Of a DNA stretch of 64,000 nucleotides, positions 1 through 64,000 are shown in pieces; position 1 is the first letter of the stretch; each line of letters begins with the position of its first letter. Source of the stretch: a virus; the IMG/VR virus record IMGVR_UViG_3300026521_000161, positions 42,142 through 106,141 of that record. The stretch is one strand, 5' to 3'. The position numbers and the translations under genes are program-made. The notes under the pieces were generated by a model. That model was given only the letters and a program-made list of their open reading frames with translations, did not search any database and was not told the DNA's origin.

Positions 1-1
1 T

Positions 2-1537
2 GATGATTCAATAATCATAAATCCATTTCAGAGATTTAATTTAAAAGATGGTAAGTTAATACCTTTAACGGATAGTGAGGAGGAGACTCTTCTTAATAAT
101 AGTAAAGTTGATCTAACATCCTATAATAAAGATATAGTTTTACTTAACCCATATCTTTATATTTTAGATTATAAGAAATCACTCTCTACTAGAATATACG
201 ATATAAACCAACCAACTATTAATGATGTTAAAACTATCTTTAATAATGGACCTGTTTCTCCTGTAGAATTTGAAGATAGGGTTATAAAAAGAAAGAAGTT
301 TGGTTTTGAATTTTATTTCTATCTAACGGATGACAATAATCTAGATAAAGTACTTTTAGATAAAACACTAGCACAGTTAGATATCACTGTTAGTAATGTT
401 ACAAGGTTATCTTATAAAGGTGAAGTTATACTAGATGAATATATTGGTGTGTATATCTATTTCGATATAGATTTAGAAGGCCACATAAGTGAAGATGATA
501 AGATGCTATTTATAAACGCTGATAGTGACGTAAATAGTGCTTATGTGGATATAGAGTCAGACATGACATTATATATCTATAGTACAGATGAAGATGTTTC
601 TGGTGTTGAAACCTATGATGTCGCTAGTATAGTGGACGAGGACGCAAAAGCCATATTATATATAGAAGAATTCACAACATCTTTAGCTATGAACTTAGAT
701 AGCATCTATAGAAACTATAATGTTAAATTCTCGGATAGAAAGTTTAAAACATATGAAGAAGATGTTTACTTAACGTATAAAACAGATATTTATGAAATAG
801 ATGAAGATGGTACTGTTTTATTAAAGTATGATGAAAGTACAGGTGAAGATGAATTAGTTATTAAGTATAATGCAGGAGATACAGTACTTGATGAGAATGA
901 TGAGCCAGTTATATTACATAGAGCTGGTGATATAATGTTAGACGAAAATGATGAACCTATTATAGATTTCGTTGGAGGATTAGAACACATTATAGACCTT
1001 ATGTTATTCGAAGATGGTTTTACAAAATCTACTAATACAGACTATATAGATTATACATTAACATACTTACAACAATTAACATCTGTTGTTACTGATGAAA
1101 TACCATTATTGGAAGAAGGTCTTATAGAAAACACTAAGTTTAAGTTAACGGCTTTAAATACTATAAAACCTGTTAGTATTTTAATAGGTGGCGAATGGGT
1201 TACATACAGTAACTTTATATACCCTACTATAACGATAAACGTATTACGCGGTGAAGAAATCTTAGTAGATGATGTTTTAGAAGCAAAGATAACTATGGTG
1301 TTACAGGAATTATTATCCACTAATGTTGTTTTAAATACGATAGAGGAAGTGTTAAAAAATATCATAGGAGAGAATGTTATATCTGTAAGAATATCTGACA
1401 TAGTAGATACAGAGATAAGTAGTATAGAATATAAAGAAGATAGTGGTAGATTCATTCTTACTAAAGAACTTACTAAAAATATAAATGGTGAGTCTATAGT
1501 TAAATCTAAAATAAAAATAAATGTTATAGCTATATAG
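2..1537 (+). CDS. C-terminal part of a large unknown protein (5' truncated by the window)
   Basis: The frame is open from base 2 to a stop at 1537, giving at least 511 residues with no start inside the window; the GTG at 449 is internal because the upstream codons read as the same kind of acidic, strand-rich protein. I do not recognise a family. A short tandem repeat is visible around bases 865-970, where LDENDEPVI and LDENDEPII lie about 21 residues apart within AGD-LDENDEP units. No membrane segment or catalytic motif is seen. The composition (many D, E, Y, I, T) resembles the virion-type proteins at 24239-27694 and 31032-32855, so a structural role is a guess. It converges on the next minus-strand gene, with a shared hairpin at the stop. 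Confidence 0.8.
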   Translation, partial: DDSIIINPFQRFNLKDGKLIPLTDSEEETLLNNSKVDLTSYNKDIVLLNPYLYILDYKKSLSTRIYDINQPTINDVKTIFNNGPVSPVEFEDRVIKRKKFGFEFYFYLTDDNNLDKVLLDKTLAQLDITVSNVTRLSYKGEVILDEYIGVYIYFDIDLEGHISEDDKMLFINADSDVNSAYVDIESDMTLYIYSTDEDVSGVETYDVASIVDEDAKAILYIEEFTTSLAMNLDSIYRNYNVKFSDRKFKTYEEDVYLTYKTDIYEIDEDGTVLLKYDESTGEDELVIKYNAGDTVLDENDEPVILHRAGDIMLDENDEPIIDFVGGLEHIIDLMLFEDGFTKSTNTDYIDYTLTYLQQLTSVVTDEIPLLEEGLIENTKFKLTALNTIKPVSILIGGEWVTYSNFIYPTITINVLRGEEILVDDVLEAKITMVLQELLSTNVVLNTIEEVLKNIIGENVISVRISDIVDTEISSIEYKEDSGRFILTKELTKNINGESIVKSKIKINVIAI

Positions 1538-1559
1538 GACCTATGGTCCTATATAGCTA
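1527..1559. terminator. Bidirectional hairpin terminator
   Basis: Perfect 15-bp inverted repeat (1527-1541 with 1545-1559) around a TAT loop, lying across the stops of two convergent genes. Likely terminates both. Confidence 0.8.
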
Positions 1560-2018
1560 GTATACTCTTTTATAAAAACTAGTTAATAGAGATTTATTTT
1601 CATCAATAAGTTTAATAATCTCGATAGGTAGTTGTCTACCAAATAAAATCCTCTCCATCATACCTCTATTATTAAATAGGTGCATGAATTTAGAATACAT
1701 AAGAGATCTGAATAATGATTCAAATAACCCATATTCAACTGTTATCTTTTCGTTTAACTCTTTAACTAAAGCTTTAGCTAAGATAGAAATAACAATTTTA
1801 AATTTATTACTATCTCTAAAATCATCTCTACCATAATCAACATCAGCTTTATCTACTAAATAAGTAGCAATAACTAACGTCATTAATTTACGTTGGTCTT
1901 CTGTAACCACATCTATGTTAGGGAACGCTCTAACTAATTTAGCAAGAACATCATCTAGCAACTCTACTGACTCAGCCATATTATCTGGCTCCATATTTAC
2001 ACCGTTTATTAAAATCAC
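1557..2018 (-). CDS. Hypothetical protein, 153 aa, GTG start
   Basis: Not recognised. The GTG at 2018 is preferred as start because AAGGA sits about six bases upstream; its GTGA overlaps the TGA stop of the 486-aa gene upstream, so the two are translationally coupled. The product is mostly helical with no cysteine pairs or membrane segment. Its only clue is this tight pairing with a degenerate membrane metalloprotease-like protein, suggesting they act together. The start at the internal ATG (residue 9) is possible but lacks a good ribosome binding site. Confidence 0.75.
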   Translation of the reverse strand: MILINGVNMEPDNMAESVELLDDVLAKLVRAFPNIDVVTEDQRKLMTLVIATYLVDKADVDYGRDDFRDSNKFKIVISILAKALVKELNEKITVEYGLFESLFRSLMYSKFMHLFNNRGMMERILFGRQLPIEIIKLIDENKSLLTSFYKRVY

Positions 2019-3475
2019 GACAATTCCTTTAATTTAAATTTCTCTTGCATTATGTAAAGTTCATTTTCTTGCAAGTTTTCTGTAAGAAAATTTATATCAT
2101 CTATTTTGTTATAGTCTAAATCTCTACTAGGTTCTAACATACTATCGACGACACTTATCTTCTCTTCTGTTTGTTTAACTAGATCTTTGACAAGATCTAA
2201 TTGCCTCATTATATTATCTTTACCTATCTCACCAGCATCTGTTTTTCTTAACTCTCTTATAAGTTCTAATTTTATCTGTTTTAATCTTCTCTGTATATTA
2301 TCTTTTTTAACCATAGTACCTGGGTCGTTAAGTACTAATCTACTAAATACATCACTTATAAATTTAGATAACATAGCGAAGAAGTAAGAGATTAACCTTA
2401 CAGTAATATATGTTAAAAATATCATTAACCCTAAAACACTAAATAGTACAGTAACCACAACAGCAGCTAATAAAGAAAATACGGTTAAGAACGTTCCTTT
2501 ATTATTTGCATCATATACTCTTCCATCTTTAGAAACACCTATATCTCTATCACCTACTTTAACTATCATAGAAGCTAATAAATCACCTATACCAAATCTA
2601 GTAGCAAATTGATCAGATAGCCTTTCATAATCTAATACTATAGTTGTATTTGTTTTACTTACTCTATAAGTTTTTAATATAAAACTATCTAATGTTTCTA
2701 ATGTTTTAACAGGAGTAGAGAAGTCTGTTTTAACGTCTATAGTTGTTTTATCTATCGCTATCTTAATAGCATCTATAGGTTCTTTAGAACCGCTAAAACG
2801 CTCCTTTAAAAAAACATCAGCTAAAGTTTTCGTTGCGTTAGTAGTTGATGTCATGTATTCTAATCTAGTAAAAATAACACCCACCTGTTTTAATAATAAC
2901 GCAGCTACTTCATCTGGCTCTAACCCAGCCATTTTAGCAGATAAAAAATTTATGTTAATAACAAACTTTGATCCCTCTAAACCATTTATCCTAGCATTTT
3001 CTAAATCAATAGTTATACCATCATTATCTAGCGCGTTCTTGATATCGTTAAGTATCTTATATAACTTCTCTTCTCTACTATTTTTAATAACTTTATTTAA
3101 GATATCTTTACTTTTAGGAAATAAATCAGACATACTATTCATAGCTACATTAAGTAACTTATAATTTAAAGAGGGCATGATTACCCTAGATAGATCATCT
3201 AACTCTCTACGCGTGTTCTCTACAATAATACCAACACCAAATCTTTTAGATAGAATATCACTTATATTATCTAGGTTCTTTTTATACATACTATCTTTAA
3301 CGATTCGTTTATATTTATCATATACTTTCATATGCCTATTTCTATCTAAATCCATCATAGTTACATTATCCATTCTTAGATTATAGATGTTAAATATATT
3401 ATTAACCTCTCTAGTTAGCCTAATAACTAGTTCTAAATCTCGCTGTGTTTCTATTACTTCATTACCTACTAACAT
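2015..3475 (-). CDS. Membrane protein, degenerate M48-like metalloprotease paralogue
   Basis: 486 aa. I align it by eye to both protease modules of the 1162-aa protein at 45510-48998: a KRFGVGI segment near residue 77 matches YERFGINI and YKRFGLSI there; EPDEVAALLLKQVGVIF (residues 186-202) matches TKSEFVAIILHEIGHVF, but HExxH is replaced by KQVGV; ERLSDQFATRFGIGDLL (284-300) matches EIVADDFSTRMGMGKEL, keeping the E and D of the M48 ExxxD motif. A long hydrophobic stretch at about 328-370 spans the membrane once or twice, followed by a charged helical tail, the same order as in each module of the larger protein. Known: M48 peptidases need the HExxH histidines for zinc. Inference: this copy is catalytically dead and may be a structural or regulatory partner. 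Reads from a TTGAATTTAAAGGA-type leader near 3490. Confidence 0.72.
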   Translation of the reverse strand: MLVGNEVIETQRDLELVIRLTREVNNIFNIYNLRMDNVTMMDLDRNRHMKVYDKYKRIVKDSMYKKNLDNISDILSKRFGVGIIVENTRRELDDLSRVIMPSLNYKLLNVAMNSMSDLFPKSKDILNKVIKNSREEKLYKILNDIKNALDNDGITIDLENARINGLEGSKFVININFLSAKMAGLEPDEVAALLLKQVGVIFTRLEYMTSTTNATKTLADVFLKERFSGSKEPIDAIKIAIDKTTIDVKTDFSTPVKTLETLDSFILKTYRVSKTNTTIVLDYERLSDQFATRFGIGDLLASMIVKVGDRDIGVSKDGRVYDANNKGTFLTVFSLLAAVVVTVLFSVLGLMIFLTYITVRLISYFFAMLSKFISDVFSRLVLNDPGTMVKKDNIQRRLKQIKLELIRELRKTDAGEIGKDNIMRQLDLVKDLVKQTEEKISVVDSMLEPSRDLDYNKIDDINFLTENLQENELYIMQEKFKLKELS

Positions 3476-3539
3476 AGTATTCCTTATCCTTTAAATTCAA
3501 AATAACTAACTTGTAATGATAATAATAAAGGAGTCTATC

Positions 3540-3914
3540 ATGGCTAAAGTCTTTCTTAAAGATTTTTTTATAAAGAATACAGCTAGCGAAATAGTTGCAG
3601 TTAGTTGGCAGATATCAACTTCTAGAACATTTGGTGTCATAAATAATGAATCTATATTTGATACAGAAAACATACTATCTTGGGACGTTGTTGTTAGGCA
3701 TTATGCAACTGGTGAAAAATTAAACATTGATAATATAGACTTATATGCTAGAGTTAAAATATATACTAGAGATATGGGTAAGATACATGAAAGTGATTGG
3801 TATGCGGCTAAACTAATAGACCCAACAAATGGTGAATCTGATTTAACTTATGATGGTAATATTATAGGCAGAATAAAAAAACATGAAGATGGAACATATA
3901 CACCTCTCTACTAA
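3540..3914 (+). CDS. Hypothetical protein, 124 aa
   Basis: Start chosen at 3540 because AAAGGAG lies just upstream; an ATG at 3516 in the same frame would place the ribosome binding site inside the coding sequence. The product (MAKVFLKDFF...) is a compact, probably beta-rich protein with no recognisable motif. It is a single-gene plus-strand unit between two minus-strand units, ends in a shared hairpin, and its AT-rich leader at 3485-3530 is shared with the divergent 486-aa gene. Function unknown. Confidence 0.75.
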   Translation: MAKVFLKDFFIKNTASEIVAVSWQISTSRTFGVINNESIFDTENILSWDVVVRHYATGEKLNIDNIDLYARVKIYTRDMGKIHESDWYAAKLIDPTNGESDLTYDGNIIGRIKKHEDGTYTPLY

Positions 3915-3926
3915 GAGAGGTGTATA
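3897..3926. terminator. Bidirectional hairpin terminator
   Basis: 13-bp perfect stem (3897-3909 / 3914-3926) with a 4-nt loop between convergent genes. Confidence 0.8.
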
Positions 3927-3927
3927 G

Positions 3928-4476
3928 TTAAATAATTTCATTTGTTATAAACGTTTCTATATCAAACTTTAATGTATCTATAGATCCTTCCTCATTTTTA
4001 AAAACATAATCGAACTCCTTATCTTTTAATAAAGGCTCTGTACATTTCTCTAAGTTAGAATCTATTTTTATAAAATATATATCTCTTGTTTTATCTTGTT
4101 TAAAGGTCTCATATTCGTTTATAAATCTTAAATCAGAAATAATAGCGTAATCACATTCGCTATTTAAAATATCGCCATATGCTGCTCTAACATAATAATT
4201 CTCATTTGTTAGATCTTTAACCCTTCTAGAATACTCTACAAGGAACTCTCTTGTTTCTATAGTACGTTTACCTATAGTTATATATTGTTTCTCATTCTTC
4301 ATGATATCTAGCTCTTCTAGCGTTACGCCTAGAAAACTACTAACATCTTCTTTTATAGGTTTAGCAAAACTAGTAACATAGACAGTCTTACCAAAAGACT
4401 CTATCCTCTCCTTGAGTAGTTCGGCTGTAGTATCTTTACCACACCTATCACCACTATGTATTAAAATAATCTTCAT
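3928..4476 (-). CDS. Deoxynucleoside monophosphate kinase-like P-loop protein
   Basis: 182 aa. The N-terminus carries a P-loop, SGDRCGKDTTAELL (residues 8-21), in the form seen in phage T4 gp1-type dNMP kinases (G-x4-GKD/ST). Later segments (ISDLRFINEYETFK) fit the lid and base-binding part of that family, where a conserved DxR binds nucleotide. Such kinases phosphorylate dNMPs to dNDPs in the cytoplasm for phage DNA synthesis. It sits directly upstream on the map of, and downstream in transcription from, the DNA polymerase gene (8-nt gap), and in the same stretch as ThyX and MazG, which supports a precursor-supply role. Exact base specificity cannot be told from sequence. Confidence 0.7.
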   Translation of the reverse strand: MKIILIHSGDRCGKDTTAELLKERIESFGKTVYVTSFAKPIKEDVSSFLGVTLEELDIMKNEKQYITIGKRTIETREFLVEYSRRVKDLTNENYYVRAAYGDILNSECDYAIISDLRFINEYETFKQDKTRDIYFIKIDSNLEKCTEPLLKDKEFDYVFKNEEGSIDTLKFDIETFITNEII

Positions 4477-4484
4477 TTATACTC

Positions 4485-6617
4485 CTAAGTTAGCATTTCT
4501 GTTAAAGTCATACCATCTTTCACGTAGAAACCTAATGACTCTAAAACAATGTATAATACTTTACAGTTATCTAAAATAACTCTCTTTCTATCAATGATCG
4601 GTAGGATCTCTTTTGGTATACCACTATTATAAATTAAAATTAGTGGTAGTCTAAACGTTTTAATATCGTCTTTCTTTTTATCATTTAAAAAAGTTCTAAA
4701 CCTATCAGCAAAATCTTGGTTATCTAAACTATCTAAAAACTCATTCATAGTGTTCTTATTAGTTATCACAGTAGGGAATTTGATAGCCATATAGGTAGGG
4801 TCTGGTGCTTTACCATAGTCTTCCTCGAACACCTCTTGCCATAACATATGGTGCATATATGGAGATTTATCTGGTTCTAGTTTATAAGACTTAGCTTCTT
4901 TTATCTTTTCTAGTTTAAGTACGTCAGGAGACCCCTCGCTAAGTTTACTATCAATGAGTGCTTCTGCTTCCATAACCATTCTTTGGTACTCTTCTAACTT
5001 TATCTTTTCACCATTATAGATGGTCTCCATGGATTCTATCATTAACTTTTCAGCCAAATCACGAATAGGCTGATATGCATTAGGTGCTATGAGGTGTACG
5101 CCTTTCTTTTCTAAAGTTTTCTTTTTATCTAAATTAAAGATATTACCTTCCTGGATGAATATATCTGCGAAATAATGCTTACTAACATTAGTATTAACAA
5201 ACACTTTCCAAAAAAACTCATTCTTCATTTCCATAACATTAGTATCTTTATACTTAATGTTCATATTCGTGCCAAATAATTTTATATAGTGATCAACAGC
5301 TTGTGTCATGATTGTCATAACAGCAGCAGTAACACCAATAGATTTAGCTGAATAATTGGGTCCATTAAAATACCAATGAACCCATTCACTATATGTAGCA
5401 CACGTACTATCTGTATCAGATAACACGATTGTTTCCCTAACTAAATTCTTAACTGTGCCTATACTGACAGGGAATACATTAGTGATAATGAATGTTTTAA
5501 ATAAGTTACCATAATAAGAAAACTTCTCTGTTAGATTTATAGCTATAGAAACGATATGTTGTTTATCTGCTAAAGTAAAATCATCTTTCTTCCTACCTTT
5601 AAGTCTTTCTGATAAAATATGCATAACGAAGTTATATATCCACTCATTGATATCTTTCATAGCTTCGTTAATATCTTCTTCTGGAGCGTCTATAACAGTA
5701 TACTCTATCATATCTGTTATAATAGTCCTAACAAGATCCTCATTATACTTTCTAAGGTGGAACATATCATTATGGTATGTTATATAAGCTCTTGTCTCTA
5801 CATCTAACTTTTTAAGATAATTATAGATAACCATCTCTTTAACTGTATCTCTCCAGTATTTTCTACTTGATTTAAGAATAGCATCCATAGCGTCTTGTGC
5901 TGTCGGTAAATGTAAATTATAATACTTTATGACTTCACGTATCTTATCTCTATTAACATCTTTAGCCAGAGTAACTAAATGATTAAGTGTTACATCTGGA
6001 CTTCTAAAATGTTTATTACCAGCAATAACTGATTCTGATAATGCGTTACCTATACCTGATAAACATCTTGTTATAGACGTTAATGTATAATGTGCTGATG
6101 GGTTATTTAAAACTGTACCAGCTGAAGCATATGCCCCTGATAAACTATTGTTAAAAATCTTCATAGACTTCTGTAATGTGTTGTGGTAATTAAACATATC
6201 GAAGTTATTGTTCATCTTTTGTCTAAAAGCTTCTTTCTTGTGCTTAGAACGCTTTGTTGTATTTACTTCGATAAAGTTAGAGTGTAATGATTTCTTCTCG
6301 TCTGTATTAAAATATACAGTAAATGACGGAGCTACTATTTTATTATTAGCTGTCACATAGCTTATATAATTAGATAATGTGTCTACTTGTTTAGATCTAT
6401 TACCATTTATATCTCTCTCGTAAAAATAAACTTTTGGGTTATTATACTGTTTTGTTTCTTTTATATATTCTTTAACTTTTTGTTTAGCTGTTTCTTCGTC
6501 CATATCACCCATAACAGATACGAATTGACCACTCATATCGAAATAATCTTTTATAGGGTTAAACGTTATACCATATTCATTTTCTGGGTGTTTAAATATA
6601 TTACTTACATCTTTCAT
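4485..6617 (-). CDS. Family B DNA polymerase, palm/fingers/thumb part
   Basis: 710 aa. Motif B is visible as KIFNNSLSGAYAS (residues 153-165), matching the K-x3-NSxYG pattern, and motif C as VLSDTDSTCAT (398-408), the YxDTDS metal-binding loop. KKKTLEKKGVH near residue 505 fits the thumb KKxY region. No 3'-5' exonuclease motifs (DxE, Nx2-3(F/Y)D, Yx3D) precede motif B, and only about 150 residues lie before it, against about 400-600 in a full family B enzyme. Motif A (DxxSLYPS) is not obvious. phiKZ-group phages are known to have divergent, split polymerases, so the exonuclease part is probably encoded elsewhere. AAAGGATGTGAT precedes the start. The gene ends 8 nt before the dNMP kinase. Confidence 0.78.
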   Translation of the reverse strand: MKDVSNIFKHPENEYGITFNPIKDYFDMSGQFVSVMGDMDEETAKQKVKEYIKETKQYNNPKVYFYERDINGNRSKQVDTLSNYISYVTANNKIVAPSFTVYFNTDEKKSLHSNFIEVNTTKRSKHKKEAFRQKMNNNFDMFNYHNTLQKSMKIFNNSLSGAYASAGTVLNNPSAHYTLTSITRCLSGIGNALSESVIAGNKHFRSPDVTLNHLVTLAKDVNRDKIREVIKYYNLHLPTAQDAMDAILKSSRKYWRDTVKEMVIYNYLKKLDVETRAYITYHNDMFHLRKYNEDLVRTIITDMIEYTVIDAPEEDINEAMKDINEWIYNFVMHILSERLKGRKKDDFTLADKQHIVSIAINLTEKFSYYGNLFKTFIITNVFPVSIGTVKNLVRETIVLSDTDSTCATYSEWVHWYFNGPNYSAKSIGVTAAVMTIMTQAVDHYIKLFGTNMNIKYKDTNVMEMKNEFFWKVFVNTNVSKHYFADIFIQEGNIFNLDKKKTLEKKGVHLIAPNAYQPIRDLAEKLMIESMETIYNGEKIKLEEYQRMVMEAEALIDSKLSEGSPDVLKLEKIKEAKSYKLEPDKSPYMHHMLWQEVFEEDYGKAPDPTYMAIKFPTVITNKNTMNEFLDSLDNQDFADRFRTFLNDKKKDDIKTFRLPLILIYNSGIPKEILPIIDRKRVILDNCKVLYIVLESLGFYVKDGMTLTEMLT

Positions 6618-6667
6618 ATCACATCCTTTTTTATCATGTAAGTCATGATCTGTAAAAAAGAAAAAAC

Positions 6668-6693
6668 AGATAAGTAGCCTAGGCTACTTATCT
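6668..6693. terminator. Palindromic terminator
   Basis: Perfect 26-bp palindrome overlapping the thyX stop codon, between thyX and the polymerase gene, followed on the minus strand by an A/T tract. Confidence 0.75.
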
Positions 6694-7706
6694 AATAAAA
6701 CCTTTTTAATAGCAACAGCTGTCTCTCTTGTTGTATCTTGTACCCATGAAGAATATAATTCTGGATATGCTTCTCTCTCTAGTAGGAAATGACTCCATGC
6801 TTTTGGATCATTCATATACCCGCCTATGATCCATCTTTTATACATAAGGTGGTTAGGCCATCTATCATAGATCTCTTTATGATATCCAGCTATTTTAAGG
6901 ATATTTTGCACTTTACCAATAGGTAGTTCTAAAAAAATATCTACTAGTTCATCTATACTAGATGCATCTAGTATACGCTTACTGTATTTACACTCATCAC
7001 ATCCGATGCAATCTAAGTCCATATCTTCTATGTGTTTATACGTTAACGTCTTTTTAACTTTACTAAGGACATCCTCTGGTAACCAATATTCATCTTCTTC
7101 AACTACTCTAGCTGATAAGGCTATTTGACTTAGTCTACCATGAGTTCTAATTTGTCCGAAAACAAAATATGGAGCTTTAACTTCTATAGCCTTATAATTA
7201 GTGACATGACTAAACGGTATATCATCATGTTTGATACCGGCTGCCATAAGTGCACGTATATTTGTATAAAGCTTACCATTCTCTATAAAGCTAAACGGGG
7301 CTATATAATTCATGAACTCTTCATTTTCCAACGTGGCTACATGTGATTTAAGAGATATCTGATGTAGTACTTTAACTTCATATACATCATTAACAGTTGT
7401 AGTATGATAATCGAGTATAACTGGAGCAAACTCTAATGGTCTTCCAGGCACTTTTCCAATTTCACTGTTACTTACATCGAGTTCTTTAAAACTTAAATCA
7501 GGAGCAGCTTCCTTTAATAACTTATCGTAACGTTTATATTTACTATTCGACTTATCCTTACCTCTACTTATAGCAGCAATACTAGTAACAAAGTTAACTC
7601 TACTATCTAAATCAGTATTTAACGGTACATCGACATCACCAAAGATTTGGTAATTGATGTCTTTAACATAACAGCCGTTAGAAAACTCTGTGAATGTAAC
7701 TTTCAT
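6684..7706 (-). CDS. thyX: FAD-dependent thymidylate synthase (ThyX-like)
   Basis: 340 aa. The segment QIRTHGRLSQIALSAR (about residues 186-201) matches the ThyX signature RHRxxSxxxxSxR in spacing and in its R, S and SxR positions, although the first RHR reads RTHGR. ThyX makes dTMP from dUMP using FAD and methylenetetrahydrofolate. At 340 aa it is longer than bacterial ThyX (about 220-250 aa) but in the range of phage forms; a CIGCDECKY cysteine cluster at about 234-242 is extra and might bind metal. The start codon overlaps the mazG stop (TAATG), so the two are coupled in one operon for deoxynucleotide control. The FAD and NADPH sites cannot be verified by eye. Confidence 0.72.
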   Translation of the reverse strand: MKVTFTEFSNGCYVKDINYQIFGDVDVPLNTDLDSRVNFVTSIAAISRGKDKSNSKYKRYDKLLKEAAPDLSFKELDVSNSEIGKVPGRPLEFAPVILDYHTTTVNDVYEVKVLHQISLKSHVATLENEEFMNYIAPFSFIENGKLYTNIRALMAAGIKHDDIPFSHVTNYKAIEVKAPYFVFGQIRTHGRLSQIALSARVVEEDEYWLPEDVLSKVKKTLTYKHIEDMDLDCIGCDECKYSKRILDASSIDELVDIFLELPIGKVQNILKIAGYHKEIYDRWPNHLMYKRWIIGGYMNDPKAWSHFLLEREAYPELYSSWVQDTTRETAVAIKKVLLDK

Positions 7707-8239
7707 TATTTTAGCCCTTCTTCTAATGTTTCTCTCTCTTTATCTAGATCCCTGTTTAAAGCACCATCACTTGTAAACTTGTCCCCAAATCTAGCCTTTA
7801 GCTTGTTTATGTTAGTAACCATAACCTGCTCAGCACTACCATTATTTTTCTCAATAGCTGCTAGTACAAGATTATAAACTTTGTTAGCTTCTGTTTTAAC
7901 ATCCCCTATGTTTAACACTTTACCATAGAACATAGTCTTTTTAATCATGTCTAAACCATCTAAAGATAAACGTAGTCCTCTTGTATCAATTCTATCTAGA
8001 GGAAAATCTACTTCATCCTTTAAAACCGCTAAAAACCACAACATGTCACCTAGTTCTTCTAGACCATTAATTCTGTCATATTTCTCCATAGCCAAATTGT
8101 ACTCGTCTAACTCACCGGCTAAGCCTATAAACGCATGTGCTATCCTATCTGTTAAACCTAAATCAACAACATCTAAACTTAATGGTCTAAATTTACTTTC
8201 TGTTTTTAAAGCTAAATTAACATATTCTAAAAATACCAT
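7706..8239 (-). CDS. MazG-like nucleotide pyrophosphohydrolase
   Basis: 177 aa. The segment GLAGELDEYNLA...GLEELGDMLWFLA (about residues 37-72) is the MazG-fold helix pair with acidic metal-binding residues (ExxE and ExxD). Family members hydrolyse NTPs or dNTPs to monophosphates, for example dUTP clearance or (p)ppGpp lowering during phage infection. The C-terminal about 70 residues are unassigned. A GAGGT ribosome site lies 8 nt upstream of the ATG, inside the stop region of the small upstream gene, and its stop overlaps the thyX start, so it is in the nucleotide operon. The substrate is not deducible. Confidence 0.72.
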   Translation of the reverse strand: MVFLEYVNLALKTESKFRPLSLDVVDLGLTDRIAHAFIGLAGELDEYNLAMEKYDRINGLEELGDMLWFLAVLKDEVDFPLDRIDTRGLRLSLDGLDMIKKTMFYGKVLNIGDVKTEANKVYNLVLAAIEKNNGSAEQVMVTNINKLKARFGDKFTSDGALNRDLDKERETLEEGLK

Positions 8240-8242
8240 AAA

Positions 8243-8392
8243 TCATACCTCACTTTTTTTAACATCACCTGTTAAAAAAAAATTATTTAGAGCCACACGT
8301 AACCATTCCTTATGCTCATCACTACCGTGTTTGATTTGGTCAAATAACGATTTTGCTTTACTTAACGCTTCTTCTCTTTCTTTGTCAGTCAT
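8243..8392 (-). CDS. Small charged protein, 49 aa
   Basis: ATG at 8392 is preceded by GAAGGAG at good spacing; the frame runs 49 codons to TGA at 8243, four bases before the mazG start, so it is the first gene of the mazG-thyX unit. The product (MTDKEREEALSKAKSLF...) is helical and charged with no known domain. Spacing and ribosome site support it as real. Confidence 0.6.
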   Translation of the reverse strand: MTDKEREEALSKAKSLFDQIKHGSDEHKEWLRVALNNFFLTGDVKKSEV

Positions 8393-8444
8393 ATTTACTC
8401 CTTCTTTATATTTCAATCATTATTAGTTACATAAAAAAAGAATA

Positions 8445-8472
8445 GTAACTAGTGGTCATGACCACTAGTTAC
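8445..8472. terminator. Palindromic terminator
   Basis: Perfect 28-bp palindrome with a poly-A/T tract on the plus-strand left side (poly-U for minus transcripts), between two minus-strand units. Confidence 0.8.
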
Positions 8473-8598
8473 CTAATTAAACATTTCGCATGCATTACAT
8501 TCATAAAGCTCGGCTTCTTCTAAAATACTAAACTCCTCCTCTACGTCTTCTGGTAGGTCATTAACTATTTGTTCTTGTTCTTTGTTATTATCTTCCAT
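8473..8598 (-). CDS. Possible small acidic protein with CxxC, 41 aa
   Basis: ATG at 8598 to TAG at 8473, immediately before the terminator palindrome and 17 nt after the stop of the 317-aa gene. The product is very acidic (PEDVEEEFSILEEAE) and ends in YECNACEMFN, a CxxC that could bind metal. The ribosome site is weak, which lowers confidence, but the frame fills the gap exactly up to the terminator. Confidence 0.45.
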   Translation of the reverse strand: MEDNNKEQEQIVNDLPEDVEEEFSILEEAELYECNACEMFN

Positions 8599-8615
8599 AT
8601 AGACAACCAATTACT

Positions 8616-9569
8616 TTAAAGTATTTCATTTTCGTAAACCTCCTTTAACTGTATTGCTAGTTCCTTACCTTTAACATTACGTTTATTACTATCAAGTATT
8701 TTTCTATATGTAGATTTACTATTAATGCCTTCTAACATAACGTTAATGATAATGGCCATAAATGTTGGTAAATGCTCAGCCATAGCTATAGATAGATTTT
8801 TACTATCTAAACTAAAGAACCCCCTACCGAGAACCTGTATATATAGATCAGATGTTAAGCCTTCACCTCTACCTGTAGGGATGATAGTTTTAATGTTGTT
8901 AACCATATTAACAATAGTTCTACTTGGTAATACAAACTCTTTCTTACTAAACTCATGAGTTAATAGACCAAATAGATCTTTCATGCTACCATGTTGTAAC
9001 TCTTTAATATCTTTTCTGTTAAGTCTCATGATATAATCAGTTAGTTTGTGGCTATCTTCTACATCATCCATAGTTAACATATGTAACTTAGAAACTATAT
9101 TAACGTTATCTATAATAGTTCTATCAAACACCATCATAGACGTGGTTGTTGATATGATACTACCAAAAGCTTCTACTAGTTGTGGTTTAACATATGGTAA
9201 CCAATCTGTCTCACCCTCATACATGAGTTTAGTGAAAATCAATCTTTGTAATTGCAGTTCACCATTATACTTATCTTGTAATTTTTCATGCACAGTAACC
9301 ATATCGTCTAATTTACTTTTCATATATGGACGCATGTCTAAAGCGATAGCATCATCACCTCTAACGGTTTTAAATATAAGAGGATGTTGAAAGAGATCAA
9401 TATCTTTTTCTAAATCATTCTTACCGGTAATAATGATAAGTTTAGTTCTTCCTTCTTTAAATTCATAAGCTAAGTTATCATTTGTTTTAGCTAGGTAAGA
9501 GTTAATACTCGCCTCCAATTTATCCTTGTCTAGGAATGCTCCTAGCGTACCTTCATAAATGTCAATCAT
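8616..9569 (-). CDS. Hypothetical protein, 317 aa, next to the chimallin candidate
   Basis: No family recognised. The protein looks globular and mixed alpha/beta, with no membrane helix or cysteine cluster. A good ribosome site (AAAGGATACAT) precedes the ATG and a TTGAAATA element lies 17 nt upstream of the start, so it has its own promoter of the second class although it follows the chimallin candidate after a terminator. Neighbourhood alone would suggest a phage-nucleus or DNA-metabolism role; this is only a guess. Confidence 0.72.
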   Translation of the reverse strand: MIDIYEGTLGAFLDKDKLEASINSYLAKTNDNLAYEFKEGRTKLIIITGKNDLEKDIDLFQHPLIFKTVRGDDAIALDMRPYMKSKLDDMVTVHEKLQDKYNGELQLQRLIFTKLMYEGETDWLPYVKPQLVEAFGSIISTTTSMMVFDRTIIDNVNIVSKLHMLTMDDVEDSHKLTDYIMRLNRKDIKELQHGSMKDLFGLLTHEFSKKEFVLPSRTIVNMVNNIKTIIPTGRGEGLTSDLYIQVLGRGFFSLDSKNLSIAMAEHLPTFMAIIINVMLEGINSKSTYRKILDSNKRNVKGKELAIQLKEVYENEIL

Positions 9570-9585
9570 ATGTATCCTTTATCGA

Positions 9586-9593
9586 TATTTCAA
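9586..9593 (-). promoter_or_regulatory. TTGAAATA promoter-like element
   Basis: TTGAAATA on the minus strand 17 nt upstream of the 317-aa gene start; the same word precedes several other units (37108, 53147). Inferred second promoter class. Confidence 0.4.
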
Positions 9594-9626
9594 GTTATCT
9601 CCTAACTTTTAAGTAAAAAAGAAATA

Positions 9627-9655
9627 CTAAGTTATGGACTATGTCCATAACTTAG
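9627..9655. terminator. Hairpin terminator after the chimallin candidate
   Basis: 13-bp perfect stem (9627-9639 / 9643-9655) with a TAT loop, 9 nt after the stop of the 600-aa gene, followed on the minus strand by a U-rich tract. Confidence 0.8.
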
Positions 9656-9663
9656 ATCTTTTG

Positions 9664-11466
9664 TTAACGTCTATATCTGTTGTATGTTGCGTGTGGCGCA
9701 CTGTAGTGCTGCCTTGCAGTAGACATACCAAAACCAGTAGAACCAACTGACGCAGAAGCATATGCAGATGCAATGTTTTGTAGGTTATTAAATTCAGAAT
9801 ATCCGATAGATGGATTATCAGTATCTGGAGTATAACCACCATCCATAGCACGGCTTGTTAATTCATCGATGAAAGCTCCATCTAAAACAACTCTAACTGC
9901 TCTACCAGTAATAACTGGTTTAAGGTTAAGCATTGTAGCAACTTTATCGATAACTTCAAGTTTTAGTGTATATGGATCTTTACCTGTTGATGACACACAG
10001 ATGTCCTCTGGTGCATTAGAATAAATCCAATCGATTAATAAGCCAGGATCATTTGTGTGTTTAGCGATGAACACTGTGTCGATCTCTCTGATGTCTCTAG
10101 GATTAGACTCATTATCTAGGAACTCACCTAGTGGAACATACATAGTCGCAGCAGCAACTGGAATATCAGGCATTTCACTTCCAACAAGATCTGAAGCTGC
10201 ATTTAAAATATCTTCTGTAGCGAAGCGTCTACTAGCTTTATCAGCTAATGCAGTAAATGGTCTTAAGTACGGATAATCAGAACCAAACTCTTCAATATCT
10301 AAAGCAAAGATAGGCTTTGGAACGATATGCTCTCTGATGATATCGTTAACGATTTCTGGGCTAGCTTTCTCATCGTTGAACGAAATTTTCTCACCATATT
10401 TACGCCCATCACCTTGGTAGTTAAATAGGAAGTTAAGCGGACCAGCATCTTTCTCTACAATAAGATTTTTAAGTACACCACGGTTAGTAAACGTTGTAGC
10501 ATTGATCATAGATAATAACGCATAGTTGATTGTAGGTGCAGCACCAATGAACTCATTAAGGATGATCATAGGTTCAGCCATACGTTTAAATTTACCTGTA
10601 TATCTATCTGTATCTTCACTAATGATATACTCGATGTAACCAGCAGTAGTTGTTAACTTGTTACGACCGCCTTGACCATTTAATCTTCTTGCACTTGTAT
10701 TTTTAACGATAGATACCTCAACGTTGAAGTCTGTACGTACATTACGACCTAACATGTTGATAGAGCTACCTGAGTTAAGACCAAGATCTAAAACTAATCT
10801 ACCATTTTCAGTTACAGCATCAATAGCATCTACAGTGATGTCACTCTCGATACCAGTGTCTTTTGCATAGTTAGAAACAATGATATCTTGTGCATATCTA
10901 GCGATGATTTCAGCAGTTTGCTCTAATGGAGCACCAGTAGGCATGATAACACCTTCACAGAATACTAAATCTTCCTCTTTTGTTTCCATAGCACGACATA
11001 GTACAGCTGTTGCAGCTTCGAAGAAAATATCATCAAAACCATCTGCAGTAACAAGAACATCAGAACTGTTTTTAATGTTAAAGCTTTCAACGATTGTATG
11101 TACGTCTAAAGGAGCACGACCAGTAGCTTCTAGTAGTGTAGAGAAGTAATATGTTTTACCGTTATCGCCTTTGTAAGCGAATACCAAGTGACTGAACTCG
11201 AAATCAAATTTGTTAAGATCCATCTTGATGAACTTGATATCAACTTTTGTATGCTTAAGTGTTTTTTGCGCTATCTCTAAAAAGCTCTCTAGAATTTCAT
11301 TGTCTCCATAGTTACCGATAAGTAAACTATCTGCACCAGATAAACCAAGAACATTTAAACTTTGTCTTTGTTGTCTTTCTCTTCTTTGTCCAGTTCTTTC
11401 AGAACCACCTCTTGTTTCATTTAGGTTTTCTAAACCTTCGTCGAAATTTACTTTTTCGAATGCCAT
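9664..11466 (-). CDS. Candidate chimallin (phage nucleus shell protein)
   Basis: 600 aa. The first about 35 residues are polar and low-complexity (TRGGSERTGQRRERQQRQS) and the last about 40 are Ser/Ala/Gly/Tyr/His-rich, ending NRYRR, flanking a folded core of about 520 residues with no enzymatic motif that I can read. Known: chimallins are about 600-630-residue proteins with flexible N- and C-terminal segments that tie protomers into a lattice around replicating phage DNA. Length, disordered ends, its own unit with a strong ribosome site (AAAGGAAATACT), and a promoter element of the same class as phuZ all fit. I cannot confirm identity from memory of the family sequence. The alternative is an abundant virion protein; it does not look like the phiKZ-type major capsid protein, which is larger and processed. 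Confidence 0.5.
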   Translation of the reverse strand: MAFEKVNFDEGLENLNETRGGSERTGQRRERQQRQSLNVLGLSGADSLLIGNYGDNEILESFLEIAQKTLKHTKVDIKFIKMDLNKFDFEFSHLVFAYKGDNGKTYYFSTLLEATGRAPLDVHTIVESFNIKNSSDVLVTADGFDDIFFEAATAVLCRAMETKEEDLVFCEGVIMPTGAPLEQTAEIIARYAQDIIVSNYAKDTGIESDITVDAIDAVTENGRLVLDLGLNSGSSINMLGRNVRTDFNVEVSIVKNTSARRLNGQGGRNKLTTTAGYIEYIISEDTDRYTGKFKRMAEPMIILNEFIGAAPTINYALLSMINATTFTNRGVLKNLIVEKDAGPLNFLFNYQGDGRKYGEKISFNDEKASPEIVNDIIREHIVPKPIFALDIEEFGSDYPYLRPFTALADKASRRFATEDILNAASDLVGSEMPDIPVAAATMYVPLGEFLDNESNPRDIREIDTVFIAKHTNDPGLLIDWIYSNAPEDICVSSTGKDPYTLKLEVIDKVATMLNLKPVITGRAVRVVLDGAFIDELTSRAMDGGYTPDTDNPSIGYSEFNNLQNIASAYASASVGSTGFGMSTARQHYSAPHATYNRYRR

Positions 11467-11491
11467 AGTATTTCCTTTGTTTTTTATAGAT

Positions 11492-11508
11492 TAGAGCATA
11501 AGGCTCTA
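11492..11508 (-). promoter_or_regulatory. Hairpin in the leader of the chimallin candidate
   Basis: 6-bp stem TAGAGC/GCTCTA with a 5-nt loop about 26-42 nt upstream of the start codon, between the promoter element and the ribosome site. Could influence translation or mRNA stability; function inferred only. Confidence 0.35.
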
Positions 11509-11600
11509 GTAAATTATATAGGTATAAAATATATACGAACTAAATAACTTAATAGAACCTGTGCTCCGTGTATATGCATATCTACCGAAGTAGATAAAAC

Positions 11601-11620
11601 ATTATGTTCAATATAGTAAT
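11601..11620 (+). promoter_or_regulatory. Promoter-like element, plus strand
   Basis: ATTATGTTCAATATAGTAAT matches the ATWATTMANAYAGTAY consensus closely and faces the 11742 gene, back to back with the minus-strand copy at 11644-11661. Confidence 0.45.
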
Positions 11621-11643
11621 ATTTTGTAAAAATATATTACTAA

Positions 11644-11661
11644 GTACTATATGAATAATAT
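11644..11661 (-). promoter_or_regulatory. Promoter-like element for the chimallin candidate
   Basis: On the minus strand ATATTATTCATATAGTAC, followed by TTAGTA. Same element as upstream of phuZ and seven other genes, but here 178 nt from the ATG rather than about 35, implying a long leader. Confidence 0.55.
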
Positions 11662-11741
11662 GTTGTTAATTATAATTAGAATTAATAAAACATCATATAT
11701 CAAGTATATTCGTTTTGTTGAAAAAAATTTAAAGGATTTTT

Positions 11742-12812
11742 ATGTTAAGCCTTTTCTATAAAAAGAATGATGTAAATTACAGTATGATACACGGACCTAA
11801 ATTAGAATATATAAGAAATAATATACATAGTATTTTATATATACTAAACTCCTATTATAAAGATATAAAAGGATATGTACGTAGACCTAACATGTTAGTT
11901 AGTTTATTAGAGTCTTTAGATATAGACCCAACACTAGAACCAGATGTTGTTTATGGTAATATATCTTCAGATAGTATATACCTAGCGTCTAACTTTAATA
12001 TTATTAATGGCGTTAAGACAGACGATGTGTTTAATAAGGATACAGTAATCTATAATACTAAAGAGATATTCATATACAACAACGATAACTTTAATTTCCT
12101 AGATGAAAGCATATTAGATATCCCTAGTGTAGAATGTATTTGGTCTAATAACACTGATCTGTTTTTAACGCACCCTAAAAACTATAAAGGTGGTGTTTAT
12201 GATTTCGATATGTATGAATACACTATAAATATAGATATGTTAGCTATGCAGTATTATTACTGGATGAAAGAACAAAAAACCTTAGAATTAGATTTAGACC
12301 CAGCTAGGTTTATACATGATGTAGTTTTAACAAATACTATTAAATCTATATTTAATATAAACTACATTAACCGCATAATAGCTATAGCTAATGACGAATT
12401 TGTTAATCCTTTCACTAACGATAACCCTTTCTTTATTAAAGATATATCTAAAAAGATAGACAGTATGATATTATGGTATCTTAAGAATTTAAGAAAAAAG
12501 AAAGATCTTTATTATAAAGAGATATTGACTATACTTCCTATATTAACAGGAGGCTCTGTGTTAGATACGTTAACTCTTTCTGAATTATACCTTAACAGAA
12601 GAACTAAATGGGTATACATATTAGCACGCTTAGATATAGTTAACTTTTTATTATATAATTTTAAATCTAAAAAAGAGAAACACTACCATAATGATATCAT
12701 GAGTGATTTTAGCTATATGGTTAAAAATAAATATTTGATTACAAATAACGAAACAATAAATAGTGTACTCGAGAAAAAGGAGGATAAATTGAAACAATAT
12801 TTATTCCTGTAG
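11742..12812 (+). CDS. Hypothetical protein, 356 aa
   Basis: Start at 11742 follows AAAGGATTTTT and a TTGAAAAAAATTT element at about 11718. The protein is Tyr/Asn/Ile/Asp-rich with a basic C-terminus and no recognisable motif. It is the first of three plus-strand genes (11742-13858), 9 nt apart from the second, so they form an operon ending at the 13875 hairpin. No function can be assigned; operon partners resemble virion assembly or baseplate proteins only in size and composition. Confidence 0.75.
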   Translation: MLSLFYKKNDVNYSMIHGPKLEYIRNNIHSILYILNSYYKDIKGYVRRPNMLVSLLESLDIDPTLEPDVVYGNISSDSIYLASNFNIINGVKTDDVFNKDTVIYNTKEIFIYNNDNFNFLDESILDIPSVECIWSNNTDLFLTHPKNYKGGVYDFDMYEYTINIDMLAMQYYYWMKEQKTLELDLDPARFIHDVVLTNTIKSIFNINYINRIIAIANDEFVNPFTNDNPFFIKDISKKIDSMILWYLKNLRKKKDLYYKEILTILPILTGGSVLDTLTLSELYLNRRTKWVYILARLDIVNFLLYNFKSKKEKHYHNDIMSDFSYMVKNKYLITNNETINSVLEKKEDKLKQYLFL

Positions 12813-12821
12813 GAGGTTAGC

Positions 12822-13061
12822 ATGGGTGATAGTGTTAAAGGTAACGTAGGTTCATTCGTACCAACAACTTGTCTATCAAGGGCTGGTGATGAAACAAAAG
12901 CACTTAAAATCATTAGCAATAGTGTAGATGTGTTACTTGTAGAAACTGACGTTATAGATTTTAATAAAGAGATAGGTCTACATGAGTTCTCTCGTGGTGC
13001 TGCTAGAACATACCTAGCATTAGTAAGAGCTATAGATTATCTTAGAGTAAGAAGAAACTGA
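12822..13061 (+). CDS. Small hypothetical protein, 79 aa
   Basis: Preceded by AGGAGG at ideal spacing (12812-12818), the best ribosome site in the region, implying high translation. The product (MGDSVKGNVGSFVPTT...) has a C-terminal helix with RAIDYLRVRRN. Its TGA overlaps the next ATG (TGATGG), so it is coupled to the 265-aa gene. Not recognised. Confidence 0.7.
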   Translation: MGDSVKGNVGSFVPTTCLSRAGDETKALKIISNSVDVLLVETDVIDFNKEIGLHEFSRGAARTYLALVRAIDYLRVRRN

Positions 13062-13858
13062 TGGGTGCTATAAGTTACGGTGTTTCTCGCATCATGCGGG
13101 AGATACCATCTGAAATTTTACATATGGCTTTCTTAAGAAAATCTACATATTTTAGTGTAGAAACCTCTTTAGAAAAACAGATAACAGATTTAGTTATAAA
13201 AAGTGTAGTGCTTAGGGATACCAATATAGTTGGTGGTATGACTGTCACTATACAATTAGAGAAATGTAGTTTAACGTATTACGAAAAAAATCCAACACAA
13301 CACAACTTAGTTATAAAGGTACCATACCTAGCTACCAATGGTAAAAAGATATTATCCCCATTATCACTGGTAGCTGATACAGGTGGTAGATCAGGCTATA
13401 ATAGTTCAGATAACGCTATATTATCCTCTCTTAATAACAAGATGGAACATGATGCCTTCATAGGTGAAGGTATAGCAACGTCTAACCTAGAGCTCATAGC
13501 CCCTAATACCATTTTAGTCTATGATGAAGTATCTATGGTTGTTAATGGGTATATAAAGGTACTCATAGAGAACAATGAGAAACTCTCCAACCTATCCCCT
13601 AAATCATATCTTAACTTCGGTGAGCTATGTGTATTAGCAGCTAAACAATACATATACAATAAACTAGTTATAGATCTAGATAAAGGAGCTCTCTATAGCG
13701 GCCATGAGTTAGGTAAGATAGCAGATATCATTAACAGCTATGAATCAGCTACAGATGAATACAACACATTCATAAAAGAAAAATGGATGAAGACGTTATT
13801 CATAAATGATAAACCAGCTATGTCTAGTTTCATCAAAGCTATGGTTAGGCCTATGTAA
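13061..13858 (+). CDS. Hypothetical protein, 265 aa
   Basis: Third gene of the 11742 operon, starting at the overlapping TGATG. It has a beta-rich middle (TVTIQLEKCSLTYY, HNLVIKVPYL), a Gly/Ser-rich ADTGGRSGYNSSDN loop at about 108-121, and a helical C-terminus. No catalytic motif is evident. Could be a virion or baseplate component by style, but I do not recognise it. Confidence 0.7.
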   Translation: MGAISYGVSRIMREIPSEILHMAFLRKSTYFSVETSLEKQITDLVIKSVVLRDTNIVGGMTVTIQLEKCSLTYYEKNPTQHNLVIKVPYLATNGKKILSPLSLVADTGGRSGYNSSDNAILSSLNNKMEHDAFIGEGIATSNLELIAPNTILVYDEVSMVVNGYIKVLIENNEKLSNLSPKSYLNFGELCVLAAKQYIYNKLVIDLDKGALYSGHELGKIADIINSYESATDEYNTFIKEKWMKTLFINDKPAMSSFIKAMVRPM

Positions 13859-13874
13859 CAAACAATAATATAAC

Positions 13875-13904
13875 ATATAGAGTAGGTATCATCCTACTCT
13901 ATAT
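13875..13904. terminator. Hairpin terminator of the 11742-13858 operon
   Basis: 12-bp perfect stem (13875-13886 / 13893-13904), 6-nt loop, 17 nt after the operon's last stop. Confidence 0.78.
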
Positions 13905-13963
13905 ATATATACATCTTTTATCTTATGTTAAGTAACATAGTTACTCTTTATTTAAGAGGTATA

Positions 13964-13982
13964 AGTGATATACTATATCACT
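13964..13982. repeat. Perfect inverted repeat downstream of the 60-aa gene
   Basis: 9-bp arms around a single C (AGTGATATA/TATATCACT). Too AT-rich to be a firm terminator but placed where the minus-strand 14068-14247 unit should end. The adjacent 14002-14034 stretch is C-rich (CCTCCCTCC and CCCTCC), which reads GGAGGG on the minus strand without a following start codon. Confidence 0.35.
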
Positions 13983-14067
13983 CTTATATAGGTATTATTA
14001 AAACCTCCCTCCTTTAATGGTTCCCTCCTACGAGTAGAATCATCAATATATAAATCTATCCTATATA

Positions 14068-14247
14068 TTATTTATATCTAGGTATAACTATAACTGTATC
14101 TATATGTTCAACCTCATGCCCAACATCAACAACACCCCTAACAACTACATGATCTTCATCTACCATCTCTGTAGTTATCTTCATAACTCTACCACGCATA
14201 TATAACTTACGTATAGCTTCATCCATCTCTTTTATAACACGTTCCAT
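14068..14247 (-). CDS. Small hypothetical protein, 59 aa
   Basis: AAGGAG precedes two adjacent ATGs; the second (14247) has the better spacing. The product has a charged N-terminal helix (MERVIKEMDEAIRKLYMRGR) and a beta-like C-terminal half (DHVVVRGVVDVGHEVEHIDTVIVIP). It lies alone in a gene-poor stretch between two noncoding regions. No family is recognised; a small regulator is possible. Confidence 0.6.
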   Translation of the reverse strand: MERVIKEMDEAIRKLYMRGRVMKITTEMVDEDHVVVRGVVDVGHEVEHIDTVIVIPRYK

Positions 14248-14351
14248 CATAACTCCTTATATTATACTTCATAACAACATATATAAGAGTGATATATATA
14301 TATATACTAACAACATACACATAACATACTCTTCTCTTATTTAAGAAGGTA

Positions 14352-14640
14352 AGAGTTAACATAGTTGGTTAACTCTCATTCTCCCACACCCACCCGTAAC
14401 GATGTTATCTAAGCCCTCATGATTCACTACGTTCACATGGGACTTAAACTCTCCCCCTCCTTTCCCCCACTGTTCCTAGTAGTTGCTAGGTCTTGACACA
14501 TCTGCATACTTCTCTTATAACCCATCCCTTTCCAGAGACAGGTTATAAGATACTCACATGTGTAATAAGAGTGGTCGCCATGGTCCGCATGACTAGATAT
14601 CAGTGATCGCAACTTAACAGGTTATCACTATGGATGGTTT
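14352..14640 (-). other. Hairpin-rich noncoding region A
   Basis: About 290 bp with clearly higher GC than its surroundings and no supported ORF. Visible stems: GAGTTAAC/GTTAACTC (14353-14360 / 14368-14375, 8 bp), CCTAG/CTAGG near 14475-14490, CTTATAACC/GGTTATAAG (14514-14522 / 14541-14549, 9 bp, with an inner stem on the minus strand), and AGTGAT/ATCACT near 14612-14629. Reads as a structured RNA, probably transcribed on the minus strand towards the first hairpin. No tRNA cloverleaf or T-loop was found. The remaining bases of the 14248-14716 gap are AT-rich with an AT-alternating tract at 14291-14307. Confidence 0.4.
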
Positions 14641-14716
14641 GCTAAGTGATTTAGATATGATTATCTTTCTTATTATTTAAATCAATAACATATATGTAAC
14701 TAAAAAATAAAATATA

Positions 14717-14746
14717 AATAACTAAGGACATAAGTCCCTAGCTATT
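14717..14746 (-). terminator. Minus-strand terminator with wobble pairs
   Basis: 13-position stem (14717-14729 / 14734-14746) with two A-C mismatches on the plus strand; on the minus-strand RNA these become G-U pairs, so the hairpin is stable only for minus transcription, as needed for the 542-aa gene. Confidence 0.65.
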
Positions 14747-16373
14747 AAAGTTCATATGTTGTTACACCCATTCTATCTATAGTTTTAGTAACTAACTTTA
14801 TATCTCCTTCTAGAGTCCTAAACAACTGTAACATATCATATATGTAATGTGTGTTTAGATTGTTCATAAGGATATCATGTAACTGTTCTATTTGCATATT
14901 AGTTAACTCTCCAAAATACTCTATACCAGATATAATACCAGACTTAACCTTTATCTTAACATTACTATCAACATCCCCATAAATATCATATATAACCCTA
15001 GTGTCTTCATTACTATCTAGTTTCTTAAAGAACACTGATAATAGTTCATGGGGTTTATTGTCCTCTTTTTTAAGTTTAGGTCTTAAATATGTATCTACAA
15101 GTGTATTATGTATATTATTTATACGATCTCGTAAATCATTACTATCAGGATATACCTTCTTTAATTCATCATGCACATCATGAATATCACTAACATCGCT
15201 AGTTAATGTAAAATAACTACCACTAACATCACTCATGAATCTAGCGTATAGTACATTATCTATAATTGTGGCTTCTATTATAGAGACAGGTGTGTATTTA
15301 TCCATAGCCTCAGATATCTCCTTAAAACCTTCAGTAAGTATACTAGTGTATTTTCCTAATGGATAATTGGCATCAAGACTATCGCTTGTATCGTTACTCA
15401 TATGTACCTCTTTAGCATAAATTATAGCCTTACACATCATATCTTTATCAACACCATCTGTTAAGTCAGAGATATCTGTAGATAATACATACTTCTTACT
15501 ATAAGATTCATATACTATAGTTAATGTGTTTTCATGTTCCATTATATCATTAACCGTAATACTACCACAACACACCGTATCCAACATATCACCAACAGCA
15601 TCAGATATAGAGACATTAAGTTCTACCTCACCAACTGTCGGGTAGCCTTTGTTAAGTAGATACGCCTGCTCTATAAGTAAGAATAAATAATTTATAGTTA
15701 AATCATCTATATCTCTGATATCTATAGTATATTCTAGTTTAACTATCTCACCGATGTATTTATTTAATTCTATTTCCAATATACCGTGGTTACATAACGC
15801 ACCATTTACATATTTAAATATACCATCAGTATGTTCTAGATTAATATCTCTAAGAATGCTGTTAGCTTTTTCATTTGCTTTAATATGGACTATAGCATCA
15901 CATGTATTTAATGCGATATTATATTTTATGGTATCAGCATCTATGATGTTGCTTAGATTCCCGAATAGCTCGTTATCTATTTCAGTAACAGATATGAACT
16001 TACTATCCTTAGTCTGTACATCTAAAACAATAACCGTACGAGCAATCTTCACTACTACTATATCAGCAATGCCTTCACTAATATTTTGTCTAAACTCATC
16101 TGTAAGGATCCTACTAACTATATTATCATTAAGTGTTTTAGAGACAATCAGCTCTAATGTATCATCCTCTTCCGATTCTAAATCACCTATAAGATATTTA
16201 TAGCTTTCATAATCCGTAACAGACATCGCTTTTATGAAACTTAATGTATTTAAAGTTATGTTAACTTCTGTTAATGTTATAGATGTTATTCTATAAGGTA
16301 CCTCATTCTCTGTTAATAAATCAACAACCTCTTTATAAGATCTGAAAAAATCCGAAACGTTTCTAGTTACCAT
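14745..16373 (-). CDS. Acidic hypothetical protein, 542 aa
   Basis: AAGAAGGAGTTATT precedes the ATG and the shared promoter-dyad element lies 31-61 nt upstream, placing it in the same regulon as phuZ. The protein is rich in D, I, V, T and S, with repeated short strand-like segments separated by DI or DV turns (SDISDLTDGVDKD, SDVSDIHDVHDEL), and has no membrane helix or obvious active site. The regular alternation suggests several small repeated beta domains. Not recognised; an early abundant phage protein is plausible from its promoter. Confidence 0.75.
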   Translation of the reverse strand: MVTRNVSDFFRSYKEVVDLLTENEVPYRITSITLTEVNITLNTLSFIKAMSVTDYESYKYLIGDLESEEDDTLELIVSKTLNDNIVSRILTDEFRQNISEGIADIVVVKIARTVIVLDVQTKDSKFISVTEIDNELFGNLSNIIDADTIKYNIALNTCDAIVHIKANEKANSILRDINLEHTDGIFKYVNGALCNHGILEIELNKYIGEIVKLEYTIDIRDIDDLTINYLFLLIEQAYLLNKGYPTVGEVELNVSISDAVGDMLDTVCCGSITVNDIMEHENTLTIVYESYSKKYVLSTDISDLTDGVDKDMMCKAIIYAKEVHMSNDTSDSLDANYPLGKYTSILTEGFKEISEAMDKYTPVSIIEATIIDNVLYARFMSDVSGSYFTLTSDVSDIHDVHDELKKVYPDSNDLRDRINNIHNTLVDTYLRPKLKKEDNKPHELLSVFFKKLDSNEDTRVIYDIYGDVDSNVKIKVKSGIISGIEYFGELTNMQIEQLHDILMNNLNTHYIYDMLQLFRTLEGDIKLVTKTIDRMGVTTYEL

Positions 16374-16403
16374 AATAACTCCTTCTTTTATTAAAATATA
16401 TTT

Positions 16404-16434
16404 AGTATATAACTATACTGTATTAATAATATAT
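16404..16434 (-). promoter_or_regulatory. Promoter-like element plus dyad
   Basis: Minus strand ATATATTATTAATACAGTAT followed by the dyad AGTAT-N6-ATACT (16404-16419). Core is 42 nt from the 542-aa gene start. Confidence 0.6.
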
Positions 16435-16439
16435 AAGTA

Positions 16440-16800
16440 AAATATATTACATAACATATATTTCGCCTATAATCAATTTTATATATTAACCTATCATTTT
16501 ATCCTGTAAACATTATTATAGCTTTCTAGCTATATCTATGTTAGTATTAAACACATATAAACACAATGATAATAAATTAAATAACCAAAACAGCAAAACT
16601 GCATTTCATATACCTGTTTGTTATACATACACACGTAGTGTAGTCTTTTATATATACATACTAGTAAGTAACTACGTAGTTATTAGGTATATGATACATA
16701 TATACTATATAGTAATATTTATACATATAGCTGTATATACTGTATATTATACACCTTATATAGGTATATACATACTATATTTAACTTATATATACCTATA
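16440..16800. other. Extremely AT-rich gap without supported genes
   Basis: Alternating TA-type sequence with many short palindromes (for example around 16690-16800). An 88-codon plus-strand frame here is low-complexity Tyr/Ile and has no ribosome site. Could be an easily melted or spacer region; nothing else is supported. Confidence 0.4.
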
Positions 16801-16804
16801 CTAG

Positions 16805-16838
16805 ATAGTGTAGTTGTTATTTTTATCAACTACACTAT
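16805..16838. terminator. 12-bp inverted repeat, possible terminator
   Basis: ATAGTGTAGTTG (16805-16816) pairs with CAACTACACTAT (16827-16838) across a 10-nt T-rich loop, 24 nt before the stronger hairpin at 16862. Confidence 0.45.
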
Positions 16839-16861
16839 TAATTGAGTATTATTATTATAGA

Positions 16862-16892
16862 GCTATAAAGGGGACTTTGTCCCCTTTATAGC
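16862..16892. terminator. 14-bp hairpin terminator of noncoding region B
   Basis: GCTATAAAGGGGAC / GTCCCCTTTATAGC with a TTT loop. There is no coding gene directly upstream on either strand, so it probably ends a noncoding transcript. Confidence 0.7.
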
Positions 16893-16904
16893 GATATATA
16901 GTAA

Positions 16905-17050
16905 GTGAGTGTAGCTCTGTGCTGCTCTGTTTCTTTTATCCGCTCACGTTTCGCCTTTGGGGGCTACACGACCGCTCCGATTAGTCCTCTCCCCCCAGAA
17001 AATGTCTGGGTCATGGATCGAGGTTGTGACTTTATTATGGTCACAGTTGT
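16905..17050 (-). ncRNA. Candidate structured noncoding RNA (region B)
   Basis: GC-richer than its flanks and without an ORF. A 7-bp closing stem GTGTAGC/GCTACAC (16909-16915 / 16963-16969) encloses 47 nt; a second hairpin CCCAGA/TCTGGG is at 16994-16999 / 17005-17010; a third, TGTGAC/GTCACA, is at 17025-17030 / 17040-17045. The strong terminator at 16862-16892 lies at the minus-strand 3' end, which favours minus transcription. The remaining gap 17051-17168 is AT-rich and holds the helicase leader. No known RNA family is recognised. Confidence 0.45.
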
Positions 17051-17168
17051 CATCGTTAGATAATTAATTATTTTAATCAATATATAAATATTTATCTATT
17101 ATTAGATATTTACTAATTACAGGTATACCATTAGTTAGAATGAATATAGACAGTTAAAGGAAACAATA

Positions 17169-20100
17169 ATGGAAAAGTATAAGAGTTTAAAATACATTTA
17201 TAATAATAGAACTAAGAGATATACCATATACATAGATAATGTAGATCTTATAAAAGATGGTATAAAACATATCATAGGTAGAAGTGCTAGTAGGATACTT
17301 ATAATAAAAGATAAGAAGACACAGTTTGATATCTATAGTTTCTTCTTATTAGAGTTAGAGCATACATTAGAAACATTAAAAGAGACTAGACCGGACTTAG
17401 CTGTTAAGATAGGTGGTATAGTACTTAATGATCTTATGAGTTTCCTTAAGACTAAAACATGGTTAGCTGAACGTAATCATAAATCAGTAGTTAACGTATT
17501 AGATTATAATAATATTAGATCAGTTATGAAATATACGTTATTACCTCACCAAGTAGAAGTATTTAAGAAATATGAAGTTGTTAAACGTATGGCTAACCTT
17601 AGAGGATTCATGATGGATCTAGGAGCTGGGCAAGGTAAGATGGAAAAGAATGGTACACCAGTTAAAACACCTACTGGTTGGACTAATATAGAAAAGCTTA
17701 AGGTAGGCGATAAAGTTATAGGTAGTAATGGCAGACCAACTACTGTAACTGGTGTGTTCCCGCAAGGTAGGTTACCGTTAGTTAGGTTAAAGTTTGAAGA
17801 TAATAGATATAGCGATGTAGGGCATGAACATCTATGGAGTGTTTCTGTAAATAATAAATGGTCTGTTATGAAAACTTCTAAAATAATGAAATACATAGAT
17901 AAAGGAAAAGATATTTATATACCTCTTATAGATTATAAGGTAAATAAGAATGATGTAGTAGATGAGCATTATATACATCCTTACCTAGTAGGAGTTATAT
18001 TAGCTAGCGGTAGTAAGGTTAAGTGTATTAATGTAACCATAGATAAGGAACATGATAAAGTTAAATCTATATTACCAGAAGAGTATAGTCTATATAAAGA
18101 TATTAACACATATCACGATACGCATAACCATAGGTTATTTTATAATGGTAAAGGTGATTGTAAGATAACTAAGCAGCTAAAGAAACTCAATATCTTTAAT
18201 GGTAGAGACATAGTACCGGCACTACCAGCTAGTTATGAACACGGTTCTTATCTGACTAGAGTAGAGTTACTTAATGGTATATTAAATACTTCAGGAACTA
18301 ACACTAAAGGTAATATCACTTACACAGAAGTTAAAGATATAAAGCTAGCTAACGTTATAAAAAGATTAGCATGGACTTTAGGGGATATAGCTTCCATACG
18401 TAAAGTTATAAGAACTACTAGATTAGGTTATGAATATACAGCATATGTGGTTAAGATAGTTAAAGAAAAGATCATTAAGATAACTGGTTATACAGAGTTA
18501 CCAGAGCATGAAGCAACATGTATATCTGTATCTGCTAAAAATAAACTATATGTTACAAAAGACTATATAGTAACACATAACACATTTTCTTCATTAGCGT
18601 TAGGTGAAGCTCTTTCTTATAACAATGTTATAGTTATAGCTCCTAGCGCTACCATAGATGACGTATGGGTTAAATCTGTTACAAAAGAGTTATATAAATC
18701 ACCACAGCCTTATTTTGTTCTTAATAGTAAAAATAGGGATTATAAAAAAGAAAGATTTCTGATAATGAGTTACGAGACATTAGATAAGGTTAATAAAGAT
18801 AAGAAATTGTTAAGAATGCTTAAGAGACTTAATCCTATGCTGATAGTGGACGAGTTCCATAACTTTAACAATATCAAGGCTTTAAGAACATTTAACCTTA
18901 TGGAGTTTGTTAAGAGAGTTGATTTTCAAGATGTTGTATTACTAACAGGTACGCCTGTGAAGATGAGCCTTAATGAACTTAAACCTATGTTATATATACT
19001 AGACGATAAGTTTAAATCTATAGTAGATATGTATGATGATTTCTACAGAGGTAGATATGAAATGTTTAGGAATAGATTCGACGTATATAGGAAACATGTT
19101 CCTAAAGATACTAAATCATTACCTCCTATTAAAATATCTGAATATAGAGTACAAATACCAGATAGTGATAGATTTACTCTAAAGGTAATTAATGAAGAGA
19201 TAAAAGAGTTTAAGCTTAAACGTATGGAAGAGATAATGAGTAAGATGGATATATATGAGTCTATATACGAAGCAGCTCTTAATGAAGTATTTGTTTCTAT
19301 GGTTACGTCAGGTATTAAAAAAGGCGAAGCTAATAAGTTATTATCTGATTATAGGAAACTAGTTAAGTCTATAAGAAAGTTTAATAAAGATAAAAAGTTA
19401 TATATGGCTCAGAATGATATCATAAGTGCTCGAGAAATGGAAAAAGAGATAATTTTAAGTAATCTATCTAGTAAAAGTAAAAAAGCTTTTAAAGACGTTA
19501 TAAGCATCATTAAGTATCCAGAGCTTAAAGTACTTGGTGAAGCATTGGGCAAAGTGTTGTTAGGTACTAGAATAAAGTGTTATAACGAATTAGCCAAACA
19601 TATTAACTACAAGAACATCCTATTATTAACAGATAAGAAAGGTATCGTATTTAGTAATTATGTTAGTACATGTAAAGTAGCTATAAATAAAGCTACTAAG
19701 GATGGTTATAAACCTGTAGGTGTATTTGGTGATTTAGTAGAGAAACTACCTGTTTCTGTTAAAGCGTTCAATGATTTAAAAGATAAGACAAATCCTATAG
19801 TAGCTACTTATAAATCATTATCAACCGGTGTTCCTTTAGTAGCTGGTAACATAGTTATATTACTAGACACTCCTGTTAGGAATTATCTACTAGACCAATC
19901 TATATCTAGAGCATGGAGGATAGGTCAGGATAGACCAGTAGAGGTATTAATGGTTAAATTAGATACTGAAGGTAAATTAAATATAACAGATAGAGACCAT
20001 TATATTTTAAATATGTCTACACAGAATGTAGAAATGATAACAGGTAATGTTAACCCTTTCGAGATACCACAACAGATAATGATAGAGGATGATATAGTAG

Positions 20101-20258
20101 ATGAAGAAGATGAAGCTATACTAGATATGGAAAATACAGTTAAAGAAGAACTTAAGTCATCTTTATTAAATAATATTAATTCAAATATGGTTAGTACAGA
20201 TGAAGATAATACGAGTGTGTTAGGTAATATAATAAATAAATTTAAGTTTAAATTATAA
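17169..20258 (+). CDS. SNF2-type superfamily 2 helicase with an in-frame intein
   Basis: 1029 codons, of which about 715 remain after removing residues 158-471 (intein). The spliced Walker A reads LGAGQGKT, with the intein exactly between K157 and T472. Further helicase motifs: VIAPSATIDDVW (Ia), IVDEFHNF (II, DEFH instead of DEAH), LLTGTPVKM (III), GIVFSNY (IV), VATYKSLSTGVPL (V) and ISRAWRIGQDRPVEV (VI), the last being the SNF2 RxxRxGQ form. Such ATPases translocate on double-stranded DNA and remodel forks or protein-DNA complexes; phiKZ-like phages carry relatives. It has its own promoter region, a TTAAAGGAAACAATA leader and a terminator at 20276. The acidic C-terminus (DDIVDEEDEAILDME) may bind partners. 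Confidence 0.85.
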   Translation: MEKYKSLKYIYNNRTKRYTIYIDNVDLIKDGIKHIIGRSASRILIIKDKKTQFDIYSFFLLELEHTLETLKETRPDLAVKIGGIVLNDLMSFLKTKTWLAERNHKSVVNVLDYNNIRSVMKYTLLPHQVEVFKKYEVVKRMANLRGFMMDLGAGQGKMEKNGTPVKTPTGWTNIEKLKVGDKVIGSNGRPTTVTGVFPQGRLPLVRLKFEDNRYSDVGHEHLWSVSVNNKWSVMKTSKIMKYIDKGKDIYIPLIDYKVNKNDVVDEHYIHPYLVGVILASGSKVKCINVTIDKEHDKVKSILPEEYSLYKDINTYHDTHNHRLFYNGKGDCKITKQLKKLNIFNGRDIVPALPASYEHGSYLTRVELLNGILNTSGTNTKGNITYTEVKDIKLANVIKRLAWTLGDIASIRKVIRTTRLGYEYTAYVVKIVKEKIIKITGYTELPEHEATCISVSAKNKLYVTKDYIVTHNTFSSLALGEALSYNNVIVIAPSATIDDVWVKSVTKELYKSPQPYFVLNSKNRDYKKERFLIMSYETLDKVNKDKKLLRMLKRLNPMLIVDEFHNFNNIKALRTFNLMEFVKRVDFQDVVLLTGTPVKMSLNELKPMLYILDDKFKSIVDMYDDFYRGRYEMFRNRFDVYRKHVPKDTKSLPPIKISEYRVQIPDSDRFTLKVINEEIKEFKLKRMEEIMSKMDIYESIYEAALNEVFVSMVTSGIKKGEANKLLSDYRKLVKSIRKFNKDKKLYMAQNDIISAREMEKEIILSNLSSKSKKAFKDVISIIKYPELKVLGEALGKVLLGTRIKCYNELAKHINYKNILLLTDKKGIVFSNYVSTCKVAINKATKDGYKPVGVFGDLVEKLPVSVKAFNDLKDKTNPIVATYKSLSTGVPLVAGNIVILLDTPVRNYLLDQSISRAWRIGQDRPVEVLMVKLDTEGKLNITDRDHYILNMSTQNVEMITGNVNPFEIPQQIMIEDDIVDEEDEAILDMENTVKEELKSSLLNNINSNMVSTDEDNTSVLGNIINKFKFKL
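17640..18581 (+). other. Class 3-like intein with degenerate homing endonuclease
   Basis: 314 residues (158-471 of the precursor). Block A is NGTPVKTPTGW...LKVGDKVIG, but residue 1 is Met rather than Cys/Ser/Thr. Block B has GHEHLWSV (W223), block F has EATCISV (C451), and the C-terminus is VTHN followed by T472. This W-C-T set is the class 3 intein signature, in which the block F Cys starts splicing. The endonuclease blocks read YLVGVILASGS (about 272-282) and LLNGILNTSGT (about 367-377), that is LAGLIDADG motifs with both catalytic Asp positions replaced. Splicing is therefore expected and homing not. Confidence 0.82.
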
Positions 20259-20275
20259 AAAAAAAATAAAGTAAG

Positions 20276-20301
20276 CCATAGTGAGCGTTAGCTCACTATG
20301 G
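20276..20301. terminator. Bidirectional hairpin terminator
   Basis: 11-bp perfect stem (20276-20286 / 20291-20301) between the convergent helicase and 257-aa genes. Confidence 0.78.
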
Positions 20302-20303
20302 TG

Positions 20304-21077
20304 TTATTTAAGTTTGTATGCATGTCTTCTAACGTTTGATAGCTCGCCGCACTCTATCTCACGGATTGTGATGTTACCAGCGAAACTTCTACCTAGATAG
20401 TAAGTAGCATCGTCAGTAAATACGATAGTGTCATTTTTCATATTGTTAGGTTTAAGACCAGCGTTTGGTAGCACTGTTGTTGGGTCTAATAATAATAATG
20501 TGTTACCATTTCTTAGTCTACTACTAGTAGGTAACTTAACGTTATCTAACTTCATGAAGTCAAGTTTGTATATAAATAATAATGGGATAACATCATCATC
20601 TACCTTAAAGTAACTCTCCATCTCTTTTAACACATCCTCAGAGAACGATTCTCTGTAAGGGAACTCTACGTTAGATAATAGTTTAGCAAATCTATCATCA
20701 TTACGCATCAGGTTAGATACGAGTTCATTACGATCTTCCTCATAATCACCCATAACTAATCTCGTTTGTGTTACTCTACCTTGCTCACTTGCATGGACAT
20801 CACATAACCCACTAACTAGTTTCTTGTTAACGAAATTAGTCAATGCTGTGTTGTAAAACTTACTTATATCTTTACGAACATCCTCTCTAACAACCGGGAA
20901 GTCTATCTTACTTTCCACCGCATCATCAAGTAGCATATAAGGACCTTTAAGTTCACCTCTTCTCACGTATTTAACAACAACAAATATACCGTTAAGTAAA
21001 ACAGGCTCCCCTACGAGCATTTTGTTTACATCAGCATTTTTAACCATATCTTCTAAACTTTCTACAATGATCTCCAT
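20304..21077 (-). CDS. Hypothetical protein, 257 aa
   Basis: AGGAGAAGATC precedes the ATG; it follows the low-complexity 197-aa gene by 9 nt, so both come from the 21717 promoter. The product is a mixed alpha/beta protein with no recognised motif; KLPTSSRLRNGNTLLLLDPTTVLPNAG and a C-terminal IREIECGELSNVRRHAYKLK stretch are notable but unassigned. Confidence 0.72.
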   Translation of the reverse strand: MEIIVESLEDMVKNADVNKMLVGEPVLLNGIFVVVKYVRRGELKGPYMLLDDAVESKIDFPVVREDVRKDISKFYNTALTNFVNKKLVSGLCDVHASEQGRVTQTRLVMGDYEEDRNELVSNLMRNDDRFAKLLSNVEFPYRESFSEDVLKEMESYFKVDDDVIPLLFIYKLDFMKLDNVKLPTSSRLRNGNTLLLLDPTTVLPNAGLKPNNMKNDTIVFTDDATYYLGRSFAGNITIREIECGELSNVRRHAYKLK

Positions 21078-21086
21078 GATCTTCTC

Positions 21087-21680
21087 CTATTTACTTTCTA
21101 CAATAAATTTAAATGTTTTACCATCATTGTCTATGATGATTTTAAGTGTTTCGTCATCACTCATGAACGGTAATAATTCACTACCGTGTTGTGGTTTATA
21201 ACCAGCATCATAAAGACTTATAAGTTTATCACTTATAGTTTCTTTAACTGGTTCAATAATTTCAGGTTCAGGGACTCTTTCTCTGGATCTAGGTTTATAA
21301 TCTCTAGCAGAAGATCTATACTCTCTAGAACTCTCACGAGAGCTTCTACTACCACCTATACCTATAGAAGCAGAACTACTACCACCATATCTTTGCCCTC
21401 CTCTAGACGAACGTCTAGGTTCCTCATAAGAGGCACCAGCTCTGGACGGCATTCTTGGTGGTACGTCGTCGTAATAAGGATCTCTACCATATCCTCTATC
21501 TCTACCACCATAAGCAGGTTCTCTACCTACAGGTGGTCTACCAGCATCTAACGGCCTACCCATATCATCACATTCCACCCAACGATCGTAATCGTCATAT
21601 CTCCAAAATCGATTATAACGATCTACCCATACAACAGGTTGTTTGTATTCGTCCACTAGGAACGGTTCATAATCAGTCAT
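21087..21680 (-). CDS. Low-complexity Arg/Ser/Gly/Tyr-rich protein, 197 aa
   Basis: The N-terminal about 45 residues are Tyr/Trp/Asp-rich (VVWVDRYNRFWRYDDYDRW), then residues about 45-140 are disordered with RDRGYGRD, RRSSRGG and SRSSRESS runs of the RG/RS type, and the last about 55 form a small folded domain. Such RG/RS and aromatic segments in other organisms bind RNA or drive condensates. The gene is first in its unit, directly after the phuZ-class promoter element, with AAGAAGGAGTCGTA before the ATG, so strong early expression is likely. I do not recognise a family. Confidence 0.75.
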   Translation of the reverse strand: MTDYEPFLVDEYKQPVVWVDRYNRFWRYDDYDRWVECDDMGRPLDAGRPPVGREPAYGGRDRGYGRDPYYDDVPPRMPSRAGASYEEPRRSSRGGQRYGGSSSASIGIGGSRSSRESSREYRSSARDYKPRSRERVPEPEIIEPVKETISDKLISLYDAGYKPQHGSELLPFMSDDETLKIIIDNDGKTFKFIVESK

Positions 21681-21708
21681 TACGACTCCTTCTTTTTTAT
21701 ATAAAATT

Positions 21709-21734
21709 AGTACACTGTACTATTTGAATAATAT
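21709..21734 (-). promoter_or_regulatory. Promoter-like element plus dyad
   Basis: Minus strand ATATTATTCAAATAGTAC with dyad AGTAC-N3-GTACT (21709-21721); core 37 nt from the 197-aa gene start. Confidence 0.6.
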
Positions 21735-21753
21735 GTGGATAAAAAAATGTAGA

Positions 21754-21781
21754 AATAACGTAGCCGTTAAGCCACGTTATT
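21754..21781. terminator. Hairpin terminator after the portal gene
   Basis: AATAACGT / ACGTTATT 8-bp stem with an inner GC pair, just after the portal stop, with poly-U for minus transcripts. Confidence 0.65.
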
Positions 21782-21783
21782 CT

Positions 21784-24180
21784 TTATTCTATTTTGTCTG
21801 TTGGTTCTTCAGGTTCATCACCATCTTCTGGAGTTTCATCCACATTACCTTCAGTAGATTCATCTTCATTAACTTCTGGAGTTTCTGAACCACCGTCATC
21901 TATGTTATCATCATTATCAAATTCGTTATCTTCTTCCTCTTCTTCTATTTCACCGTTACCTATTTTATCTCTACGTTTATCGAACTTAGATACCATTTTC
22001 TCATTCTCTTTAAGGAACGGTATGATAATCGCATCTAAACTTTTACCAAATACGTTAAAATCAGTTAACAAGTTAAACATAGGTTTACCGTCCTCATCTA
22101 ACGTAAACATCTTAGAGAAATCAGGTAAAACATTATTTTCATCTATATATCTTCTAAGTAACGTATGTTTAATTAAACCCTTAAGATCATCTAAGTCATC
22201 ACCTATAGTACCTAAATAATTAGATGGTATTAAATCACTACTAAATAGTTTATCTATAACGTTATCTAATAACTCTGTATATTTATCTACCATATCAGCA
22301 ACATTAGTTTCCTCTGTCACTTCTGGCTTAGGCAATGTTATTTGTATGCTATCTATAACTCTAGTTATCATATATTCAACGATATCGTCGTCACTAGCTT
22401 TCTTAAGAGCTTCTTTATTAACATCATTGTTATTGTTAACTAAGAATCTTTTCATCTTACTATTAAGCATATCTGATAAAGCGCTACGTAACATACTCTT
22501 GAATTTACCGTCGACTTTTAACTTCTTCTGTATATCTTTTGTTAAAAGTTTTTCATATTTAGATTGTAATTTAAGTATGCGTTTTCTTAATAGTATATTA
22601 TTAGCAATAATGGTTGTAGCGAATTCTGGACTATATCCGTTATCTATCATTTCTGGAGTTAAGTATAAACTAGTTATGATAAGTTTATCTATATCTTCTT
22701 TAAGGGTTTCATCTATTGGGTTTATCTCATTAGCTTTTTCTTCTATATCTATATTTACATCTGGTAATCCAGGATGTTTAAAGTTAAAACTAAATCCTAA
22801 TTTATGAACCCAATCAGTTAGATCATCAACATTTAAGATACCTATAGGCATACTTATCTGTCTGTTCCTAACTATCTCGGCCATGATGGCTTCCATAGAT
22901 TTTTTATATTCTGGATCATCTGGATCTAAGTCCACTTTAACATCTGTAGTAGTTACACTACTTTTTATATATGATAACATCTTAGTAAAAACTAACATAG
23001 CACGCATGCTCATTAATACAGACAATCTTTCTAATAAACTCTCACCCATACCATTTTCTCTAAAATTAATAGCATAGTAACTAACAAGATTAGTAGGTAA
23101 AAATAAAATGTCTATAGGTGTTTTAGAGATGATGCTATCTGCCATATCTAACACTATATCGTCGTCTAACTCGAACTGTAAATCACTAAAGTCTTTATAA
23201 GGACTATTATCTAAGTAACCTTTTAACTTCGTTTTAATAAGTACATCTCTTAATCCGTCTAGTCCCTCTATAGTAGGGGCATCTTGTGTCATAGATTTAA
23301 GACTATTATTAACCTTAGCTATTAGTCCGTCTGAACTTGTAGGGTTACTACTCTTTCCTTGTTTCTTTTTCTTATTTTTTAAAAGAACAAAATACCCATA
23401 GTGTTTACTAGGGTCTTCTTGGCTAGTTATAGGTATTATTTTGTTAGGACTCATCTTCTTGATTATTGGTTTATCGCTACTTATATCAGTGTCGTCCATT
23501 ATACCGAAATGATCATCATGTATCATAAGAGCTTCTAAACCAGGACTAATGCTTTCGCCACTTAGTGTATTATTAACTATGTAGTTAGCTTTTTTCTCAT
23601 TGAGAATGTCTTCTGCTAATATAGATGGGTTAGAAGTAAACTTAAATATTTTATCTTTATCTTCTTTTATGGAATCTATATAATCACCCTGTGACATAAG
23701 CAAACTTTCAACACCAACACTAATGTCACTTTTTATTGTTTTAAACATGTCACTTATATTTTTAGGCGGTATATTAAGTTCTACATAAGCACCCTTCTTA
23801 AATAATGATTCCTCCACTATCTCATTTAACTTATCACTAAGACCATATGTGTTTTCTGCATATGTATCTATCATACCACTTATTAGCGATTGTGCTTCAG
23901 TAGGTAATTTAAACCCACTTAGTTTATATGTTAAACCACCAGTTCCCATATCGTTAGGTGAAGTAACTAATGACGTAACAAGTTCTATAGCTAAATCTAT
24001 ATCTGGGAATATCTCCTGTATATTTTTAACTAAGTTTTCCTGTCCATATCCATGATCGGATAACTTAACTAGTTTTTTAAAATCAACAGCTTCCACTGTT
24101 TTATTAATAGCAGTTGTTTTCTTAGCTATTTTAGGTAACAAACTTTCGTATTGCACGGGTTCTTTTATAGTTCTTGACAT
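21784..24180 (-). CDS. Portal protein candidate, 798 aa
   Basis: Start taken at the second in-frame ATG (24180), because AAAGG abuts the first (24186). The size, an N-terminal alpha/beta part with PDIDLAIELVTSLVTSPND, a long helical middle (ESLLERLSVLMSMRAMLVFTKM; EFATTIIANNILLRKRILKLQSKYEKLL) and a very acidic disordered C-terminus (EIEEEEEDNEFDNDDN) fit phiKZ-type portal proteins, which form the dodecameric ring at the head vertex. The helix-rich stem-like region followed by an acidic tail is the main clue; no catalytic motif is expected. Divergent from the 1151-aa gene with only 58 nt between. A head-completion or other virion protein is the alternative. Confidence 0.55.
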   Translation of the reverse strand: MSRTIKEPVQYESLLPKIAKKTTAINKTVEAVDFKKLVKLSDHGYGQENLVKNIQEIFPDIDLAIELVTSLVTSPNDMGTGGLTYKLSGFKLPTEAQSLISGMIDTYAENTYGLSDKLNEIVEESLFKKGAYVELNIPPKNISDMFKTIKSDISVGVESLLMSQGDYIDSIKEDKDKIFKFTSNPSILAEDILNEKKANYIVNNTLSGESISPGLEALMIHDDHFGIMDDTDISSDKPIIKKMSPNKIIPITSQEDPSKHYGYFVLLKNKKKKQGKSSNPTSSDGLIAKVNNSLKSMTQDAPTIEGLDGLRDVLIKTKLKGYLDNSPYKDFSDLQFELDDDIVLDMADSIISKTPIDILFLPTNLVSYYAINFRENGMGESLLERLSVLMSMRAMLVFTKMLSYIKSSVTTTDVKVDLDPDDPEYKKSMEAIMAEIVRNRQISMPIGILNVDDLTDWVHKLGFSFNFKHPGLPDVNIDIEEKANEINPIDETLKEDIDKLIITSLYLTPEMIDNGYSPEFATTIIANNILLRKRILKLQSKYEKLLTKDIQKKLKVDGKFKSMLRSALSDMLNSKMKRFLVNNNNDVNKEALKKASDDDIVEYMITRVIDSIQITLPKPEVTEETNVADMVDKYTELLDNVIDKLFSSDLIPSNYLGTIGDDLDDLKGLIKHTLLRRYIDENNVLPDFSKMFTLDEDGKPMFNLLTDFNVFGKSLDAIIIPFLKENEKMVSKFDKRRDKIGNGEIEEEEEDNEFDNDDNIDDGGSETPEVNEDESTEGNVDETPEDGDEPEEPTDKIE

Positions 24181-24238
24181 TTTCATCCTTTAGACACCCC
24201 AAGCTTGATTTGAGAAACAATCTATCAAGGAGTTAGTT

Positions 24239-27200
24239 ATGTTTGATATTACTAAATATTTCAAGTCAACTATAGATTTGGTTAATAGCCTTACTATAAA
24301 AATTGATGAAATTAGTAAACATTTCAATTATCAGTACTATATAAAAAATGGTTTGGAAGTACCGATATTTTATAAAGACAAATATTTTCTTAACCTAGCA
24401 GGTATAAGAGGTGAATTAGATCCACAAGTATATATAAGAGATGCTTCGACTGGTACAGATATTGAGATAACAGTAGAGAACTTAAACAATAATATATGGA
24501 TTAAAAGAGAGCTTAATAAGTATGGGGAATTATTTAATTCTTTATGTAATAGTTATCATGGTATGTCTGTGTATATACGAGGTTGTATAAACCCAATAAA
24601 GTTAGATGATCTTAAAGCGACTCCTAATTATAGATTACTATATTTTAATAAAGATTTAATAGCTGATAATGAGCTATATCTTATATCTGAAATTGAACAC
24701 TTTGTTAGTGTGTATATGAATACATACCATAATCCTAACTATATGTTAGATGCCTTGTATTTACCGCAATTATTATTCAATCTTTATCAGTCTTTAGTTA
24801 TGTATATACTAACGAAAAGATTAGAGAATATATTTAGTAATAAAGTGGATAGGTTTCATATAGATAATTTTCTATCTTCTTATAAGAACATTTATGAAGT
24901 TATGGACGTTTTTGATAAACCAACAGAATTATACGTCTATGGTAATATAAGAAGATTTAAAACAAATTTAGGTAAGAACGAGATCTTAGAAGAGATGTTA
25001 TACAAAATATATGATAGGAATAGTTATGGTATCGGAGGACTATCTTTTAATAAGGAAGTACCAGTTCTTATAGAAGACGCTAAAAACGATTATAAACGAG
25101 CTTACTTCGAAGATAAATATAACTTTAGAGTATCTAAAGCTAATAACTCATTATACAATATGGATGGAGTTGAGTTATCTTTAGAAGAAGTTATTAATCT
25201 AGAACATATAGCGGAGTTAGTTAATGATGATAATTTATTATCAGATAGTTATAACATATTAACAAAACAGGAATCTTTCTTTCTAAAAGGTCAGGGCTAT
25301 GATACTAAAACAAAGACATTCTTACTAGATAAACCAGAACGCATATCAACGCACTCTAATAACGTTGTTATATCATCACTTAGTAATATGTTAAGTTACC
25401 TTAATAAGAGTGACTCATTTCTTTATATAGATTATATAAATCCTTATAACCATAAGTTATACAAACTTAATGCTAGCGATATTAAGAATATACTCTTAGC
25501 TAACGTGTTGAATATGTACAAACTAGAAGGTGTCATTACTATCGAATTAGAAGGTATTTATAATGTAAATGCTGATAAAGATTCTATACTTAGTAAAACA
25601 TGGCATAAAGCAGATAATACGAATATCTATGATTTTATAACAGAAAACCCAGATAACACCATGTTGCGTTCTGGTATGATAAAAGAATATTTTACATTAA
25701 TAAATGGTGTAGAGAGACGTATGTGGTACATGATCTCTAATCTAGACGATCTTATGTTAAAGAATGATGTTAGAATAATGTCTAAGTATTTGTTTTTAAC
25801 AGAAACCATGACAGTGGATGTAAATGAAGTTAATAAGTATATAGAAGATAATGATCTAGTTCCATTCACGTTAGATTGTAATCTAACAACTATGATAAGT
25901 TTACTGGAGTTCATAACAGGGTTAGATCTAGAACCAGATAAAAGTGTTATAGATAGGTTTAAAAAGCTTATAGAATTTTTTAATAAAACAACTAGTTACA
26001 CAATACAACTATTATACGATACAGAGTTCAAGCATACGTTTGTTAATAACGTAACTAAAACAAATCTTAATCTAGGATATAAGCCACTTATGGAAGTTAA
26101 AGCGGCAGAGTGGTACAAATACGAGCAGGCTGAGTATATCATACGATCGTATAATATGGAGGCAGATAGTTTAGATATTAAAGATAACCAGATAAACACT
26201 GTGTTTAACATAAGTAAGTCAGTTAGACAACAGTGTTATATGTTACCAGATGATATAATAAAAGATGTTATGCTAATGGGACATAGTTATAGGCGACCTA
26301 TACCATACAGTACATCTAGGTTATCATTAACCAGAGTAAATGATGGTGGTATAGAGACTGTCACTAATACTAAATCGGTTAATATAGTACCTAATGTTAA
26401 GAAAGAACTAAGTGTTAGTTTTATAGAAGATAGCGTTATGTCTACTAATATATTAATATCAGATAGCCCATATAATAGATTTCATGATTATGGTACGCGT
26501 AATGGTTATTTTACTAGCGTCCTAGATAATAATGATATGGATATTAATAATAAAGTATTAGATAGCGTTATAACGTCTATGAGTGGGTCAAAAGTCAGTA
26601 TAGGTGAAGATCGTATAGTAGAGCCATTACCAGTTTATGCTAGACGTAGTTACCATGATTTTATTTCAACACCATCTTCAAAAACTGAACACGCGCTAGA
26701 TAACATGGTTATGTTCTTAGATAAAGAGGTAGAATCTTTAGATGTTAAATACGTTAATCCATTATCTGTTAAATCTATACATGATGATTTTATAAGTTAT
26801 GATTTAACTTCATCTACTCATGAATACATGAGAAGTTTAACGCAGGTTATTACAGGTTTATATTCTACAACTATTCTCGATAATAGCGATTTAAGTTATT
26901 TTAATAAAGACATAGAAACAGTACAAAAGATAACGCAGGGTATTGACGATGTAGAGTATGATGATATAAGTTCTATTAGTCCTAGTGCTGTAAGATATAG
27001 TTATCGTAGTATGTTTAATCCGTCTTCAGGATTTAGAACAGAATATTATAAAGATACTAAGTTTTATATAGAAGATGAAAAACAAGTAGATGTCAGTAAG
27101 TTAAAATATTCGACTGTTTATGCGGATATCATGGAGTTGAATAGTTTCAGATTGGATACCAGTAATCCACTAGTTCTTAAATATAGAACGAATAATGATA

Positions 27201-27694
27201 ATAAATCAGTTATTACTAATGACGATGGTCATATTTTAACAATCGATAATGTTAGTGATTTAGATAATAGAAAACATTATGAAAGTAATGTGGTTAGTAA
27301 AACAGTGGGCATTGATGGTAATATTTTAGACAGTACATTACAAAACGGTAAACCATATGGTAATGGTGTAATACTTACTAATACGGGTATCGATACTATA
27401 GAAGATGACATAGGTAAATATGAAGATGTTAATATAGATAATGATAATAAGAATAAAGATAGTAGTATAGTAGCTAAAGAAGAAACTATTGATATAGATA
27501 TATTAGAAGGTTCTAGTCAGAATGGTAAACCATATGGTAGTAATATTACTACAACAGATACAAGCGTTAATACTACAGATGATGATGTTGTTGTAGAGTT
27601 AGTAACAAAACCTAGTTATAGAAAATATAGCGATACAGAAGTTGAAACGGATATAGAAGATATTATTGTCGATTTAACATTCGAAATAAAGTAA
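24239..27694 (+). CDS. Large hypothetical virion-type protein, 1151 aa
   Basis: Starts after CAAGGAGTTAGTT, with a TTGAGAAACAA element upstream, and runs as a single-gene unit to the 27697 hairpin. It is Tyr/Asn/Asp-rich without membrane segments. Near the C-terminus two copies of a repeat unit containing QNGKPYG are visible (about bases 27310-27440 and 27490-27610), each preceded by a D-I-L-(D/E) stretch and followed by a T-D-D acidic stretch. The tail part is low-complexity and acidic. Function unknown; the size and location opposite the portal and near tail genes suggest a structural or tail-associated role. Confidence 0.75.
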   Translation: MFDITKYFKSTIDLVNSLTIKIDEISKHFNYQYYIKNGLEVPIFYKDKYFLNLAGIRGELDPQVYIRDASTGTDIEITVENLNNNIWIKRELNKYGELFNSLCNSYHGMSVYIRGCINPIKLDDLKATPNYRLLYFNKDLIADNELYLISEIEHFVSVYMNTYHNPNYMLDALYLPQLLFNLYQSLVMYILTKRLENIFSNKVDRFHIDNFLSSYKNIYEVMDVFDKPTELYVYGNIRRFKTNLGKNEILEEMLYKIYDRNSYGIGGLSFNKEVPVLIEDAKNDYKRAYFEDKYNFRVSKANNSLYNMDGVELSLEEVINLEHIAELVNDDNLLSDSYNILTKQESFFLKGQGYDTKTKTFLLDKPERISTHSNNVVISSLSNMLSYLNKSDSFLYIDYINPYNHKLYKLNASDIKNILLANVLNMYKLEGVITIELEGIYNVNADKDSILSKTWHKADNTNIYDFITENPDNTMLRSGMIKEYFTLINGVERRMWYMISNLDDLMLKNDVRIMSKYLFLTETMTVDVNEVNKYIEDNDLVPFTLDCNLTTMISLLEFITGLDLEPDKSVIDRFKKLIEFFNKTTSYTIQLLYDTEFKHTFVNNVTKTNLNLGYKPLMEVKAAEWYKYEQAEYIIRSYNMEADSLDIKDNQINTVFNISKSVRQQCYMLPDDIIKDVMLMGHSYRRPIPYSTSRLSLTRVNDGGIETVTNTKSVNIVPNVKKELSVSFIEDSVMSTNILISDSPYNRFHDYGTRNGYFTSVLDNNDMDINNKVLDSVITSMSGSKVSIGEDRIVEPLPVYARRSYHDFISTPSSKTEHALDNMVMFLDKEVESLDVKYVNPLSVKSIHDDFISYDLTSSTHEYMRSLTQVITGLYSTTILDNSDLSYFNKDIETVQKITQGIDDVEYDDISSISPSAVRYSYRSMFNPSSGFRTEYYKDTKFYIEDEKQVDVSKLKYSTVYADIMELNSFRLDTSNPLVLKYRTNNDNKSVITNDDGHILTIDNVSDLDNRKHYESNVVSKTVGIDGNILDSTLQNGKPYGNGVILTNTGIDTIEDDIGKYEDVNIDNDNKNKDSSIVAKEETIDIDILEGSSQNGKPYGSNITTTDTSVNTTDDDVVVELVTKPSYRKYSDTEVETDIEDIIVDLTFEIK

Positions 27695-27696
27695 AC

Positions 27697-27726
27697 ATAG
27701 TATATAGGGCTATCCCTATATACTAT
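27697..27726. terminator. Bidirectional hairpin terminator
   Basis: 13-bp perfect stem (27697-27709 / 27714-27726), loop CTAT, between convergent genes. Confidence 0.8.
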
Positions 27727-28391
27727 AAGTTTATTTTTAAATGCATACCGTTAAAGTATGATTTTAATGTTTTTGTAGATGTGACTCCTGTAGAATATTC
27801 TTCCACAAATTCATTACTAACATTACCATATTTTAATAAAGCCTGTTTCATAGCACGCATACTACCCTCATCGCCACCTCTATATTTTATGAACTCCTTA
27901 ACACTTTCATCCATTCCCATAGATACTAATAACTGTAACTCTGGATAAGATATAGACGATGATTTAGAAGGACCACTAACTTGCCCAGTTAATATATCTC
28001 TAACTTTATCACTTTCACTAACACTTAAACCTTTAGCTATAGTTTGTTTCATTCTACGCATTGGCGCTAAATGAACCATAACAGGATATTTAGTTTTACG
28101 TCTAGGGTCATTGTCAGTCGGTCCTATCAATAGTTTAGGGAAGAAGTTATGACCTAAATCTTCACCAACTTTCATATTGTTCTTGACACTAACCTTAGTA
28201 TCTTCTATACCATGTCTTATGATAACAGGTAAGATAAATTCGCCATCTCTTAACTTAGACATAAACTCATCAAATTCCTTATTATTCATCTTCTTGAACA
28301 TATCTTTATATAACTCTACGTTATGATCAGTTACAGTTAACTTCTTTATATTCTTTAGTATAAATTCTTCTACTTCTTTTCTTTTACTCAT
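27723..28391 (-). CDS. Hypothetical protein, 222 aa
   Basis: AAAGGATTTTTTC precedes the ATG. A basic, helical protein with MKRMKQTIAKG-like segments (residues about 109-119 read MRRMKQTIAKG) and no recognised domain. It is separated from the 241-aa gene by a perfect hairpin at 28407-28435, so it may be expressed at a different level from the rest of the minus-strand series 30931-28417. A structural or DNA-associated role cannot be told apart. Confidence 0.72.
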   Translation of the reverse strand: MSKRKEVEEFILKNIKKLTVTDHNVELYKDMFKKMNNKEFDEFMSKLRDGEFILPVIIRHGIEDTKVSVKNNMKVGEDLGHNFFPKLLIGPTDNDPRRKTKYPVMVHLAPMRRMKQTIAKGLSVSESDKVRDILTGQVSGPSKSSSISYPELQLLVSMGMDESVKEFIKYRGGDEGSMRAMKQALLKYGNVSNEFVEEYSTGVTSTKTLKSYFNGMHLKINL

Positions 28392-28406
28392 GAAAAAATC
28401 CTTTAC

Positions 28407-28435
28407 CTATATACCGTTAGATTAACGGTATATAG
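28407..28435. terminator. Intergenic hairpin, probable terminator/attenuator
   Basis: 13-bp perfect stem (28407-28419 / 28423-28435) with a GAT loop overlapping the stop of the 241-aa gene and followed on the minus strand by the ribosome site of the next gene; may give partial termination or set an mRNA end. Confidence 0.65.
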
Positions 28436-29142
28436 ATTTTATCAACATCTTGCGACCCAACATACATAACACTATAAAAACCATTACTAGTTTGTAGTAG
28501 TGTATGGAACGGTAACTCTTTTGGATCCCATGCAGTAAATGCACTTGTATCTAAAACTAATAAAGGTAATAAGCTTTCCTCATTATACAGACTGCCTCCA
28601 TCTATATCGAGTTTGTGTCTATTCGGTATACTACGTACCTTAACGCCCTTAAGCTCGATAGTTTTGATAGTTACTGTGTCTCCGAAATCTGTATCAGGTG
28701 TAGCTAAGTTAAATAACCTACGGTTAGGACCCATACTTAATACTTCTTGATTAGAAACATTGTCATATACAGCTGGAAATAGACTAACCTTGCTATTAAC
28801 ACTTAAACCCTTAAGATAGTCAGATGTTACAGTTTGTGAGACAGGCATCGTTGTCACATATCCTGTTGTATCTGGTACAAAATATAATGAATATAGACCA
28901 GCTACTTTAGACTCAAGATTGACTAACTTTTTAAGCTCTATATCACCATTATATAATCCATGATTCATATCTAAATTATCAACTGTTTCCGTTAGGATAG
29001 TTTTATTATCTATAAAACTATCAGGAAACGTTAGGAATGGTAATGTATCTAAGCTTTTAAAAACTATATCTAAATCACTATCATCTTTAACTAGATTACC
29101 ATCACTATCTAATGCTCCTACTTTTACTTTATTTAAACTCAT
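28417..29142 (-). CDS. Hypothetical protein, 241 aa
   Basis: ATAAGGAAACATC precedes the ATG, 10 nt after the 123-aa gene. A beta-rich protein with segments such as VTIKTIELKGVKVRSIP and GFYSVMYVGSQDVDKIYIPLI; no membrane helix or catalytic motif. Lies in the unit headed by the RecA/UvsX-like ATPase. Not recognised; possibly a virion or baseplate adaptor by composition. Confidence 0.72.
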   Translation of the reverse strand: MSLNKVKVGALDSDGNLVKDDSDLDIVFKSLDTLPFLTFPDSFIDNKTILTETVDNLDMNHGLYNGDIELKKLVNLESKVAGLYSLYFVPDTTGYVTTMPVSQTVTSDYLKGLSVNSKVSLFPAVYDNVSNQEVLSMGPNRRLFNLATPDTDFGDTVTIKTIELKGVKVRSIPNRHKLDIDGGSLYNEESLLPLLVLDTSAFTAWDPKELPFHTLLQTSNGFYSVMYVGSQDVDKIYIPLI

Positions 29143-29151
29143 GATGTTTCC

Positions 29152-29523
29152 TTATATTAAATCATTTTTAATAAGTGTCGGTATAATATGTTTAGACACG
29201 ACTCTCTTCCATTGTTTTAGCTCAGACGTATATGATAACAGAACGACCATAGGCGTTAAGTTAATGTCATTGCTAGAACACAGTTTCAAAACATGTGTTA
29301 GCAATGCTCTGTTTAAAGTAACCCTTTGTACATAATCATTTTTAAAAAGGATGTTCTTATCATATTGACCAACGCTTTTATAAAGCCTATCTCTTATATC
29401 TTTTTTTTCTATTTTACTAAGAACATCATTTATAACTGTTCCTTGTTTAACATTTTTACTTAATAGTTCCTCAGCGTTCTTTCTTAGATTCTCTTGTAAC
29501 TCTATAAAGTTAGTTGTCTCCAT
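29152..29523 (-). CDS. Hypothetical protein, 123 aa
   Basis: The start overlaps the last 14 nt of the RecA/UvsX-like gene, with TTGGAGG upstream, so the two are coupled. A helical, charged protein (MYKSVGQYDKN-type middle reads YKSVGQYDKNILFKNDYVQR) with no known motif. Coupling suggests a partner of the ATPase, for example a loader or regulator; this is inference. Confidence 0.7.
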   Translation of the reverse strand: METTNFIELQENLRKNAEELLSKNVKQGTVINDVLSKIEKKDIRDRLYKSVGQYDKNILFKNDYVQRVTLNRALLTHVLKLCSSNDINLTPMVVLLSYTSELKQWKRVVSKHIIPTLIKNDLI

Positions 29524-30931
29524 CTTTAACCTCCAATTTTTTATTATACCAATATGGTTTCTTTTTCTTACTTCTTATAAGTAATAAATCTAATGTAGAT
29601 AGGAATGGTTTTAAGTTTGGGTCATATTGTTTAATAGCCCACCAACCTCTTGTATCTAATAATGTATCCCAATCATAACCTAATGCTTTAATATCATCAT
29701 AGAGCTCTTTAGGCGTACAATAGAGATGTTTATACTGTGGCATATACATTTTCATCTGTAATAACTCAGATGTAATATTAACAGCTCTTCTTAATTTCTC
29801 ATCCTCATCTAGTTTACCTCTAACTGTAGTCCTACTTAACTTAACGCCAGGATATAGTGATAATTCATAAAATCTAACATTACCCTCTAAGCCGAACTTA
29901 TTATTTTTAATAAATAGGAATTCAGTTAACGCTGGTAGAACTCCTTCTCTCTGACTGATAACTAAATCAACTACTATACCACTAGGACCAGATTTTGATC
30001 TTAATACCTGGAAATGAACAGTATTTAAATCTGTATTAACATCACCATTTTGTATAGGAAATTCGGGTTCCTTAGTTCCTTGGTTTATAAGTGGCCTACT
30101 ACCATACGTGCTCCATAAATGTGTCGCTAAGAAGTTTATCTTATCACTAACTCCTTTTATTTTATCACCTTGTTTAAGATATGATAATGCTTTTTTGGGC
30201 TGTGGTGCGAATGGTCCTGTAGCCATATTGATCTCTTTACCTATGTGTGCTGTGAACAAGAAATTAACATTAGCGTTGGTACTCACACGAGGTAAATCTT
30301 TCATAACTTTAGTCTTAAGTAAACCTTGCTGCATGAAAACAGTATTTGTATTGTTAATGTCTTTTTCTACAGACTCTATAGTAGACGCACCTTCAGCTTC
30401 TGATAAACTATCTATCTCTATAGAGCTAGGTATAGGAAGTTCTAATTCCTTACCCGTTATCATATTCTTAAACCCTTCATATTTTACATATTCAGATTTA
30501 TTTTCCTGTTTCTTCTTAGCATTTTCCTGTACAAGTTTAAACCAATCGTCCAGATATAATTCTGATTTACTAATAATACTCCATACATCAGGATTATATA
30601 AAGGATTGTCTTCTATATTTTCAAAACGTTCTGCTAGCTTATTAAACCTTTCCAAATTTAAAGCCATGTTATCTTCTGTGTCGTAGGTATGCATAGGTAT
30701 AGTTAACCCGCCAGCACTTAATCTATTAGTAGCCTGTAACATTAAATAATGTATAATGGTAGATTTAAAGTTATTCCCCATGCCAACAACACCAACAACA
30801 CCGCTGAGACCGCCATTAAGTATCTTCTCACCACGCATACCCGTAACAAAATTACCTGTAGGTATATCCATAAGTGCTCCAACATTTATTAATGGTCTTA
30901 AGAACATTGGGTTATTTGATTTTATATTCAT
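29510..30931 (-). CDS. RecA/UvsX-like P-loop ATPase
   Basis: 473 aa. Walker A is GMGNNFKST (residues 50-58), close in form to the T4 UvsX loop with its FKS ending; HTYDTEDN (81-88) fits the strand with the catalytic Glu after Walker A; IEIDSLSEA (171-179) fits Walker B; NFLFTAHIGKE (223-233) fits the following sensor strand. These proteins form filaments or rings on single-stranded DNA for recombination and recombination-dependent replication. A DnaB-type replicative helicase of the same fold cannot be excluded, as no clear N-terminal DnaB domain or UvsX C-terminus is recognised. First gene of its minus-strand unit, after CTAAGGAATAAAC. Confidence 0.68.
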   Translation of the reverse strand: MNIKSNNPMFLRPLINVGALMDIPTGNFVTGMRGEKILNGGLSGVVGVVGMGNNFKSTIIHYLMLQATNRLSAGGLTIPMHTYDTEDNMALNLERFNKLAERFENIEDNPLYNPDVWSIISKSELYLDDWFKLVQENAKKKQENKSEYVKYEGFKNMITGKELELPIPSSIEIDSLSEAEGASTIESVEKDINNTNTVFMQQGLLKTKVMKDLPRVSTNANVNFLFTAHIGKEINMATGPFAPQPKKALSYLKQGDKIKGVSDKINFLATHLWSTYGSRPLINQGTKEPEFPIQNGDVNTDLNTVHFQVLRSKSGPSGIVVDLVISQREGVLPALTEFLFIKNNKFGLEGNVRFYELSLYPGVKLSRTTVRGKLDEDEKLRRAVNITSELLQMKMYMPQYKHLYCTPKELYDDIKALGYDWDTLLDTRGWWAIKQYDPNLKPFLSTLDLLLIRSKKKKPYWYNKKLEVKDGDN

Positions 30932-31031
30932 GTTTATTCCTTAGTTTTTACTCTTCATACCTTACCTACTATATAAAAAGATACAGCCTTACGGCGTTAT
31001 CATTTGAAAAAAATTTATTAAGGAGATCGTT

Positions 31032-32855
31032 ATGATTTATAATATCCCGAAGTGGCCAGAAGATAGTGAAGTTAACCACACGAAGACTACATGGGTTTTG
31101 GCTAGAGATGAGAAGTTTGAGAACATTGAAGAAGAGTTAGATGAGAGTGAAGAGGCGCTGTTAACATGGGAAGTTGACAAACTTATACCTACTGGTGAAA
31201 TATGGTATATTAAAGCATTACGTAAATTAGAAGATGAAGATGGTAATGATTTAAACAATACTAACTGGATAGGCCCTAAACCAGTTTTTAACGAAGAGTC
31301 GAATGTTAATGAATATTTAGCTCCAAAGTTCTATATAGATACTCCGTATGTGGCTGATGTTGTATATAAAGATAATGAGGAACTTAGTTTCACGCTAACT
31401 CCAGTTAAAACAAATGTTGGCTATGTTAGTACTATATTAACTATAGAGAATAGTTTAGGAGAAACTCTTTTAACAAAGTATGTAGATCTCAGAGAGACAA
31501 ACAACATTATAGCTGTCACGAATGATGATATTGATTTATCTGAATTAGACGATATCAGAATAACGATAATCCATACAGGAACACAATCTACCATATCAGC
31601 TCCTGTTACTGAAGTGTTGAATTTAAAAAATGCGTACTTTAAAGTTGTTGGTAATACAAAAGATTTAGACCCAACATATGTTAATACACTACGCTTGGTT
31701 TCTACTACATATATAGGTGTTACTGCTAAGGCCGCTAAGATCATAAATAGATCGGGATCTATTATTTCATACTGCGAAATAAAAGATAATGTTATTTTTA
31801 TAGATAATTCTTTAGACTTTGATAAAGAATATATCTTAGATCTAGATGTAGAATATACTAAGTCTTCTGGTGAAAAAGAAATTTCTAAGAAATTAATTAT
31901 ATTAACTACAAGAGATACTGACGAGATTGTCGCATATAATCCTAATAGAACATATGAAGAGACATTTGAAAAAGTTTCTAATACTATCTATAACGAGGAG
32001 ACATATAGTTTCGATCTAAATCGATCGTTTAATACAGAAGAGATGTTTACATATTCAACACCTATCCCTGACATTAACACAGGTAAAGTCAGCCTTTATG
32101 GTTTAGATAAAAAGAATATCCTAATTAGTAAACATATAGAAAATGTTTTAGAAAATGACAGCGAGTTCACATTCAAACTTTTAACAAAAACTAAAGGTTT
32201 AGTACAAACTAAGAATGATGATGGGTATCTTGTTTTAACTCCTTTTACATTCGACCCGTATACTGATAAGTTTACGATGGGTGATGAAATGGTTACTGAA
32301 CTTTTATCAGACTCAGCTACTATGAACAAAGTAGCTCAAATATCATCCGGTATATATGTTATTGGTATTAATAAAGATGATGATAAACTATTAGATGTTT
32401 TTAAATATGATATTAACGATAGTTCGTTAACTAAACAAACGTCAAGTACTTTAACAGAAAGTTGTACTGATGTAACAATAGCTGGTTTAGGTACAAATAG
32501 GGTTTTAGTATTACAAAAAGGCGATGGCGCCTATAGAACTATGTTATATAGTGCTTTAGAAAATTATTGCAATATTTCTGTTGTTCTCCCTACAGAATTT
32601 AGAAATAAAAATCTATTAGTATCACCGTTAGTAAATGGTAATGCTGTTATATTTAAGAACGATGTTTCTGCTGACGGCTTTAACTGTTTTGTGTATGATG
32701 ATAAAGCAGAAGTTACTAGAACTATAAAAGTTGACACTGGTTCTGATGATAAAACTGTTACGAATATCGTGACTCTTAAGAACGGTGATGTTCTTTCTAT
32801 AGTTAAAAATGAAGAGACCGAAGAGACACAAGCTGAGTTTTGGATGTTTAAATAA
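31032..32855 (+). CDS. Tail/virion-associated protein candidate, 607 aa
   Basis: Starts after TTATTAAGGAGATCGTT with a TTGAAAAAAATTT element upstream. The protein is beta-rich with repeated domains of about 90-100 residues (DTPYVADVVYKDNEELSFTLTP; SKKLIILTTRD), Ig- or fibre-like in style, followed by a C-terminal segment with kelch- or propeller-like short strands (SSGIYVIGINKDDDKLLDVFKYD; NIVTLKNGDVLSIVKNEET). It directly precedes the sheath-tube pair and has its own terminator. A fibre or decoration role is inferred from composition and place; no family is recognised. Confidence 0.7.
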   Translation: MIYNIPKWPEDSEVNHTKTTWVLARDEKFENIEEELDESEEALLTWEVDKLIPTGEIWYIKALRKLEDEDGNDLNNTNWIGPKPVFNEESNVNEYLAPKFYIDTPYVADVVYKDNEELSFTLTPVKTNVGYVSTILTIENSLGETLLTKYVDLRETNNIIAVTNDDIDLSELDDIRITIIHTGTQSTISAPVTEVLNLKNAYFKVVGNTKDLDPTYVNTLRLVSTTYIGVTAKAAKIINRSGSIISYCEIKDNVIFIDNSLDFDKEYILDLDVEYTKSSGEKEISKKLIILTTRDTDEIVAYNPNRTYEETFEKVSNTIYNEETYSFDLNRSFNTEEMFTYSTPIPDINTGKVSLYGLDKKNILISKHIENVLENDSEFTFKLLTKTKGLVQTKNDDGYLVLTPFTFDPYTDKFTMGDEMVTELLSDSATMNKVAQISSGIYVIGINKDDDKLLDVFKYDINDSSLTKQTSSTLTESCTDVTIAGLGTNRVLVLQKGDGAYRTMLYSALENYCNISVVLPTEFRNKNLLVSPLVNGNAVIFKNDVSADGFNCFVYDDKAEVTRTIKVDTGSDDKTVTNIVTLKNGDVLSIVKNEETEETQAEFWMFK

Positions 32856-32865
32856 TTTTTTATAA

Positions 32866-32897
32866 TATAACCCATAGATTAATTTCTATGGGTTATA
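32866..32897. terminator. Plus-strand hairpin terminator
   Basis: 13-bp perfect stem (32866-32878 / 32885-32897) followed by a T-run at 32902-32907; ends the 607-aa gene before the sheath gene. Confidence 0.8.
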
Positions 32898-32960
32898 GTT
32901 ATTTTTTCCGTATTGTATGATGATTTTTAATTGTCCACTTAAACTATTAAAGGATGTAAT

Positions 32961-35090
32961 ATGAACGCAAATATTGTTAACGCTACTCCGCAGATTATCC
33001 AGTTAGGTGCTAAAGACATGTCTATGAAACCGACTCCTCCTAAGGAGATCGTGATTCCTACACATTTACCACTTATTTTTGGATTCGCTTCTGCAGGGCC
33101 AGCTACAAAAGAGCTCGTTGATGGAGCTAGACTAATTGGTCTCTATGGTGAAGAGACTTTCGATAGAAGTAAACCTTACTTTAATCATGGTGCTAGAATG
33201 GCTGAACTTATGTCAGCGGCAGGAAATGCTATGATGTTTACTAGAATCATTCCTAGTGATAATGATACTATCGCTAACTTTACATTATATTTAGATGTAC
33301 TAAATGATGATGTAGATGTTCTTAAAAGAAATGATGATGGTTCTATCTACTACGATGAAAATGGTGACCCAGAAGTTGTAGAGACTGTTAAAGGTTATAA
33401 ACTTAAAGTTATCGCTGAATTCAACGATGATGATGATGAAGATACACCTTTTGGCATCAAAAAATCAAAAACAGGTTATATGAAAGATGGTGATGATAAC
33501 TCATCTACTATGTATCCTATCTATGAGCAACGTGCTGCTTATAAAGGTAGTCCATATAATAACGTAGGTATCGCGATCGGCCTTCCTACTAACGATGACT
33601 TACAACAAGCGTATAAAGAAGGTAACCTTTCATTACCATATGAGTTCTCTTTATATAAACGTGCTGATGAAGATAGTACAGGTGTTAAAGTAGCATCACT
33701 TGCTGGTAACAAATCACAACAGTTTATCTTAGCTAGAGAAGCTAAAGATCCTGTTACAAATATGAGAGTTGACTTAGAGTCAGTTATGGGTAATTGGTAT
33801 AACTTAACTAGTCCATTACGTGATCTAGTTTATCCTAAAGTTAGTGCTCCGTACATTTATGAAGATAACCTTAACCTTATTGCTGATAAAGTTATGGAAG
33901 TTGAAGCAAGTTATGTTAACGCTGATGTAGAAACTAAATCAGGCGCTACAGTAAATACTTCTGCATGGATGGATTATATTCCTGGTGTTGCTGCTAGTAA
34001 ACAAGCTAAGATCTCTAACTTATTTACAGCTATGTCTACTAAGCGTACTCCTAACTTCACATTCATCATTGATGAAGATGCTGATGTTACAGAAGATAAC
34101 CAAGAACAAGTGTTCTTATCTAGTACTAACCCTATTTACTTCAAAAACGGTAAAGACGGTACTCTATCTGAAGAAGAGTTCGAAGCAGGTGTTGCTAGAT
34201 GGATGGATAAATATGTAGATAATAATTCAGAAGTTATCGATACAGCTATCAACCTTGAGAGTGCGTTATGGGATTCTGGTTTTACTTTACCTACAAAAGA
34301 AAAACTTGTTAATTTTATTTCACTTCGTAAGGATACTTTCTTAGGTCTTTCTACTAGAGTAGATAACCTTGGTGACAAATATGAAGATCTTATCACACAG
34401 CGTGCTATCGGTCTTAACTTAAAAGCTAGATTAGGTTTAGCGCCTGAGTCTACTTTCTTCGGTACTCCTGTTACAAGAGGTATTGTTGTTGTTGGTTCTG
34501 GTAAAGATAGTTTAGATCCGTCTAACAGACGTTATGGATTACTACATGATATCGCATATAAAACAGCGAGAATGATGGGCGGTAAGGAATGGAAGAAATC
34601 TCTTTTATTCGATAGAGGTGAAAGAAACACTATCGTTAACTATAGTGATATTGAACCAGCTTCAGTTCCAAATGGTATCAAAGCTGACTTATGGAATATT
34701 GGTCTTAACTGGCCTATGCCTATGGATAGAACAACTTACTATTTCCCAGCTATGCAATCTGTTTATGATAACGATTCATCGTCTATGAACAACATCTTTA
34801 TGGCTTTAGCATTAACTACAACTGTTAAAGTTGCTGATGCTGCAGGTAGAAAATTTTCAGGTAACATCGAGTTATCTCCTAGCCAATTAACAGAGGCAGT
34901 TGAGAACTATATGAATGGTGAACTTAAAGGTAAATTTGCTGGCGTTATCACTGCTGTTGCTAAAGCAAGCATCACAGATTATGATGCGGCTAGAGGTTAC
35001 TCATTCTCAGTAGTAACTAAACTTGGTGGTGATATCATGACTACAGTTATGTCTCACTACACTGAGATCTGGAACAAAGCAGATATGTAA
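32961..35090 (+). CDS. Contractile tail sheath protein
   Basis: 709 aa. The N-terminal part (PTHLPLIFGFASAGPATKELV...AARMAELMSAAGNAMMFTRIIPSD pattern, residues about 31-97) is typical of jumbo-phage sheath proteins, with the sheath-type start-up domain binding its neighbour. The C-terminal region (GIKADLWNIGLNWPMPMDRTTYYFPAMQSVYDND, and a final helix-strand segment) fits the conserved C-terminal sheath domain that makes the inter-subunit handshake. Base composition shifts to more frequent C- and G-ending codons, as expected of a highly expressed gene. Followed 41 nt later by the tail tube gene, the standard order. Leader CTATTAAAGGATGTAAT. Confidence 0.82.
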   Translation: MNANIVNATPQIIQLGAKDMSMKPTPPKEIVIPTHLPLIFGFASAGPATKELVDGARLIGLYGEETFDRSKPYFNHGARMAELMSAAGNAMMFTRIIPSDNDTIANFTLYLDVLNDDVDVLKRNDDGSIYYDENGDPEVVETVKGYKLKVIAEFNDDDDEDTPFGIKKSKTGYMKDGDDNSSTMYPIYEQRAAYKGSPYNNVGIAIGLPTNDDLQQAYKEGNLSLPYEFSLYKRADEDSTGVKVASLAGNKSQQFILAREAKDPVTNMRVDLESVMGNWYNLTSPLRDLVYPKVSAPYIYEDNLNLIADKVMEVEASYVNADVETKSGATVNTSAWMDYIPGVAASKQAKISNLFTAMSTKRTPNFTFIIDEDADVTEDNQEQVFLSSTNPIYFKNGKDGTLSEEEFEAGVARWMDKYVDNNSEVIDTAINLESALWDSGFTLPTKEKLVNFISLRKDTFLGLSTRVDNLGDKYEDLITQRAIGLNLKARLGLAPESTFFGTPVTRGIVVVGSGKDSLDPSNRRYGLLHDIAYKTARMMGGKEWKKSLLFDRGERNTIVNYSDIEPASVPNGIKADLWNIGLNWPMPMDRTTYYFPAMQSVYDNDSSSMNNIFMALALTTTVKVADAAGRKFSGNIELSPSQLTEAVENYMNGELKGKFAGVITAVAKASITDYDAARGYSFSVVTKLGGDIMTTVMSHYTEIWNKADM

Positions 35091-35131
35091 TCTGCGTTCC
35101 AACAATATAAAAATAAAACAAGGAGTCTAGA

Positions 35132-36115
35132 ATGGCTGATACAGTAAATGGAATGAGTGATATTGGTACTAATACACGTCTATTGAACTTTGATGGGTCA
35201 AGAGTTTCTAATGTTGAAGGCGAGAGCTTTTACGCTGAAGACTTAGCGACTATGGACCTAAGATACGGTGGTCAATGGGGTGCGTTACCAAGAATCGGTG
35301 GGGTAGACTCAGATAAGCCTATCCATGAGTGGATGCATGAACAATCTTACTTACGTAGAGATGTAGTTCCTGTGTTATTACAAGCACCAAAAGGTTTTTC
35401 ATTATTACCTAATGGCGATGAATGGCAAGAAGCTATTAAAGCCCTATTTGAAGTACATGCTAAAACTATTGAAGGTCTTAACTCTTCTTTAACAGTTGAG
35501 CACGCTGAGCACGCTATGGGTATCTCTGGTGCTAACATGAGAGAGGTAGCTAATGTTAACAGAGAAGCTTCATCTGTAACACTTGGTGGTATCGTTGAAA
35601 AATATGGTAATCCATTTGAAATCTTATTAGATGTATGGATCAGATATATGTTAATGGATCCTGATAGTAAAGCACCTCTTATTACTAGAGTAGCTTCTGC
35701 TGATACATTACCAAAAGCATGGACTGCTGAATGGTATTCTGCTACAGTTATCTTTATCGAACCAGATCCTCTATATAGAATGCCTGTTAGAGCATGGTTA
35801 GTTAGTAACTTATACCCAAGTGCTAATCCTGATATTATTGGTGGTAAAGATAAATCTGCTGGTAGAGCTATCAAAGAGATCTCTATCGATATGGGAGGTT
35901 TTGCATTACCACATACTAACAAACGTGTTAAAGCGTTAGCTAGTAAAATCATTACTAACCTTAAACTTTGGGAAAAAGATCCTGAAGATATCTTACTACC
36001 TGCTGATAGTGTAGACACTAATCTTGAAAATGTACAAGATATGGATATCTATTACGATGGCGTAAAAGGCGGTTCGAGTAAAGCTGATGGATCAGATGGT
36101 TCAGCTACTGCATAA
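35132..36115 (+). CDS. Tail tube protein
   Basis: 327 aa, immediately after the sheath gene with ACAAGGAGTCTAGA upstream. The size and position match the tube (inner tail) protein of phiKZ-type myoviruses, which stacks in hexamers inside the sheath. The segment WYSATVIFIEPDPLYRMPVRAWLVSNLYPS, with later KEISIDMGGFALPHTN, gives the strand-rich barrel expected of tube proteins. The C-terminus is short, Gly/Ser-rich and disordered. Highly expressed codon pattern as in the sheath. Confidence 0.78.
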   Translation: MADTVNGMSDIGTNTRLLNFDGSRVSNVEGESFYAEDLATMDLRYGGQWGALPRIGGVDSDKPIHEWMHEQSYLRRDVVPVLLQAPKGFSLLPNGDEWQEAIKALFEVHAKTIEGLNSSLTVEHAEHAMGISGANMREVANVNREASSVTLGGIVEKYGNPFEILLDVWIRYMLMDPDSKAPLITRVASADTLPKAWTAEWYSATVIFIEPDPLYRMPVRAWLVSNLYPSANPDIIGGKDKSAGRAIKEISIDMGGFALPHTNKRVKALASKIITNLKLWEKDPEDILLPADSVDTNLENVQDMDIYYDGVKGGSSKADGSDGSATA

Positions 36116-36129
36116 AAAAATAAAAAAAA

Positions 36130-36161
36130 ATATACAGATACGGATATCCGTATCTGTATAT
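36130..36161. terminator. Bidirectional palindromic terminator
   Basis: Perfect 32-bp palindrome, the longest in the window, between the tail tube gene and the convergent 149-aa gene. Confidence 0.85.
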
Positions 36162-36173
36162 GCAGCTTTAATG

Positions 36174-36623
36174 CTAAACGTCTAACAGTGCGTCTGTTAG
36201 TTTTTTCTCTAGAGCTTTACGTCTAGATTTTGGATAGTTGAACTCTTTCGAATTCACGAATGTTTTTACAACTGATTTTGTAAGTGTTTCACCAGGTTTA
36301 CCAGGCATAGGCATAGTTTTGCTACGTAGTGCGTGTGTTGTGATGTTCGTAGATTTATTTGTTCCGAATGGTACAACAACTTCAGCTTCTTTAAGATCTG
36401 CATCACCTTTGAACTCTTCTAGTGCTTTATCGCCAGATACTTCGATAGCTGCATGTAAGAACTGCTCTTTAAATTTACTAACTTTTTCTAGAGTAGCTTT
36501 TTCGATACCAGCTTTTTCTGCTTCTGCTACGAAGTAGTTCTCATCTTTAACTGTGATAGTTGCGATACCGTTTTCTTTACTTACTTCAAACTCTGGACTT
36601 AATGTTAATTCTTGTGCTGCCAT
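36174..36623 (-). CDS. Hypothetical protein, 149 aa, abundant early candidate
   Basis: A single-gene unit with AAAAGGAGTCTGCA before the ATG and a near-consensus promoter-dyad element 27-53 nt upstream, ending in the 32-bp palindrome; codon use resembles the sheath gene, so it is likely abundant. The sequence has an N-terminal strand pair (FEVSKENGIATITVKDENYFVA), a helical middle and a basic C-terminus (NYPKSRRKALEKKLTDALLDV). No family recognised; a nucleic acid-binding protein is possible from the basic tail. Confidence 0.78.
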   Translation of the reverse strand: MAAQELTLSPEFEVSKENGIATITVKDENYFVAEAEKAGIEKATLEKVSKFKEQFLHAAIEVSGDKALEEFKGDADLKEAEVVVPFGTNKSTNITTHALRSKTMPMPGKPGETLTKSVVKTFVNSKEFNYPKSRRKALEKKLTDALLDV

Positions 36624-36649
36624 TGCAGACTCCTTTTAAAATGTTTTTT

Positions 36650-36676
36650 AGTACTTGGTACTATCTTAATATTATA
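36650..36676 (-). promoter_or_regulatory. Promoter-like element plus dyad
   Basis: Minus strand TATAATATTAAGATAGTAC with dyad AGTAC-N3-GTACT (36650-36662); core 35 nt from the 149-aa gene start. Confidence 0.6.
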
Positions 36677-36729
36677 GTAGTAAAAAGTTTTTGATTTAAA
36701 ATAATACTACTATGTTCAATACTTGTGTC

Positions 36730-37041
36730 TTATGAGAAAAATAGATTTGTTTTCAATATCTTAAAAAACTTTTCTCTTCTCTTATAATCGCAGTACACGT
36801 CCTGCTTGTTCTTCTTTAAAGGTTTACTTATATTAAGAATAACCTTCTCTAAATACGATACAGCATCTTCATCTACTTTTAAACAAGGTTTAGGCACTTC
36901 ATCTTTAAACTTACTTAAGAAACTATACAGAGTATTATATTGTTTCTCTCTATTAACAAGTATCTTTAACTCATTAGCCTTTATTATAACAACATTTGCT
37001 TTAGTATTAACTATTATACTAAACCCTTTAACTTTATTCAT
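36730..37041 (-). CDS. Small basic hypothetical protein, 103 aa
   Basis: AAGGAGGATAAAGTAA precedes the ATG. Lys-rich (KPLKKNKQDVYCDYKRREKFFKILK) with an N-terminal strand-rich half (FSIIVNTKANVVIIKANELKILVN). A weak version of the promoter core (TATATAATATTAATTTAGTA, 37057-37076) lies upstream without the dyad. Function unknown. Confidence 0.65.
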   Translation of the reverse strand: MNKVKGFSIIVNTKANVVIIKANELKILVNREKQYNTLYSFLSKFKDEVPKPCLKVDEDAVSYLEKVILNISKPLKKNKQDVYCDYKRREKFFKILKTNLFFS

Positions 37042-37107
37042 TTACTTTATCCTCCTTACTAAATTAATATTATATATGTATAAAAACCTCGACATAACGT
37101 GAATTCA

Positions 37108-37116
37108 TTGAAATAA
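37108..37116 (+). promoter_or_regulatory. TTGAAATAA promoter-like element
   Basis: TTGAAATAA ends 6 nt before the AAAGGA ribosome site of the 385-aa gene; matches the elements at 53147 and 9586. Confidence 0.4.
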
Positions 37117-37131
37117 CTATAAAGGATTATC

Positions 37132-38289
37132 ATGGCTTTAACACTTGGATCGTTAACATCCACAACATTAACAAAGCTAGATACAGAAGTTAAAACTTTT
37201 GACATAGAAGGAAAGGTAAAAGATAAAGCTAAAGATAAGGTAATAGAAGAAAAAAATAAACTAATAGATAAACTAAAAAAACCAGATAAGAAGAATGTTA
37301 AGAAAAGTAAAGTACCGGAAGCATGTTTAAAAAGTAAAACTACAGGAGCAGGTGCTAAAAAGAATAAGATGGTTAAGAAAAAGAAAGAACCAACTTGTTC
37401 TCCTATTATTACAAAGGAAAAAGTTAAAGAAGTACTTAAGGATAAAAAAGAGATAAAAAAAGAAAAGCTTGATGATATAAGTGAAAAGACGGCTAATAAA
37501 TTAAATAGTAACAAAGTATCGGCTAAAAATAAATCTGTTATAGCTAATAAAGATAAAAAAGATTGTGAGAAAGATAAAGATGGTTTTAGTGGTTTCGATT
37601 TCCCTAGCCTACCAAATTTCACACCACCTGATATAGCGTTCCCTGATATCAATACGCCTGACTGGGATCTATCTATGCCTGACTTTGATTTTGGTAATGG
37701 GAGTAGTAGTGATTTTAATTTACCGTCATTTGGTATGGGTAGTCTATTAAGTAGTGCTGAGAACGGGCTAAGTTCATTAACTAGGTTCAATATGAACATG
37801 GACTGGGGTTTTGGTTCTGGTACTTCAGACGATACGGCCTGTGATGACTCATTCACAGCAACATTAGGAACAATGAATTTAGCTAATGCTATGCCTGATT
37901 TTAATGTTGGTAAAGGTTTAATGGATGGTCTTAAAATGTCAGGTAAATTTGATTTAGGAGTAGCGTCTAAACTGAGTGGCGTTATGCCTGATATAGGTGA
38001 TAAATTAGGTGGCGTAGGTGATGTTATAGGTGATGCTGTTCGCGATATACCGACAGATAAATTAAATTTAAGTAACGTAGGTTCTAATTTAAGATCTGGC
38101 GCTATTCTAGATGAAGTTAAAAAAGCAAAATCTATAGATGATATAACTAAAAATAAAAAGATAATGGATGCGGTTAAAAAAGATACTATGATAGGTACAG
38201 ATATAAATAAAGAAACAGACATGTTTACATCACAAAAAATAAAAGCATTATCAGGAGTAGCTGGTGATAAATTAAAATTAGTAGCATAA
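37132..38289 (+). CDS. Low-complexity bipartite protein, 385 aa
   Basis: ATAAAGGATTATC precedes the ATG. Residues about 25-145 are extremely Lys-rich and presumably disordered (KVKDKAKDKVIEEKNKLIDK); residues about 150-200 carry a Pro/Asp/Phe-rich stretch with recurring PD-x-x-(F/T)P units (FPDINTPDWDLSMPDFDFGN); the rest is Gly/Ser/Met/Asp-rich with short helices. It lies between tail genes and faces the 702-aa gene across a hairpin. A long minus-strand frame overlaps it but lacks a ribosome site. A scaffold, DNA-condensing or injected protein is imaginable; no family is recognised. Confidence 0.75.
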   Translation: MALTLGSLTSTTLTKLDTEVKTFDIEGKVKDKAKDKVIEEKNKLIDKLKKPDKKNVKKSKVPEACLKSKTTGAGAKKNKMVKKKKEPTCSPIITKEKVKEVLKDKKEIKKEKLDDISEKTANKLNSNKVSAKNKSVIANKDKKDCEKDKDGFSGFDFPSLPNFTPPDIAFPDINTPDWDLSMPDFDFGNGSSSDFNLPSFGMGSLLSSAENGLSSLTRFNMNMDWGFGSGTSDDTACDDSFTATLGTMNLANAMPDFNVGKGLMDGLKMSGKFDLGVASKLSGVMPDIGDKLGGVGDVIGDAVRDIPTDKLNLSNVGSNLRSGAILDEVKKAKSIDDITKNKKIMDAVKKDTMIGTDINKETDMFTSQKIKALSGVAGDKLKLVA

Positions 38290-38315
38290 CTACAAGGCAC
38301 ATGCCTTGTAGTTAT
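38286..38315. terminator. Bidirectional hairpin terminator
   Basis: 14-bp perfect stem (38286-38299 / 38302-38315) between convergent genes. Confidence 0.82.
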
Positions 38316-38319
38316 CTCA

Positions 38320-40428
38320 TTACCATAATTCAGAATACGATACAGCTTTATTACCGCCAAATATACTATAAGCTGGCCCTATATCTAACATGTCACCAAC
38401 TTTAGCACCTAAGTACTCAGGTGACGTTATTAGGTCGGCTGTTTCAAAAAGTCTAGACATTTTTATCTTAGCTCTATTAAATACGTGTGTGGAGCTATAA
38501 AGATCTCTACCACATAAGGCCTGTATATATCTAGACAATGATGATTCATCATCAAACATAGCTCCATTTATATCTAATAAGCCACTAGGCATAGGAGCCG
38601 ATATAAGTTCACTAAAATCAGTAACTGTAAAACTTACCTCTATAGCTAAAGGTCTGCGTTGTTTATTGTAAGGTAGGTTACTAGTTCCTCTTGTTATACT
38701 AAGACTAGTTATCATACCTAACGATATTTGTTGCCTACCTCTCATGAACATACTACATAAGAAAGGGGATGTATGTGATCTTGGCCCAGTAGATAATGGT
38801 AACATACCAGCCATAATAGATGCTAATGGTATGTAAATATTACGCAGTTGTGCTACGGGATGCGCGCTAGGACTTATTAAGGTCATTTTGAAATTTAGTG
38901 ATGGAAAACTAACATCACTTTTACTCCATTTCTTCTGCACATCTACATTGGCACCAGAAAGTATACTACCTATAACATCACTAACGCCCATAGTAACACC
39001 ACTAGTCGCACCTACTGCAAAATCAGTAACAGCATTAACAACACTACCTAACCCAGGTATCCCGTCTAAACCTATATTAAACTTCATATTCCTATATGTA
39101 GATCCCATAGAATTAATAACGTTACCTGTAGCTATTTCATCAACGCTATTGCTAAACGATTCAGTTGTTGAAGGCATGTGTTCTACTCTAAATACAGCAT
39201 ATCTAGCACCTTCGTTAAATACAGCTTTAGTTGTCTCCATCGCTTTATCTATATAACCCTTCTCATCTTGTTTTCTAGCTTCTCTTTTATAAGTACCGTC
39301 TTTATCAGCAGCAAATGCGTCTTTAAGTTCTTTACCACCTTCTTTAAGTTCTTTTAATAATGCTGAGAATGTTACTTTGTTTTTAGGGTCATCTTTACTA
39401 AAACTTTTATCATTAGTAACTGGTCCCTTTATTTTATCCCATAGAGTTTCTTCTTCATCTTCTGTTATAGGGTCTAGCGGATCTAAAGCTCCAGTAGTTC
39501 TTATTAACATATCTAAAGTCTCTCTATCCATACTAGCAGCTGATATATTATCCAACGCCGTTAATTTAGCCTCATGCATCCTGTTGTATAACTTTTGTGA
39601 TTTAGTAACCATAGCTTGTACGTTAATACCATTACCAGCAGTTATCAAACCAGGCATAAGTTTTTTAATAGCTTCCATATCAGCAGGGTCTACTTTCAAT
39701 GGCGTTCCTACCTTCTTAGGATCATTACTATCGAACATAGGTGATAATAAACCTAACTCAGTGGCCATCATTGTTACTAGTGTATTAACACTACTCCAAT
39801 ATAAAAACATAGTACGTTTTAGATAATACTGATCAAATTTACCATTACTAGCAAGCATAGCTGAACCAACTGTAACAGCTAATTTACCTAATAATAAAAT
39901 AGGTGCTATAATAGGGAAAGCTACTATAAGCGCTCCTGTACCAAATATCCAACCAACATCATAGAAAAATGGTGATCTAGCACTATTAGCTATAACTGCT
40001 TTTTTATAATCAACTGCACCCATAACATACATTAATACATTATTAAATTCAGGCACACCAAATTCAAAAAACACATTACTACTATTATCATCAATAGCTT
40101 CTGAATAATATCTACCCATCCCATAATCAGAACTCATTAATCCAACCTTTACTTTAGGTCGATCGCCGTACATACCAGTACTTCTAACATCGGCATATCT
40201 AGTATACTGAGGCATACAGTTTATAGATATATTACCACCCATACTACTATCAGTAAATTTAACATCAGCAGTGGATGCGAATCTAAGATATTTATAGTCC
40301 ATTTCTAATTCCATACCGCTAACCATAAATCTATCGGCTATCCATTCACCATCTGTAAATGGTAGTTCATCATTTTGTATTATCTCTTCGTTAGGCTCGT
40401 CACTAAACAATCCATTTAATAGATCCAT
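38320..40428 (-). CDS. Virion/baseplate-associated protein candidate, 702 aa
   Basis: TATAAGGAGTAAGT precedes the ATG. The N-terminal part is beta-rich; a hydrophobic segment at about 158-190 (GTGALIVAFPIIAPILLLGKLAVTVGSAML) could insert in a membrane; a charged helical middle follows, then a Gly/Ala/Val stretch (SVVNAVTDFAVGATSGVTMGVSDVIGSIL) and a conserved-looking C-terminal domain (FKMTLISPSAHPVAQLRNIYIPLASIMAGMLP). It follows the series of small genes at 43398-40464 on the same strand. Similar long proteins with internal hydrophobic parts in phiKZ-like phages are virion proteins; exact role unknown. Confidence 0.68.
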   Translation of the reverse strand: MDLLNGLFSDEPNEEIIQNDELPFTDGEWIADRFMVSGMELEMDYKYLRFASTADVKFTDSSMGGNISINCMPQYTRYADVRSTGMYGDRPKVKVGLMSSDYGMGRYYSEAIDDNSSNVFFEFGVPEFNNVLMYVMGAVDYKKAVIANSARSPFFYDVGWIFGTGALIVAFPIIAPILLLGKLAVTVGSAMLASNGKFDQYYLKRTMFLYWSSVNTLVTMMATELGLLSPMFDSNDPKKVGTPLKVDPADMEAIKKLMPGLITAGNGINVQAMVTKSQKLYNRMHEAKLTALDNISAASMDRETLDMLIRTTGALDPLDPITEDEEETLWDKIKGPVTNDKSFSKDDPKNKVTFSALLKELKEGGKELKDAFAADKDGTYKREARKQDEKGYIDKAMETTKAVFNEGARYAVFRVEHMPSTTESFSNSVDEIATGNVINSMGSTYRNMKFNIGLDGIPGLGSVVNAVTDFAVGATSGVTMGVSDVIGSILSGANVDVQKKWSKSDVSFPSLNFKMTLISPSAHPVAQLRNIYIPLASIMAGMLPLSTGPRSHTSPFLCSMFMRGRQQISLGMITSLSITRGTSNLPYNKQRRPLAIEVSFTVTDFSELISAPMPSGLLDINGAMFDDESSLSRYIQALCGRDLYSSTHVFNRAKIKMSRLFETADLITSPEYLGAKVGDMLDIGPAYSIFGGNKAVSYSELW

Positions 40429-40456
40429 ACTTACTCCTTATAAAAAAGAAAAACTG

Positions 40457-40482
40457 TGTAGAACTACTTAAGTAGTTCTACA
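40457..40482. terminator. Palindromic terminator/attenuator
   Basis: Perfect 26-bp palindrome overlapping the stop of the 132-aa gene, upstream of the 702-aa gene. Confidence 0.7.
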
Positions 40483-40862
40483 TCAGAATATCCCATAGCT
40501 TTTAATGTATTAACAATAATAGCTGTATCGTCACTATTTATATTCTTAATTCTTATATCAAGATCTATACTAGTAACAGAGACAACGGTATCTAAAACTA
40601 CCCAATCCTCAGCAAGAACTAGTTCATTACCATATTTATCCTCGAACATGATGTATTTAGCATCAGCAGCAGGTATTAGGTTAACACCTGTTTCGAATAT
40701 TAGTTGTTCTCTTACAGTAACTACATCGTTAAACACTCCGCTATATTTAATAGCTTGCCGCATTCCTCCAAAACCAACTACTTTAAGATCTCTATACTCT
40801 GGTTTTAATATAGAAGTACTTATCGTGTTGAAGTTATATGTTCCAAATAAATCAAATACCAT
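40464..40862 (-). CDS. Hypothetical protein, 132 aa
   Basis: Start set at 40862 because AAAAGG directly abuts the earlier in-frame ATG (40868). Contains FGGMRQAIKYSGVFNDVVTVREQLIFETG and a C-terminal strand-helix pattern ending TLKAMGYSDVELLK. Last of a six-gene minus-strand series (43398-40464). The style resembles baseplate or tail adaptor proteins, but I do not recognise it. Confidence 0.68.
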   Translation of the reverse strand: MVFDLFGTYNFNTISTSILKPEYRDLKVVGFGGMRQAIKYSGVFNDVVTVREQLIFETGVNLIPAADAKYIMFEDKYGNELVLAEDWVVLDTVVSVTSIDLDIRIKNINSDDTAIIVNTLKAMGYSDVELLK

Positions 40863-40872
40863 GCTCATCCTT

Positions 40873-41355
40873 TTATTTCTTTACTACTAATATATAAATA
40901 CAATTACCATTAAGTAGGTCATCACTAAAAATAATTTTTTCTATATGTAGACCTATTATCTTTTTTAAAGGTACATCATTATTAAGAAGTCTAGTTCTTA
41001 GTTTATCTATAAAATCTAAACATATTTCGGTAGACCTCTTAAATAACATATAGATTTCGTCAGATACTGATTCATCATCTATATTATAGTAATCTTTAAA
41101 CAAAGAATTAATCGTATTTATATACATCTCAGTTACTTCTTCGTAATCAACAGAATCACCTGTTAGTTCCGATATAAGAACATTATCGAATAATGAATAT
41201 ATAAATATACCTAGAACTTCCATATAGTCTTCATCATTTACATCAAAACCTTTTTTATTAAGATATAATAACAAATCACCTATATTAACACTACCTCGAT
41301 ATTTATATTCATCGACACTACTATTTACTTTAACTAAGTTTAACACTACTCCCAT
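40873..41355 (-). CDS. Hypothetical acidic protein, 160 aa
   Basis: Starts 10 nt inside the 3' end of the 137-aa gene, with a weak GGTTGATGTGGT site, so translation is probably coupled. Acidic and helical, ending in a strand pair (LHIEKIIFSDDLLNGNCIYILVVKK). The closing strand pattern recurs in its neighbours, hinting at a set of related small proteins. Confidence 0.68.
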   Translation of the reverse strand: MGVVLNLVKVNSSVDEYKYRGSVNIGDLLLYLNKKGFDVNDEDYMEVLGIFIYSLFDNVLISELTGDSVDYEEVTEMYINTINSLFKDYYNIDDESVSDEIYMLFKRSTEICLDFIDKLRTRLLNNDVPLKKIIGLHIEKIIFSDDLLNGNCIYILVVKK

Positions 41356-41759
41356 ACCACATCAACCTTTAAGATTATTTTAAAATCAGTTATAACAATA
41401 TCATAATTTTCATAATAACCAACAACATCCTTCTCTTTCAATAGCTCGCGTATAGGCTCATAAGCTTCTTTTATAAGTATGGAATTATTTAAAAACCTTA
41501 TATAATCAGATAGTTCTATTAAATCACTGTAATCTAGATTATTATGGTTATCTAAGATGTTAGTATTTATATAGTTACTTACATCTTCTTTATATTCCAA
41601 TGGTAAACTATGGTCCATATATTGGTCTAAAATATTTAACAGAATATCTACAAGCAGATGATCTGCTTGTAGATAGACTAGTTTTAATTCTAATTTACTA
41701 AGTATATTTTGTAATAAATCTAACTTAATATCTTTAAGATCGAACTCTATTAATAACAT
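41346..41759 (-). CDS. Hypothetical acidic Leu-rich protein, 137 aa
   Basis: AATAGGAGGTACGTA precedes the ATG. Leu/Asp/Ile-rich, helical, ending in strands (YDIVITDFKIILKVDVVWE). Its coding sequence contains a perfect 31-nt inverted repeat (41645-41675) coding for LVYLQADHLLVD. Part of the 43398-40464 series. Not recognised. Confidence 0.68.
   Translation of the reverse strand: MLLIEFDLKDIKLDLLQNILSKLELKLVYLQADHLLVDILLNILDQYMDHSLPLEYKEDVSNYINTNILDNHNNLDYSDLIELSDYIRFLNNSILIKEAYEPIRELLKEKDVVGYYENYDIVITDFKIILKVDVVWE
41645..41675. repeat. Terminator-like perfect inverted repeat inside a gene
   Basis: 15-bp arms around a single central G at 41660, identical in style to the intergenic terminators but inside the 137-aa reading frame, about 85-115 nt from its start. 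Confidence 0.7.
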
Positions 41760-41788
41760 TACGTACCTCCTATTTTAATAATATATAA

Positions 41789-42106
41789 CTAATCAGTATT
41801 GTAAACTATAGTTACTATAAGTCTACCGTTTATAAATATGGTATCTTTAACCGATATAGAGTTTATAAATGTCTGATTACTAACAGGCGCTACTTTATAA
41901 AGGAATGTCATAAAGTACGTTACGAAATGAAATAAATGACTACTATCAAATACTCCGTTATAACTATTAAAAAAAACTTCTAATGGTTTTTTAGTATTAG
42001 GTATAGAGAAGTTGTTTATTATCAACCTCTCTATATCCTCACCTATAACTATCTTACCGAACATAGCCCGCATCGGTGTTATGTCTACTTTCTTTATCAT
42101 TTCCAT
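41789..42106 (-). CDS. Hypothetical protein, 105 aa
   Basis: Starts one base after the stop of the 190-aa frame, with AAGG 7 nt upstream. Ends in strands (SISVKDTIFINGRLIVTIVYNTD) like its neighbours. Member of the six-gene series; function unknown. Confidence 0.67.
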   Translation of the reverse strand: MEMIKKVDITPMRAMFGKIVIGEDIERLIINNFSIPNTKKPLEVFFNSYNGVFDSSHLFHFVTYFMTFLYKVAPVSNQTFINSISVKDTIFINGRLIVTIVYNTD

Positions 42107-42107
42107 T

Positions 42108-42665
42108 TTAAAACCTTAGTATAGATATAACACTGTCGTTTATAGATTTATACATAATGCACTCATCTATAGACACATAATCATGATGTATGTACGTGAA
42201 GAAATCACTTATGTCTATTATATCGGGATCAAGAGTTTTTATCTCTTCTATAAAGTTATCAACTATCTTCATAAGCTCATCCTCTATGACCAATATAGAA
42301 CTATCATCATCTAGGTCTAATAATGTTTCCATTTTAGAATTATTCATACTTGTAGTTATCCATAACATAACTGAACTCGTAAACGCATCTTTGAAGTTAG
42401 CATTAGCATGTATCGGTAATCCAGTAGATAAGAACGTTTTACATACACCCCTATGGCCAGCTGCGTAAAGGAGATCCTTACAAGCTTTAATATCGCTACT
42501 GTTTATCCTATCCTCTAAATCTTTAACAAATAACTTATCCAAAACACTATCTAAACCAGCGAAGTCTATTTTTATATTATAGATTATCTTCGGTATAAGT
42601 GTTTTTTCTTTTAATGCCTTTGTTATAGCATATTCCAAATTATACATCATATCCATCTCTTCCAT
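42108..42665 (-). CDS. Hypothetical protein, about 185 aa
   Basis: The start is ambiguous: the frame opens with a GTG at 42680 inside the upstream gene, and several ATGs follow; 42665 has AAGG at the best spacing. Helical and acidic (LLDLDDDSSILVIEDELMKIVDNFIEEI), ending in a short strand (NDSVISILRF). Overlaps the 252-aa gene by 26 nt, so it is coupled. Not recognised. Confidence 0.65.
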   Translation of the reverse strand: MEEMDMMYNLEYAITKALKEKTLIPKIIYNIKIDFAGLDSVLDKLFVKDLEDRINSSDIKACKDLLYAAGHRGVCKTFLSTGLPIHANANFKDAFTSSVMLWITTSMNNSKMETLLDLDDDSSILVIEDELMKIVDNFIEEIKTLDPDIIDISDFFTYIHHDYVSIDECIMYKSINDSVISILRF

Positions 42666-43398
42666 CATCACCTTCTTCACTTAACATTCCGCAGTTTATT
42701 TTATATCTCCTAGCTGCTGGAGATTCGAACTCAGTTATCTTTATAACATTAGATTCAAATGTAAGTGAAACAGAACATAAGTTATAAGAATCCAAAACTT
42801 TATATATATCATTTAGTATAACAGTATATATACCTGATAGTTCATTAACTAACTCATCATCCATATCTGGATATTGATGTATAAGGAAATCACTAAATAA
42901 AGGATAATCTAAAGCTAACCTGCTACATAACGAAACATGTTTACTTATACCTAAAGGATCGTCATTAACAATATTTGCTTCATTATGATCAACACACATT
43001 ATATATGATTCTATATGATCTAGTATGTGGGTTAATATATGACTACTATTAGCTGTTTCTTTTATGAAACTAAAACCCATTTTAAACTCTTTATAGTCTA
43101 TAACATTTTTATAGCCATTAATGTAAGCTATGATGATCTTATGAGTTTTAAGATATCTTAGAACATCATCTTTATTATCAAATCCTGCTAAAGGTATATT
43201 ATCCTTATTATAGAGTTCCTTATCTAGATGCATATACAACTCATTATTAAAATAAAGAGACGGTCCGTAAAGAAAGGATAAAAATTTATTATTTATATCC
43301 AAGAACTTCTCATTTATTTTATGTATTTTTATACCAGATATAACTTCCATAGTTTTATCTATAACCGTACCATCACTCTCCATTACAACATCCCTCAT
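42640..43398 (-). CDS. Hypothetical protein, 252 aa
   Basis: ATAAGGAGTATGA precedes the ATG. First gene of the minus-strand series reaching 40464. Helical core with a C-terminal strand region (NLCSVSLTFESNVIKITEF) and a Gly/Asp-rich tail. A terminator at 43455 separates it from phuZ upstream. Function unknown; possibly virion assembly because the series leads to the 702-aa virion-type gene. Confidence 0.7.
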   Translation of the reverse strand: MRDVVMESDGTVIDKTMEVISGIKIHKINEKFLDINNKFLSFLYGPSLYFNNELYMHLDKELYNKDNIPLAGFDNKDDVLRYLKTHKIIIAYINGYKNVIDYKEFKMGFSFIKETANSSHILTHILDHIESYIMCVDHNEANIVNDDPLGISKHVSLCSRLALDYPLFSDFLIHQYPDMDDELVNELSGIYTVILNDIYKVLDSYNLCSVSLTFESNVIKITEFESPAARRYKINCGMLSEEGDDGRDGYDV

Positions 43399-43454
43399 TC
43401 ATACTCCTTATTAAACCATCATTAAACTGTCTATACAGTAAAAAAAGTAAAAAT

Positions 43455-43480
43455 AGGTATCTACCCTAGGGTAGATACCT
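43455..43480. terminator. Palindromic terminator after phuZ
   Basis: Perfect 26-bp palindrome 20 nt beyond the phuZ stop. Confidence 0.82.
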
Positions 43481-43499
43481 TTAATGGTTTTTAGAGCGT

Positions 43500-44522
43500 T
43501 TATAATGCCATACCGAATTCATCTAGCTCCGCATCATCAAGAGCATCGAATGAATCGTACTTAGCATTTTTGATAGCTTCGATTCTTTCTAGTTCCTCTT
43601 TAAGATAAGCCACTTCGGCATTAAGAACACCTCTACGTTGCGTTAAGAATAACGGATACGTACCGAATCTATCATAATTCGTAGTGATAGTACCAGTTTT
43701 ACTTTGTTGTGGAGTGATAGTCATATTGATATCTTTAGTATCCTCACTGATGATAGTTCTAACTAAGATCACTGACTCATCCACCAACTCACCAACAGCA
43801 ACACCTAAGCTATAAATACCGGGAGCTGTTCTAAAAGATTGATACTTATCAGGTCTAAAAAAGTTGATCATATCCTGATGATCTATGTTCTGAATAGAAC
43901 CTGAGATGAACATGCTTATAACAGATAACATTTTAAAAATCTTTTCATTAACCTCTGCTTCTGTTTTAGGACTTGTAACACCACCTATAGTATTACTATA
44001 GTAAATATTACTAACAGCTTTTTTAGATTTAAGAGCAACACCCTGGATAGATGTTATGGTGTTGATTGTATTGTTTAATGCTAAGTAACTACTACTATCA
44101 CCAACAGTAACAGTTATAACAGTATAGTCTTGTTCTAACATAGCTTTAAGCAATAGAACACCAGCACTAGAACCTGTACCACCAGAACCACTAGATACGA
44201 TAACATAGTAATCATTTAGATTCTTACTAACACCATTATCTAAGAACTCTCTAACGGACTTATTCATGTGTGCTATGTTCTCTTTTGACTTTCTTTCACC
44301 ACCTGTACCATCTAATCCTTTACTACTAGCTGAACTAGAAGTGATTTTAAAGAATCTATCTTCGTACTCAGGATAAGCTTGGATAGTCTTTTCTGTACTA
44401 TCTATGAATGAACATGTCACATCACTGAACCCTTCACCAAGTTCTTTTAATCTAGGATATATAGAAGCTACTACATTAGTCCCACACCCACCTACTGCTA
44501 TCAAATTTAATTTACCAGTCAT
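43500..44522 (-). CDS. phuZ: PhuZ-like tubulin/FtsZ-family GTPase
   Basis: 340 aa. N-terminal nucleotide-binding loop AVGGCGTN (residues 9-16), tubulin signature SGSGGTGSS (111-119, G-box GGGTGS type), and T7-loop NIDHQD (212-217) with the Asp residues that complete GTP hydrolysis across the filament interface. The C-terminus is acidic (FDALDDAELDEFGMAL), as in PhuZ where the tail supports filament assembly. PhuZ makes a bipolar spindle that centres the phage nucleus and carries capsids to it; known in phiKZ-group phages. Slightly longer than the about 315-residue PhuZ of 201phi2-1. A single-gene unit with AAGAAGGAGTCATT, a promoter-dyad element 30-58 nt upstream and a palindromic terminator. 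Codon use suggests strong expression. Confidence 0.85.
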   Translation of the reverse strand: MTGKLNLIAVGGCGTNVVASIYPRLKELGEGFSDVTCSFIDSTEKTIQAYPEYEDRFFKITSSSASSKGLDGTGGERKSKENIAHMNKSVREFLDNGVSKNLNDYYVIVSSGSGGTGSSAGVLLLKAMLEQDYTVITVTVGDSSSYLALNNTINTITSIQGVALKSKKAVSNIYYSNTIGGVTSPKTEAEVNEKIFKMLSVISMFISGSIQNIDHQDMINFFRPDKYQSFRTAPGIYSLGVAVGELVDESVILVRTIISEDTKDINMTITPQQSKTGTITTNYDRFGTYPLFLTQRRGVLNAEVAYLKEELERIEAIKNAKYDSFDALDDAELDEFGMAL

Positions 44523-44551
44523 AATGACTCCTTCTTTTTTAATTTATATTT

Positions 44552-44580
44552 AGTATTTACATACTGTATTAATATTATAT
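44552..44580 (-). promoter_or_regulatory. phuZ promoter-like element plus dyad
   Basis: Minus strand ATATAATATTAATACAGTAT with dyad AGTAT-N4-ATACT (44552-44565); core 39 nt from the phuZ start. Confidence 0.62.
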
Positions 44581-44604
44581 AGATGTAACGTTTTTAAACT
44601 AAGA

Positions 44605-45441
44605 CTAAGCTTGTCCGAATAAACCTTTTATAACTTTCTTTTGTAAATCACTATCTTTTTCTCTTTTAATAATATCCCCTAATAACTTAGCTTCAGCTAA
44701 CGTGTTTACACCTATTAGGTTTATACCATTTCTTATAAGCGTAACTCTAGTAGTTATATCATTACTCTTACTAGCGACTTCTAACTCTTTTAGCAAACTA
44801 GATATTTTCATCTCTTTAGCTACATTAATACTAACTTCAGCATACATATCACCTATAGACTGTAAGTCTTTAAACCCTTTAAAAGTATTAGGATTGGATA
44901 GGTTGTTTTTTATAAAGCCTATTTCAAATGTTAATACATCATCTAGACTATTACCTTTCTTTAATGTTTCAACGATACCTTTATCGCTTAATAATATAGG
45001 GTACGCTATACCTTCATGTTCCACTCTTATAGGAGCTCTTGTTTTATCATTAAAGACTGCTGTTATACCAACACCATTGACTCTAACAGAACTATGATCT
45101 ATTTCAGAAGTTATAAGAGGAGTTTTTTTAGATATCATAAGCATACCAGGTATACTGTTAACATTAAACTTGTAAGCTTCATAATCTTTACCTTTATTGT
45201 TATTAAGAACTTTTCTTAATTTGTCTAAGTTAGCTTTTATAGCTTTCATTATTTTATCTAATACAGATTTAGTAGCACCATCTTTTTTAACTATAGATTC
45301 GTATAGATCATAAAGATGTTTGTTTACTTTATCAACTTCTTTGTTAGAGCTATCTAGTATAGCATCAAATTGTTTATGGAACTGTTCTGTTATATCATCT
45401 AGTTCTTTCCCGGTAGTAACCTTCTCTAGTTTAATACCCAT
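44605..45441 (-). CDS. Hypothetical protein, 278 aa
   Basis: AAAGGATGATAC precedes the ATG. N-terminal about 85 residues are helical and probably coiled coil (DDITEQFHKQFDAILDSSNKEV...LDKLRKVLNNN); the middle is strand-rich (SSVRVNGVGITAVFNDKTRAPIRVEHEG), the C-terminus helical. It follows the giant protease-like gene across a terminator and precedes the phuZ promoter. No family recognised. Confidence 0.7.
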   Translation of the reverse strand: MGIKLEKVTTGKELDDITEQFHKQFDAILDSSNKEVDKVNKHLYDLYESIVKKDGATKSVLDKIMKAIKANLDKLRKVLNNNKGKDYEAYKFNVNSIPGMLMISKKTPLITSEIDHSSVRVNGVGITAVFNDKTRAPIRVEHEGIAYPILLSDKGIVETLKKGNSLDDVLTFEIGFIKNNLSNPNTFKGFKDLQSIGDMYAEVSINVAKEMKISSLLKELEVASKSNDITTRVTLIRNGINLIGVNTLAEAKLLGDIIKREKDSDLQKKVIKGLFGQA

Positions 45442-45478
45442 GTATCATCCTTTATTTTTATATCAAAAAATAACAAGT

Positions 45479-45510
45479 ATACTGTATGTAGCTATTGCTA
45501 CATACAGTGT
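45479..45510. terminator. Hairpin terminator after the protease-kinase gene
   Basis: 14-position stem (45479-45492 / 45497-45510, one G-U) with a TATT loop and a U-tract for minus transcripts. Confidence 0.78.
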
Positions 45511-48500
45511 TATTTTTTAACTAAATATTTTTTATACTTATTTAAATCTATAAGTGTGTCTACTCTTAAACCTAATGAGATATCATTAACTATAGGATCA
45601 AACATTATTATCTTACCTTTATTATTAACGCCCCAATTACCGCTATGTAAGTCTAATCTAACTCGACCTTTAACATGTTCATCTTTTAAAACATCTTTAA
45701 TAAGGTCTAATTGTTCAAATATCTCTTTAGGTATCTTAACTTCATTACTGCTCTTTAATTTATTCTTTAGGATATCTATAACTTCATTTATATCTATTTC
45801 ACCATATTCTTTTAGAACCTCTTCTAACTCATCATATACTTTATGTATAACATCAACCTTCTTATCATCTTTAAAAGACTCTAAGTAATCCATCTCTACT
45901 ACATATAGAGCTTTTTTATATTTACCGATAAGCACAACGTCTATGCCGTAAACGTTTATTAAAGGGTTTCTTAGTATCCATAAAACTTTATCAGAATCTA
46001 TAGTAACAGTAACGACTGTTTTATCACTAGGTTCATCGTCACTATCTATTTCAAAAATACTAAAACCTGTATAACCTTCTCTTATAGTAACTGGTACAGG
46101 AGTTTTTAAAAGATACTTATGATTTATATCTTCTATTTTAACTCCATATTTAAGAAGTTTCTCATTAAGTTTATCTAAATCTTTAGAATTCAATAACTCA
46201 GTAACACGTTTACTCCATAGATCGAACTCTTTATAATAAATAGTATTAGCTGGTTCTTCTATAAGATTATGGTCAGACATAGCCTCATTGCCATTAGCTA
46301 GTTCGTTATACATAAGTTTATGGTAGAACATATCGTTATTTATTAATTTATCTAAATTATCCACTATCCTAGCATCTAATGTTATATCTTTACCAGCATT
46401 GCCATTAGGATTAAACATAGATAATAATAAACTACCATAACCCATATCCTCTATTTCTTTCTTAGTTTTCTTAACTTCTGTTATAGTATTTAATATCTCT
46501 TTAACTTCTTCTTTACTTAAATCACTCTCTCTTAGAACTTTTATAAGGGATCTAACTACAGAATCAAATCTTTCTGGTAGTTTCTCATATGGAAAATATT
46601 TACCAGCTATTAGTCTATAAATAGAAGATAAAGCGTAAGCTAGGAATATGAATTTAAGGTTAAGCATTAACACCTTACCAAATAAGCTTAACCTACCACT
46701 AAACGCCAACATGGTAGCTATCGATAATGATATATACGTTATTAATGGTAGCATTATGAAAGCTTTGTTGTGTATCTTAAATGTAATTAATCTATCTAAC
46801 CCACTGACTAACTCTTTACCCATACCCATTCTAGTAGAAAAATCATCAGCAACGATTTCACTATCAGTCATAAATGACTTAACACTACCTATCCTATTAT
46901 CTTTAGTAGCTACATCTGTTAATAGATGCATGCCGAAACTAGGATCAAAGACTCTTATAGCACTGGTGATAGTTAGTAATCCATTAGCTAACATTTGTTT
47001 AAATATTCCAATACTCCATCCATGTAACGTTAGCATCTCTTCAGCATCTTTTTTATATTCTGATTTATACTCTATAACATGTTTCTCTTTAGACTTCTCT
47101 CTGTTAACAAATGAATCTAATAGCTGCGTATTACTAACCACTAATCTTTTCATAGATTCTATATACGTAAACAGATGTCCTATTTCATGTAAGTAAATAG
47201 CGGTCATCTCCTCTGGAGTTAAGTCCAATCCAGTTATAGTAGTACCGAACATATCCCTACCATATTCTATAAAAACTATACTTTTATGTTTATCTTTCTT
47301 CATACCGTGGATATATGCTTTCTCTAAATCAACGACAAAGTTATTACCGTTCTTAAAGTCTTTCAGTATTTCTCTATTGTTGTGTATATAAAGTAAGTAA
47401 CCTTTTATATTAAAAGTTGATTTACTATAGTATTTTCTCCAATCGGATATACCTTTTTGGTCTATAACGTTAAAAGGAACACAAGCCCAACCATGACCAA
47501 AGCCGACAGCAGGTAATGCCATGATACTTAAACCAAATCTTTTATATGTTATCTCTTCTAACTCTTCCGATATAGACATAAATGTAGCTACGTTTCTAAT
47601 TATAGAATTATCTTTGACCTTAGCGAAGAATGATATTAATTCATTAACGACAGGATCCTTTTTACCCATATAGTTTATAGACTCTAATCCAACACTAAAT
47701 CTAGCTTCTTGTATGTATAGCTTAGTGTTTTCTAGTTCATTAAGTTTGCTAGCTAGTTCATCTTCTGTATTCAGGTTACCTACTAAATATTCAGACATAA
47801 GCCCTATAAGAACTTTACCGTGCGCTGAGTTATCTATATCCTCTAAATCTTTTTCTACCTGTTCGTATTGGGCTAATAATAATTTCTTATCTTTTTTATT
47901 CATATCCGTTAATCTTAAAACTTCTACCATAGATGTTTTAATATGTTCGACACGTTGTTTAAGACTACCGTGCTCGTCATTGATAGGGTTTCGTTTATTA
48001 TGCATATATAGTAATTTACTTATACTGTTAATAGTTAATGCTATTTCTAACGCGATAGCCGCCATTATAACGATACCACCAGGTAATAACAATGATAACA
48101 ACAAGGCTCTAACGGCCATACCTAATATAGACATAAGTACAATGACAGCACTAGCGTTACTAAAAGATAACTGGTTAACCTTATTAAGTTTAACTAATGC
48201 TCTACTTAACTCTTCCCCGTACCCAAATTTAACAGTGAAATTATCTGCTTCTATCTCTGGATTGGTTTCTCCTGTACCATGACCACCTAATGGTATAGAC
48301 ATAAGGTCCTTTTTAACTTTTTCATATATCATGCTTAGCCCATTTGTTTCAGAGCTTGGGTTTTTACTTATACCTAATTCAGAGGTAGTTTCTGTTAATG
48401 GTTTATTACGTAAGAAATTACTTAATAATATGGATGTAGTTACGGCTGATCTACTATACAATTCTAATAGCGTAAATACATGACCTATTTCATGTAAGAT

Positions 48501-48998
48501 TATAGCTACGAACTCACTTTTAGTTAAATCCCTAACCATTCTTAGAGATATAAATAGAGGTACATAGTAATCATCTGGCAGGTTTAGGAATTTAGCATCC
48601 TTTTTATCCAGTATTAGAATATTACTATCTAACCATCTGTTAAAATCCTTTATCTGTTTTATACCATGTCTGACATCTTTACCTCTGGTAGACTTAAAAG
48701 TCGTTAGACTTATTTGGTCAGGATTAAATATAGGTATAACTGCAAATGTGTTACTATTTCTTAATAATATATTTATACCAAATCTTTCATAAGACTTATC
48801 TTTAAACTCTTTCTCTATTTGTAAAAAAGAAAAATCTAATTCTTTCTTATTAATAGTTTTCTTTTCGTAGTATAGAGAATGTAACTTCTCTAATCTATCA
48901 TATGTACTTTCTATAACCTTTATAAAAGAATCATTAGCTTGCGTGCCTATCATCGACTCAACACCCTCTTTTATTCCTAAATCTATTTTAAACATCAT
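45510..48998 (-). CDS. Double M48-like membrane metalloprotease fused to a kinase-like domain
   Basis: 1162 aa. Module 1: HEIGH at residues 169-173 and E-I-x-A-D at 248-252, then hydrophobic segments at about 283-325. Module 2 repeats the order: HEIGH at 604-608, EIVAD at 714-718, hydrophobic segments at about 746-795. HExxH with a downstream ExxxD is the zinc site of M48 (HtpX/Ste24-like) peptidases, membrane enzymes that cleave membrane or exported proteins. The C-terminal part ends with RLDLHSGNWGV (1114-1124) and IMFDP (1131-1135), the catalytic-loop and metal-binding pattern of protein kinase/phosphotransferase folds; its N-lobe is not clear. ATG 48998 or the next codon is the start after AAAAAGGAATA. 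The fusion and the internal duplication are unusual; a degenerate third copy is at 2015-3475. Confidence 0.78.
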   Translation of the reverse strand: MMFKIDLGIKEGVESMIGTQANDSFIKVIESTYDRLEKLHSLYYEKKTINKKELDFSFLQIEKEFKDKSYERFGINILLRNSNTFAVIPIFNPDQISLTTFKSTRGKDVRHGIKQIKDFNRWLDSNILILDKKDAKFLNLPDDYYVPLFISLRMVRDLTKSEFVAIILHEIGHVFTLLELYSRSAVTTSILLSNFLRNKPLTETTSELGISKNPSSETNGLSMIYEKVKKDLMSIPLGGHGTGETNPEIEADNFTVKFGYGEELSRALVKLNKVNQLSFSNASAVIVLMSILGMAVRALLLSLLLPGGIVIMAAIALEIALTINSISKLLYMHNKRNPINDEHGSLKQRVEHIKTSMVEVLRLTDMNKKDKKLLLAQYEQVEKDLEDIDNSAHGKVLIGLMSEYLVGNLNTEDELASKLNELENTKLYIQEARFSVGLESINYMGKKDPVVNELISFFAKVKDNSIIRNVATFMSISEELEEITYKRFGLSIMALPAVGFGHGWACVPFNVIDQKGISDWRKYYSKSTFNIKGYLLYIHNNREILKDFKNGNNFVVDLEKAYIHGMKKDKHKSIVFIEYGRDMFGTTITGLDLTPEEMTAIYLHEIGHLFTYIESMKRLVVSNTQLLDSFVNREKSKEKHVIEYKSEYKKDAEEMLTLHGWSIGIFKQMLANGLLTITSAIRVFDPSFGMHLLTDVATKDNRIGSVKSFMTDSEIVADDFSTRMGMGKELVSGLDRLITFKIHNKAFIMLPLITYISLSIATMLAFSGRLSLFGKVLMLNLKFIFLAYALSSIYRLIAGKYFPYEKLPERFDSVVRSLIKVLRESDLSKEEVKEILNTITEVKKTKKEIEDMGYGSLLLSMFNPNGNAGKDITLDARIVDNLDKLINNDMFYHKLMYNELANGNEAMSDHNLIEEPANTIYYKEFDLWSKRVTELLNSKDLDKLNEKLLKYGVKIEDINHKYLLKTPVPVTIREGYTGFSIFEIDSDDEPSDKTVVTVTIDSDKVLWILRNPLINVYGIDVVLIGKYKKALYVVEMDYLESFKDDKKVDVIHKVYDELEEVLKEYGEIDINEVIDILKNKLKSSNEVKIPKEIFEQLDLIKDVLKDEHVKGRVRLDLHSGNWGVNNKGKIIMFDPIVNDISLGLRVDTLIDLNKYKKYLVKK

Positions 48999-49027
48999 TA
49001 TTCCTTTTTACTTAATCAAAATAAAAA

Positions 49028-49055
49028 AGTATAGTAGGGATATCCCTACTATACT
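49028..49055. terminator. Palindromic terminator
   Basis: Perfect 28-bp palindrome at the end of the recJ-containing unit, with poly-U for minus transcripts. Confidence 0.82.
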
Positions 49056-49227
49056 ATCTTAAACCGTTATTTAGTTTATACGCGACGCACTCAGCTATTT
49101 CTGCTAATAACTTTTCCTCATGTTTTATATCCTCTCCATTAAGACTCTTTTCCTCCATTCGTTTAAGTACTCTTTTTCTAAGAACTTTAAGTTCTTTTTT
49201 AGTATTACTACATACTGGTTCGTCCAT
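49054..49227 (-). CDS. Small charged protein, 57 aa
   Basis: Start placed at 49227 because AAGGAG lies just upstream; an in-frame ATG at 49251 lacks a site and overlaps the previous gene. Lys/Glu-rich helical product (CSNTKKELKVLRKRVLKRMEEKS) likely forming a helical hairpin. Last gene of the recJ unit. Unknown. Confidence 0.62.
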   Translation of the reverse strand: MDEPVCSNTKKELKVLRKRVLKRMEEKSLNGEDIKHEEKLLAEIAECVAYKLNNGLR

Positions 49228-49237
49228 AACATACTCC

Positions 49238-49480
49238 TTATACGATGTCATTAATAGCGTCCATTAAGTTACTTAACTTACGCTCTTTTTCTATTAGGTC
49301 ATTGTATCTATCCCTACTTATAACATTAGCTTTAAATGTTAAATAAGTAGAACCGTTAGTAGTATAATGGGATAGGAAATCTAAATTATCACTAGTTATA
49401 CCTAACCCATGTTTCTCCTCAACAACTTCTAATAACTCACTGCCTTTATCACTTTTAAGTTCTATATCTATAGCTATCAT
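49238..49480 (-). CDS. Small hypothetical protein, 80 aa
   Basis: Start placed at 49480, with AGGAG 5-6 nt upstream; the GTG at 49486 would touch the ribosome site. It begins 8 nt after the recJ stop. Contains strand segments (STYLTFKANVI) and a C-terminal helix (DLIEKERKLSNLMDAIND). No family recognised; cotranscribed with recJ. Confidence 0.65.
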   Translation of the reverse strand: MIAIDIELKSDKGSELLEVVEEKHGLGITSDNLDFLSHYTTNGSTYLTFKANVISRDRYNDLIEKERKLSNLMDAINDIV

Positions 49481-49488
49481 GATCACTC

Positions 49489-50985
49489 CTATTTAAAGAC
49501 TATCTTAGTTGGTTGTAATAATATCTTGTTTTGGCTTCTAAAGCTATTGACATTAAAGCTATATGTCATGCGTATGAACTTAGTTCTTTTAAGCTCATTC
49601 TCTATGTGTTCAAGTTCATTCTTTTTAATAGAATAAAACACACTCATATTACTTTCTGTATTAGGATCAAATTTAACTTTAAAGCTTAGTAAGATATTAC
49701 TGCGTTTATATATCCTATATGATTCTATATAAAAATCACTACAGAACATCGGTTTCTCATACCCTATACCATAAGGACCAGCATTTATAACATCGAACAT
49801 AGTTAATAATAATTTTTTAGTACTAAAGATATAATCTTCCACATAAGTATTTTTTATCTCTACCACATCATATTTACTAACCTCTTCCTTAAGAAGGTCA
49901 TAAAACTCTTTAAGGTTAGGTTTTATCTTAACGCCGATAGCTTTTTTATGTCCACCATGTTTAAGTATGATATCGCTCTTATTAGCTACTTCTGTTAATA
50001 CATCTTTAAGATTAAGTCCATCCTCTTGGCTACGACCTGACCCTATATAAACATAACCATCAAATCTCTTTTTCTTAGTAAATACGATAACTATTTTATA
50101 ATTATCGTTATACATAACATTATTAGCGATGATGCCCTGTACTCCATCACTATCATCAACAACCATAACTTTTATCTTACCGTCTGTATATTCTTCTTTC
50201 TTACCAACATCAACTGCTTTACTCTGGATATCCTTACGATTTTTATTTATCTCTTTTATATCTTCATAAAGTAGTTCAGCTATATCTTCTGTTGGCGACA
50301 TAAGTAACTCATAACTCAGCCTAGCGTCAGCTATCCTACCAGGTGAGTTTAGCATAGGTATAACGTCATACCCTAACGTAGTTTCGTCCATAAGATACGT
50401 CTTAGCATTTTTTCTTATAGTAAGTGACCAAAATGGATCATGCTTTATATTAAGACTATTTAAATCCGATAAAGTTTTTATAAGTAACTTTCTATTAACA
50501 AAGTTCTTAAGATCCATACAATCAGATATAAGAGTTAATCCTATATATGTTATAAGATAATACATTTTATCTAATTTAGACTTGTCAGGATTGCCGTTCG
50601 ATAAGAAAGCATGTGCTAATGTAAAATAAACCACACCAGTACCCGTCATATCTGATAATATATTGTTATCATAACGTTGTGGATTGATGAATGCTGTGGC
50701 TGACGTTGGTGCTGTGTCCTGATCGAATAAATGGTGATCAGTTACTATAAATGGTATACTTGTTTCAGACATGATAGTTTCTATATTAAGCTTATCATTA
50801 GAGCCATGGTCACTAGTTATAATAAGACCAATATCGTCATCATTTTTACAAATATTTATTATCATATTTGTAAGAGCTGAGTTGATACCGTTACCGTCAG
50901 AACGTTTATTAACAACGACTTCTATGTTATCATATTCGTAAACATCTAAAAAAAATTTATGAGCGATGGCGGCACTCGTGATGCC
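49489..50985 (-). CDS. recJ: RecJ-type single-strand exonuclease, exon 2
   Basis: 498 codons after the intron, beginning with GITSAAIAHKFF, which completes the DYDxDG motif started by exon 1. Other DHH-phosphoesterase motifs follow: IITSDHGSND, IVTDHHLFDQ (the DHH motif) and GTGVVYFTLAHAF; the DHHA1-type GGHKKAIG is at about residue 330 of this exon. RecJ enzymes degrade single-stranded DNA 5' to 3' in recombination and repair with Mn2+/Mg2+. Exons joined give about 610 aa, near the usual RecJ length. The ATG at 50997 is inside the intron, so it is not the real start. Confidence 0.85.
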   Translation of the reverse strand, partial: GITSAAIAHKFFLDVYEYDNIEVVVNKRSDGNGINSALTNMIINICKNDDDIGLIITSDHGSNDKLNIETIMSETSIPFIVTDHHLFDQDTAPTSATAFINPQRYDNNILSDMTGTGVVYFTLAHAFLSNGNPDKSKLDKMYYLITYIGLTLISDCMDLKNFVNRKLLIKTLSDLNSLNIKHDPFWSLTIRKNAKTYLMDETTLGYDVIPMLNSPGRIADARLSYELLMSPTEDIAELLYEDIKEINKNRKDIQSKAVDVGKKEEYTDGKIKVMVVDDSDGVQGIIANNVMYNDNYKIVIVFTKKKRFDGYVYIGSGRSQEDGLNLKDVLTEVANKSDIILKHGGHKKAIGVKIKPNLKEFYDLLKEEVSKYDVVEIKNTYVEDYIFSTKKLLLTMFDVINAGPYGIGYEKPMFCSDFYIESYRIYKRSNILLSFKVKFDPNTESNMSVFYSIKKNELEHIENELKRTKFIRMTYSFNVNSFRSQNKILLQPTKIVFK

Positions 50986-52792
50986 CGTTGTTTTCATATG
51001 TATCGCTAGTACACACAGTTCTCAGTATCTCTACATGAACTTCCCATCCATTACAGATGGATACAAGACTATATCATTATCCTAAAATATTTTAGGATAC
51101 GAAACGTTTCGATTTAAGGACTGCCATCCACCCGCTCGGGCCCTACTCTACTCGCTTTAACTACATATGTAGCCATGGGGTTATTACACTACCCATGTGA
51201 TTAACTAAGTCTGTCGCCAACTTAGTATAGCTTTCGATAGTCGTTGAACTCACACACTCTAGTCATACTAGATCACTCTCGTGGTTTAAGGTGCTTCGCT
51301 GCGTCGATTCCGCCAGGATATAACGTTTTCACCATGCCTCTAGTTGCTCTATTACGCCTGAGGTATTACAGTATGTTTCCACCTGTAAGTGGTAGTTATA
51401 TCTTTTTCAGCGGTCCCCGCAATTAGTTTCGTTTGCTTATAGGATTACTCCTATAAGGGACTTACTTAAAATGTAAGCTACAATTTTCTTTCTCTTTAAA
51501 AGTAATCTTAGTTTTTTTATCTATATAAGAATATATTGTTCTATAATCCTTATTGAAAAATTTTCTTAATGAATTTATAGACGTAAACTCTTCGACAATA
51601 ACGTCATCTTTATCCTTAACCATTATGACTTTAGGTTTGTTAATAGGTGTTTTATTAGACGGTTCTCTCCACTTAGCGACTGTAAATTTACGCACTAACC
51701 ATCTATCTGTTAGTAAATAATTATCACATCTGCGTAGGTATAAAGTTAATGTACTTTTAGGGACACCTGTAATGTTAGATGCGTCACTTATGCTTTTAAC
51801 AGTATAAATAACGTTATTAATAACATCGCGCACTTGGACGTGTTTAAGAACTATTTTGCGTTTTTTAATATGTAATATTTTATATCCATTGTTACGGCAA
51901 AATTTTTCTATTGTACTCTTTTTACTGTTTTGTGAGTCAAAGAATTGCTTAAATGTTTTATATTTAAATAACTCTCCGTTTTTCTCAAGTACTAAGCTAA
52001 AGCTTCTAGTATCATCTCTCTCGTAAGCCCATCCAGTGAACGATCTTTCCCTATATAACTCAAATCTACCATTACTACCAGACCATACTTTACCGAAATA
52101 CATAGGCGCTCTTTGGGTGTCTATTTTACTTCGACCTATTATTTCACTAGCTTCGCTAGAGGACATAGCGGTTGAGGTAACTCCAGTATCTATATCACGT
52201 ATTAAAAATAGACCTCTACTACTAACAATTGTTTTTGTTACATTTAAAGTAGATGAAACCCATCTAAGATTATCGGCATGGTAATTAGTCTTGTCGTCAT
52301 CAATATGATCGACTATGTTATTAATAACATAATCATCATTTTCGCACCACGCCAGTGCTACTAATTTATGTACGCCTATATTATAATAATCCCCTGTTAA
52401 TAGCTTAACGCGTATGTTGTAATAACCAGATTTCGTTAACTCGTAACCACGATTAATTATTTTACGAGCTACGCAATCTACTAACACGCCATCTTTACTA
52501 ATAGCTATATTTGTAAAGAATGGTACGAAATTATAAATAACGCCATCTACATAGACGAATGGTCTATTAACAAATACTGGCATTTTATCTGGTAGTTTAG
52601 AGACACCATGTACTTTGTGTCTAGTTAGAGTGTATGATACATCATTTTTATTGTCTGCAAGAGTTGTATAATCACGTTGCATTATATTCTTTTCTAAGAT
52701 TATTTTTCTTTTTTCGTTACACATACTAATCCTTACTATTTGTATATGTAACAAACTACAAAGTAAATTGTTTCTACATTGTTAGTATGTTA
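50986..52792 (-). other. Group I intron in recJ (about 1.8 kb)
   Basis: Boundaries inferred from reading-frame joining (GAT at 52793-52795 to GGC at 50983-50985) plus the group I rule that exon 1 ends in U and the intron ends in G. Core elements on the minus strand: TAATTGCGGGGAC (complement of 51411-51423), GGAATCGACGCAGC (complement of 51298-51311) and GTTCAACGACTAT (complement of 51237-51249), recognisable as the P, Q and R type conserved strings. A P2-like hairpin lies at 51436-51457. An HNH gene sits between the 5' end and the core. The 50998-51461 stretch has no gene; it is ribozyme core. Confidence 0.85.
51462..52724 (-). CDS. HNH homing endonuclease encoded in the recJ intron
   Basis: 420 aa from the ATG at 52724, which has AAGGATTAGT upstream; longer in-frame starts have none. 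Core HNH motif: VHKLVALAWC (H119) ... NIVDHIDDDKTNYHADNLRW (about residues 137-155, D139-H140 and N152), of the type found in phage intron endonucleases. Downstream are two NUMOD-like DNA-binding repeats: YTVKSISDASNITGVPKSTL (about 307-326) and FTSINSLRKFFNKDYRTIYSY (about 380-400). It would cut an intronless recJ allele to spread the intron. Location inside the intron and intact motifs suggest it is functional. Confidence 0.85.
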   Translation of the reverse strand: MCNEKRKIILEKNIMQRDYTTLADNKNDVSYTLTRHKVHGVSKLPDKMPVFVNRPFVYVDGVIYNFVPFFTNIAISKDGVLVDCVARKIINRGYELTKSGYYNIRVKLLTGDYYNIGVHKLVALAWCENDDYVINNIVDHIDDDKTNYHADNLRWVSSTLNVTKTIVSSRGLFLIRDIDTGVTSTAMSSSEASEIIGRSKIDTQRAPMYFGKVWSGSNGRFELYRERSFTGWAYERDDTRSFSLVLEKNGELFKYKTFKQFFDSQNSKKSTIEKFCRNNGYKILHIKKRKIVLKHVQVRDVINNVIYTVKSISDASNITGVPKSTLTLYLRRCDNYLLTDRWLVRKFTVAKWREPSNKTPINKPKVIMVKDKDDVIVEEFTSINSLRKFFNKDYRTIYSYIDKKTKITFKEKENCSLHFK

Positions 52793-53128
52793 ATCCACAT
52801 CATAGTCGCTAACCAATAATATTTTTTTATTGTTAACTATGGCTTCATTTATAGCACTCGTAGAATTGACTACATGTGGTAACCATTTTTCTATAAAATT
52901 CTCATTTATGATATCACTAAGTTTAGTATTAAAATAGTTTTTTATGGTATCTAAATCTTTATACCTATTAGCGACTATTTTTTTAGTTATATCTGAATTA
53001 AAATATCTATTAAGATATGTTAATGTTTCTGGGTCCTGTTTCGTTATGACAATATTATCATTACTAAGACTACTTATAATTTCTCTCAATGGCTTTTCTT
53101 CACCATTTGGAAGTTTAACTTCTGTCAT
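52793..53128 (-). CDS. recJ: RecJ-type exonuclease, exon 1
   Basis: 112 codons. Start at 53128: AAGGA lies 6 nt upstream, while the earlier in-frame ATG at 53146 is only one to two codons from the promoter element at 53147-53155. The exon ends ILLVSDYDVD, that is, five of the six residues of the DHH-family motif DYDxDG; the next codon in the genome is an in-frame TAA belonging to the intron. Without splicing the protein would be a catalytically useless fragment. Confidence 0.82.
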
Positions 53129-53146
53129 TTTCATTCCTTCTTTCAT

Positions 53147-53155
53147 TTATTTCAA
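53147..53155 (-). promoter_or_regulatory. TTGAAATAA promoter-like element of recJ
   Basis: TTGAAATAA on the minus strand 19 nt upstream of the preferred recJ start; same word as at 37108-37116. Confidence 0.42.
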
Positions 53156-53181
53156 CGAAGTCGATACCCTTAAAAAGGATA

Positions 53182-53676
53182 TCAATCTTCATCCGATAAT
53201 TTATCATAAGCGTATTGCAATATGAATAGTGAATCGTATGTCCATTCACTTCGTTCTGATCTTATACCGTGCTTATCGAAGAACTCTTTGATTCTTCTAA
53301 GATTACTAGTATTAACTATTTCGTTGTTTATATAGTCTAATATATCGATTTTGAACGATATCATGATGGTGTTTACCAATGTAACCTCATCCATACTAAA
53401 ATTAGATATATCGTGTAAAGTTAGGTTAGGTATATTATTTACAAAATCATTTATGTTAACACTACCAAACTTAACAACACATATAGAATACGTACTTTTA
53501 TTACGTATAACTCCCAACAATGTTTCTTCACCTATATCAATTTTTAATGCATCATCATGTTGATTCTCTACTATTAACATAACTCTACCATCATTTCTTT
53601 TAAAACACACAGGATCCCTTTTAGACTCAACTCTTCTAGCTCTCTCAAATACTAAAATACCACGTCTATTACTCAT
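53182..53676 (-). CDS. Hypothetical protein, 164 aa
   Basis: TTTAAAGGAAAGAAGC precedes the ATG; the promoter-dyad element lies 27-55 nt upstream, so it belongs to the phuZ-class regulon. Basic N-terminus (SNRRGILVFERARRVESKRDP) then a strand-rich middle (RVMLIVENQHDDALKIDIGEE) and a helical C-terminus. No motif recognised. It runs towards recJ with no obvious hairpin between, so readthrough into recJ is possible. Confidence 0.72.
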   Translation of the reverse strand: MSNRRGILVFERARRVESKRDPVCFKRNDGRVMLIVENQHDDALKIDIGEETLLGVIRNKSTYSICVVKFGSVNINDFVNNIPNLTLHDISNFSMDEVTLVNTIMISFKIDILDYINNEIVNTSNLRRIKEFFDKHGIRSERSEWTYDSLFILQYAYDKLSDED

Positions 53677-53702
53677 GCTTCTTTCCTTTAAATAAATTTA
53701 TT

Positions 53703-53731
53703 AGTATATACATACTATATTAATAATATAT
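53703..53731 (-). promoter_or_regulatory. Promoter-like element plus dyad
   Basis: Minus strand TATATTATTAATATAGTAT with dyad AGTAT-N4-ATACT (53703-53716); core 36 nt from the 164-aa gene start. Confidence 0.6.
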
Positions 53732-53775
53732 AAGCAAAGTTTAATAGATATTACCTGAATATAAAAAAGGAATAT

Positions 53776-54999
53776 ATGATGCATAAGAAAAAATATAAGA
53801 CCGTAAAAGAGTTCTTTAAGAAAGAGTTACCTCACTTAGAACCATCTAAAAAACTAACAAAAGATCTTAGAGAGTTTAGGCTTAATTGGTCTACTAAGGA
53901 TACTGATTATATAGATTTCTTAGGGTCTAATCTACTAGGAGTTCACAATATCAATTTCTCATCATTAGACGATGAATCGTTGATGGATAAGACACTACAT
54001 ATAAAGCATTATAAGAAACTACAAAAAGAGATATATGGAGTAGAGGGTGTTGAGCCCAATTTTAAAATAGGTAGTAATATAATATATCAAACACTTATGT
54101 ATCTGGCATACCTATATAAAAATGATGCTTCTTTAAAAGAAAAAGATAGAGAAGAAGGTATAAGAGAGTTATGCTTGATCATGCAGTTCAAGATGTTCTG
54201 TTCTACCTACGGGTGGAGTTTTAAGTATTTAACAACAGAAGCTATAGCTACGGCTGTATATAATAAACTGTCTCATAAATTTCTTATAAAACAACTTGAC
54301 AATTGGCAAGAGGTATTTGATTATAGAGTTAAATCATGTTTAGACAAAAAAGAACTTAATTACAAACGTTTAACGAAATACGACACAGAAAGTAGTATAA
54401 GACTTATAACGGACATACAGATAAAACTAAAAGAACAGATAAAACATATTTATAGAGTTATGGTAGAAATAACTGATAATAAGGAAGGTTTAGTACAGGA
54501 GTCTTCTACATTTAACGGAGAAGGTGGTGAACAGATATCGGATATAACTACCGGAATAAATACATATGTAACAAGAGTTAAAAATATAGCATTTGTTCCT
54601 AATGATTTTATAGATGGTGAAGTTCTTAACATAACATCTGGTTTATTTAAAAATATCGATAAATCTGTCATATATAAATTCCTTAAATATATGTCTGATA
54701 GTGATAGGAAAGATGTTGATAAAGTATTAGATGTTATAGAGAAATCTTTAGTTACATCGTTTAACTATCTACAAAGAAATGAAATAAACGTAGAAAAAAG
54801 AGAATACATACCGAAAGCTTTAGTTATGATGCGTAATTATTGGTCGGCCTCAAAAGTTAAAAATGAGGATATAGATTATGTTAAAGAGTATTTAGTATCA
54901 GAAGCTTTTAAGTGCACTGGTAAAAAAACAGCTTGGGTGCAAGTCACACTAGCTATAAGTTATGTTGTATATATCTTTTTAAGAAGCTTAAAAAAATAA
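53776..54999 (+). CDS. Hypothetical protein, 407 aa
   Basis: AAAAAGGAATAT precedes two adjacent ATGs (53776, 53779). A CTGAATATAAAA string just upstream matches the terL leader (CTGAATAAAATA at 63045), suggesting a shared late promoter. Helical, Lys-rich throughout with no membrane segment or active-site motif; repeated charged helices (KYDTESSIRLITDIQIKLKEQIKHIY). Single-gene plus-strand unit converging on the 55004 hairpin. Unknown; late timing is inferred from the leader. Confidence 0.72.
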   Translation: MMHKKKYKTVKEFFKKELPHLEPSKKLTKDLREFRLNWSTKDTDYIDFLGSNLLGVHNINFSSLDDESLMDKTLHIKHYKKLQKEIYGVEGVEPNFKIGSNIIYQTLMYLAYLYKNDASLKEKDREEGIRELCLIMQFKMFCSTYGWSFKYLTTEAIATAVYNKLSHKFLIKQLDNWQEVFDYRVKSCLDKKELNYKRLTKYDTESSIRLITDIQIKLKEQIKHIYRVMVEITDNKEGLVQESSTFNGEGGEQISDITTGINTYVTRVKNIAFVPNDFIDGEVLNITSGLFKNIDKSVIYKFLKYMSDSDRKDVDKVLDVIEKSLVTSFNYLQRNEINVEKREYIPKALVMMRNYWSASKVKNEDIDYVKEYLVSEAFKCTGKKTAWVQVTLAISYVVYIFLRSLKK

Positions 55000-55003
55000 A
55001 AAA

Positions 55004-55032
55004 AGTAGATATAGGCATTGCCTATATCTACT
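55004..55032. terminator. Bidirectional hairpin terminator
   Basis: 13-bp perfect stem (55004-55016 / 55020-55032) with a 3-nt loop, between the 407-aa gene and the minus-strand unit, flanked by A/T tracts. Confidence 0.8.
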
Positions 55033-55033
55033 A

Positions 55034-55192
55034 CTAACATTTTAATAACCCTATTCTACTTAGGGTGTAGTTAAGTTTTTCATTAGTACTATCTAAGCCA
55101 TAGATAACACAAGGTACATCATGACCGCGTTCTTCTAGAAGATTAGTCTGGTCTTCGCTAGAGAAGAATATAACTTTTGATTTAAAACCTTT
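55034..55192 (-). pseudogene. In-frame 52-codon extension after the TAA of the 284-aa gene
   Basis: The frame of the 284-aa gene continues past its TAA (55193-55195) for 52 sense codons to a TAG two bases before the terminator. The translation (KVIFFSSEDQTNL...GHDVPCVIYGLDST) looks like real protein, but there is no ATG, GTG or TTG start at its head. Either a broken C-terminal part, a readthrough product, or a gene with an unusual start. It fills the whole gap between stop and terminator. Confidence 0.45.
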
Positions 55193-56047
55193 TTATCTTT
55201 TAACACCATACGTGGAATTAATGACATTACTTAAATCTCTGAACTCCATATGTAGTGCCTTATATTCACCAGATTCTTTATCAGACATTTTTTTAAGCCT
55301 TTTCTTTAAACGTTTAAGTTCGGCGTGTTTGAGCCTTAACTCTTTATCACTTTCACTTTGTGTCTTTTTCCAGTGCGGTTTGCATTGTTGCTTAGTTCTA
55401 TTTGTGTACATATCTAAGTCTAGACCGGCCATCGCCATATATCCAGCCATAGTAGCCATCATGGCTTTCTTACTACTACCGTAACCAAATATAACACGCT
55501 TATAAGTCCCAGATTTAATGCTAGTTATATCGGAATATACCTGACTTTTCCTTATAGCCTCTTTAATATTATCTTCAGTTATACTACCCATTTTATCTTT
55601 TATAGATTTGAGTTCCTCTAAACACGTAATGTTAAAGTTCCTCCTATCTTCTATATAAACTCTAAATAAAAGGTTATTATCTTTATTAACATCTTTACCA
55701 AATATATCTACAAATAACTTATAACGATCATCTACATAGTAGTTATCATATTCGCCTGATATACAACCCTCAGGGTGGTCGCATGGAGTTACCATGTTAC
55801 GTTCGCTAAAAGAAGCTATCTCTTTTTCCTTGTCAGTAGCTTGTTCTCTAGGGAATTCACCGTGCCACACACCAGTATTACAATAACTACATAGGTACCG
55901 TACTTCACCTTTTTCCTCTTTGTCCAAATCATACCCATCCATTTGCATTCTATGTAAATTAGGGTAATCTGAGTTAACATCTATATTCTCACTAACGAGT
56001 GCTGTGTTCTCTATACATCCGCATTCCATACATATAAATAAACTCAT
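55193..56047 (-). CDS. Zinc-ribbon-containing hypothetical protein, 284 aa
   Basis: The ATG overlaps the upstream stop (TAATG), with AAAGGTTGT before it. The N-terminus has CMECGC (residues 6-11) and YLCSYC (about 51-56), two Cys pairs suitable for one zinc; TPCDHPEGC follows near 87-95. The C-terminal about 60 residues are a Lys/Glu-rich coiled-coil-like helix (KELRLKHAELKRLKKRLKKM). A small hydrophobic Ala/Met stretch (KKAMMATMAGYMAMAG) is at about 193-208. Zinc ribbon plus coiled coil suggests a nucleic acid-binding or regulatory protein. Family unknown. Confidence 0.72.
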   Translation of the reverse strand: MSLFICMECGCIENTALVSENIDVNSDYPNLHRMQMDGYDLDKEEKGEVRYLCSYCNTGVWHGEFPREQATDKEKEIASFSERNMVTPCDHPEGCISGEYDNYYVDDRYKLFVDIFGKDVNKDNNLLFRVYIEDRRNFNITCLEELKSIKDKMGSITEDNIKEAIRKSQVYSDITSIKSGTYKRVIFGYGSSKKAMMATMAGYMAMAGLDLDMYTNRTKQQCKPHWKKTQSESDKELRLKHAELKRLKKRLKKMSDKESGEYKALHMEFRDLSNVINSTYGVKR

Positions 56048-56196
56048 TATACAACCTTTAATTTTTTCCAGTAAATTGTTTCTTTATTTAACTTAATTTT
56101 AAACAATACAAATAATGCTAGAACCAACCATTCTGTACCATAATAAAGTACTATTTCATCACCTATACCAGCTGTTACTGTGTATTTATTACCCAT
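56047..56196 (-). CDS. Small single-span membrane protein, 49 aa
   Basis: ACAGGAAATTACT precedes the ATG at 56196; the stop overlaps the next start (TAATG). One hydrophobic segment (YYGTEWLVLALFVLFKI, about residues 19-35) followed by a basic tail. Probably an inner-membrane peptide. The 56197-56256 leader holds an 8-bp AT hairpin (56226-56233 / 56240-56247) that may act as an attenuator. Confidence 0.62.
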   Translation of the reverse strand: MGNKYTVTAGIGDEIVLYYGTEWLVLALFVLFKIKLNKETIYWKKLKVV

Positions 56197-56256
56197 AGTA
56201 ATTTCCTGTTTTAAAAAAATATTTTAAAATACTTATTTTAGTATTTTTTGTGGTCT

Positions 56257-56523
56257 TTATAAATCAAAGTACCTACGTATTTCTTTCTTAAGCTTACGCT
56301 TATCTATTGTGTCTGTAAACATAAGTCCTTCTTCTAACCCATATCTATAATATACAAGTTTACCATCTATCCAAATAATATTAGGAGGATAACATCCGCA
56401 TATGCCGGCTATTATTTTACCGCTAGATATTATATCTTCATCGGTTACTTTACGTTTACGACAAATCTCTATATTGTTACCAAACTCATCAGTTATGTAA
56501 ATCCTACCACTTAAACCTCTCAT
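56257..56523 (-). CDS. Hypothetical protein, 88 aa
   Basis: ATAAGGAGAAAAAG precedes the ATG. A compact strand-rich protein (GRIYITDEFGNNIEICRKRKV) with CGCYPP in the middle and a charged C-terminus. Second gene of the unit starting at 57085. Unknown. Confidence 0.68.
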   Translation of the reverse strand: MRGLSGRIYITDEFGNNIEICRKRKVTDEDIISSGKIIAGICGCYPPNIIWIDGKLVYYRYGLEEGLMFTDTIDKRKLKKEIRRYFDL

Positions 56524-56533
56524 CTTTTTCTCC

Positions 56534-57085
56534 TTATGTTAAGCTTTTAATAGGGCCGAATGTAGTATTTTTAACTCTTCTTTCTAAAAGAGTTAACTCA
56601 TCTTTAAGTAATCTTAAACTATAACCATTAATAAGTTTGCTTTTAATAACAGCTAACTTTTGATCTACTCCTACTAAACCCATATTGTGCGCGATTCCTA
56701 TTTTTTGTTTATGCTCTTCCAAATGGATTTCTAACTTGTTTAATCTATCAGCAACACACTGTTTATTACAAGTAACATTTGATAGAAATGTTAATACGTC
56801 TGTTAATCTCTCTATCGCACTTAGATCACCTACAACAGCTAAATTTAAAAAGTTACCACTCACAATACTTTCTATAGATTTAAATTCATAAATAGGGTTT
56901 AGATCATACGAAGCATATTGTTCACTTGTTGTATTATTAGTAGAATAAACGATGCCTACAGCAATAGGGCTAAATGATAACCCGTTATCTAATATAGTAA
57001 AATCTACCATATACCCATTTGATCCATCACTATACAATAAAACACTAATACCACTAACACCCTCTATCTCCTTCATATATAACAT
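56534..57085 (-). CDS. Hypothetical protein, 183 aa
   Basis: TTAAGGAAGATGT precedes the ATG and the promoter-dyad element lies 24-49 nt upstream. N-terminal strands (GISVLLYSDGSNGYMVDFTIL), a middle helical part and a C-terminal helical segment with LNKLEIHLEEHKQKIG. CNKQC near residue 112 could bind metal or form a disulfide. No known family; first gene of an early-type operon (57085-55193). Confidence 0.7.
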   Translation of the reverse strand: MLYMKEIEGVSGISVLLYSDGSNGYMVDFTILDNGLSFSPIAVGIVYSTNNTTSEQYASYDLNPIYEFKSIESIVSGNFLNLAVVGDLSAIERLTDVLTFLSNVTCNKQCVADRLNKLEIHLEEHKQKIGIAHNMGLVGVDQKLAVIKSKLINGYSLRLLKDELTLLERRVKNTTFGPIKSLT

Positions 57086-57108
57086 ACATCTTCCTTAAAT
57101 ATAATATC

Positions 57109-57134
57109 AGTACACCGTACTATGTGAATGATAT
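57109..57134 (-). promoter_or_regulatory. Promoter-like element plus dyad
   Basis: Minus strand ATATCATTCACATAGTAC with dyad AGTAC-N3-GTACT (57109-57121); core 32 nt from the 183-aa gene start. Confidence 0.6.
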
Positions 57135-57155
57135 AAAAATAAAAAAGATTAGAAA

Positions 57156-57186
57156 AACTACTAGTAGCCGGTGGCTACTAGTAGTT
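57156..57186. terminator. 14-bp hairpin terminator
   Basis: Perfect stem (57156-57169 / 57173-57186), loop GGT, with poly-U for minus transcripts. Ends noncoding region C. Confidence 0.8.
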
Positions 57187-57390
57187 GTACTTTGAACTTT
57201 GAGGCATATACTTATGCTATGTTACTACGTGCTTCATCCAGTGGTAGCTAGATGTCTAAACTACGTAGGGAGTTTAGATTTTTATTTCGTCCTAAGACTG
57301 AATCTTTTTGAGAGGGAGGTCCAGTAGAAATTTTTGCATAACACCACTCACTTAATGTTTTTGCTTACACTACCTTTCCTCAATAGATAT
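57187..57390 (-). other. Structured noncoding region C / long 3' leader-trailer
   Basis: About 200 nt between the 90-aa gene stop and the terminator with no ORF. Hairpins: GCATA/TATGC (57204-57208 / 57213-57217) and CTAAACT/AGTTTAG (57255-57261 / 57270-57276, 7 bp). Either a long 3' UTR or a separate small RNA transcribed on the minus strand. No tRNA features found. Confidence 0.38.
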
Positions 57391-57394
57391 TTTG

Positions 57395-57667
57395 TCATGA
57401 ATATAATTCATCATTAAACTTAACAACTTCTTCTAATGGCTCATAGTCCATTTCATTACACCATTTAATATAGTTGTTATAGTATATTTCAAATATCTTT
57501 ATAAAATTACCTTTACCTATTCTTCCATCTTTAATCTTTGTAGTATTGCTATATTGTATAGCTCTACCTATGGATGTATGTGATATATGTTTATCGTTAA
57601 TAAGGTGTTTTATGAACTCTCTTCCTTTATTAACTAAGTCCATATCTGTCTTAGCTACTCTTGCCAT
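57395..57667 (-). CDS. Small basic protein, possible DNA-binding, 90 aa
   Basis: TTTAAAGGCACCTGC precedes the ATG. The middle (HTSIGRAIQYSNTTKIKDGRIGKGNFIKIFEIY, about residues 30-62) has the look of a helix-turn-helix with a preceding helix (GREFIKHLINDKHI), similar in layout to Cro/CI-type domains where the DNA helix follows an S/T-x-x-x-A turn. Downstream of the membrane/lysis cluster. The HTH call is by eye only. Confidence 0.62.
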   Translation of the reverse strand: MARVAKTDMDLVNKGREFIKHLINDKHISHTSIGRAIQYSNTTKIKDGRIGKGNFIKIFEIYYNNYIKWCNEMDYEPLEEVVKFNDELYS

Positions 57668-57694
57668 GCAGGTGCCTTTAAATATTTTTTATTT

Positions 57695-58204
57695 TCAATC
57701 AATATCTACATAATGGCTAAGGGGTATACGAATATCTAAACATTTCTTTTTAGAGATTTTGTATTTAGAATGGACTAGGAATTCATGTGTTTCATGAATA
57801 ACGACTGGTTCACATCCTTTACTAATAGAATCTTTAACGGTGCTATTATTTAGATCAACTAACCTATTATTAACAATAAACACATGGTCATTATTTGTAT
57901 ATTTGATAATATACTCTATAGATGTACTGATCACTCTATCATATGGCTTAGTGGAGTCAATAACTACACCAGTAACCCATAATAGCATTACAGTTATGAG
58001 ATAACTTATAATAAACCTACTATCATTAATAAATATTGCTAACCAATCTTTATCACTAAACCATATAACGATAAGGGTCGTCATGACTAATGAGTTAATT
58101 ATTCCTAATAAAAACCCAGTAAAAACATCGTCATATATGAGCATAGTTAATAACCCTATCATATATATCATTAATGACGAAATAACATAAAACTTATTTA
58201 ACAT
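57695..58204 (-). CDS. Integral membrane protein, 169 aa
   Basis: AAAGGAGTTAATT precedes the ATG, inside the 3' end of the transglycosylase gene. Three to four hydrophobic segments in the first about 90 residues (VISSLMIYMIGLLTMLIY; GFLLGIINSLVMTTLIVIWF; FIISYLITVMLLWVTGVVI), then an about 80-residue soluble domain. Coupled to a secreted transglycosylase, so a holin, antiholin or spanin-like lysis factor is possible, but the topology does not fit one class clearly. Confidence 0.68.
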   Translation of the reverse strand: MLNKFYVISSLMIYMIGLLTMLIYDDVFTGFLLGIINSLVMTTLIVIWFSDKDWLAIFINDSRFIISYLITVMLLWVTGVVIDSTKPYDRVISTSIEYIIKYTNNDHVFIVNNRLVDLNNSTVKDSISKGCEPVVIHETHEFLVHSKYKISKKKCLDIRIPLSHYVDID

Positions 58205-58796
58205 AATTAACTCCTTTAACAGTTTTAGCTATATCACTATGTTTAGCGAAGTAGATTTGAAACGCTTTTATATACGTTAATATCTCCATAGCATATCTGG
58301 CATTAGGTCTCCATCCTCCGTTATAAGAACCCCATATAAGCTTCCAGTTATTATTGGTAACTTTCTTCCAATATTTTAAGTTCTTTATACTTATAGCTAT
58401 ATTAAGATCGTTGTTTATGATTAACCTACTGGCTAACGCCTTCCTTTCCCAATAACTGAGAGTAACACCTTCTCCTTTTAAGAATGTCTTTAAGTTAACA
58501 CCCATAATACCATAGTCGCCGGTAGTTTCGTCAAATAGATATATACCGAGTCTACTCTCTCTATAACAGATAGCTATACCTGTATTCTCTAGACCATAAT
58601 CTTTGAACGCATTATATACTTGACCTAGAACATTAATCTGTTCATAGGTCAAGTTTTCTAATTCATCGAGTGTTTCTGCTAAGAGTTTATTATTTACTCT
58701 TATCTCCTGCGTTTGTTTAATACAAGTTTTATTATAAGGTAATTCTTTACCAACTACATAACTCATTACCATAAGTAATAACATAACTATCTTCAT
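58194..58796 (-). CDS. Secreted lytic transglycosylase (SLT-like)
   Basis: 200 aa. A signal peptide or anchor (MKIVMLLLMVMSYVVG) precedes a domain with AICYRESRLG (catalytic-type Glu at residue 80 in the ES motif), GDYGIMGVN (93-101, the GxxQxN-like motif) and WKLIWGSYNGGW (about 152-163, the AYNxG motif). These are the standard SLT/LT motifs; the enzyme cleaves peptidoglycan glycan strands with 1,6-anhydro products. The signal sequence implies export during infection for lysis, or virion loading. Overlaps the following membrane protein gene by 11 nt. Confidence 0.8.
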   Translation of the reverse strand: MKIVMLLLMVMSYVVGKELPYNKTCIKQTQEIRVNNKLLAETLDELENLTYEQINVLGQVYNAFKDYGLENTGIAICYRESRLGIYLFDETTGDYGIMGVNLKTFLKGEGVTLSYWERKALASRLIINNDLNIAISIKNLKYWKKVTNNNWKLIWGSYNGGWRPNARYAMEILTYIKAFQIYFAKHSDIAKTVKGVNYVK

Positions 58797-58806
58797 TTTT
58801 CAACCT

Positions 58807-58908
58807 TTATCTCTTATTATTGTATGTTGGGTTATATTGTATAAACATTCTACCAACACCTAATTTATCTACCATAGTCTTTAGATAGATTATGATATAT
58901 TCTTTCAA
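58807..58908 (-). CDS. Possible tiny protein, 33 aa, TTG start
   Basis: A TTG overlaps the TGA of the 80-aa gene (TTTTGAAAG) and opens a frame to TAA at 58807, just before the transglycosylase ribosome site. The product starts LKEYIIIYLKTMVDKLG. The only internal ATG is at codon 12. Position in a tightly packed operon is the main support. Confidence 0.3.
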   Translation of the reverse strand: MKEYIIIYLKTMVDKLGVGRMFIQYNPTYNNKR

Positions 58909-59147
58909 AACCAATTACCCTGACTATCCCGCATTAATCGTTTACCACATTTTTCACATACACCAACATAGCTAACTCCATTATGTCCTGTAGTTATGAC
59001 GCTATGCCATTCCATTATATCACATGTATACTTCTTAGGAAGTACATGTCTAAATGGTACTGATATCATGATTAGTAAAATACCGATTATGAAAATTATA
59101 AAAACCATTATAACTAAACTAAAAATCAATAATATAAGTTCTTTCAT
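58905..59147 (-). CDS. Membrane-anchored zinc-ribbon protein, 80 aa
   Basis: TTTAAAGGATAAAAC precedes the ATG. Residues about 3-31 are one long hydrophobic helix (LILLIFSLVIMVFIIFIIGI), followed by a small domain with CDIMEWH, CEKCGKRL (C-x2-C) that could bind one zinc. Lies directly upstream of the transglycosylase. Role unknown; a membrane-tethered accessory of lysis is a guess. Confidence 0.68.
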   Translation of the reverse strand: MKELILLIFSLVIMVFIIFIIGILLIMISVPFRHVLPKKYTCDIMEWHSVITTGHNGVSYVGVCEKCGKRLMRDSQGNWF

Positions 59148-59150
59148 GTT

Positions 59151-59324
59151 TTATCCTTTAAATCCATCCCCAGTACAGATACCGGTTTTATAAACTCTGA
59201 AAAGTAGAGAATCACATTTCTCACATATCTCAGGCCTATCACTCTCGCTTATAGGTTTTGTTATAGTGGTATTTTTTAAATACTCACTACATTTCTCATT
59301 TCTACATTCGTATAAATACCTCAT
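59151..59324 (-). CDS. FmdB-like small zinc-ribbon protein, 57 aa
   Basis: TTGGAGGATTAAGT precedes the ATG at 59324; the stop is 3 nt before the next gene's start region. MRYLYECRNEKC ... PEICEKCDSLLFRV gives two Cys pairs, with the YEC-x4-C and CxxC layout of FmdB-type regulatory zinc ribbons. Too short to say more. Two successive zinc-ribbon genes in one operon are notable. Confidence 0.62.
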   Translation of the reverse strand: MRYLYECRNEKCSEYLKNTTITKPISESDRPEICEKCDSLLFRVYKTGICTGDGFKG

Positions 59325-59326
59325 AC

Positions 59327-59875
59327 TTAATCCTCCAACTTTATAACTTCAACATCAGCTTCTCTTAATAAAGCTAGTCCATTTGTTTTCTTATACAATT
59401 CTTTATAGAACACCCTCTTTATACCGCTAGCTGCTATAAGTACGCTACATGTCTCACACGGACTAGTTGTTATATAAATATCACAACCATCTACAGATAT
59501 GCCGTTCTTAGCACAAAACATTAATGCATTTTGTTCCGCATGTAGTGTTAACTTTTTAGTAACTAACTCAAGTTCATCGATAGCTTTTTCACTCCACTCA
59601 TGGGCTCTACCGCACTTATTACACGTGTATGTAACGCGGTCGTTAATAAAATCACTTGGTCTGAATGATAATAAATCTTTCTCCTCACCACATTTACATT
59701 TAACTATTTTACTTTCACATTTATTAGGTGTCCCAGACACAGTTCCATTAAAACCTATAGAAACTATCCTATCATCTTTAGCGATAACGCATCCGACTTT
59801 TCTACGCTTACAATAACTAGCTTTACTCCATATATAAGCTGTATCCATCAACTGCTTTTTGAATTTACTTTCCAT
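59327..59875 (-). CDS. dCMP deaminase-family protein
   Basis: 182 aa. Start at 59875, inside the 3' end of the HTH gene, with GGTGG upstream at proper spacing. Motifs: LTLHAEQNAL (HAE zinc/catalytic site) and TTSPCETCSVLI (PCxxC), with ASYCKRRKVGCVIAKDDRIVSIGFNGT at the N-terminus. dCMP deaminases turn dCMP into dUMP, the substrate of thymidylate synthase (ThyX here). Between the N-terminal strands and HAE is an about 45-residue insertion with KCKCGEEK and YTCNKCGRAHEW, a separate zinc-ribbon-like knuckle. T4-type enzymes also have a zinc-bearing insert, but this one looks longer. Confidence 0.78.
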   Translation of the reverse strand: MESKFKKQLMDTAYIWSKASYCKRRKVGCVIAKDDRIVSIGFNGTVSGTPNKCESKIVKCKCGEEKDLLSFRPSDFINDRVTYTCNKCGRAHEWSEKAIDELELVTKKLTLHAEQNALMFCAKNGISVDGCDIYITTSPCETCSVLIAASGIKRVFYKELYKKTNGLALLREADVEVIKLED

Positions 59876-60491
59876 CACATCCACCATATGACATATCATT
59901 TATGATTCTATTAACAGTCGTTTTACTCGTATTGAAATCTTTAGCTATCTCTACTAAAGTTTTACCAGCCGCTTTAAGAGCCCTCATGATACGCACGTCA
60001 CTACAACTATGCTTAGCCTTTCTGGTCTTCATACTCTGTTTTTTAGTATTTTGCTTTTTAGATACTTTTTTATTCGTACTAGTCTTTTTTCTTCTGTACC
60101 CCTTAACAACATCACCACATTTTGTTAACTTATCTTTAAGTTCTTGATTCTCATCCTTAAGTAACTCTAGTTCACGTATCTCATCACTCATGCGGTTAAC
60201 TATAGTTAATATAGTTTTTTGTGTCTCTGTCGTATCGCCTATTTGTGATGCTATTTCATGGATAGATTTACTTAACATATCCTTATCAGTTTTTAATGTA
60301 ATTATACGTTGTTCTAATACACGCATGTTAGAATATAAAGTTTTACTTATGAATGAATATAATTCCTTCATGTCTTCTTTAGTATATCCTTTAGCTAGTA
60401 TAAAACCTTTTTCTTTTATACCCAATTTATCAAGTACGTTCTCAAATTCATCGATACCAAACTCAAATTTAACTTCGTCTAAGTTTTCCAT
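59865..60491 (-). CDS. Coiled-coil protein with C-terminal helix-turn-helix, 208 aa
   Basis: TTAAGGAAGTTGTT precedes the ATG; the promoter-dyad element lies 27-54 nt upstream. Residues about 55-125 are a coiled coil (SNMRVLEQRIITLKTDKDML...IRELELLKDENQELKDKL), followed by a Lys-rich linker (RRKKTSTNKKVSKKQNTKKQ) and a C-terminal HTH of the resolvase/Fis style (RALKAAGKTLVEIAKDFNTS then KTTVNRIINDMS). A DNA-binding oligomer, perhaps a transcription regulator. Coupled to the dCMP deaminase. Confidence 0.72.
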   Translation of the reverse strand: MENLDEVKFEFGIDEFENVLDKLGIKEKGFILAKGYTKEDMKELYSFISKTLYSNMRVLEQRIITLKTDKDMLSKSIHEIASQIGDTTETQKTILTIVNRMSDEIRELELLKDENQELKDKLTKCGDVVKGYRRKKTSTNKKVSKKQNTKKQSMKTRKAKHSCSDVRIMRALKAAGKTLVEIAKDFNTSKTTVNRIINDMSYGGCDGK

Positions 60492-60517
60492 AACAACTTC
60501 CTTAAAAAATATATATC

Positions 60518-60545
60518 AGTACATTGTACTATGTGAATAATATAA
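60518..60545 (-). promoter_or_regulatory. Promoter-like element plus dyad
   Basis: Minus strand TATTATTCACATAGTAC with dyad AGTAC-N3-GTACT (60518-60530); core 35 nt from the HTH gene start. Confidence 0.62.
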
Positions 60546-60563
60546 AAATAAAAAAACTTCGAT

Positions 60564-60592
60564 ATAGTGTTGGGTTTATATCCCAACACTAT
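60564..60592. terminator. Hairpin terminator
   Basis: 11-bp perfect stem (60564-60574 / 60582-60592) overlapping the stop of the 303-aa gene, followed by poly-U on minus transcripts. Confidence 0.78.
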
Positions 60593-61500
60593 TTATTTTT
60601 CATTATTATATTAAATATTTGTCTTGTATTTTTAAGAATACATTCTATCTTTTCTCTAGAGAAAAGACTACCTTCTTCTCCATTTCTTAGATCCTGGTTA
60701 ACTTCTTTAAGGAACCTATACGTCTTTATAACTTCTGTTATACCAGTGAACTCTTTAGACTTACTTTTGTACTCTGTCATATATAGCCTAAACAATGCTA
60801 TCGTGTATACAGCTGTTCTCTCTATCTCGTTAAGTTCAACATCACATGTTTCGAAGTTACCAGCTTTCAGGAAACTATTTAATTTCTTAACAGTTAGCGT
60901 TAAATAATCTTGGTCGACTACTAACATGTTCCTACTAACCGTGTTATATATTTTAGCAGCTGGTTCGTATTTTTTATCTTTAGCTGTTAACTTAGTATAG
61001 CGTATACTATTTATAACACCAGCTTTAGTTAATACAAGTTTATATGTATAACTAACATCGAAGACTCCTCCTAAATCTGTTCCACCGTCCTCGAGCTTGT
61101 CTATATATTTGTTAAGATATGCTATAGATAAATATAGTATCATATCCTCCTTTTGTCTTTTCATACGTTTTTTAAGTTCACCTTTCTCGAAACCTACTTT
61201 TAATATGTCCTTAGTTACTGTTGGCATTATGCTATTTTCATTACCGCATGTTTTAGGTCTCTCTTTACCAAGCATACACTCACCTGTTTCTTTATTCATA
61301 AATATACAAGCTCTAGCATCAGCACTAACTCTACCATTTTTAAAATCGTCCTTATGCGAGAACAAATACATATTGTTCCCGACTTTATTAATCATATAGA
61401 TACCTTTATCTAATATATCAGCTCTTTTAAAATATATCTCAGCTGCTGTATTAGCGTCCATTATTGGTTGTCCTTTTTCACAAAAACTTGTTTCCATCAT
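60589..61500 (-). CDS. Cys-motif (YkgJ-like) hypothetical protein, 303 aa
   Basis: AAAAGGATAA precedes two adjacent ATGs. The N-terminal third has FCEKG and ARACIFMNKETGECMLGKERPKTCG (last part at about residues 64-87), resembling the C-x-F-x-C-x-x-x-x-RP-x-x-C pattern of YkgJ-type metal-binding domains. The rest is helical with no motif. Cotranscribed after the 261-aa gene, from an early-type promoter. The YkgJ relation is by pattern only. Confidence 0.65.
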   Translation of the reverse strand: MMETSFCEKGQPIMDANTAAEIYFKRADILDKGIYMINKVGNNMYLFSHKDDFKNGRVSADARACIFMNKETGECMLGKERPKTCGNENSIMPTVTKDILKVGFEKGELKKRMKRQKEDMILYLSIAYLNKYIDKLEDGGTDLGGVFDVSYTYKLVLTKAGVINSIRYTKLTAKDKKYEPAAKIYNTVSRNMLVVDQDYLTLTVKKLNSFLKAGNFETCDVELNEIERTAVYTIALFRLYMTEYKSKSKEFTGITEVIKTYRFLKEVNQDLRNGEEGSLFSREKIECILKNTRQIFNIIMKNK

Positions 61501-61513
61501 TTATCCTTTTATA

Positions 61514-62299
61514 CTAATTAGCTAATTTTAAAAACTCTTTTATGTTCTCTGTATATAACACACTAATATCGTCACCATCATACATGTATAAGTAACCATT
61601 ATTTAGAACAGGTTCTACTATTCCGTCTCTATATGTTTTAATGAGATATCTAACACCCTTACCCAAATCTTCCATAACCTGCGGTAGCTGTTCAGCGATC
61701 TTTAAATTATTAATGACTTTTTCAGCATCTCTTAAAACAATTGAACTTATGTCAAAATCATCCATAACACTTTTTAAGTTATCTAGAGCATTTAATAATT
61801 CATTTATGTCCTTATGCTTTCTAATTGCACTTTCTTTTAAAGACATATCTAAAACATCATTCAGTAATTTATCAGCTACATTAGATTTTAACATTAAATC
61901 TTCATTAGCAGAGTTAGGGAACAATAACTCATTATTTTCCTCTAAGTGGTTTAAATACTCCCTTACGTATGGAGAGTACAATATACTGTTAGGTAACATA
62001 TCTGGATCATCCGCTAACTTAGGTACGAAACTATACACATCTTCATCATTTACAACATTAGTAACAAAATCATATGTATTATAAGATCTAACGACTATAA
62101 CATAAATACTATCACCTATTTCTATATCTTTCGTTAAATCACCAAGTTTAACATCTATATAGCAGATCTTTCCATTAGCGTCTCTATACGCTTGTTTACT
62201 TTCATCCTTAATATTTTTGATTCTTTTAACTTGTTTAGCTAAAGTAAACCCATCATTGATTCCATACTTTAAAGTATCTAGTCCTTTGATATTTGACAT
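61514..62299 (-). CDS. Hypothetical protein, 261 aa
   Basis: CGAAGGATATTATA precedes the ATG; the promoter element lies about 39-65 nt upstream. N-terminal strand region (ICYIDVKLGDLTKDIEIGDSIYVIVVRSY) then a helical acidic middle (ELLNALDNLKSVMDDFDIS) and a C-terminal strand pair (NNGYLYMYDGDDISVLYTE). Not recognised. Heads a two-gene early-type unit. Confidence 0.7.
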   Translation of the reverse strand: MSNIKGLDTLKYGINDGFTLAKQVKRIKNIKDESKQAYRDANGKICYIDVKLGDLTKDIEIGDSIYVIVVRSYNTYDFVTNVVNDEDVYSFVPKLADDPDMLPNSILYSPYVREYLNHLEENNELLFPNSANEDLMLKSNVADKLLNDVLDMSLKESAIRKHKDINELLNALDNLKSVMDDFDISSIVLRDAEKVINNLKIAEQLPQVMEDLGKGVRYLIKTYRDGIVEPVLNNGYLYMYDGDDISVLYTENIKEFLKLAN

Positions 62300-62337
62300 T
62301 ATAATATCCTTCGCCTTATAGGCATTATTTAAAATTT

Positions 62338-62364
62338 GTACTTATGTACTATATTAATATTATA
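62338..62364 (-). promoter_or_regulatory. Promoter-like element plus dyad
   Basis: Minus strand ATAATATTAATATAGTAC followed by ATAAGTAC (GTAC pair at 62338-62341 and 62346-62349); core 47 nt from the 261-aa gene start. Confidence 0.58.
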
Positions 62365-62380
62365 TAACTATAAAAAAATA

Positions 62381-62405
62381 GAGCACAGGACTATCTCCCG
62401 TACTC
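62381..62405 (-). terminator. Minus-strand terminator with wobble pairs
   Basis: GAG...CTC stem (62381-62390 / 62396-62405) with C-A and A-C mismatches on the plus strand that become U-G and G-U pairs on the minus RNA; poly-U follows for minus transcripts. Ends the endonuclease gene. Confidence 0.6.
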
Positions 62406-62999
62406 CATCATCATCACCAATTGTTCATATGTTATTTCGTATCTAGATAAGTTAGTATCTTTATCATTTTTATTTAAAGAAAAGATTCTTAAATATTTAT
62501 GTTTCTTATTTATAATAACTTTTATCATAGTACCAGGTATGTACACTTTATCTCCTATATAACTATCTGAATACAACATTAGATTAACCACATAAACATA
62601 ACCTAGTTTTAACGCTACCAATCTAGTGTATCTTTCTAAACTACCCCAGACATATGAATTTAGATAATGATTTTGTGGGATTATATTACTATAAACATAA
62701 ACATCGTTTAATGATTTTTCACTATAATCAAAACTAGCATCACTACATACATGCCCCCTATCATAACCACTTAAGAAGTAATCATCATTACCGACCCTTA
62801 CCTCTAGAGGTAATCTAAAGTCTCTCTTTATGGTTGGTCTATTCTTTATACTATCCTTAAGTAAATTACCCTTACTTAATCTACACCACACAAAACTCGG
62901 ACCTTTAACTTCATCTAGAAAACCTATCTTTATAGTAGACCTAAGATACCTATCATACCTCATTCTCTTATAATAATGCCTAACACTATATTTATCCAT
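62391..62999 (-). CDS. DNA/RNA non-specific endonuclease (DRGH, NUC1-like)
   Basis: 202 aa. SGYDRGHVCSDASF (residues 77-90) contains the DRGH motif of the beta-beta-alpha-metal NUC1/EndoG family, where His83 is the general base; SNIIPQNHYLNSYVWGSLE (about 104-122) supplies the conserved Asn for Mg2+ and the W-x-x-LE end. Such nucleases cut DNA (and RNA) without sequence preference; in phages they may degrade the host chromosome. No signal peptide is seen, so it acts in the cytoplasm. Single-gene unit with AAAGGAAGTTTTT leader and its own terminator. Confidence 0.82.
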   Translation of the reverse strand: MDKYSVRHYYKRMRYDRYLRSTIKIGFLDEVKGPSFVWCRLSKGNLLKDSIKNRPTIKRDFRLPLEVRVGNDDYFLSGYDRGHVCSDASFDYSEKSLNDVYVYSNIIPQNHYLNSYVWGSLERYTRLVALKLGYVYVVNLMLYSDSYIGDKVYIPGTMIKVIINKKHKYLRIFSLNKNDKDTNLSRYEITYEQLVMMMEYGR

Positions 63000-63044
63000 A
63001 AAAACTTCCTTTATTATAGTTCATGTTAAATTATTGTGTATAAC

Positions 63045-63055
63045 CTGAATAAAAT
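63045..63055 (+). promoter_or_regulatory. TGAATAAA promoter-like element of terL
   Basis: CTGAATAAAAT, five bases before the AAAAAGGA ribosome site; the leader of the 407-aa gene has CTGAATATAAAA in the same place (53755-53766). Confidence 0.4.
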
Positions 63056-63069
63056 AAAAAGGATACCGT

Positions 63070-63818
63070 ATGGTACTATTCGTCGAAGATTGGTATAAGA
63101 AACATCCAGAAGCTATAATAGATATGAAAACTAAAAATAAATCTTTTATAAGGATAGCTGGTCTCTATAAACGCATGGGTATAAAGAACCATGCCTTTAT
63201 GTTAGCATTGCATGATAGTGAGCTACAAGGAGTCGACCCGTACTCTGAGGACTTAACAAGTGATCAAAAATTAAGGATAGCTAGAGAAGTTAAGGTTAAT
63301 CCATGGTATTGGTTCAGAGAGATTATGAGAGTACCACCACCAGCTGGTTCTGATCCAATTATGTTTAGAGCTAATAGAGCAAATATAGCTACGTTATGGT
63401 TAGCATTTAACCACATAACAGGATACCTCATCCAACCAAGACAGACTGGTAAGTCTTTAACAGGTGATGGTTTAGATGCGTATATGTTAAACACTGGGGC
63501 AGCTAATAGTGATGTGTCCCTGATAACAAAAGATGAGAAACTACGTATTAAAACATCTGTACAGGTTAGAGAGTTAATATCGTTAACACCTAAATATTTA
63601 CAACTATTATCTAAAAAAGATATTAAAAATAATGAACGTGTTACTATAAATGCTTTAGGTAACAGCATGAACTTATATGTTGGTCGTAATGATAAAAAGG
63701 CTGCTGATAACCTAGGTCGTGGTATGACGTCACCTATTGTAAGAATAGATGAGTTCGCTTACATATACAATATAGACATAACTTTACCTACATTATTAGC
63801 GGCTACTACTAAAAAGCT
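63070..63818 (+). CDS. terL: Terminase large subunit, exon 1 (partial)
   Basis: About 249 residues visible. Walker A is QPRQTGKS (122-129) and Walker B is VRIDEFA (224-230), the packaging ATPase motifs; the N-terminal DLTSDQKLRIAREVKVNPWYWFREIMRVPPPAG is in phiKZ-type style. The frame then meets TAA at 63820-63822, too early for the C-III motif and the whole nuclease domain, but the bases after it match the recJ group I intron, so the stop is inside an intron. The exact splice point is not determined; exon 1 ends at a T between 63804 and 63818, most likely 63810 or 63818. Exon 2 lies beyond the window. AAAAAGGATACCGT precedes the ATG. Confidence 0.8.
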
Positions 63819-64000
63819 GTAACGAATGTTACACAATGGTTGCTATAGTCGTGAGGCTATAGTATTTAACTCCTAATTGCGGGGAACCCCTTAGAGCCTA
63901 TAGATACTACTTATACATGGAAACATAGTATAATACCACACCCAGTAATGGAAGTGTGTGGCATAGTAAAAACTCTATAGGATTGGGCAACCGACGCAGC
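63819..64000 (+). other. Group I intron in terL, 5' part (cut by window end)
   Basis: Shares with the recJ intron TAATTGCGGGGA (63874-63885), TGGAAACATA then TAATACC (near 63918-63937) and CGACGCAGC at the very end (63992-64000), in the same order and spacing class. A GTAAC/GTTAC hairpin (63819-63823 / 63828-63832) and a CTATAG repeat (63843-63862) precede the core, where recJ carries its HNH gene; here no ORF is seen before the core, so any endonuclease must be further downstream or absent. Confidence 0.82.

Follow-up and report, generated by a model that had tools for sequence, protein, structure and literature searches.

Phages related to phiKZ share a protein family, PHROG 2767 (phrog_2767), that is listed as "unknown function" and has a profile of 442 positions. 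Its members include phiKZ gp84, 201phi2-1 gp145, SPN3US gp45, EL gp52, and PhiPA3 gp086, and protein searches of annotated phages show the family throughout the phiKZ-like group. The annotated members examined, from phages of Xanthomonas, Vibrio, Klebsiella, Serratia, Burkholderia, Aeromonas, and Erwinia, are all single units of about 414–450 amino acids. Their usual place is between the DNA polymerase gene and genes of the gp85-gp86-gp87 type. The annotation of 201phi2-1 gp145 describes it as similar to phiKZ gp84 and EL gp52 and as detected in virions by mass spectrometry; PhiPA3 gp086 and others are likewise annotated as virion proteins. Some database records name members peptidase, M48 lipoprotein protease, zincin protease, or beta-barrel assembly-enhancing protease. 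ZMPSTE24 and Ste24p are the founding members of M48, and HtpX and BepA also belong to this group. SPN3US gp45 is described as a mid-abundance head protein in two reports (PMC5694885, PMC10052503). An uncharacterised zincin-like metallopeptidase has been noted in the phiKZ-like group, with maturation cleavages proposed as its role (Iyer et al. 2021, PMC7824862). From its distribution, the example protein of that study probably belongs to phrog_2767.

The sequence analysed here (the window) is 64,000 nucleotides long and comes from a viral record that carries a chimallin gene, which places the virus in the nucleus-forming group. One ORF on the minus strand, with its start ATG at 48998 and its stop at 45510, encodes two phrog_2767 units followed by a kinase-like domain. 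The plus strand over the same interval is rich in stops and closed. Table 1 lists the features of the ORF and of the related genes in the window. The initial annotation had proposed a tandem M48-like membrane protease fused to a kinase-like domain, and the two HEIGH motifs, the two E-I-x-A-D motifs, and the DLHSGN and MFDP sequences are exactly as it had described them, with hydrophobic segments at residues 281-327 and 746-794.

Table 1. Features of the 1162-residue ORF and of related loci in the window; a slash marks a predicted cut.
Feature	Coordinates	Strand	Remarks
Whole ORF	45510..48998	-	1162 aa: M48-like unit 1, M48-like unit 2, kinase-like domain
Predicted N-terminal propeptide, residues 1-14, end EGVE/S	48957..48998	-	Aligned with proven SPN3US gp45 cut ASE-20
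M48-like unit 1, residues 15-439	47682..48956	-	
Unit 1 HEIGH zinc/catalytic motif, residues 169-173	48480..48494	-	Invariant among aligned units
Unit 1 EIEAD third-ligand motif, residues 248-252	48243..48257	-	Invariant among aligned units
Unit 1 hydrophobic helical hairpin, residues 281-327	48018..48158	-	
Predicted prohead-protease site VGLE/S (E439)	47682..47690	-	Unit 1/unit 2 junction
M48-like unit 2, residues 440-905	46284..47681	-	
Unit 2 HEIGH motif, residues 604-608	47175..47189	-	
Unit 2 EIVAD motif, residues 714-718	46845..46859	-	
Unit 2 hydrophobic helices, residues 746-794	46617..46763	-	
Predicted prohead-protease site NGNE/A (E905)	46284..46292	-	Unit 2/kinase-like junction
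Kinase-like domain, residues 906-1162	45513..46283	-	phrog_15752 (T7 gp0.7-type), E 1.8e-7
DLHSGN, residues 1116-1121	45636..45653	-	Catalytic-loop Asp and Asn (D1116, N1121)
MFDP, residues 1132-1135	45594..45605	-	DFG-equivalent metal-binding Asp (D1134)
PhuZ tubulin	43500..44522	-	Flank of recJ / M48-kinase / phuZ locus
recJ-like DHH gene, split by group I intron	49489..53146	-	Other flank of locus
Chimallin (nuclear shell protein)	9664..11466	-	
Separate single-unit copy of canonical head protein	2015..3475	-	phrog_2767 E 7e-20; HExxH replaced by KQVGV
Portal homologue with SVGVE160/S	21784..24186	-	Near place of SPN3US portal cut ATE-161

The phrog_2767 profile matches both units in two stretches with an E-value of 6e-54. 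Each unit contains the M48 zinc site, composed of HExxH and a third-ligand Glu within E-x-x-x-D on a downstream helix. In an alignment of 42 units from many viruses, H169, E170, G172, H173, E248, D252, and R349 are invariant. This invariance across the family rules out a chance occurrence of HExxH. Like Ste24/ZMPSTE24, HtpX, and BepA, the units carry E-x-x-A-D about 80–110 residues after HExxH, followed by hydrophobic helices and a conserved downstream Arg; unlike them, they are very divergent, fall below the Pfam cut-off, and have a different N-terminal part. The phiKZ gp84-type proteins have the same zinc site, the same hydrophobic helices after E..AD, and the same [A/S/G]-x-E motif near the N-terminus.

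The family profile matches ZMPSTE24 and Ste24p at the third-ligand helix with an E-value of 5e-4. Stronger matches of this profile are to designed helical proteins, by way of a helical stretch, and ZMPSTE24 is the first natural protease in both the profile and the fold searches. The model of unit 1 has a pLDDT of 76, and its best match in the PDB is ZMPSTE24, at a weak E-value of 0.23 and a probability of 0.84. The Pfam M48 profile (PF01435) gives 20.0 bits against a curated cut-off of 20.3 and matches three of 36 relatives at E ≤ 0.01. Since this score is just under the cut-off, the M48 case rests on the motifs, the family profile, and the fold. Weak Pfam matches to CorA, Cytomega_gL, and similar families were disregarded. 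Sequence and model together support the proposal that both units are M48-like zinc-protease units, with a fold match that is weak.

The C-terminal part of the ORF matches the PHROG of T7 gp0.7-type kinases (phrog_15752). T7 gp0.7 is a separate early protein. This profile is matched by five of the six fusion proteins described below, at best with an E-value of 1.8e-7, and the match spans the hinge and C-lobe; other matches among the six are to phrog_3809 and to Ser/Thr kinase PHROGs. D1116, H1118, N1121, N1125, D1134, and P1135 are invariant in the six fusions, so that the D, N, and D conserved in T7 gp0.7 are conserved here as well. A model of residues 440–1162 has pLDDT values mostly of 85–98 over the kinase-like part. 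Aminoglycoside phosphotransferases and protein kinases are at the top of the PDB fold search for this part, with modest E-values (best 0.02), and phage protein kinases are among the matches in a viral fold library at about 1e-5 to 1e-4. Single, weak Pfam matches to a neurotoxin helical domain and others lie far below their cut-offs, fall in helical stretches, and were rejected.

The beta-3 lysine that pairs with the alpha-C glutamate is absent; beta-3 reads TVVTVT-I-D, and an invariant lysine (K1004) is located at the start of the helix after beta-3. Kinase activity is uncertain because of this missing lysine. The C-terminal part is supported, from sequence and model, as a kinase fold with an atypical N-lobe. 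It differs from T7 gp0.7 in this respect and in forming the tail of a probable virion precursor. Structure prediction contradicts neither part of the proposed architecture, although its M48 match, for unit 1, is weak.

Units 1 and 2 align with an E-value of 1e-19 over 410 columns and are only about 25% identical. An assembly duplication was ruled out because of this low identity and because single-unit fusions are present at the equivalent locus in five other viruses. In a tree of the family, unit 2 groups with the fusion clade on a long branch. Its origin may be a duplicated unit 1 or another family copy inserted there.

The five further viruses (L023, L037, L056, L092/L093, and L094) each have one M48-like unit fused to the kinase-like domain. 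L092 and L093 are two contigs with identical proteins and were counted as one virus. These carriers were found by alignment-based searches of viral contigs. Scanning the contigs directly with the complete protein gave no relatives, and because the 18 family members together were too divergent to serve as a query, smaller alignments were used. The tandem form is present only in this virus among the six carriers. In all six, the fusion gene is flanked by a recJ-like gene on one side and phuZ on the other, and genes of phrog_2921 and phrog_3181 lie farther out. A chimallin gene is present in the window and in the records of L023, L037, L056, and L093; the short contigs L092 and L094 are without one. 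The fusion thus departs from the phiKZ gp84 type, a single unit in a gp84-gp85-gp86-gp87 locus, in its kinase-like domain, its recJ-phuZ locus, its internal cutting motifs and, in this virus, its second unit.

The kinase-like domain by itself has no match in cultured phages. Nor was it found in 13 of 14 related viral records; the exception (G001) is itself a fusion carrier.

A separate, single-unit copy of the canonical head protein is also present in the window, with its HExxH replaced. It adjoins a gp87/gp48-like gene (E 1e-10 to SPN3US gp48), which is the canonical neighbourhood of the family. The DNA polymerase at 4485-6617 did not match the gp82-type polymerase found beside gp84 elsewhere. 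The canonical place beside the gp87-like gene is occupied by a dead copy, and the fusion gene lies instead between recJ and phuZ. Separate copies in the records of L037, L093, and L056 read FEVGK, QKIGV, and KEIGY, respectively, in place of HExxH. In all four genomes with a separate copy beside a fused paralogue, the separate copy has lost HExxH yet is full length. The 186-kb record of L023 yielded the fusion and no separate copy. Two of the dead copies were included in the tree and group together; HExxH may therefore have been lost once, with drift afterwards.

The survival of family copies without HExxH points to a non-catalytic role of the family, and in the most sceptical reading the fused units too would be structural or remnant, with HExxH a chance survival and no active enzyme among the three parts. 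This is very improbable. In both units and in every single-unit fusion, HExGH, E..D, and the downstream Arg are retained even though identity to unit 1 is only about 15–37%, and loss of HExxH was seen solely in genomes where an intact fused paralogue is present as well.

The boundaries of the three domains can be compared with the sites of a known prohead protease. In SPN3US, the prohead protease cuts gp45 after ASE-20, a cut detected in every analysis of the study concerned, and the phiKZ homologues of the conserved cut proteins are stated to be all cut (PMC10052503; PMC5694885). This protease has the specificity A-x-E, with a preference for Val at P4 and for Ser at P1'. The ASE-20 column is a near-invariant Glu in the family, and 16 of the 17 sequences possessing that column have A, S, or G at P3. 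In the 1162-residue protein it reads EGVE14/S, and residues 1–14 are disordered in the model of unit 1.

A check independent of the boundary motifs was made with the major capsid protein, which has VGNE129/A in the same column as the proven SPN3US cut ATE-130. The capsid proteins of two relatives read AGVE/A and VGYE/A in that column. Together with the portal homologue (Table 1), this alignment predicts that G-x-E is the clade's counterpart of the proven prohead-protease site. A search with the sequence of the SPN3US prohead protease (gp245) found a homologue in three relatives but none in the 106-kb record of this virus, which is possibly a fragment. The Pfam S77 profile gave no prohead protease match in these viruses.

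G-x-E-[SA] occurs 17 times (16 distinct) in the 33.7 thousand residues of the virus's longer ORFs, which is near the expectation from composition. The 1162-residue protein has only three occurrences, at residues 14, 439, and 905, which are exactly the domain boundaries (shuffling P of 0.0006 for this protein alone). At a junction that otherwise shows poor conservation, G437 and E439 belong to the few invariant residues. Across the six fusions, all 13 boundary windows contain G-x-E, as against a mean of 0.84 windows in shuffled sequences and never 13 in 20,000 trials, a joint figure that overstates the case because the windows were defined after the motifs were seen and the proteins are related. 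As the six fusions are homologous, these are not 13 independent events. A 14th scripted window is a split profile match in L037 and was excluded from the 13.

The initial annotation had described a single fused protein. This stands for the gene, which is one ORF, and probably not for the mature product, since predicted prohead-protease sites separate the three domains. The opposing reading is a stable, uncut, multi-domain enzyme that is made during infection, remains unpackaged, and is anchored in a membrane, with the kinase-like domain regulating the proteases or marking their substrates. It would suit a gene placed next to phuZ and recJ rather than in the canonical virion locus, and a kinase-like domain that was not found apart from the fusion, which fits a functional link. 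The G-x-E at every boundary, the N-terminal one matching the proven cut of SPN3US gp45, argues against it, and this reading is considered unlikely, with a real minority share.

The preferred reading, with a probability of roughly 0.55, is that the gene encodes a virion polyprotein that is cut in the capsid to two membrane zinc proteases and a kinase-like protein, which are delivered with the DNA. The virion location of the fused paralogue is taken from the canonical family, although the fused gene sits in another locus (recJ-phuZ). The precursor of phrog_2767 proteins would be taken into the prohead through a signal of the head protein itself, where the prohead protease would trim it after the [A/S/G]-x-E motif. 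Within this clade, one copy of the head-protein gene would have become joined to a kinase-like domain beside phuZ, and in this virus a second intact M48 unit lies between unit 1 and the kinase-like domain. Cutting after the three G-x-E sites would then release two M48-type proteases and one kinase-like protein inside the capsid.

A different use of the same parts is a second round of cutting in the capsid, in which the zinc proteases act in head maturation and the kinase-like part is a structural pseudokinase. The canonical members are head proteins, maturation cleavages are the role proposed by Iyer et al. (PMC7824862), and the kinase-like domain is missing its usual beta-3 lysine, all of which would agree with this. 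The hydrophobic hairpin suits membranes better than a capsid interior, the D, N, and D residues at the kinase site do not vary, and the maturation cuts identified in SPN3US share the motif of one serine prohead protease, with no second specificity reported in the accessible part of that paper (PMC10052503). A maturation enzyme is therefore judged improbable.

Under the polyprotein reading, the released enzymes may be carried into the host together with the DNA and virion RNA polymerase. Ejection of the family and every host target are proposed by analogy. The proteases may insert in the inner membrane or in the early vesicle that holds the DNA and cut membrane proteins there, and a delivered protease would be a candidate for remodelling the vesicle membrane or for removing membrane proteins of the host. 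Like T7 gp0.7, the kinase-like protein may phosphorylate host proteins. Only a structural role would be left to the old gene copy. Nucleus-associated host proteins, also suggested as targets in the initial annotation, received no support. The full scheme of an effector polyprotein, with three enzyme modules, the packaging signal of a head protein, separation by the prohead protease, joint injection, early action on the host membrane and proteins, and an ancestral copy reduced to non-catalytic structure, is tentative and is held at slightly less than even odds.

The canonical family, its zincin nature, and the kinase-like fold are already known. No earlier description of the fusion, the tandem, the cutting sites at the boundaries, or the dead canonical copies was found in the literature and sequence collections searched. 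In nucleus-forming phages, the DNA is first held in a vesicle derived from the inner membrane, and both the mechanism by which this vesicle forms and the roles of the dozens of co-packaged proteins are open questions (PMC12908238, PMC13282480). A conserved, probably injected zinc protease of membrane type is a direct candidate for the making or use of this vesicle. Natural experiments are at hand in this clade: the active unit is doubled, a kinase-like cargo is fused to it, and dead copies part the structural from the enzymatic role. The G-x-E sites suggest how a phage head may load and release enzyme cargo.

Two neighbouring, separate genes of the M48-like family (phrog_2767) are present in the viral contig L061 (L061:9569-11740), and both contain HELGH. 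This gene pair is an independent duplication.

The only ORF from the dead gp84-type copy, a family member lacking HExxH, to the gp87-like gene (449-2018) is 153 amino acids in length. The gp86/gp47-type ejection protein found at this place in other phages seems to be absent from this interval of the window.

The recJ-like gene is split by a group I intron, which is inserted within the catalytic motif (DYDVD|G) and contains an HNH/NUMOD endonuclease ORF. An intein is probably present in the SNF2-type helicase. A weak Hint-like match lies around residues 161-231, a stretch that is also matched by PHROGs of unrelated proteins, terminases among them. At 37059-38360, two long ORFs of 433 (-) and 385 (+) amino acids overlap on opposite strands; the latter is rich in lysine and contains repeated P-D-F/W motifs.

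In the viral contig L110, the internal-head-protein homologue has three G-x-E-[S] motifs, the predicted prohead-protease cutting sites, within residues 1-104, and its neighbour has one at residue 66. Both proteins are likely additional substrates of the prohead protease.

Coordinates of the features (window positions unless prefixed by a contig)
Feature	Position	Strand	Match
SNF2-type helicase gene	17169-20258	+	
recJ-like gene	49489-53146	-	
Group I intron	51043-51480		RF00028, 68 bits
HNH/NUMOD endonuclease ORF	51462-52754		
Internal-head-protein homologue	L110:15349-16842	-	phrog_2497, E 3e-5
Neighbour of homologue	L110:16904-18607	-
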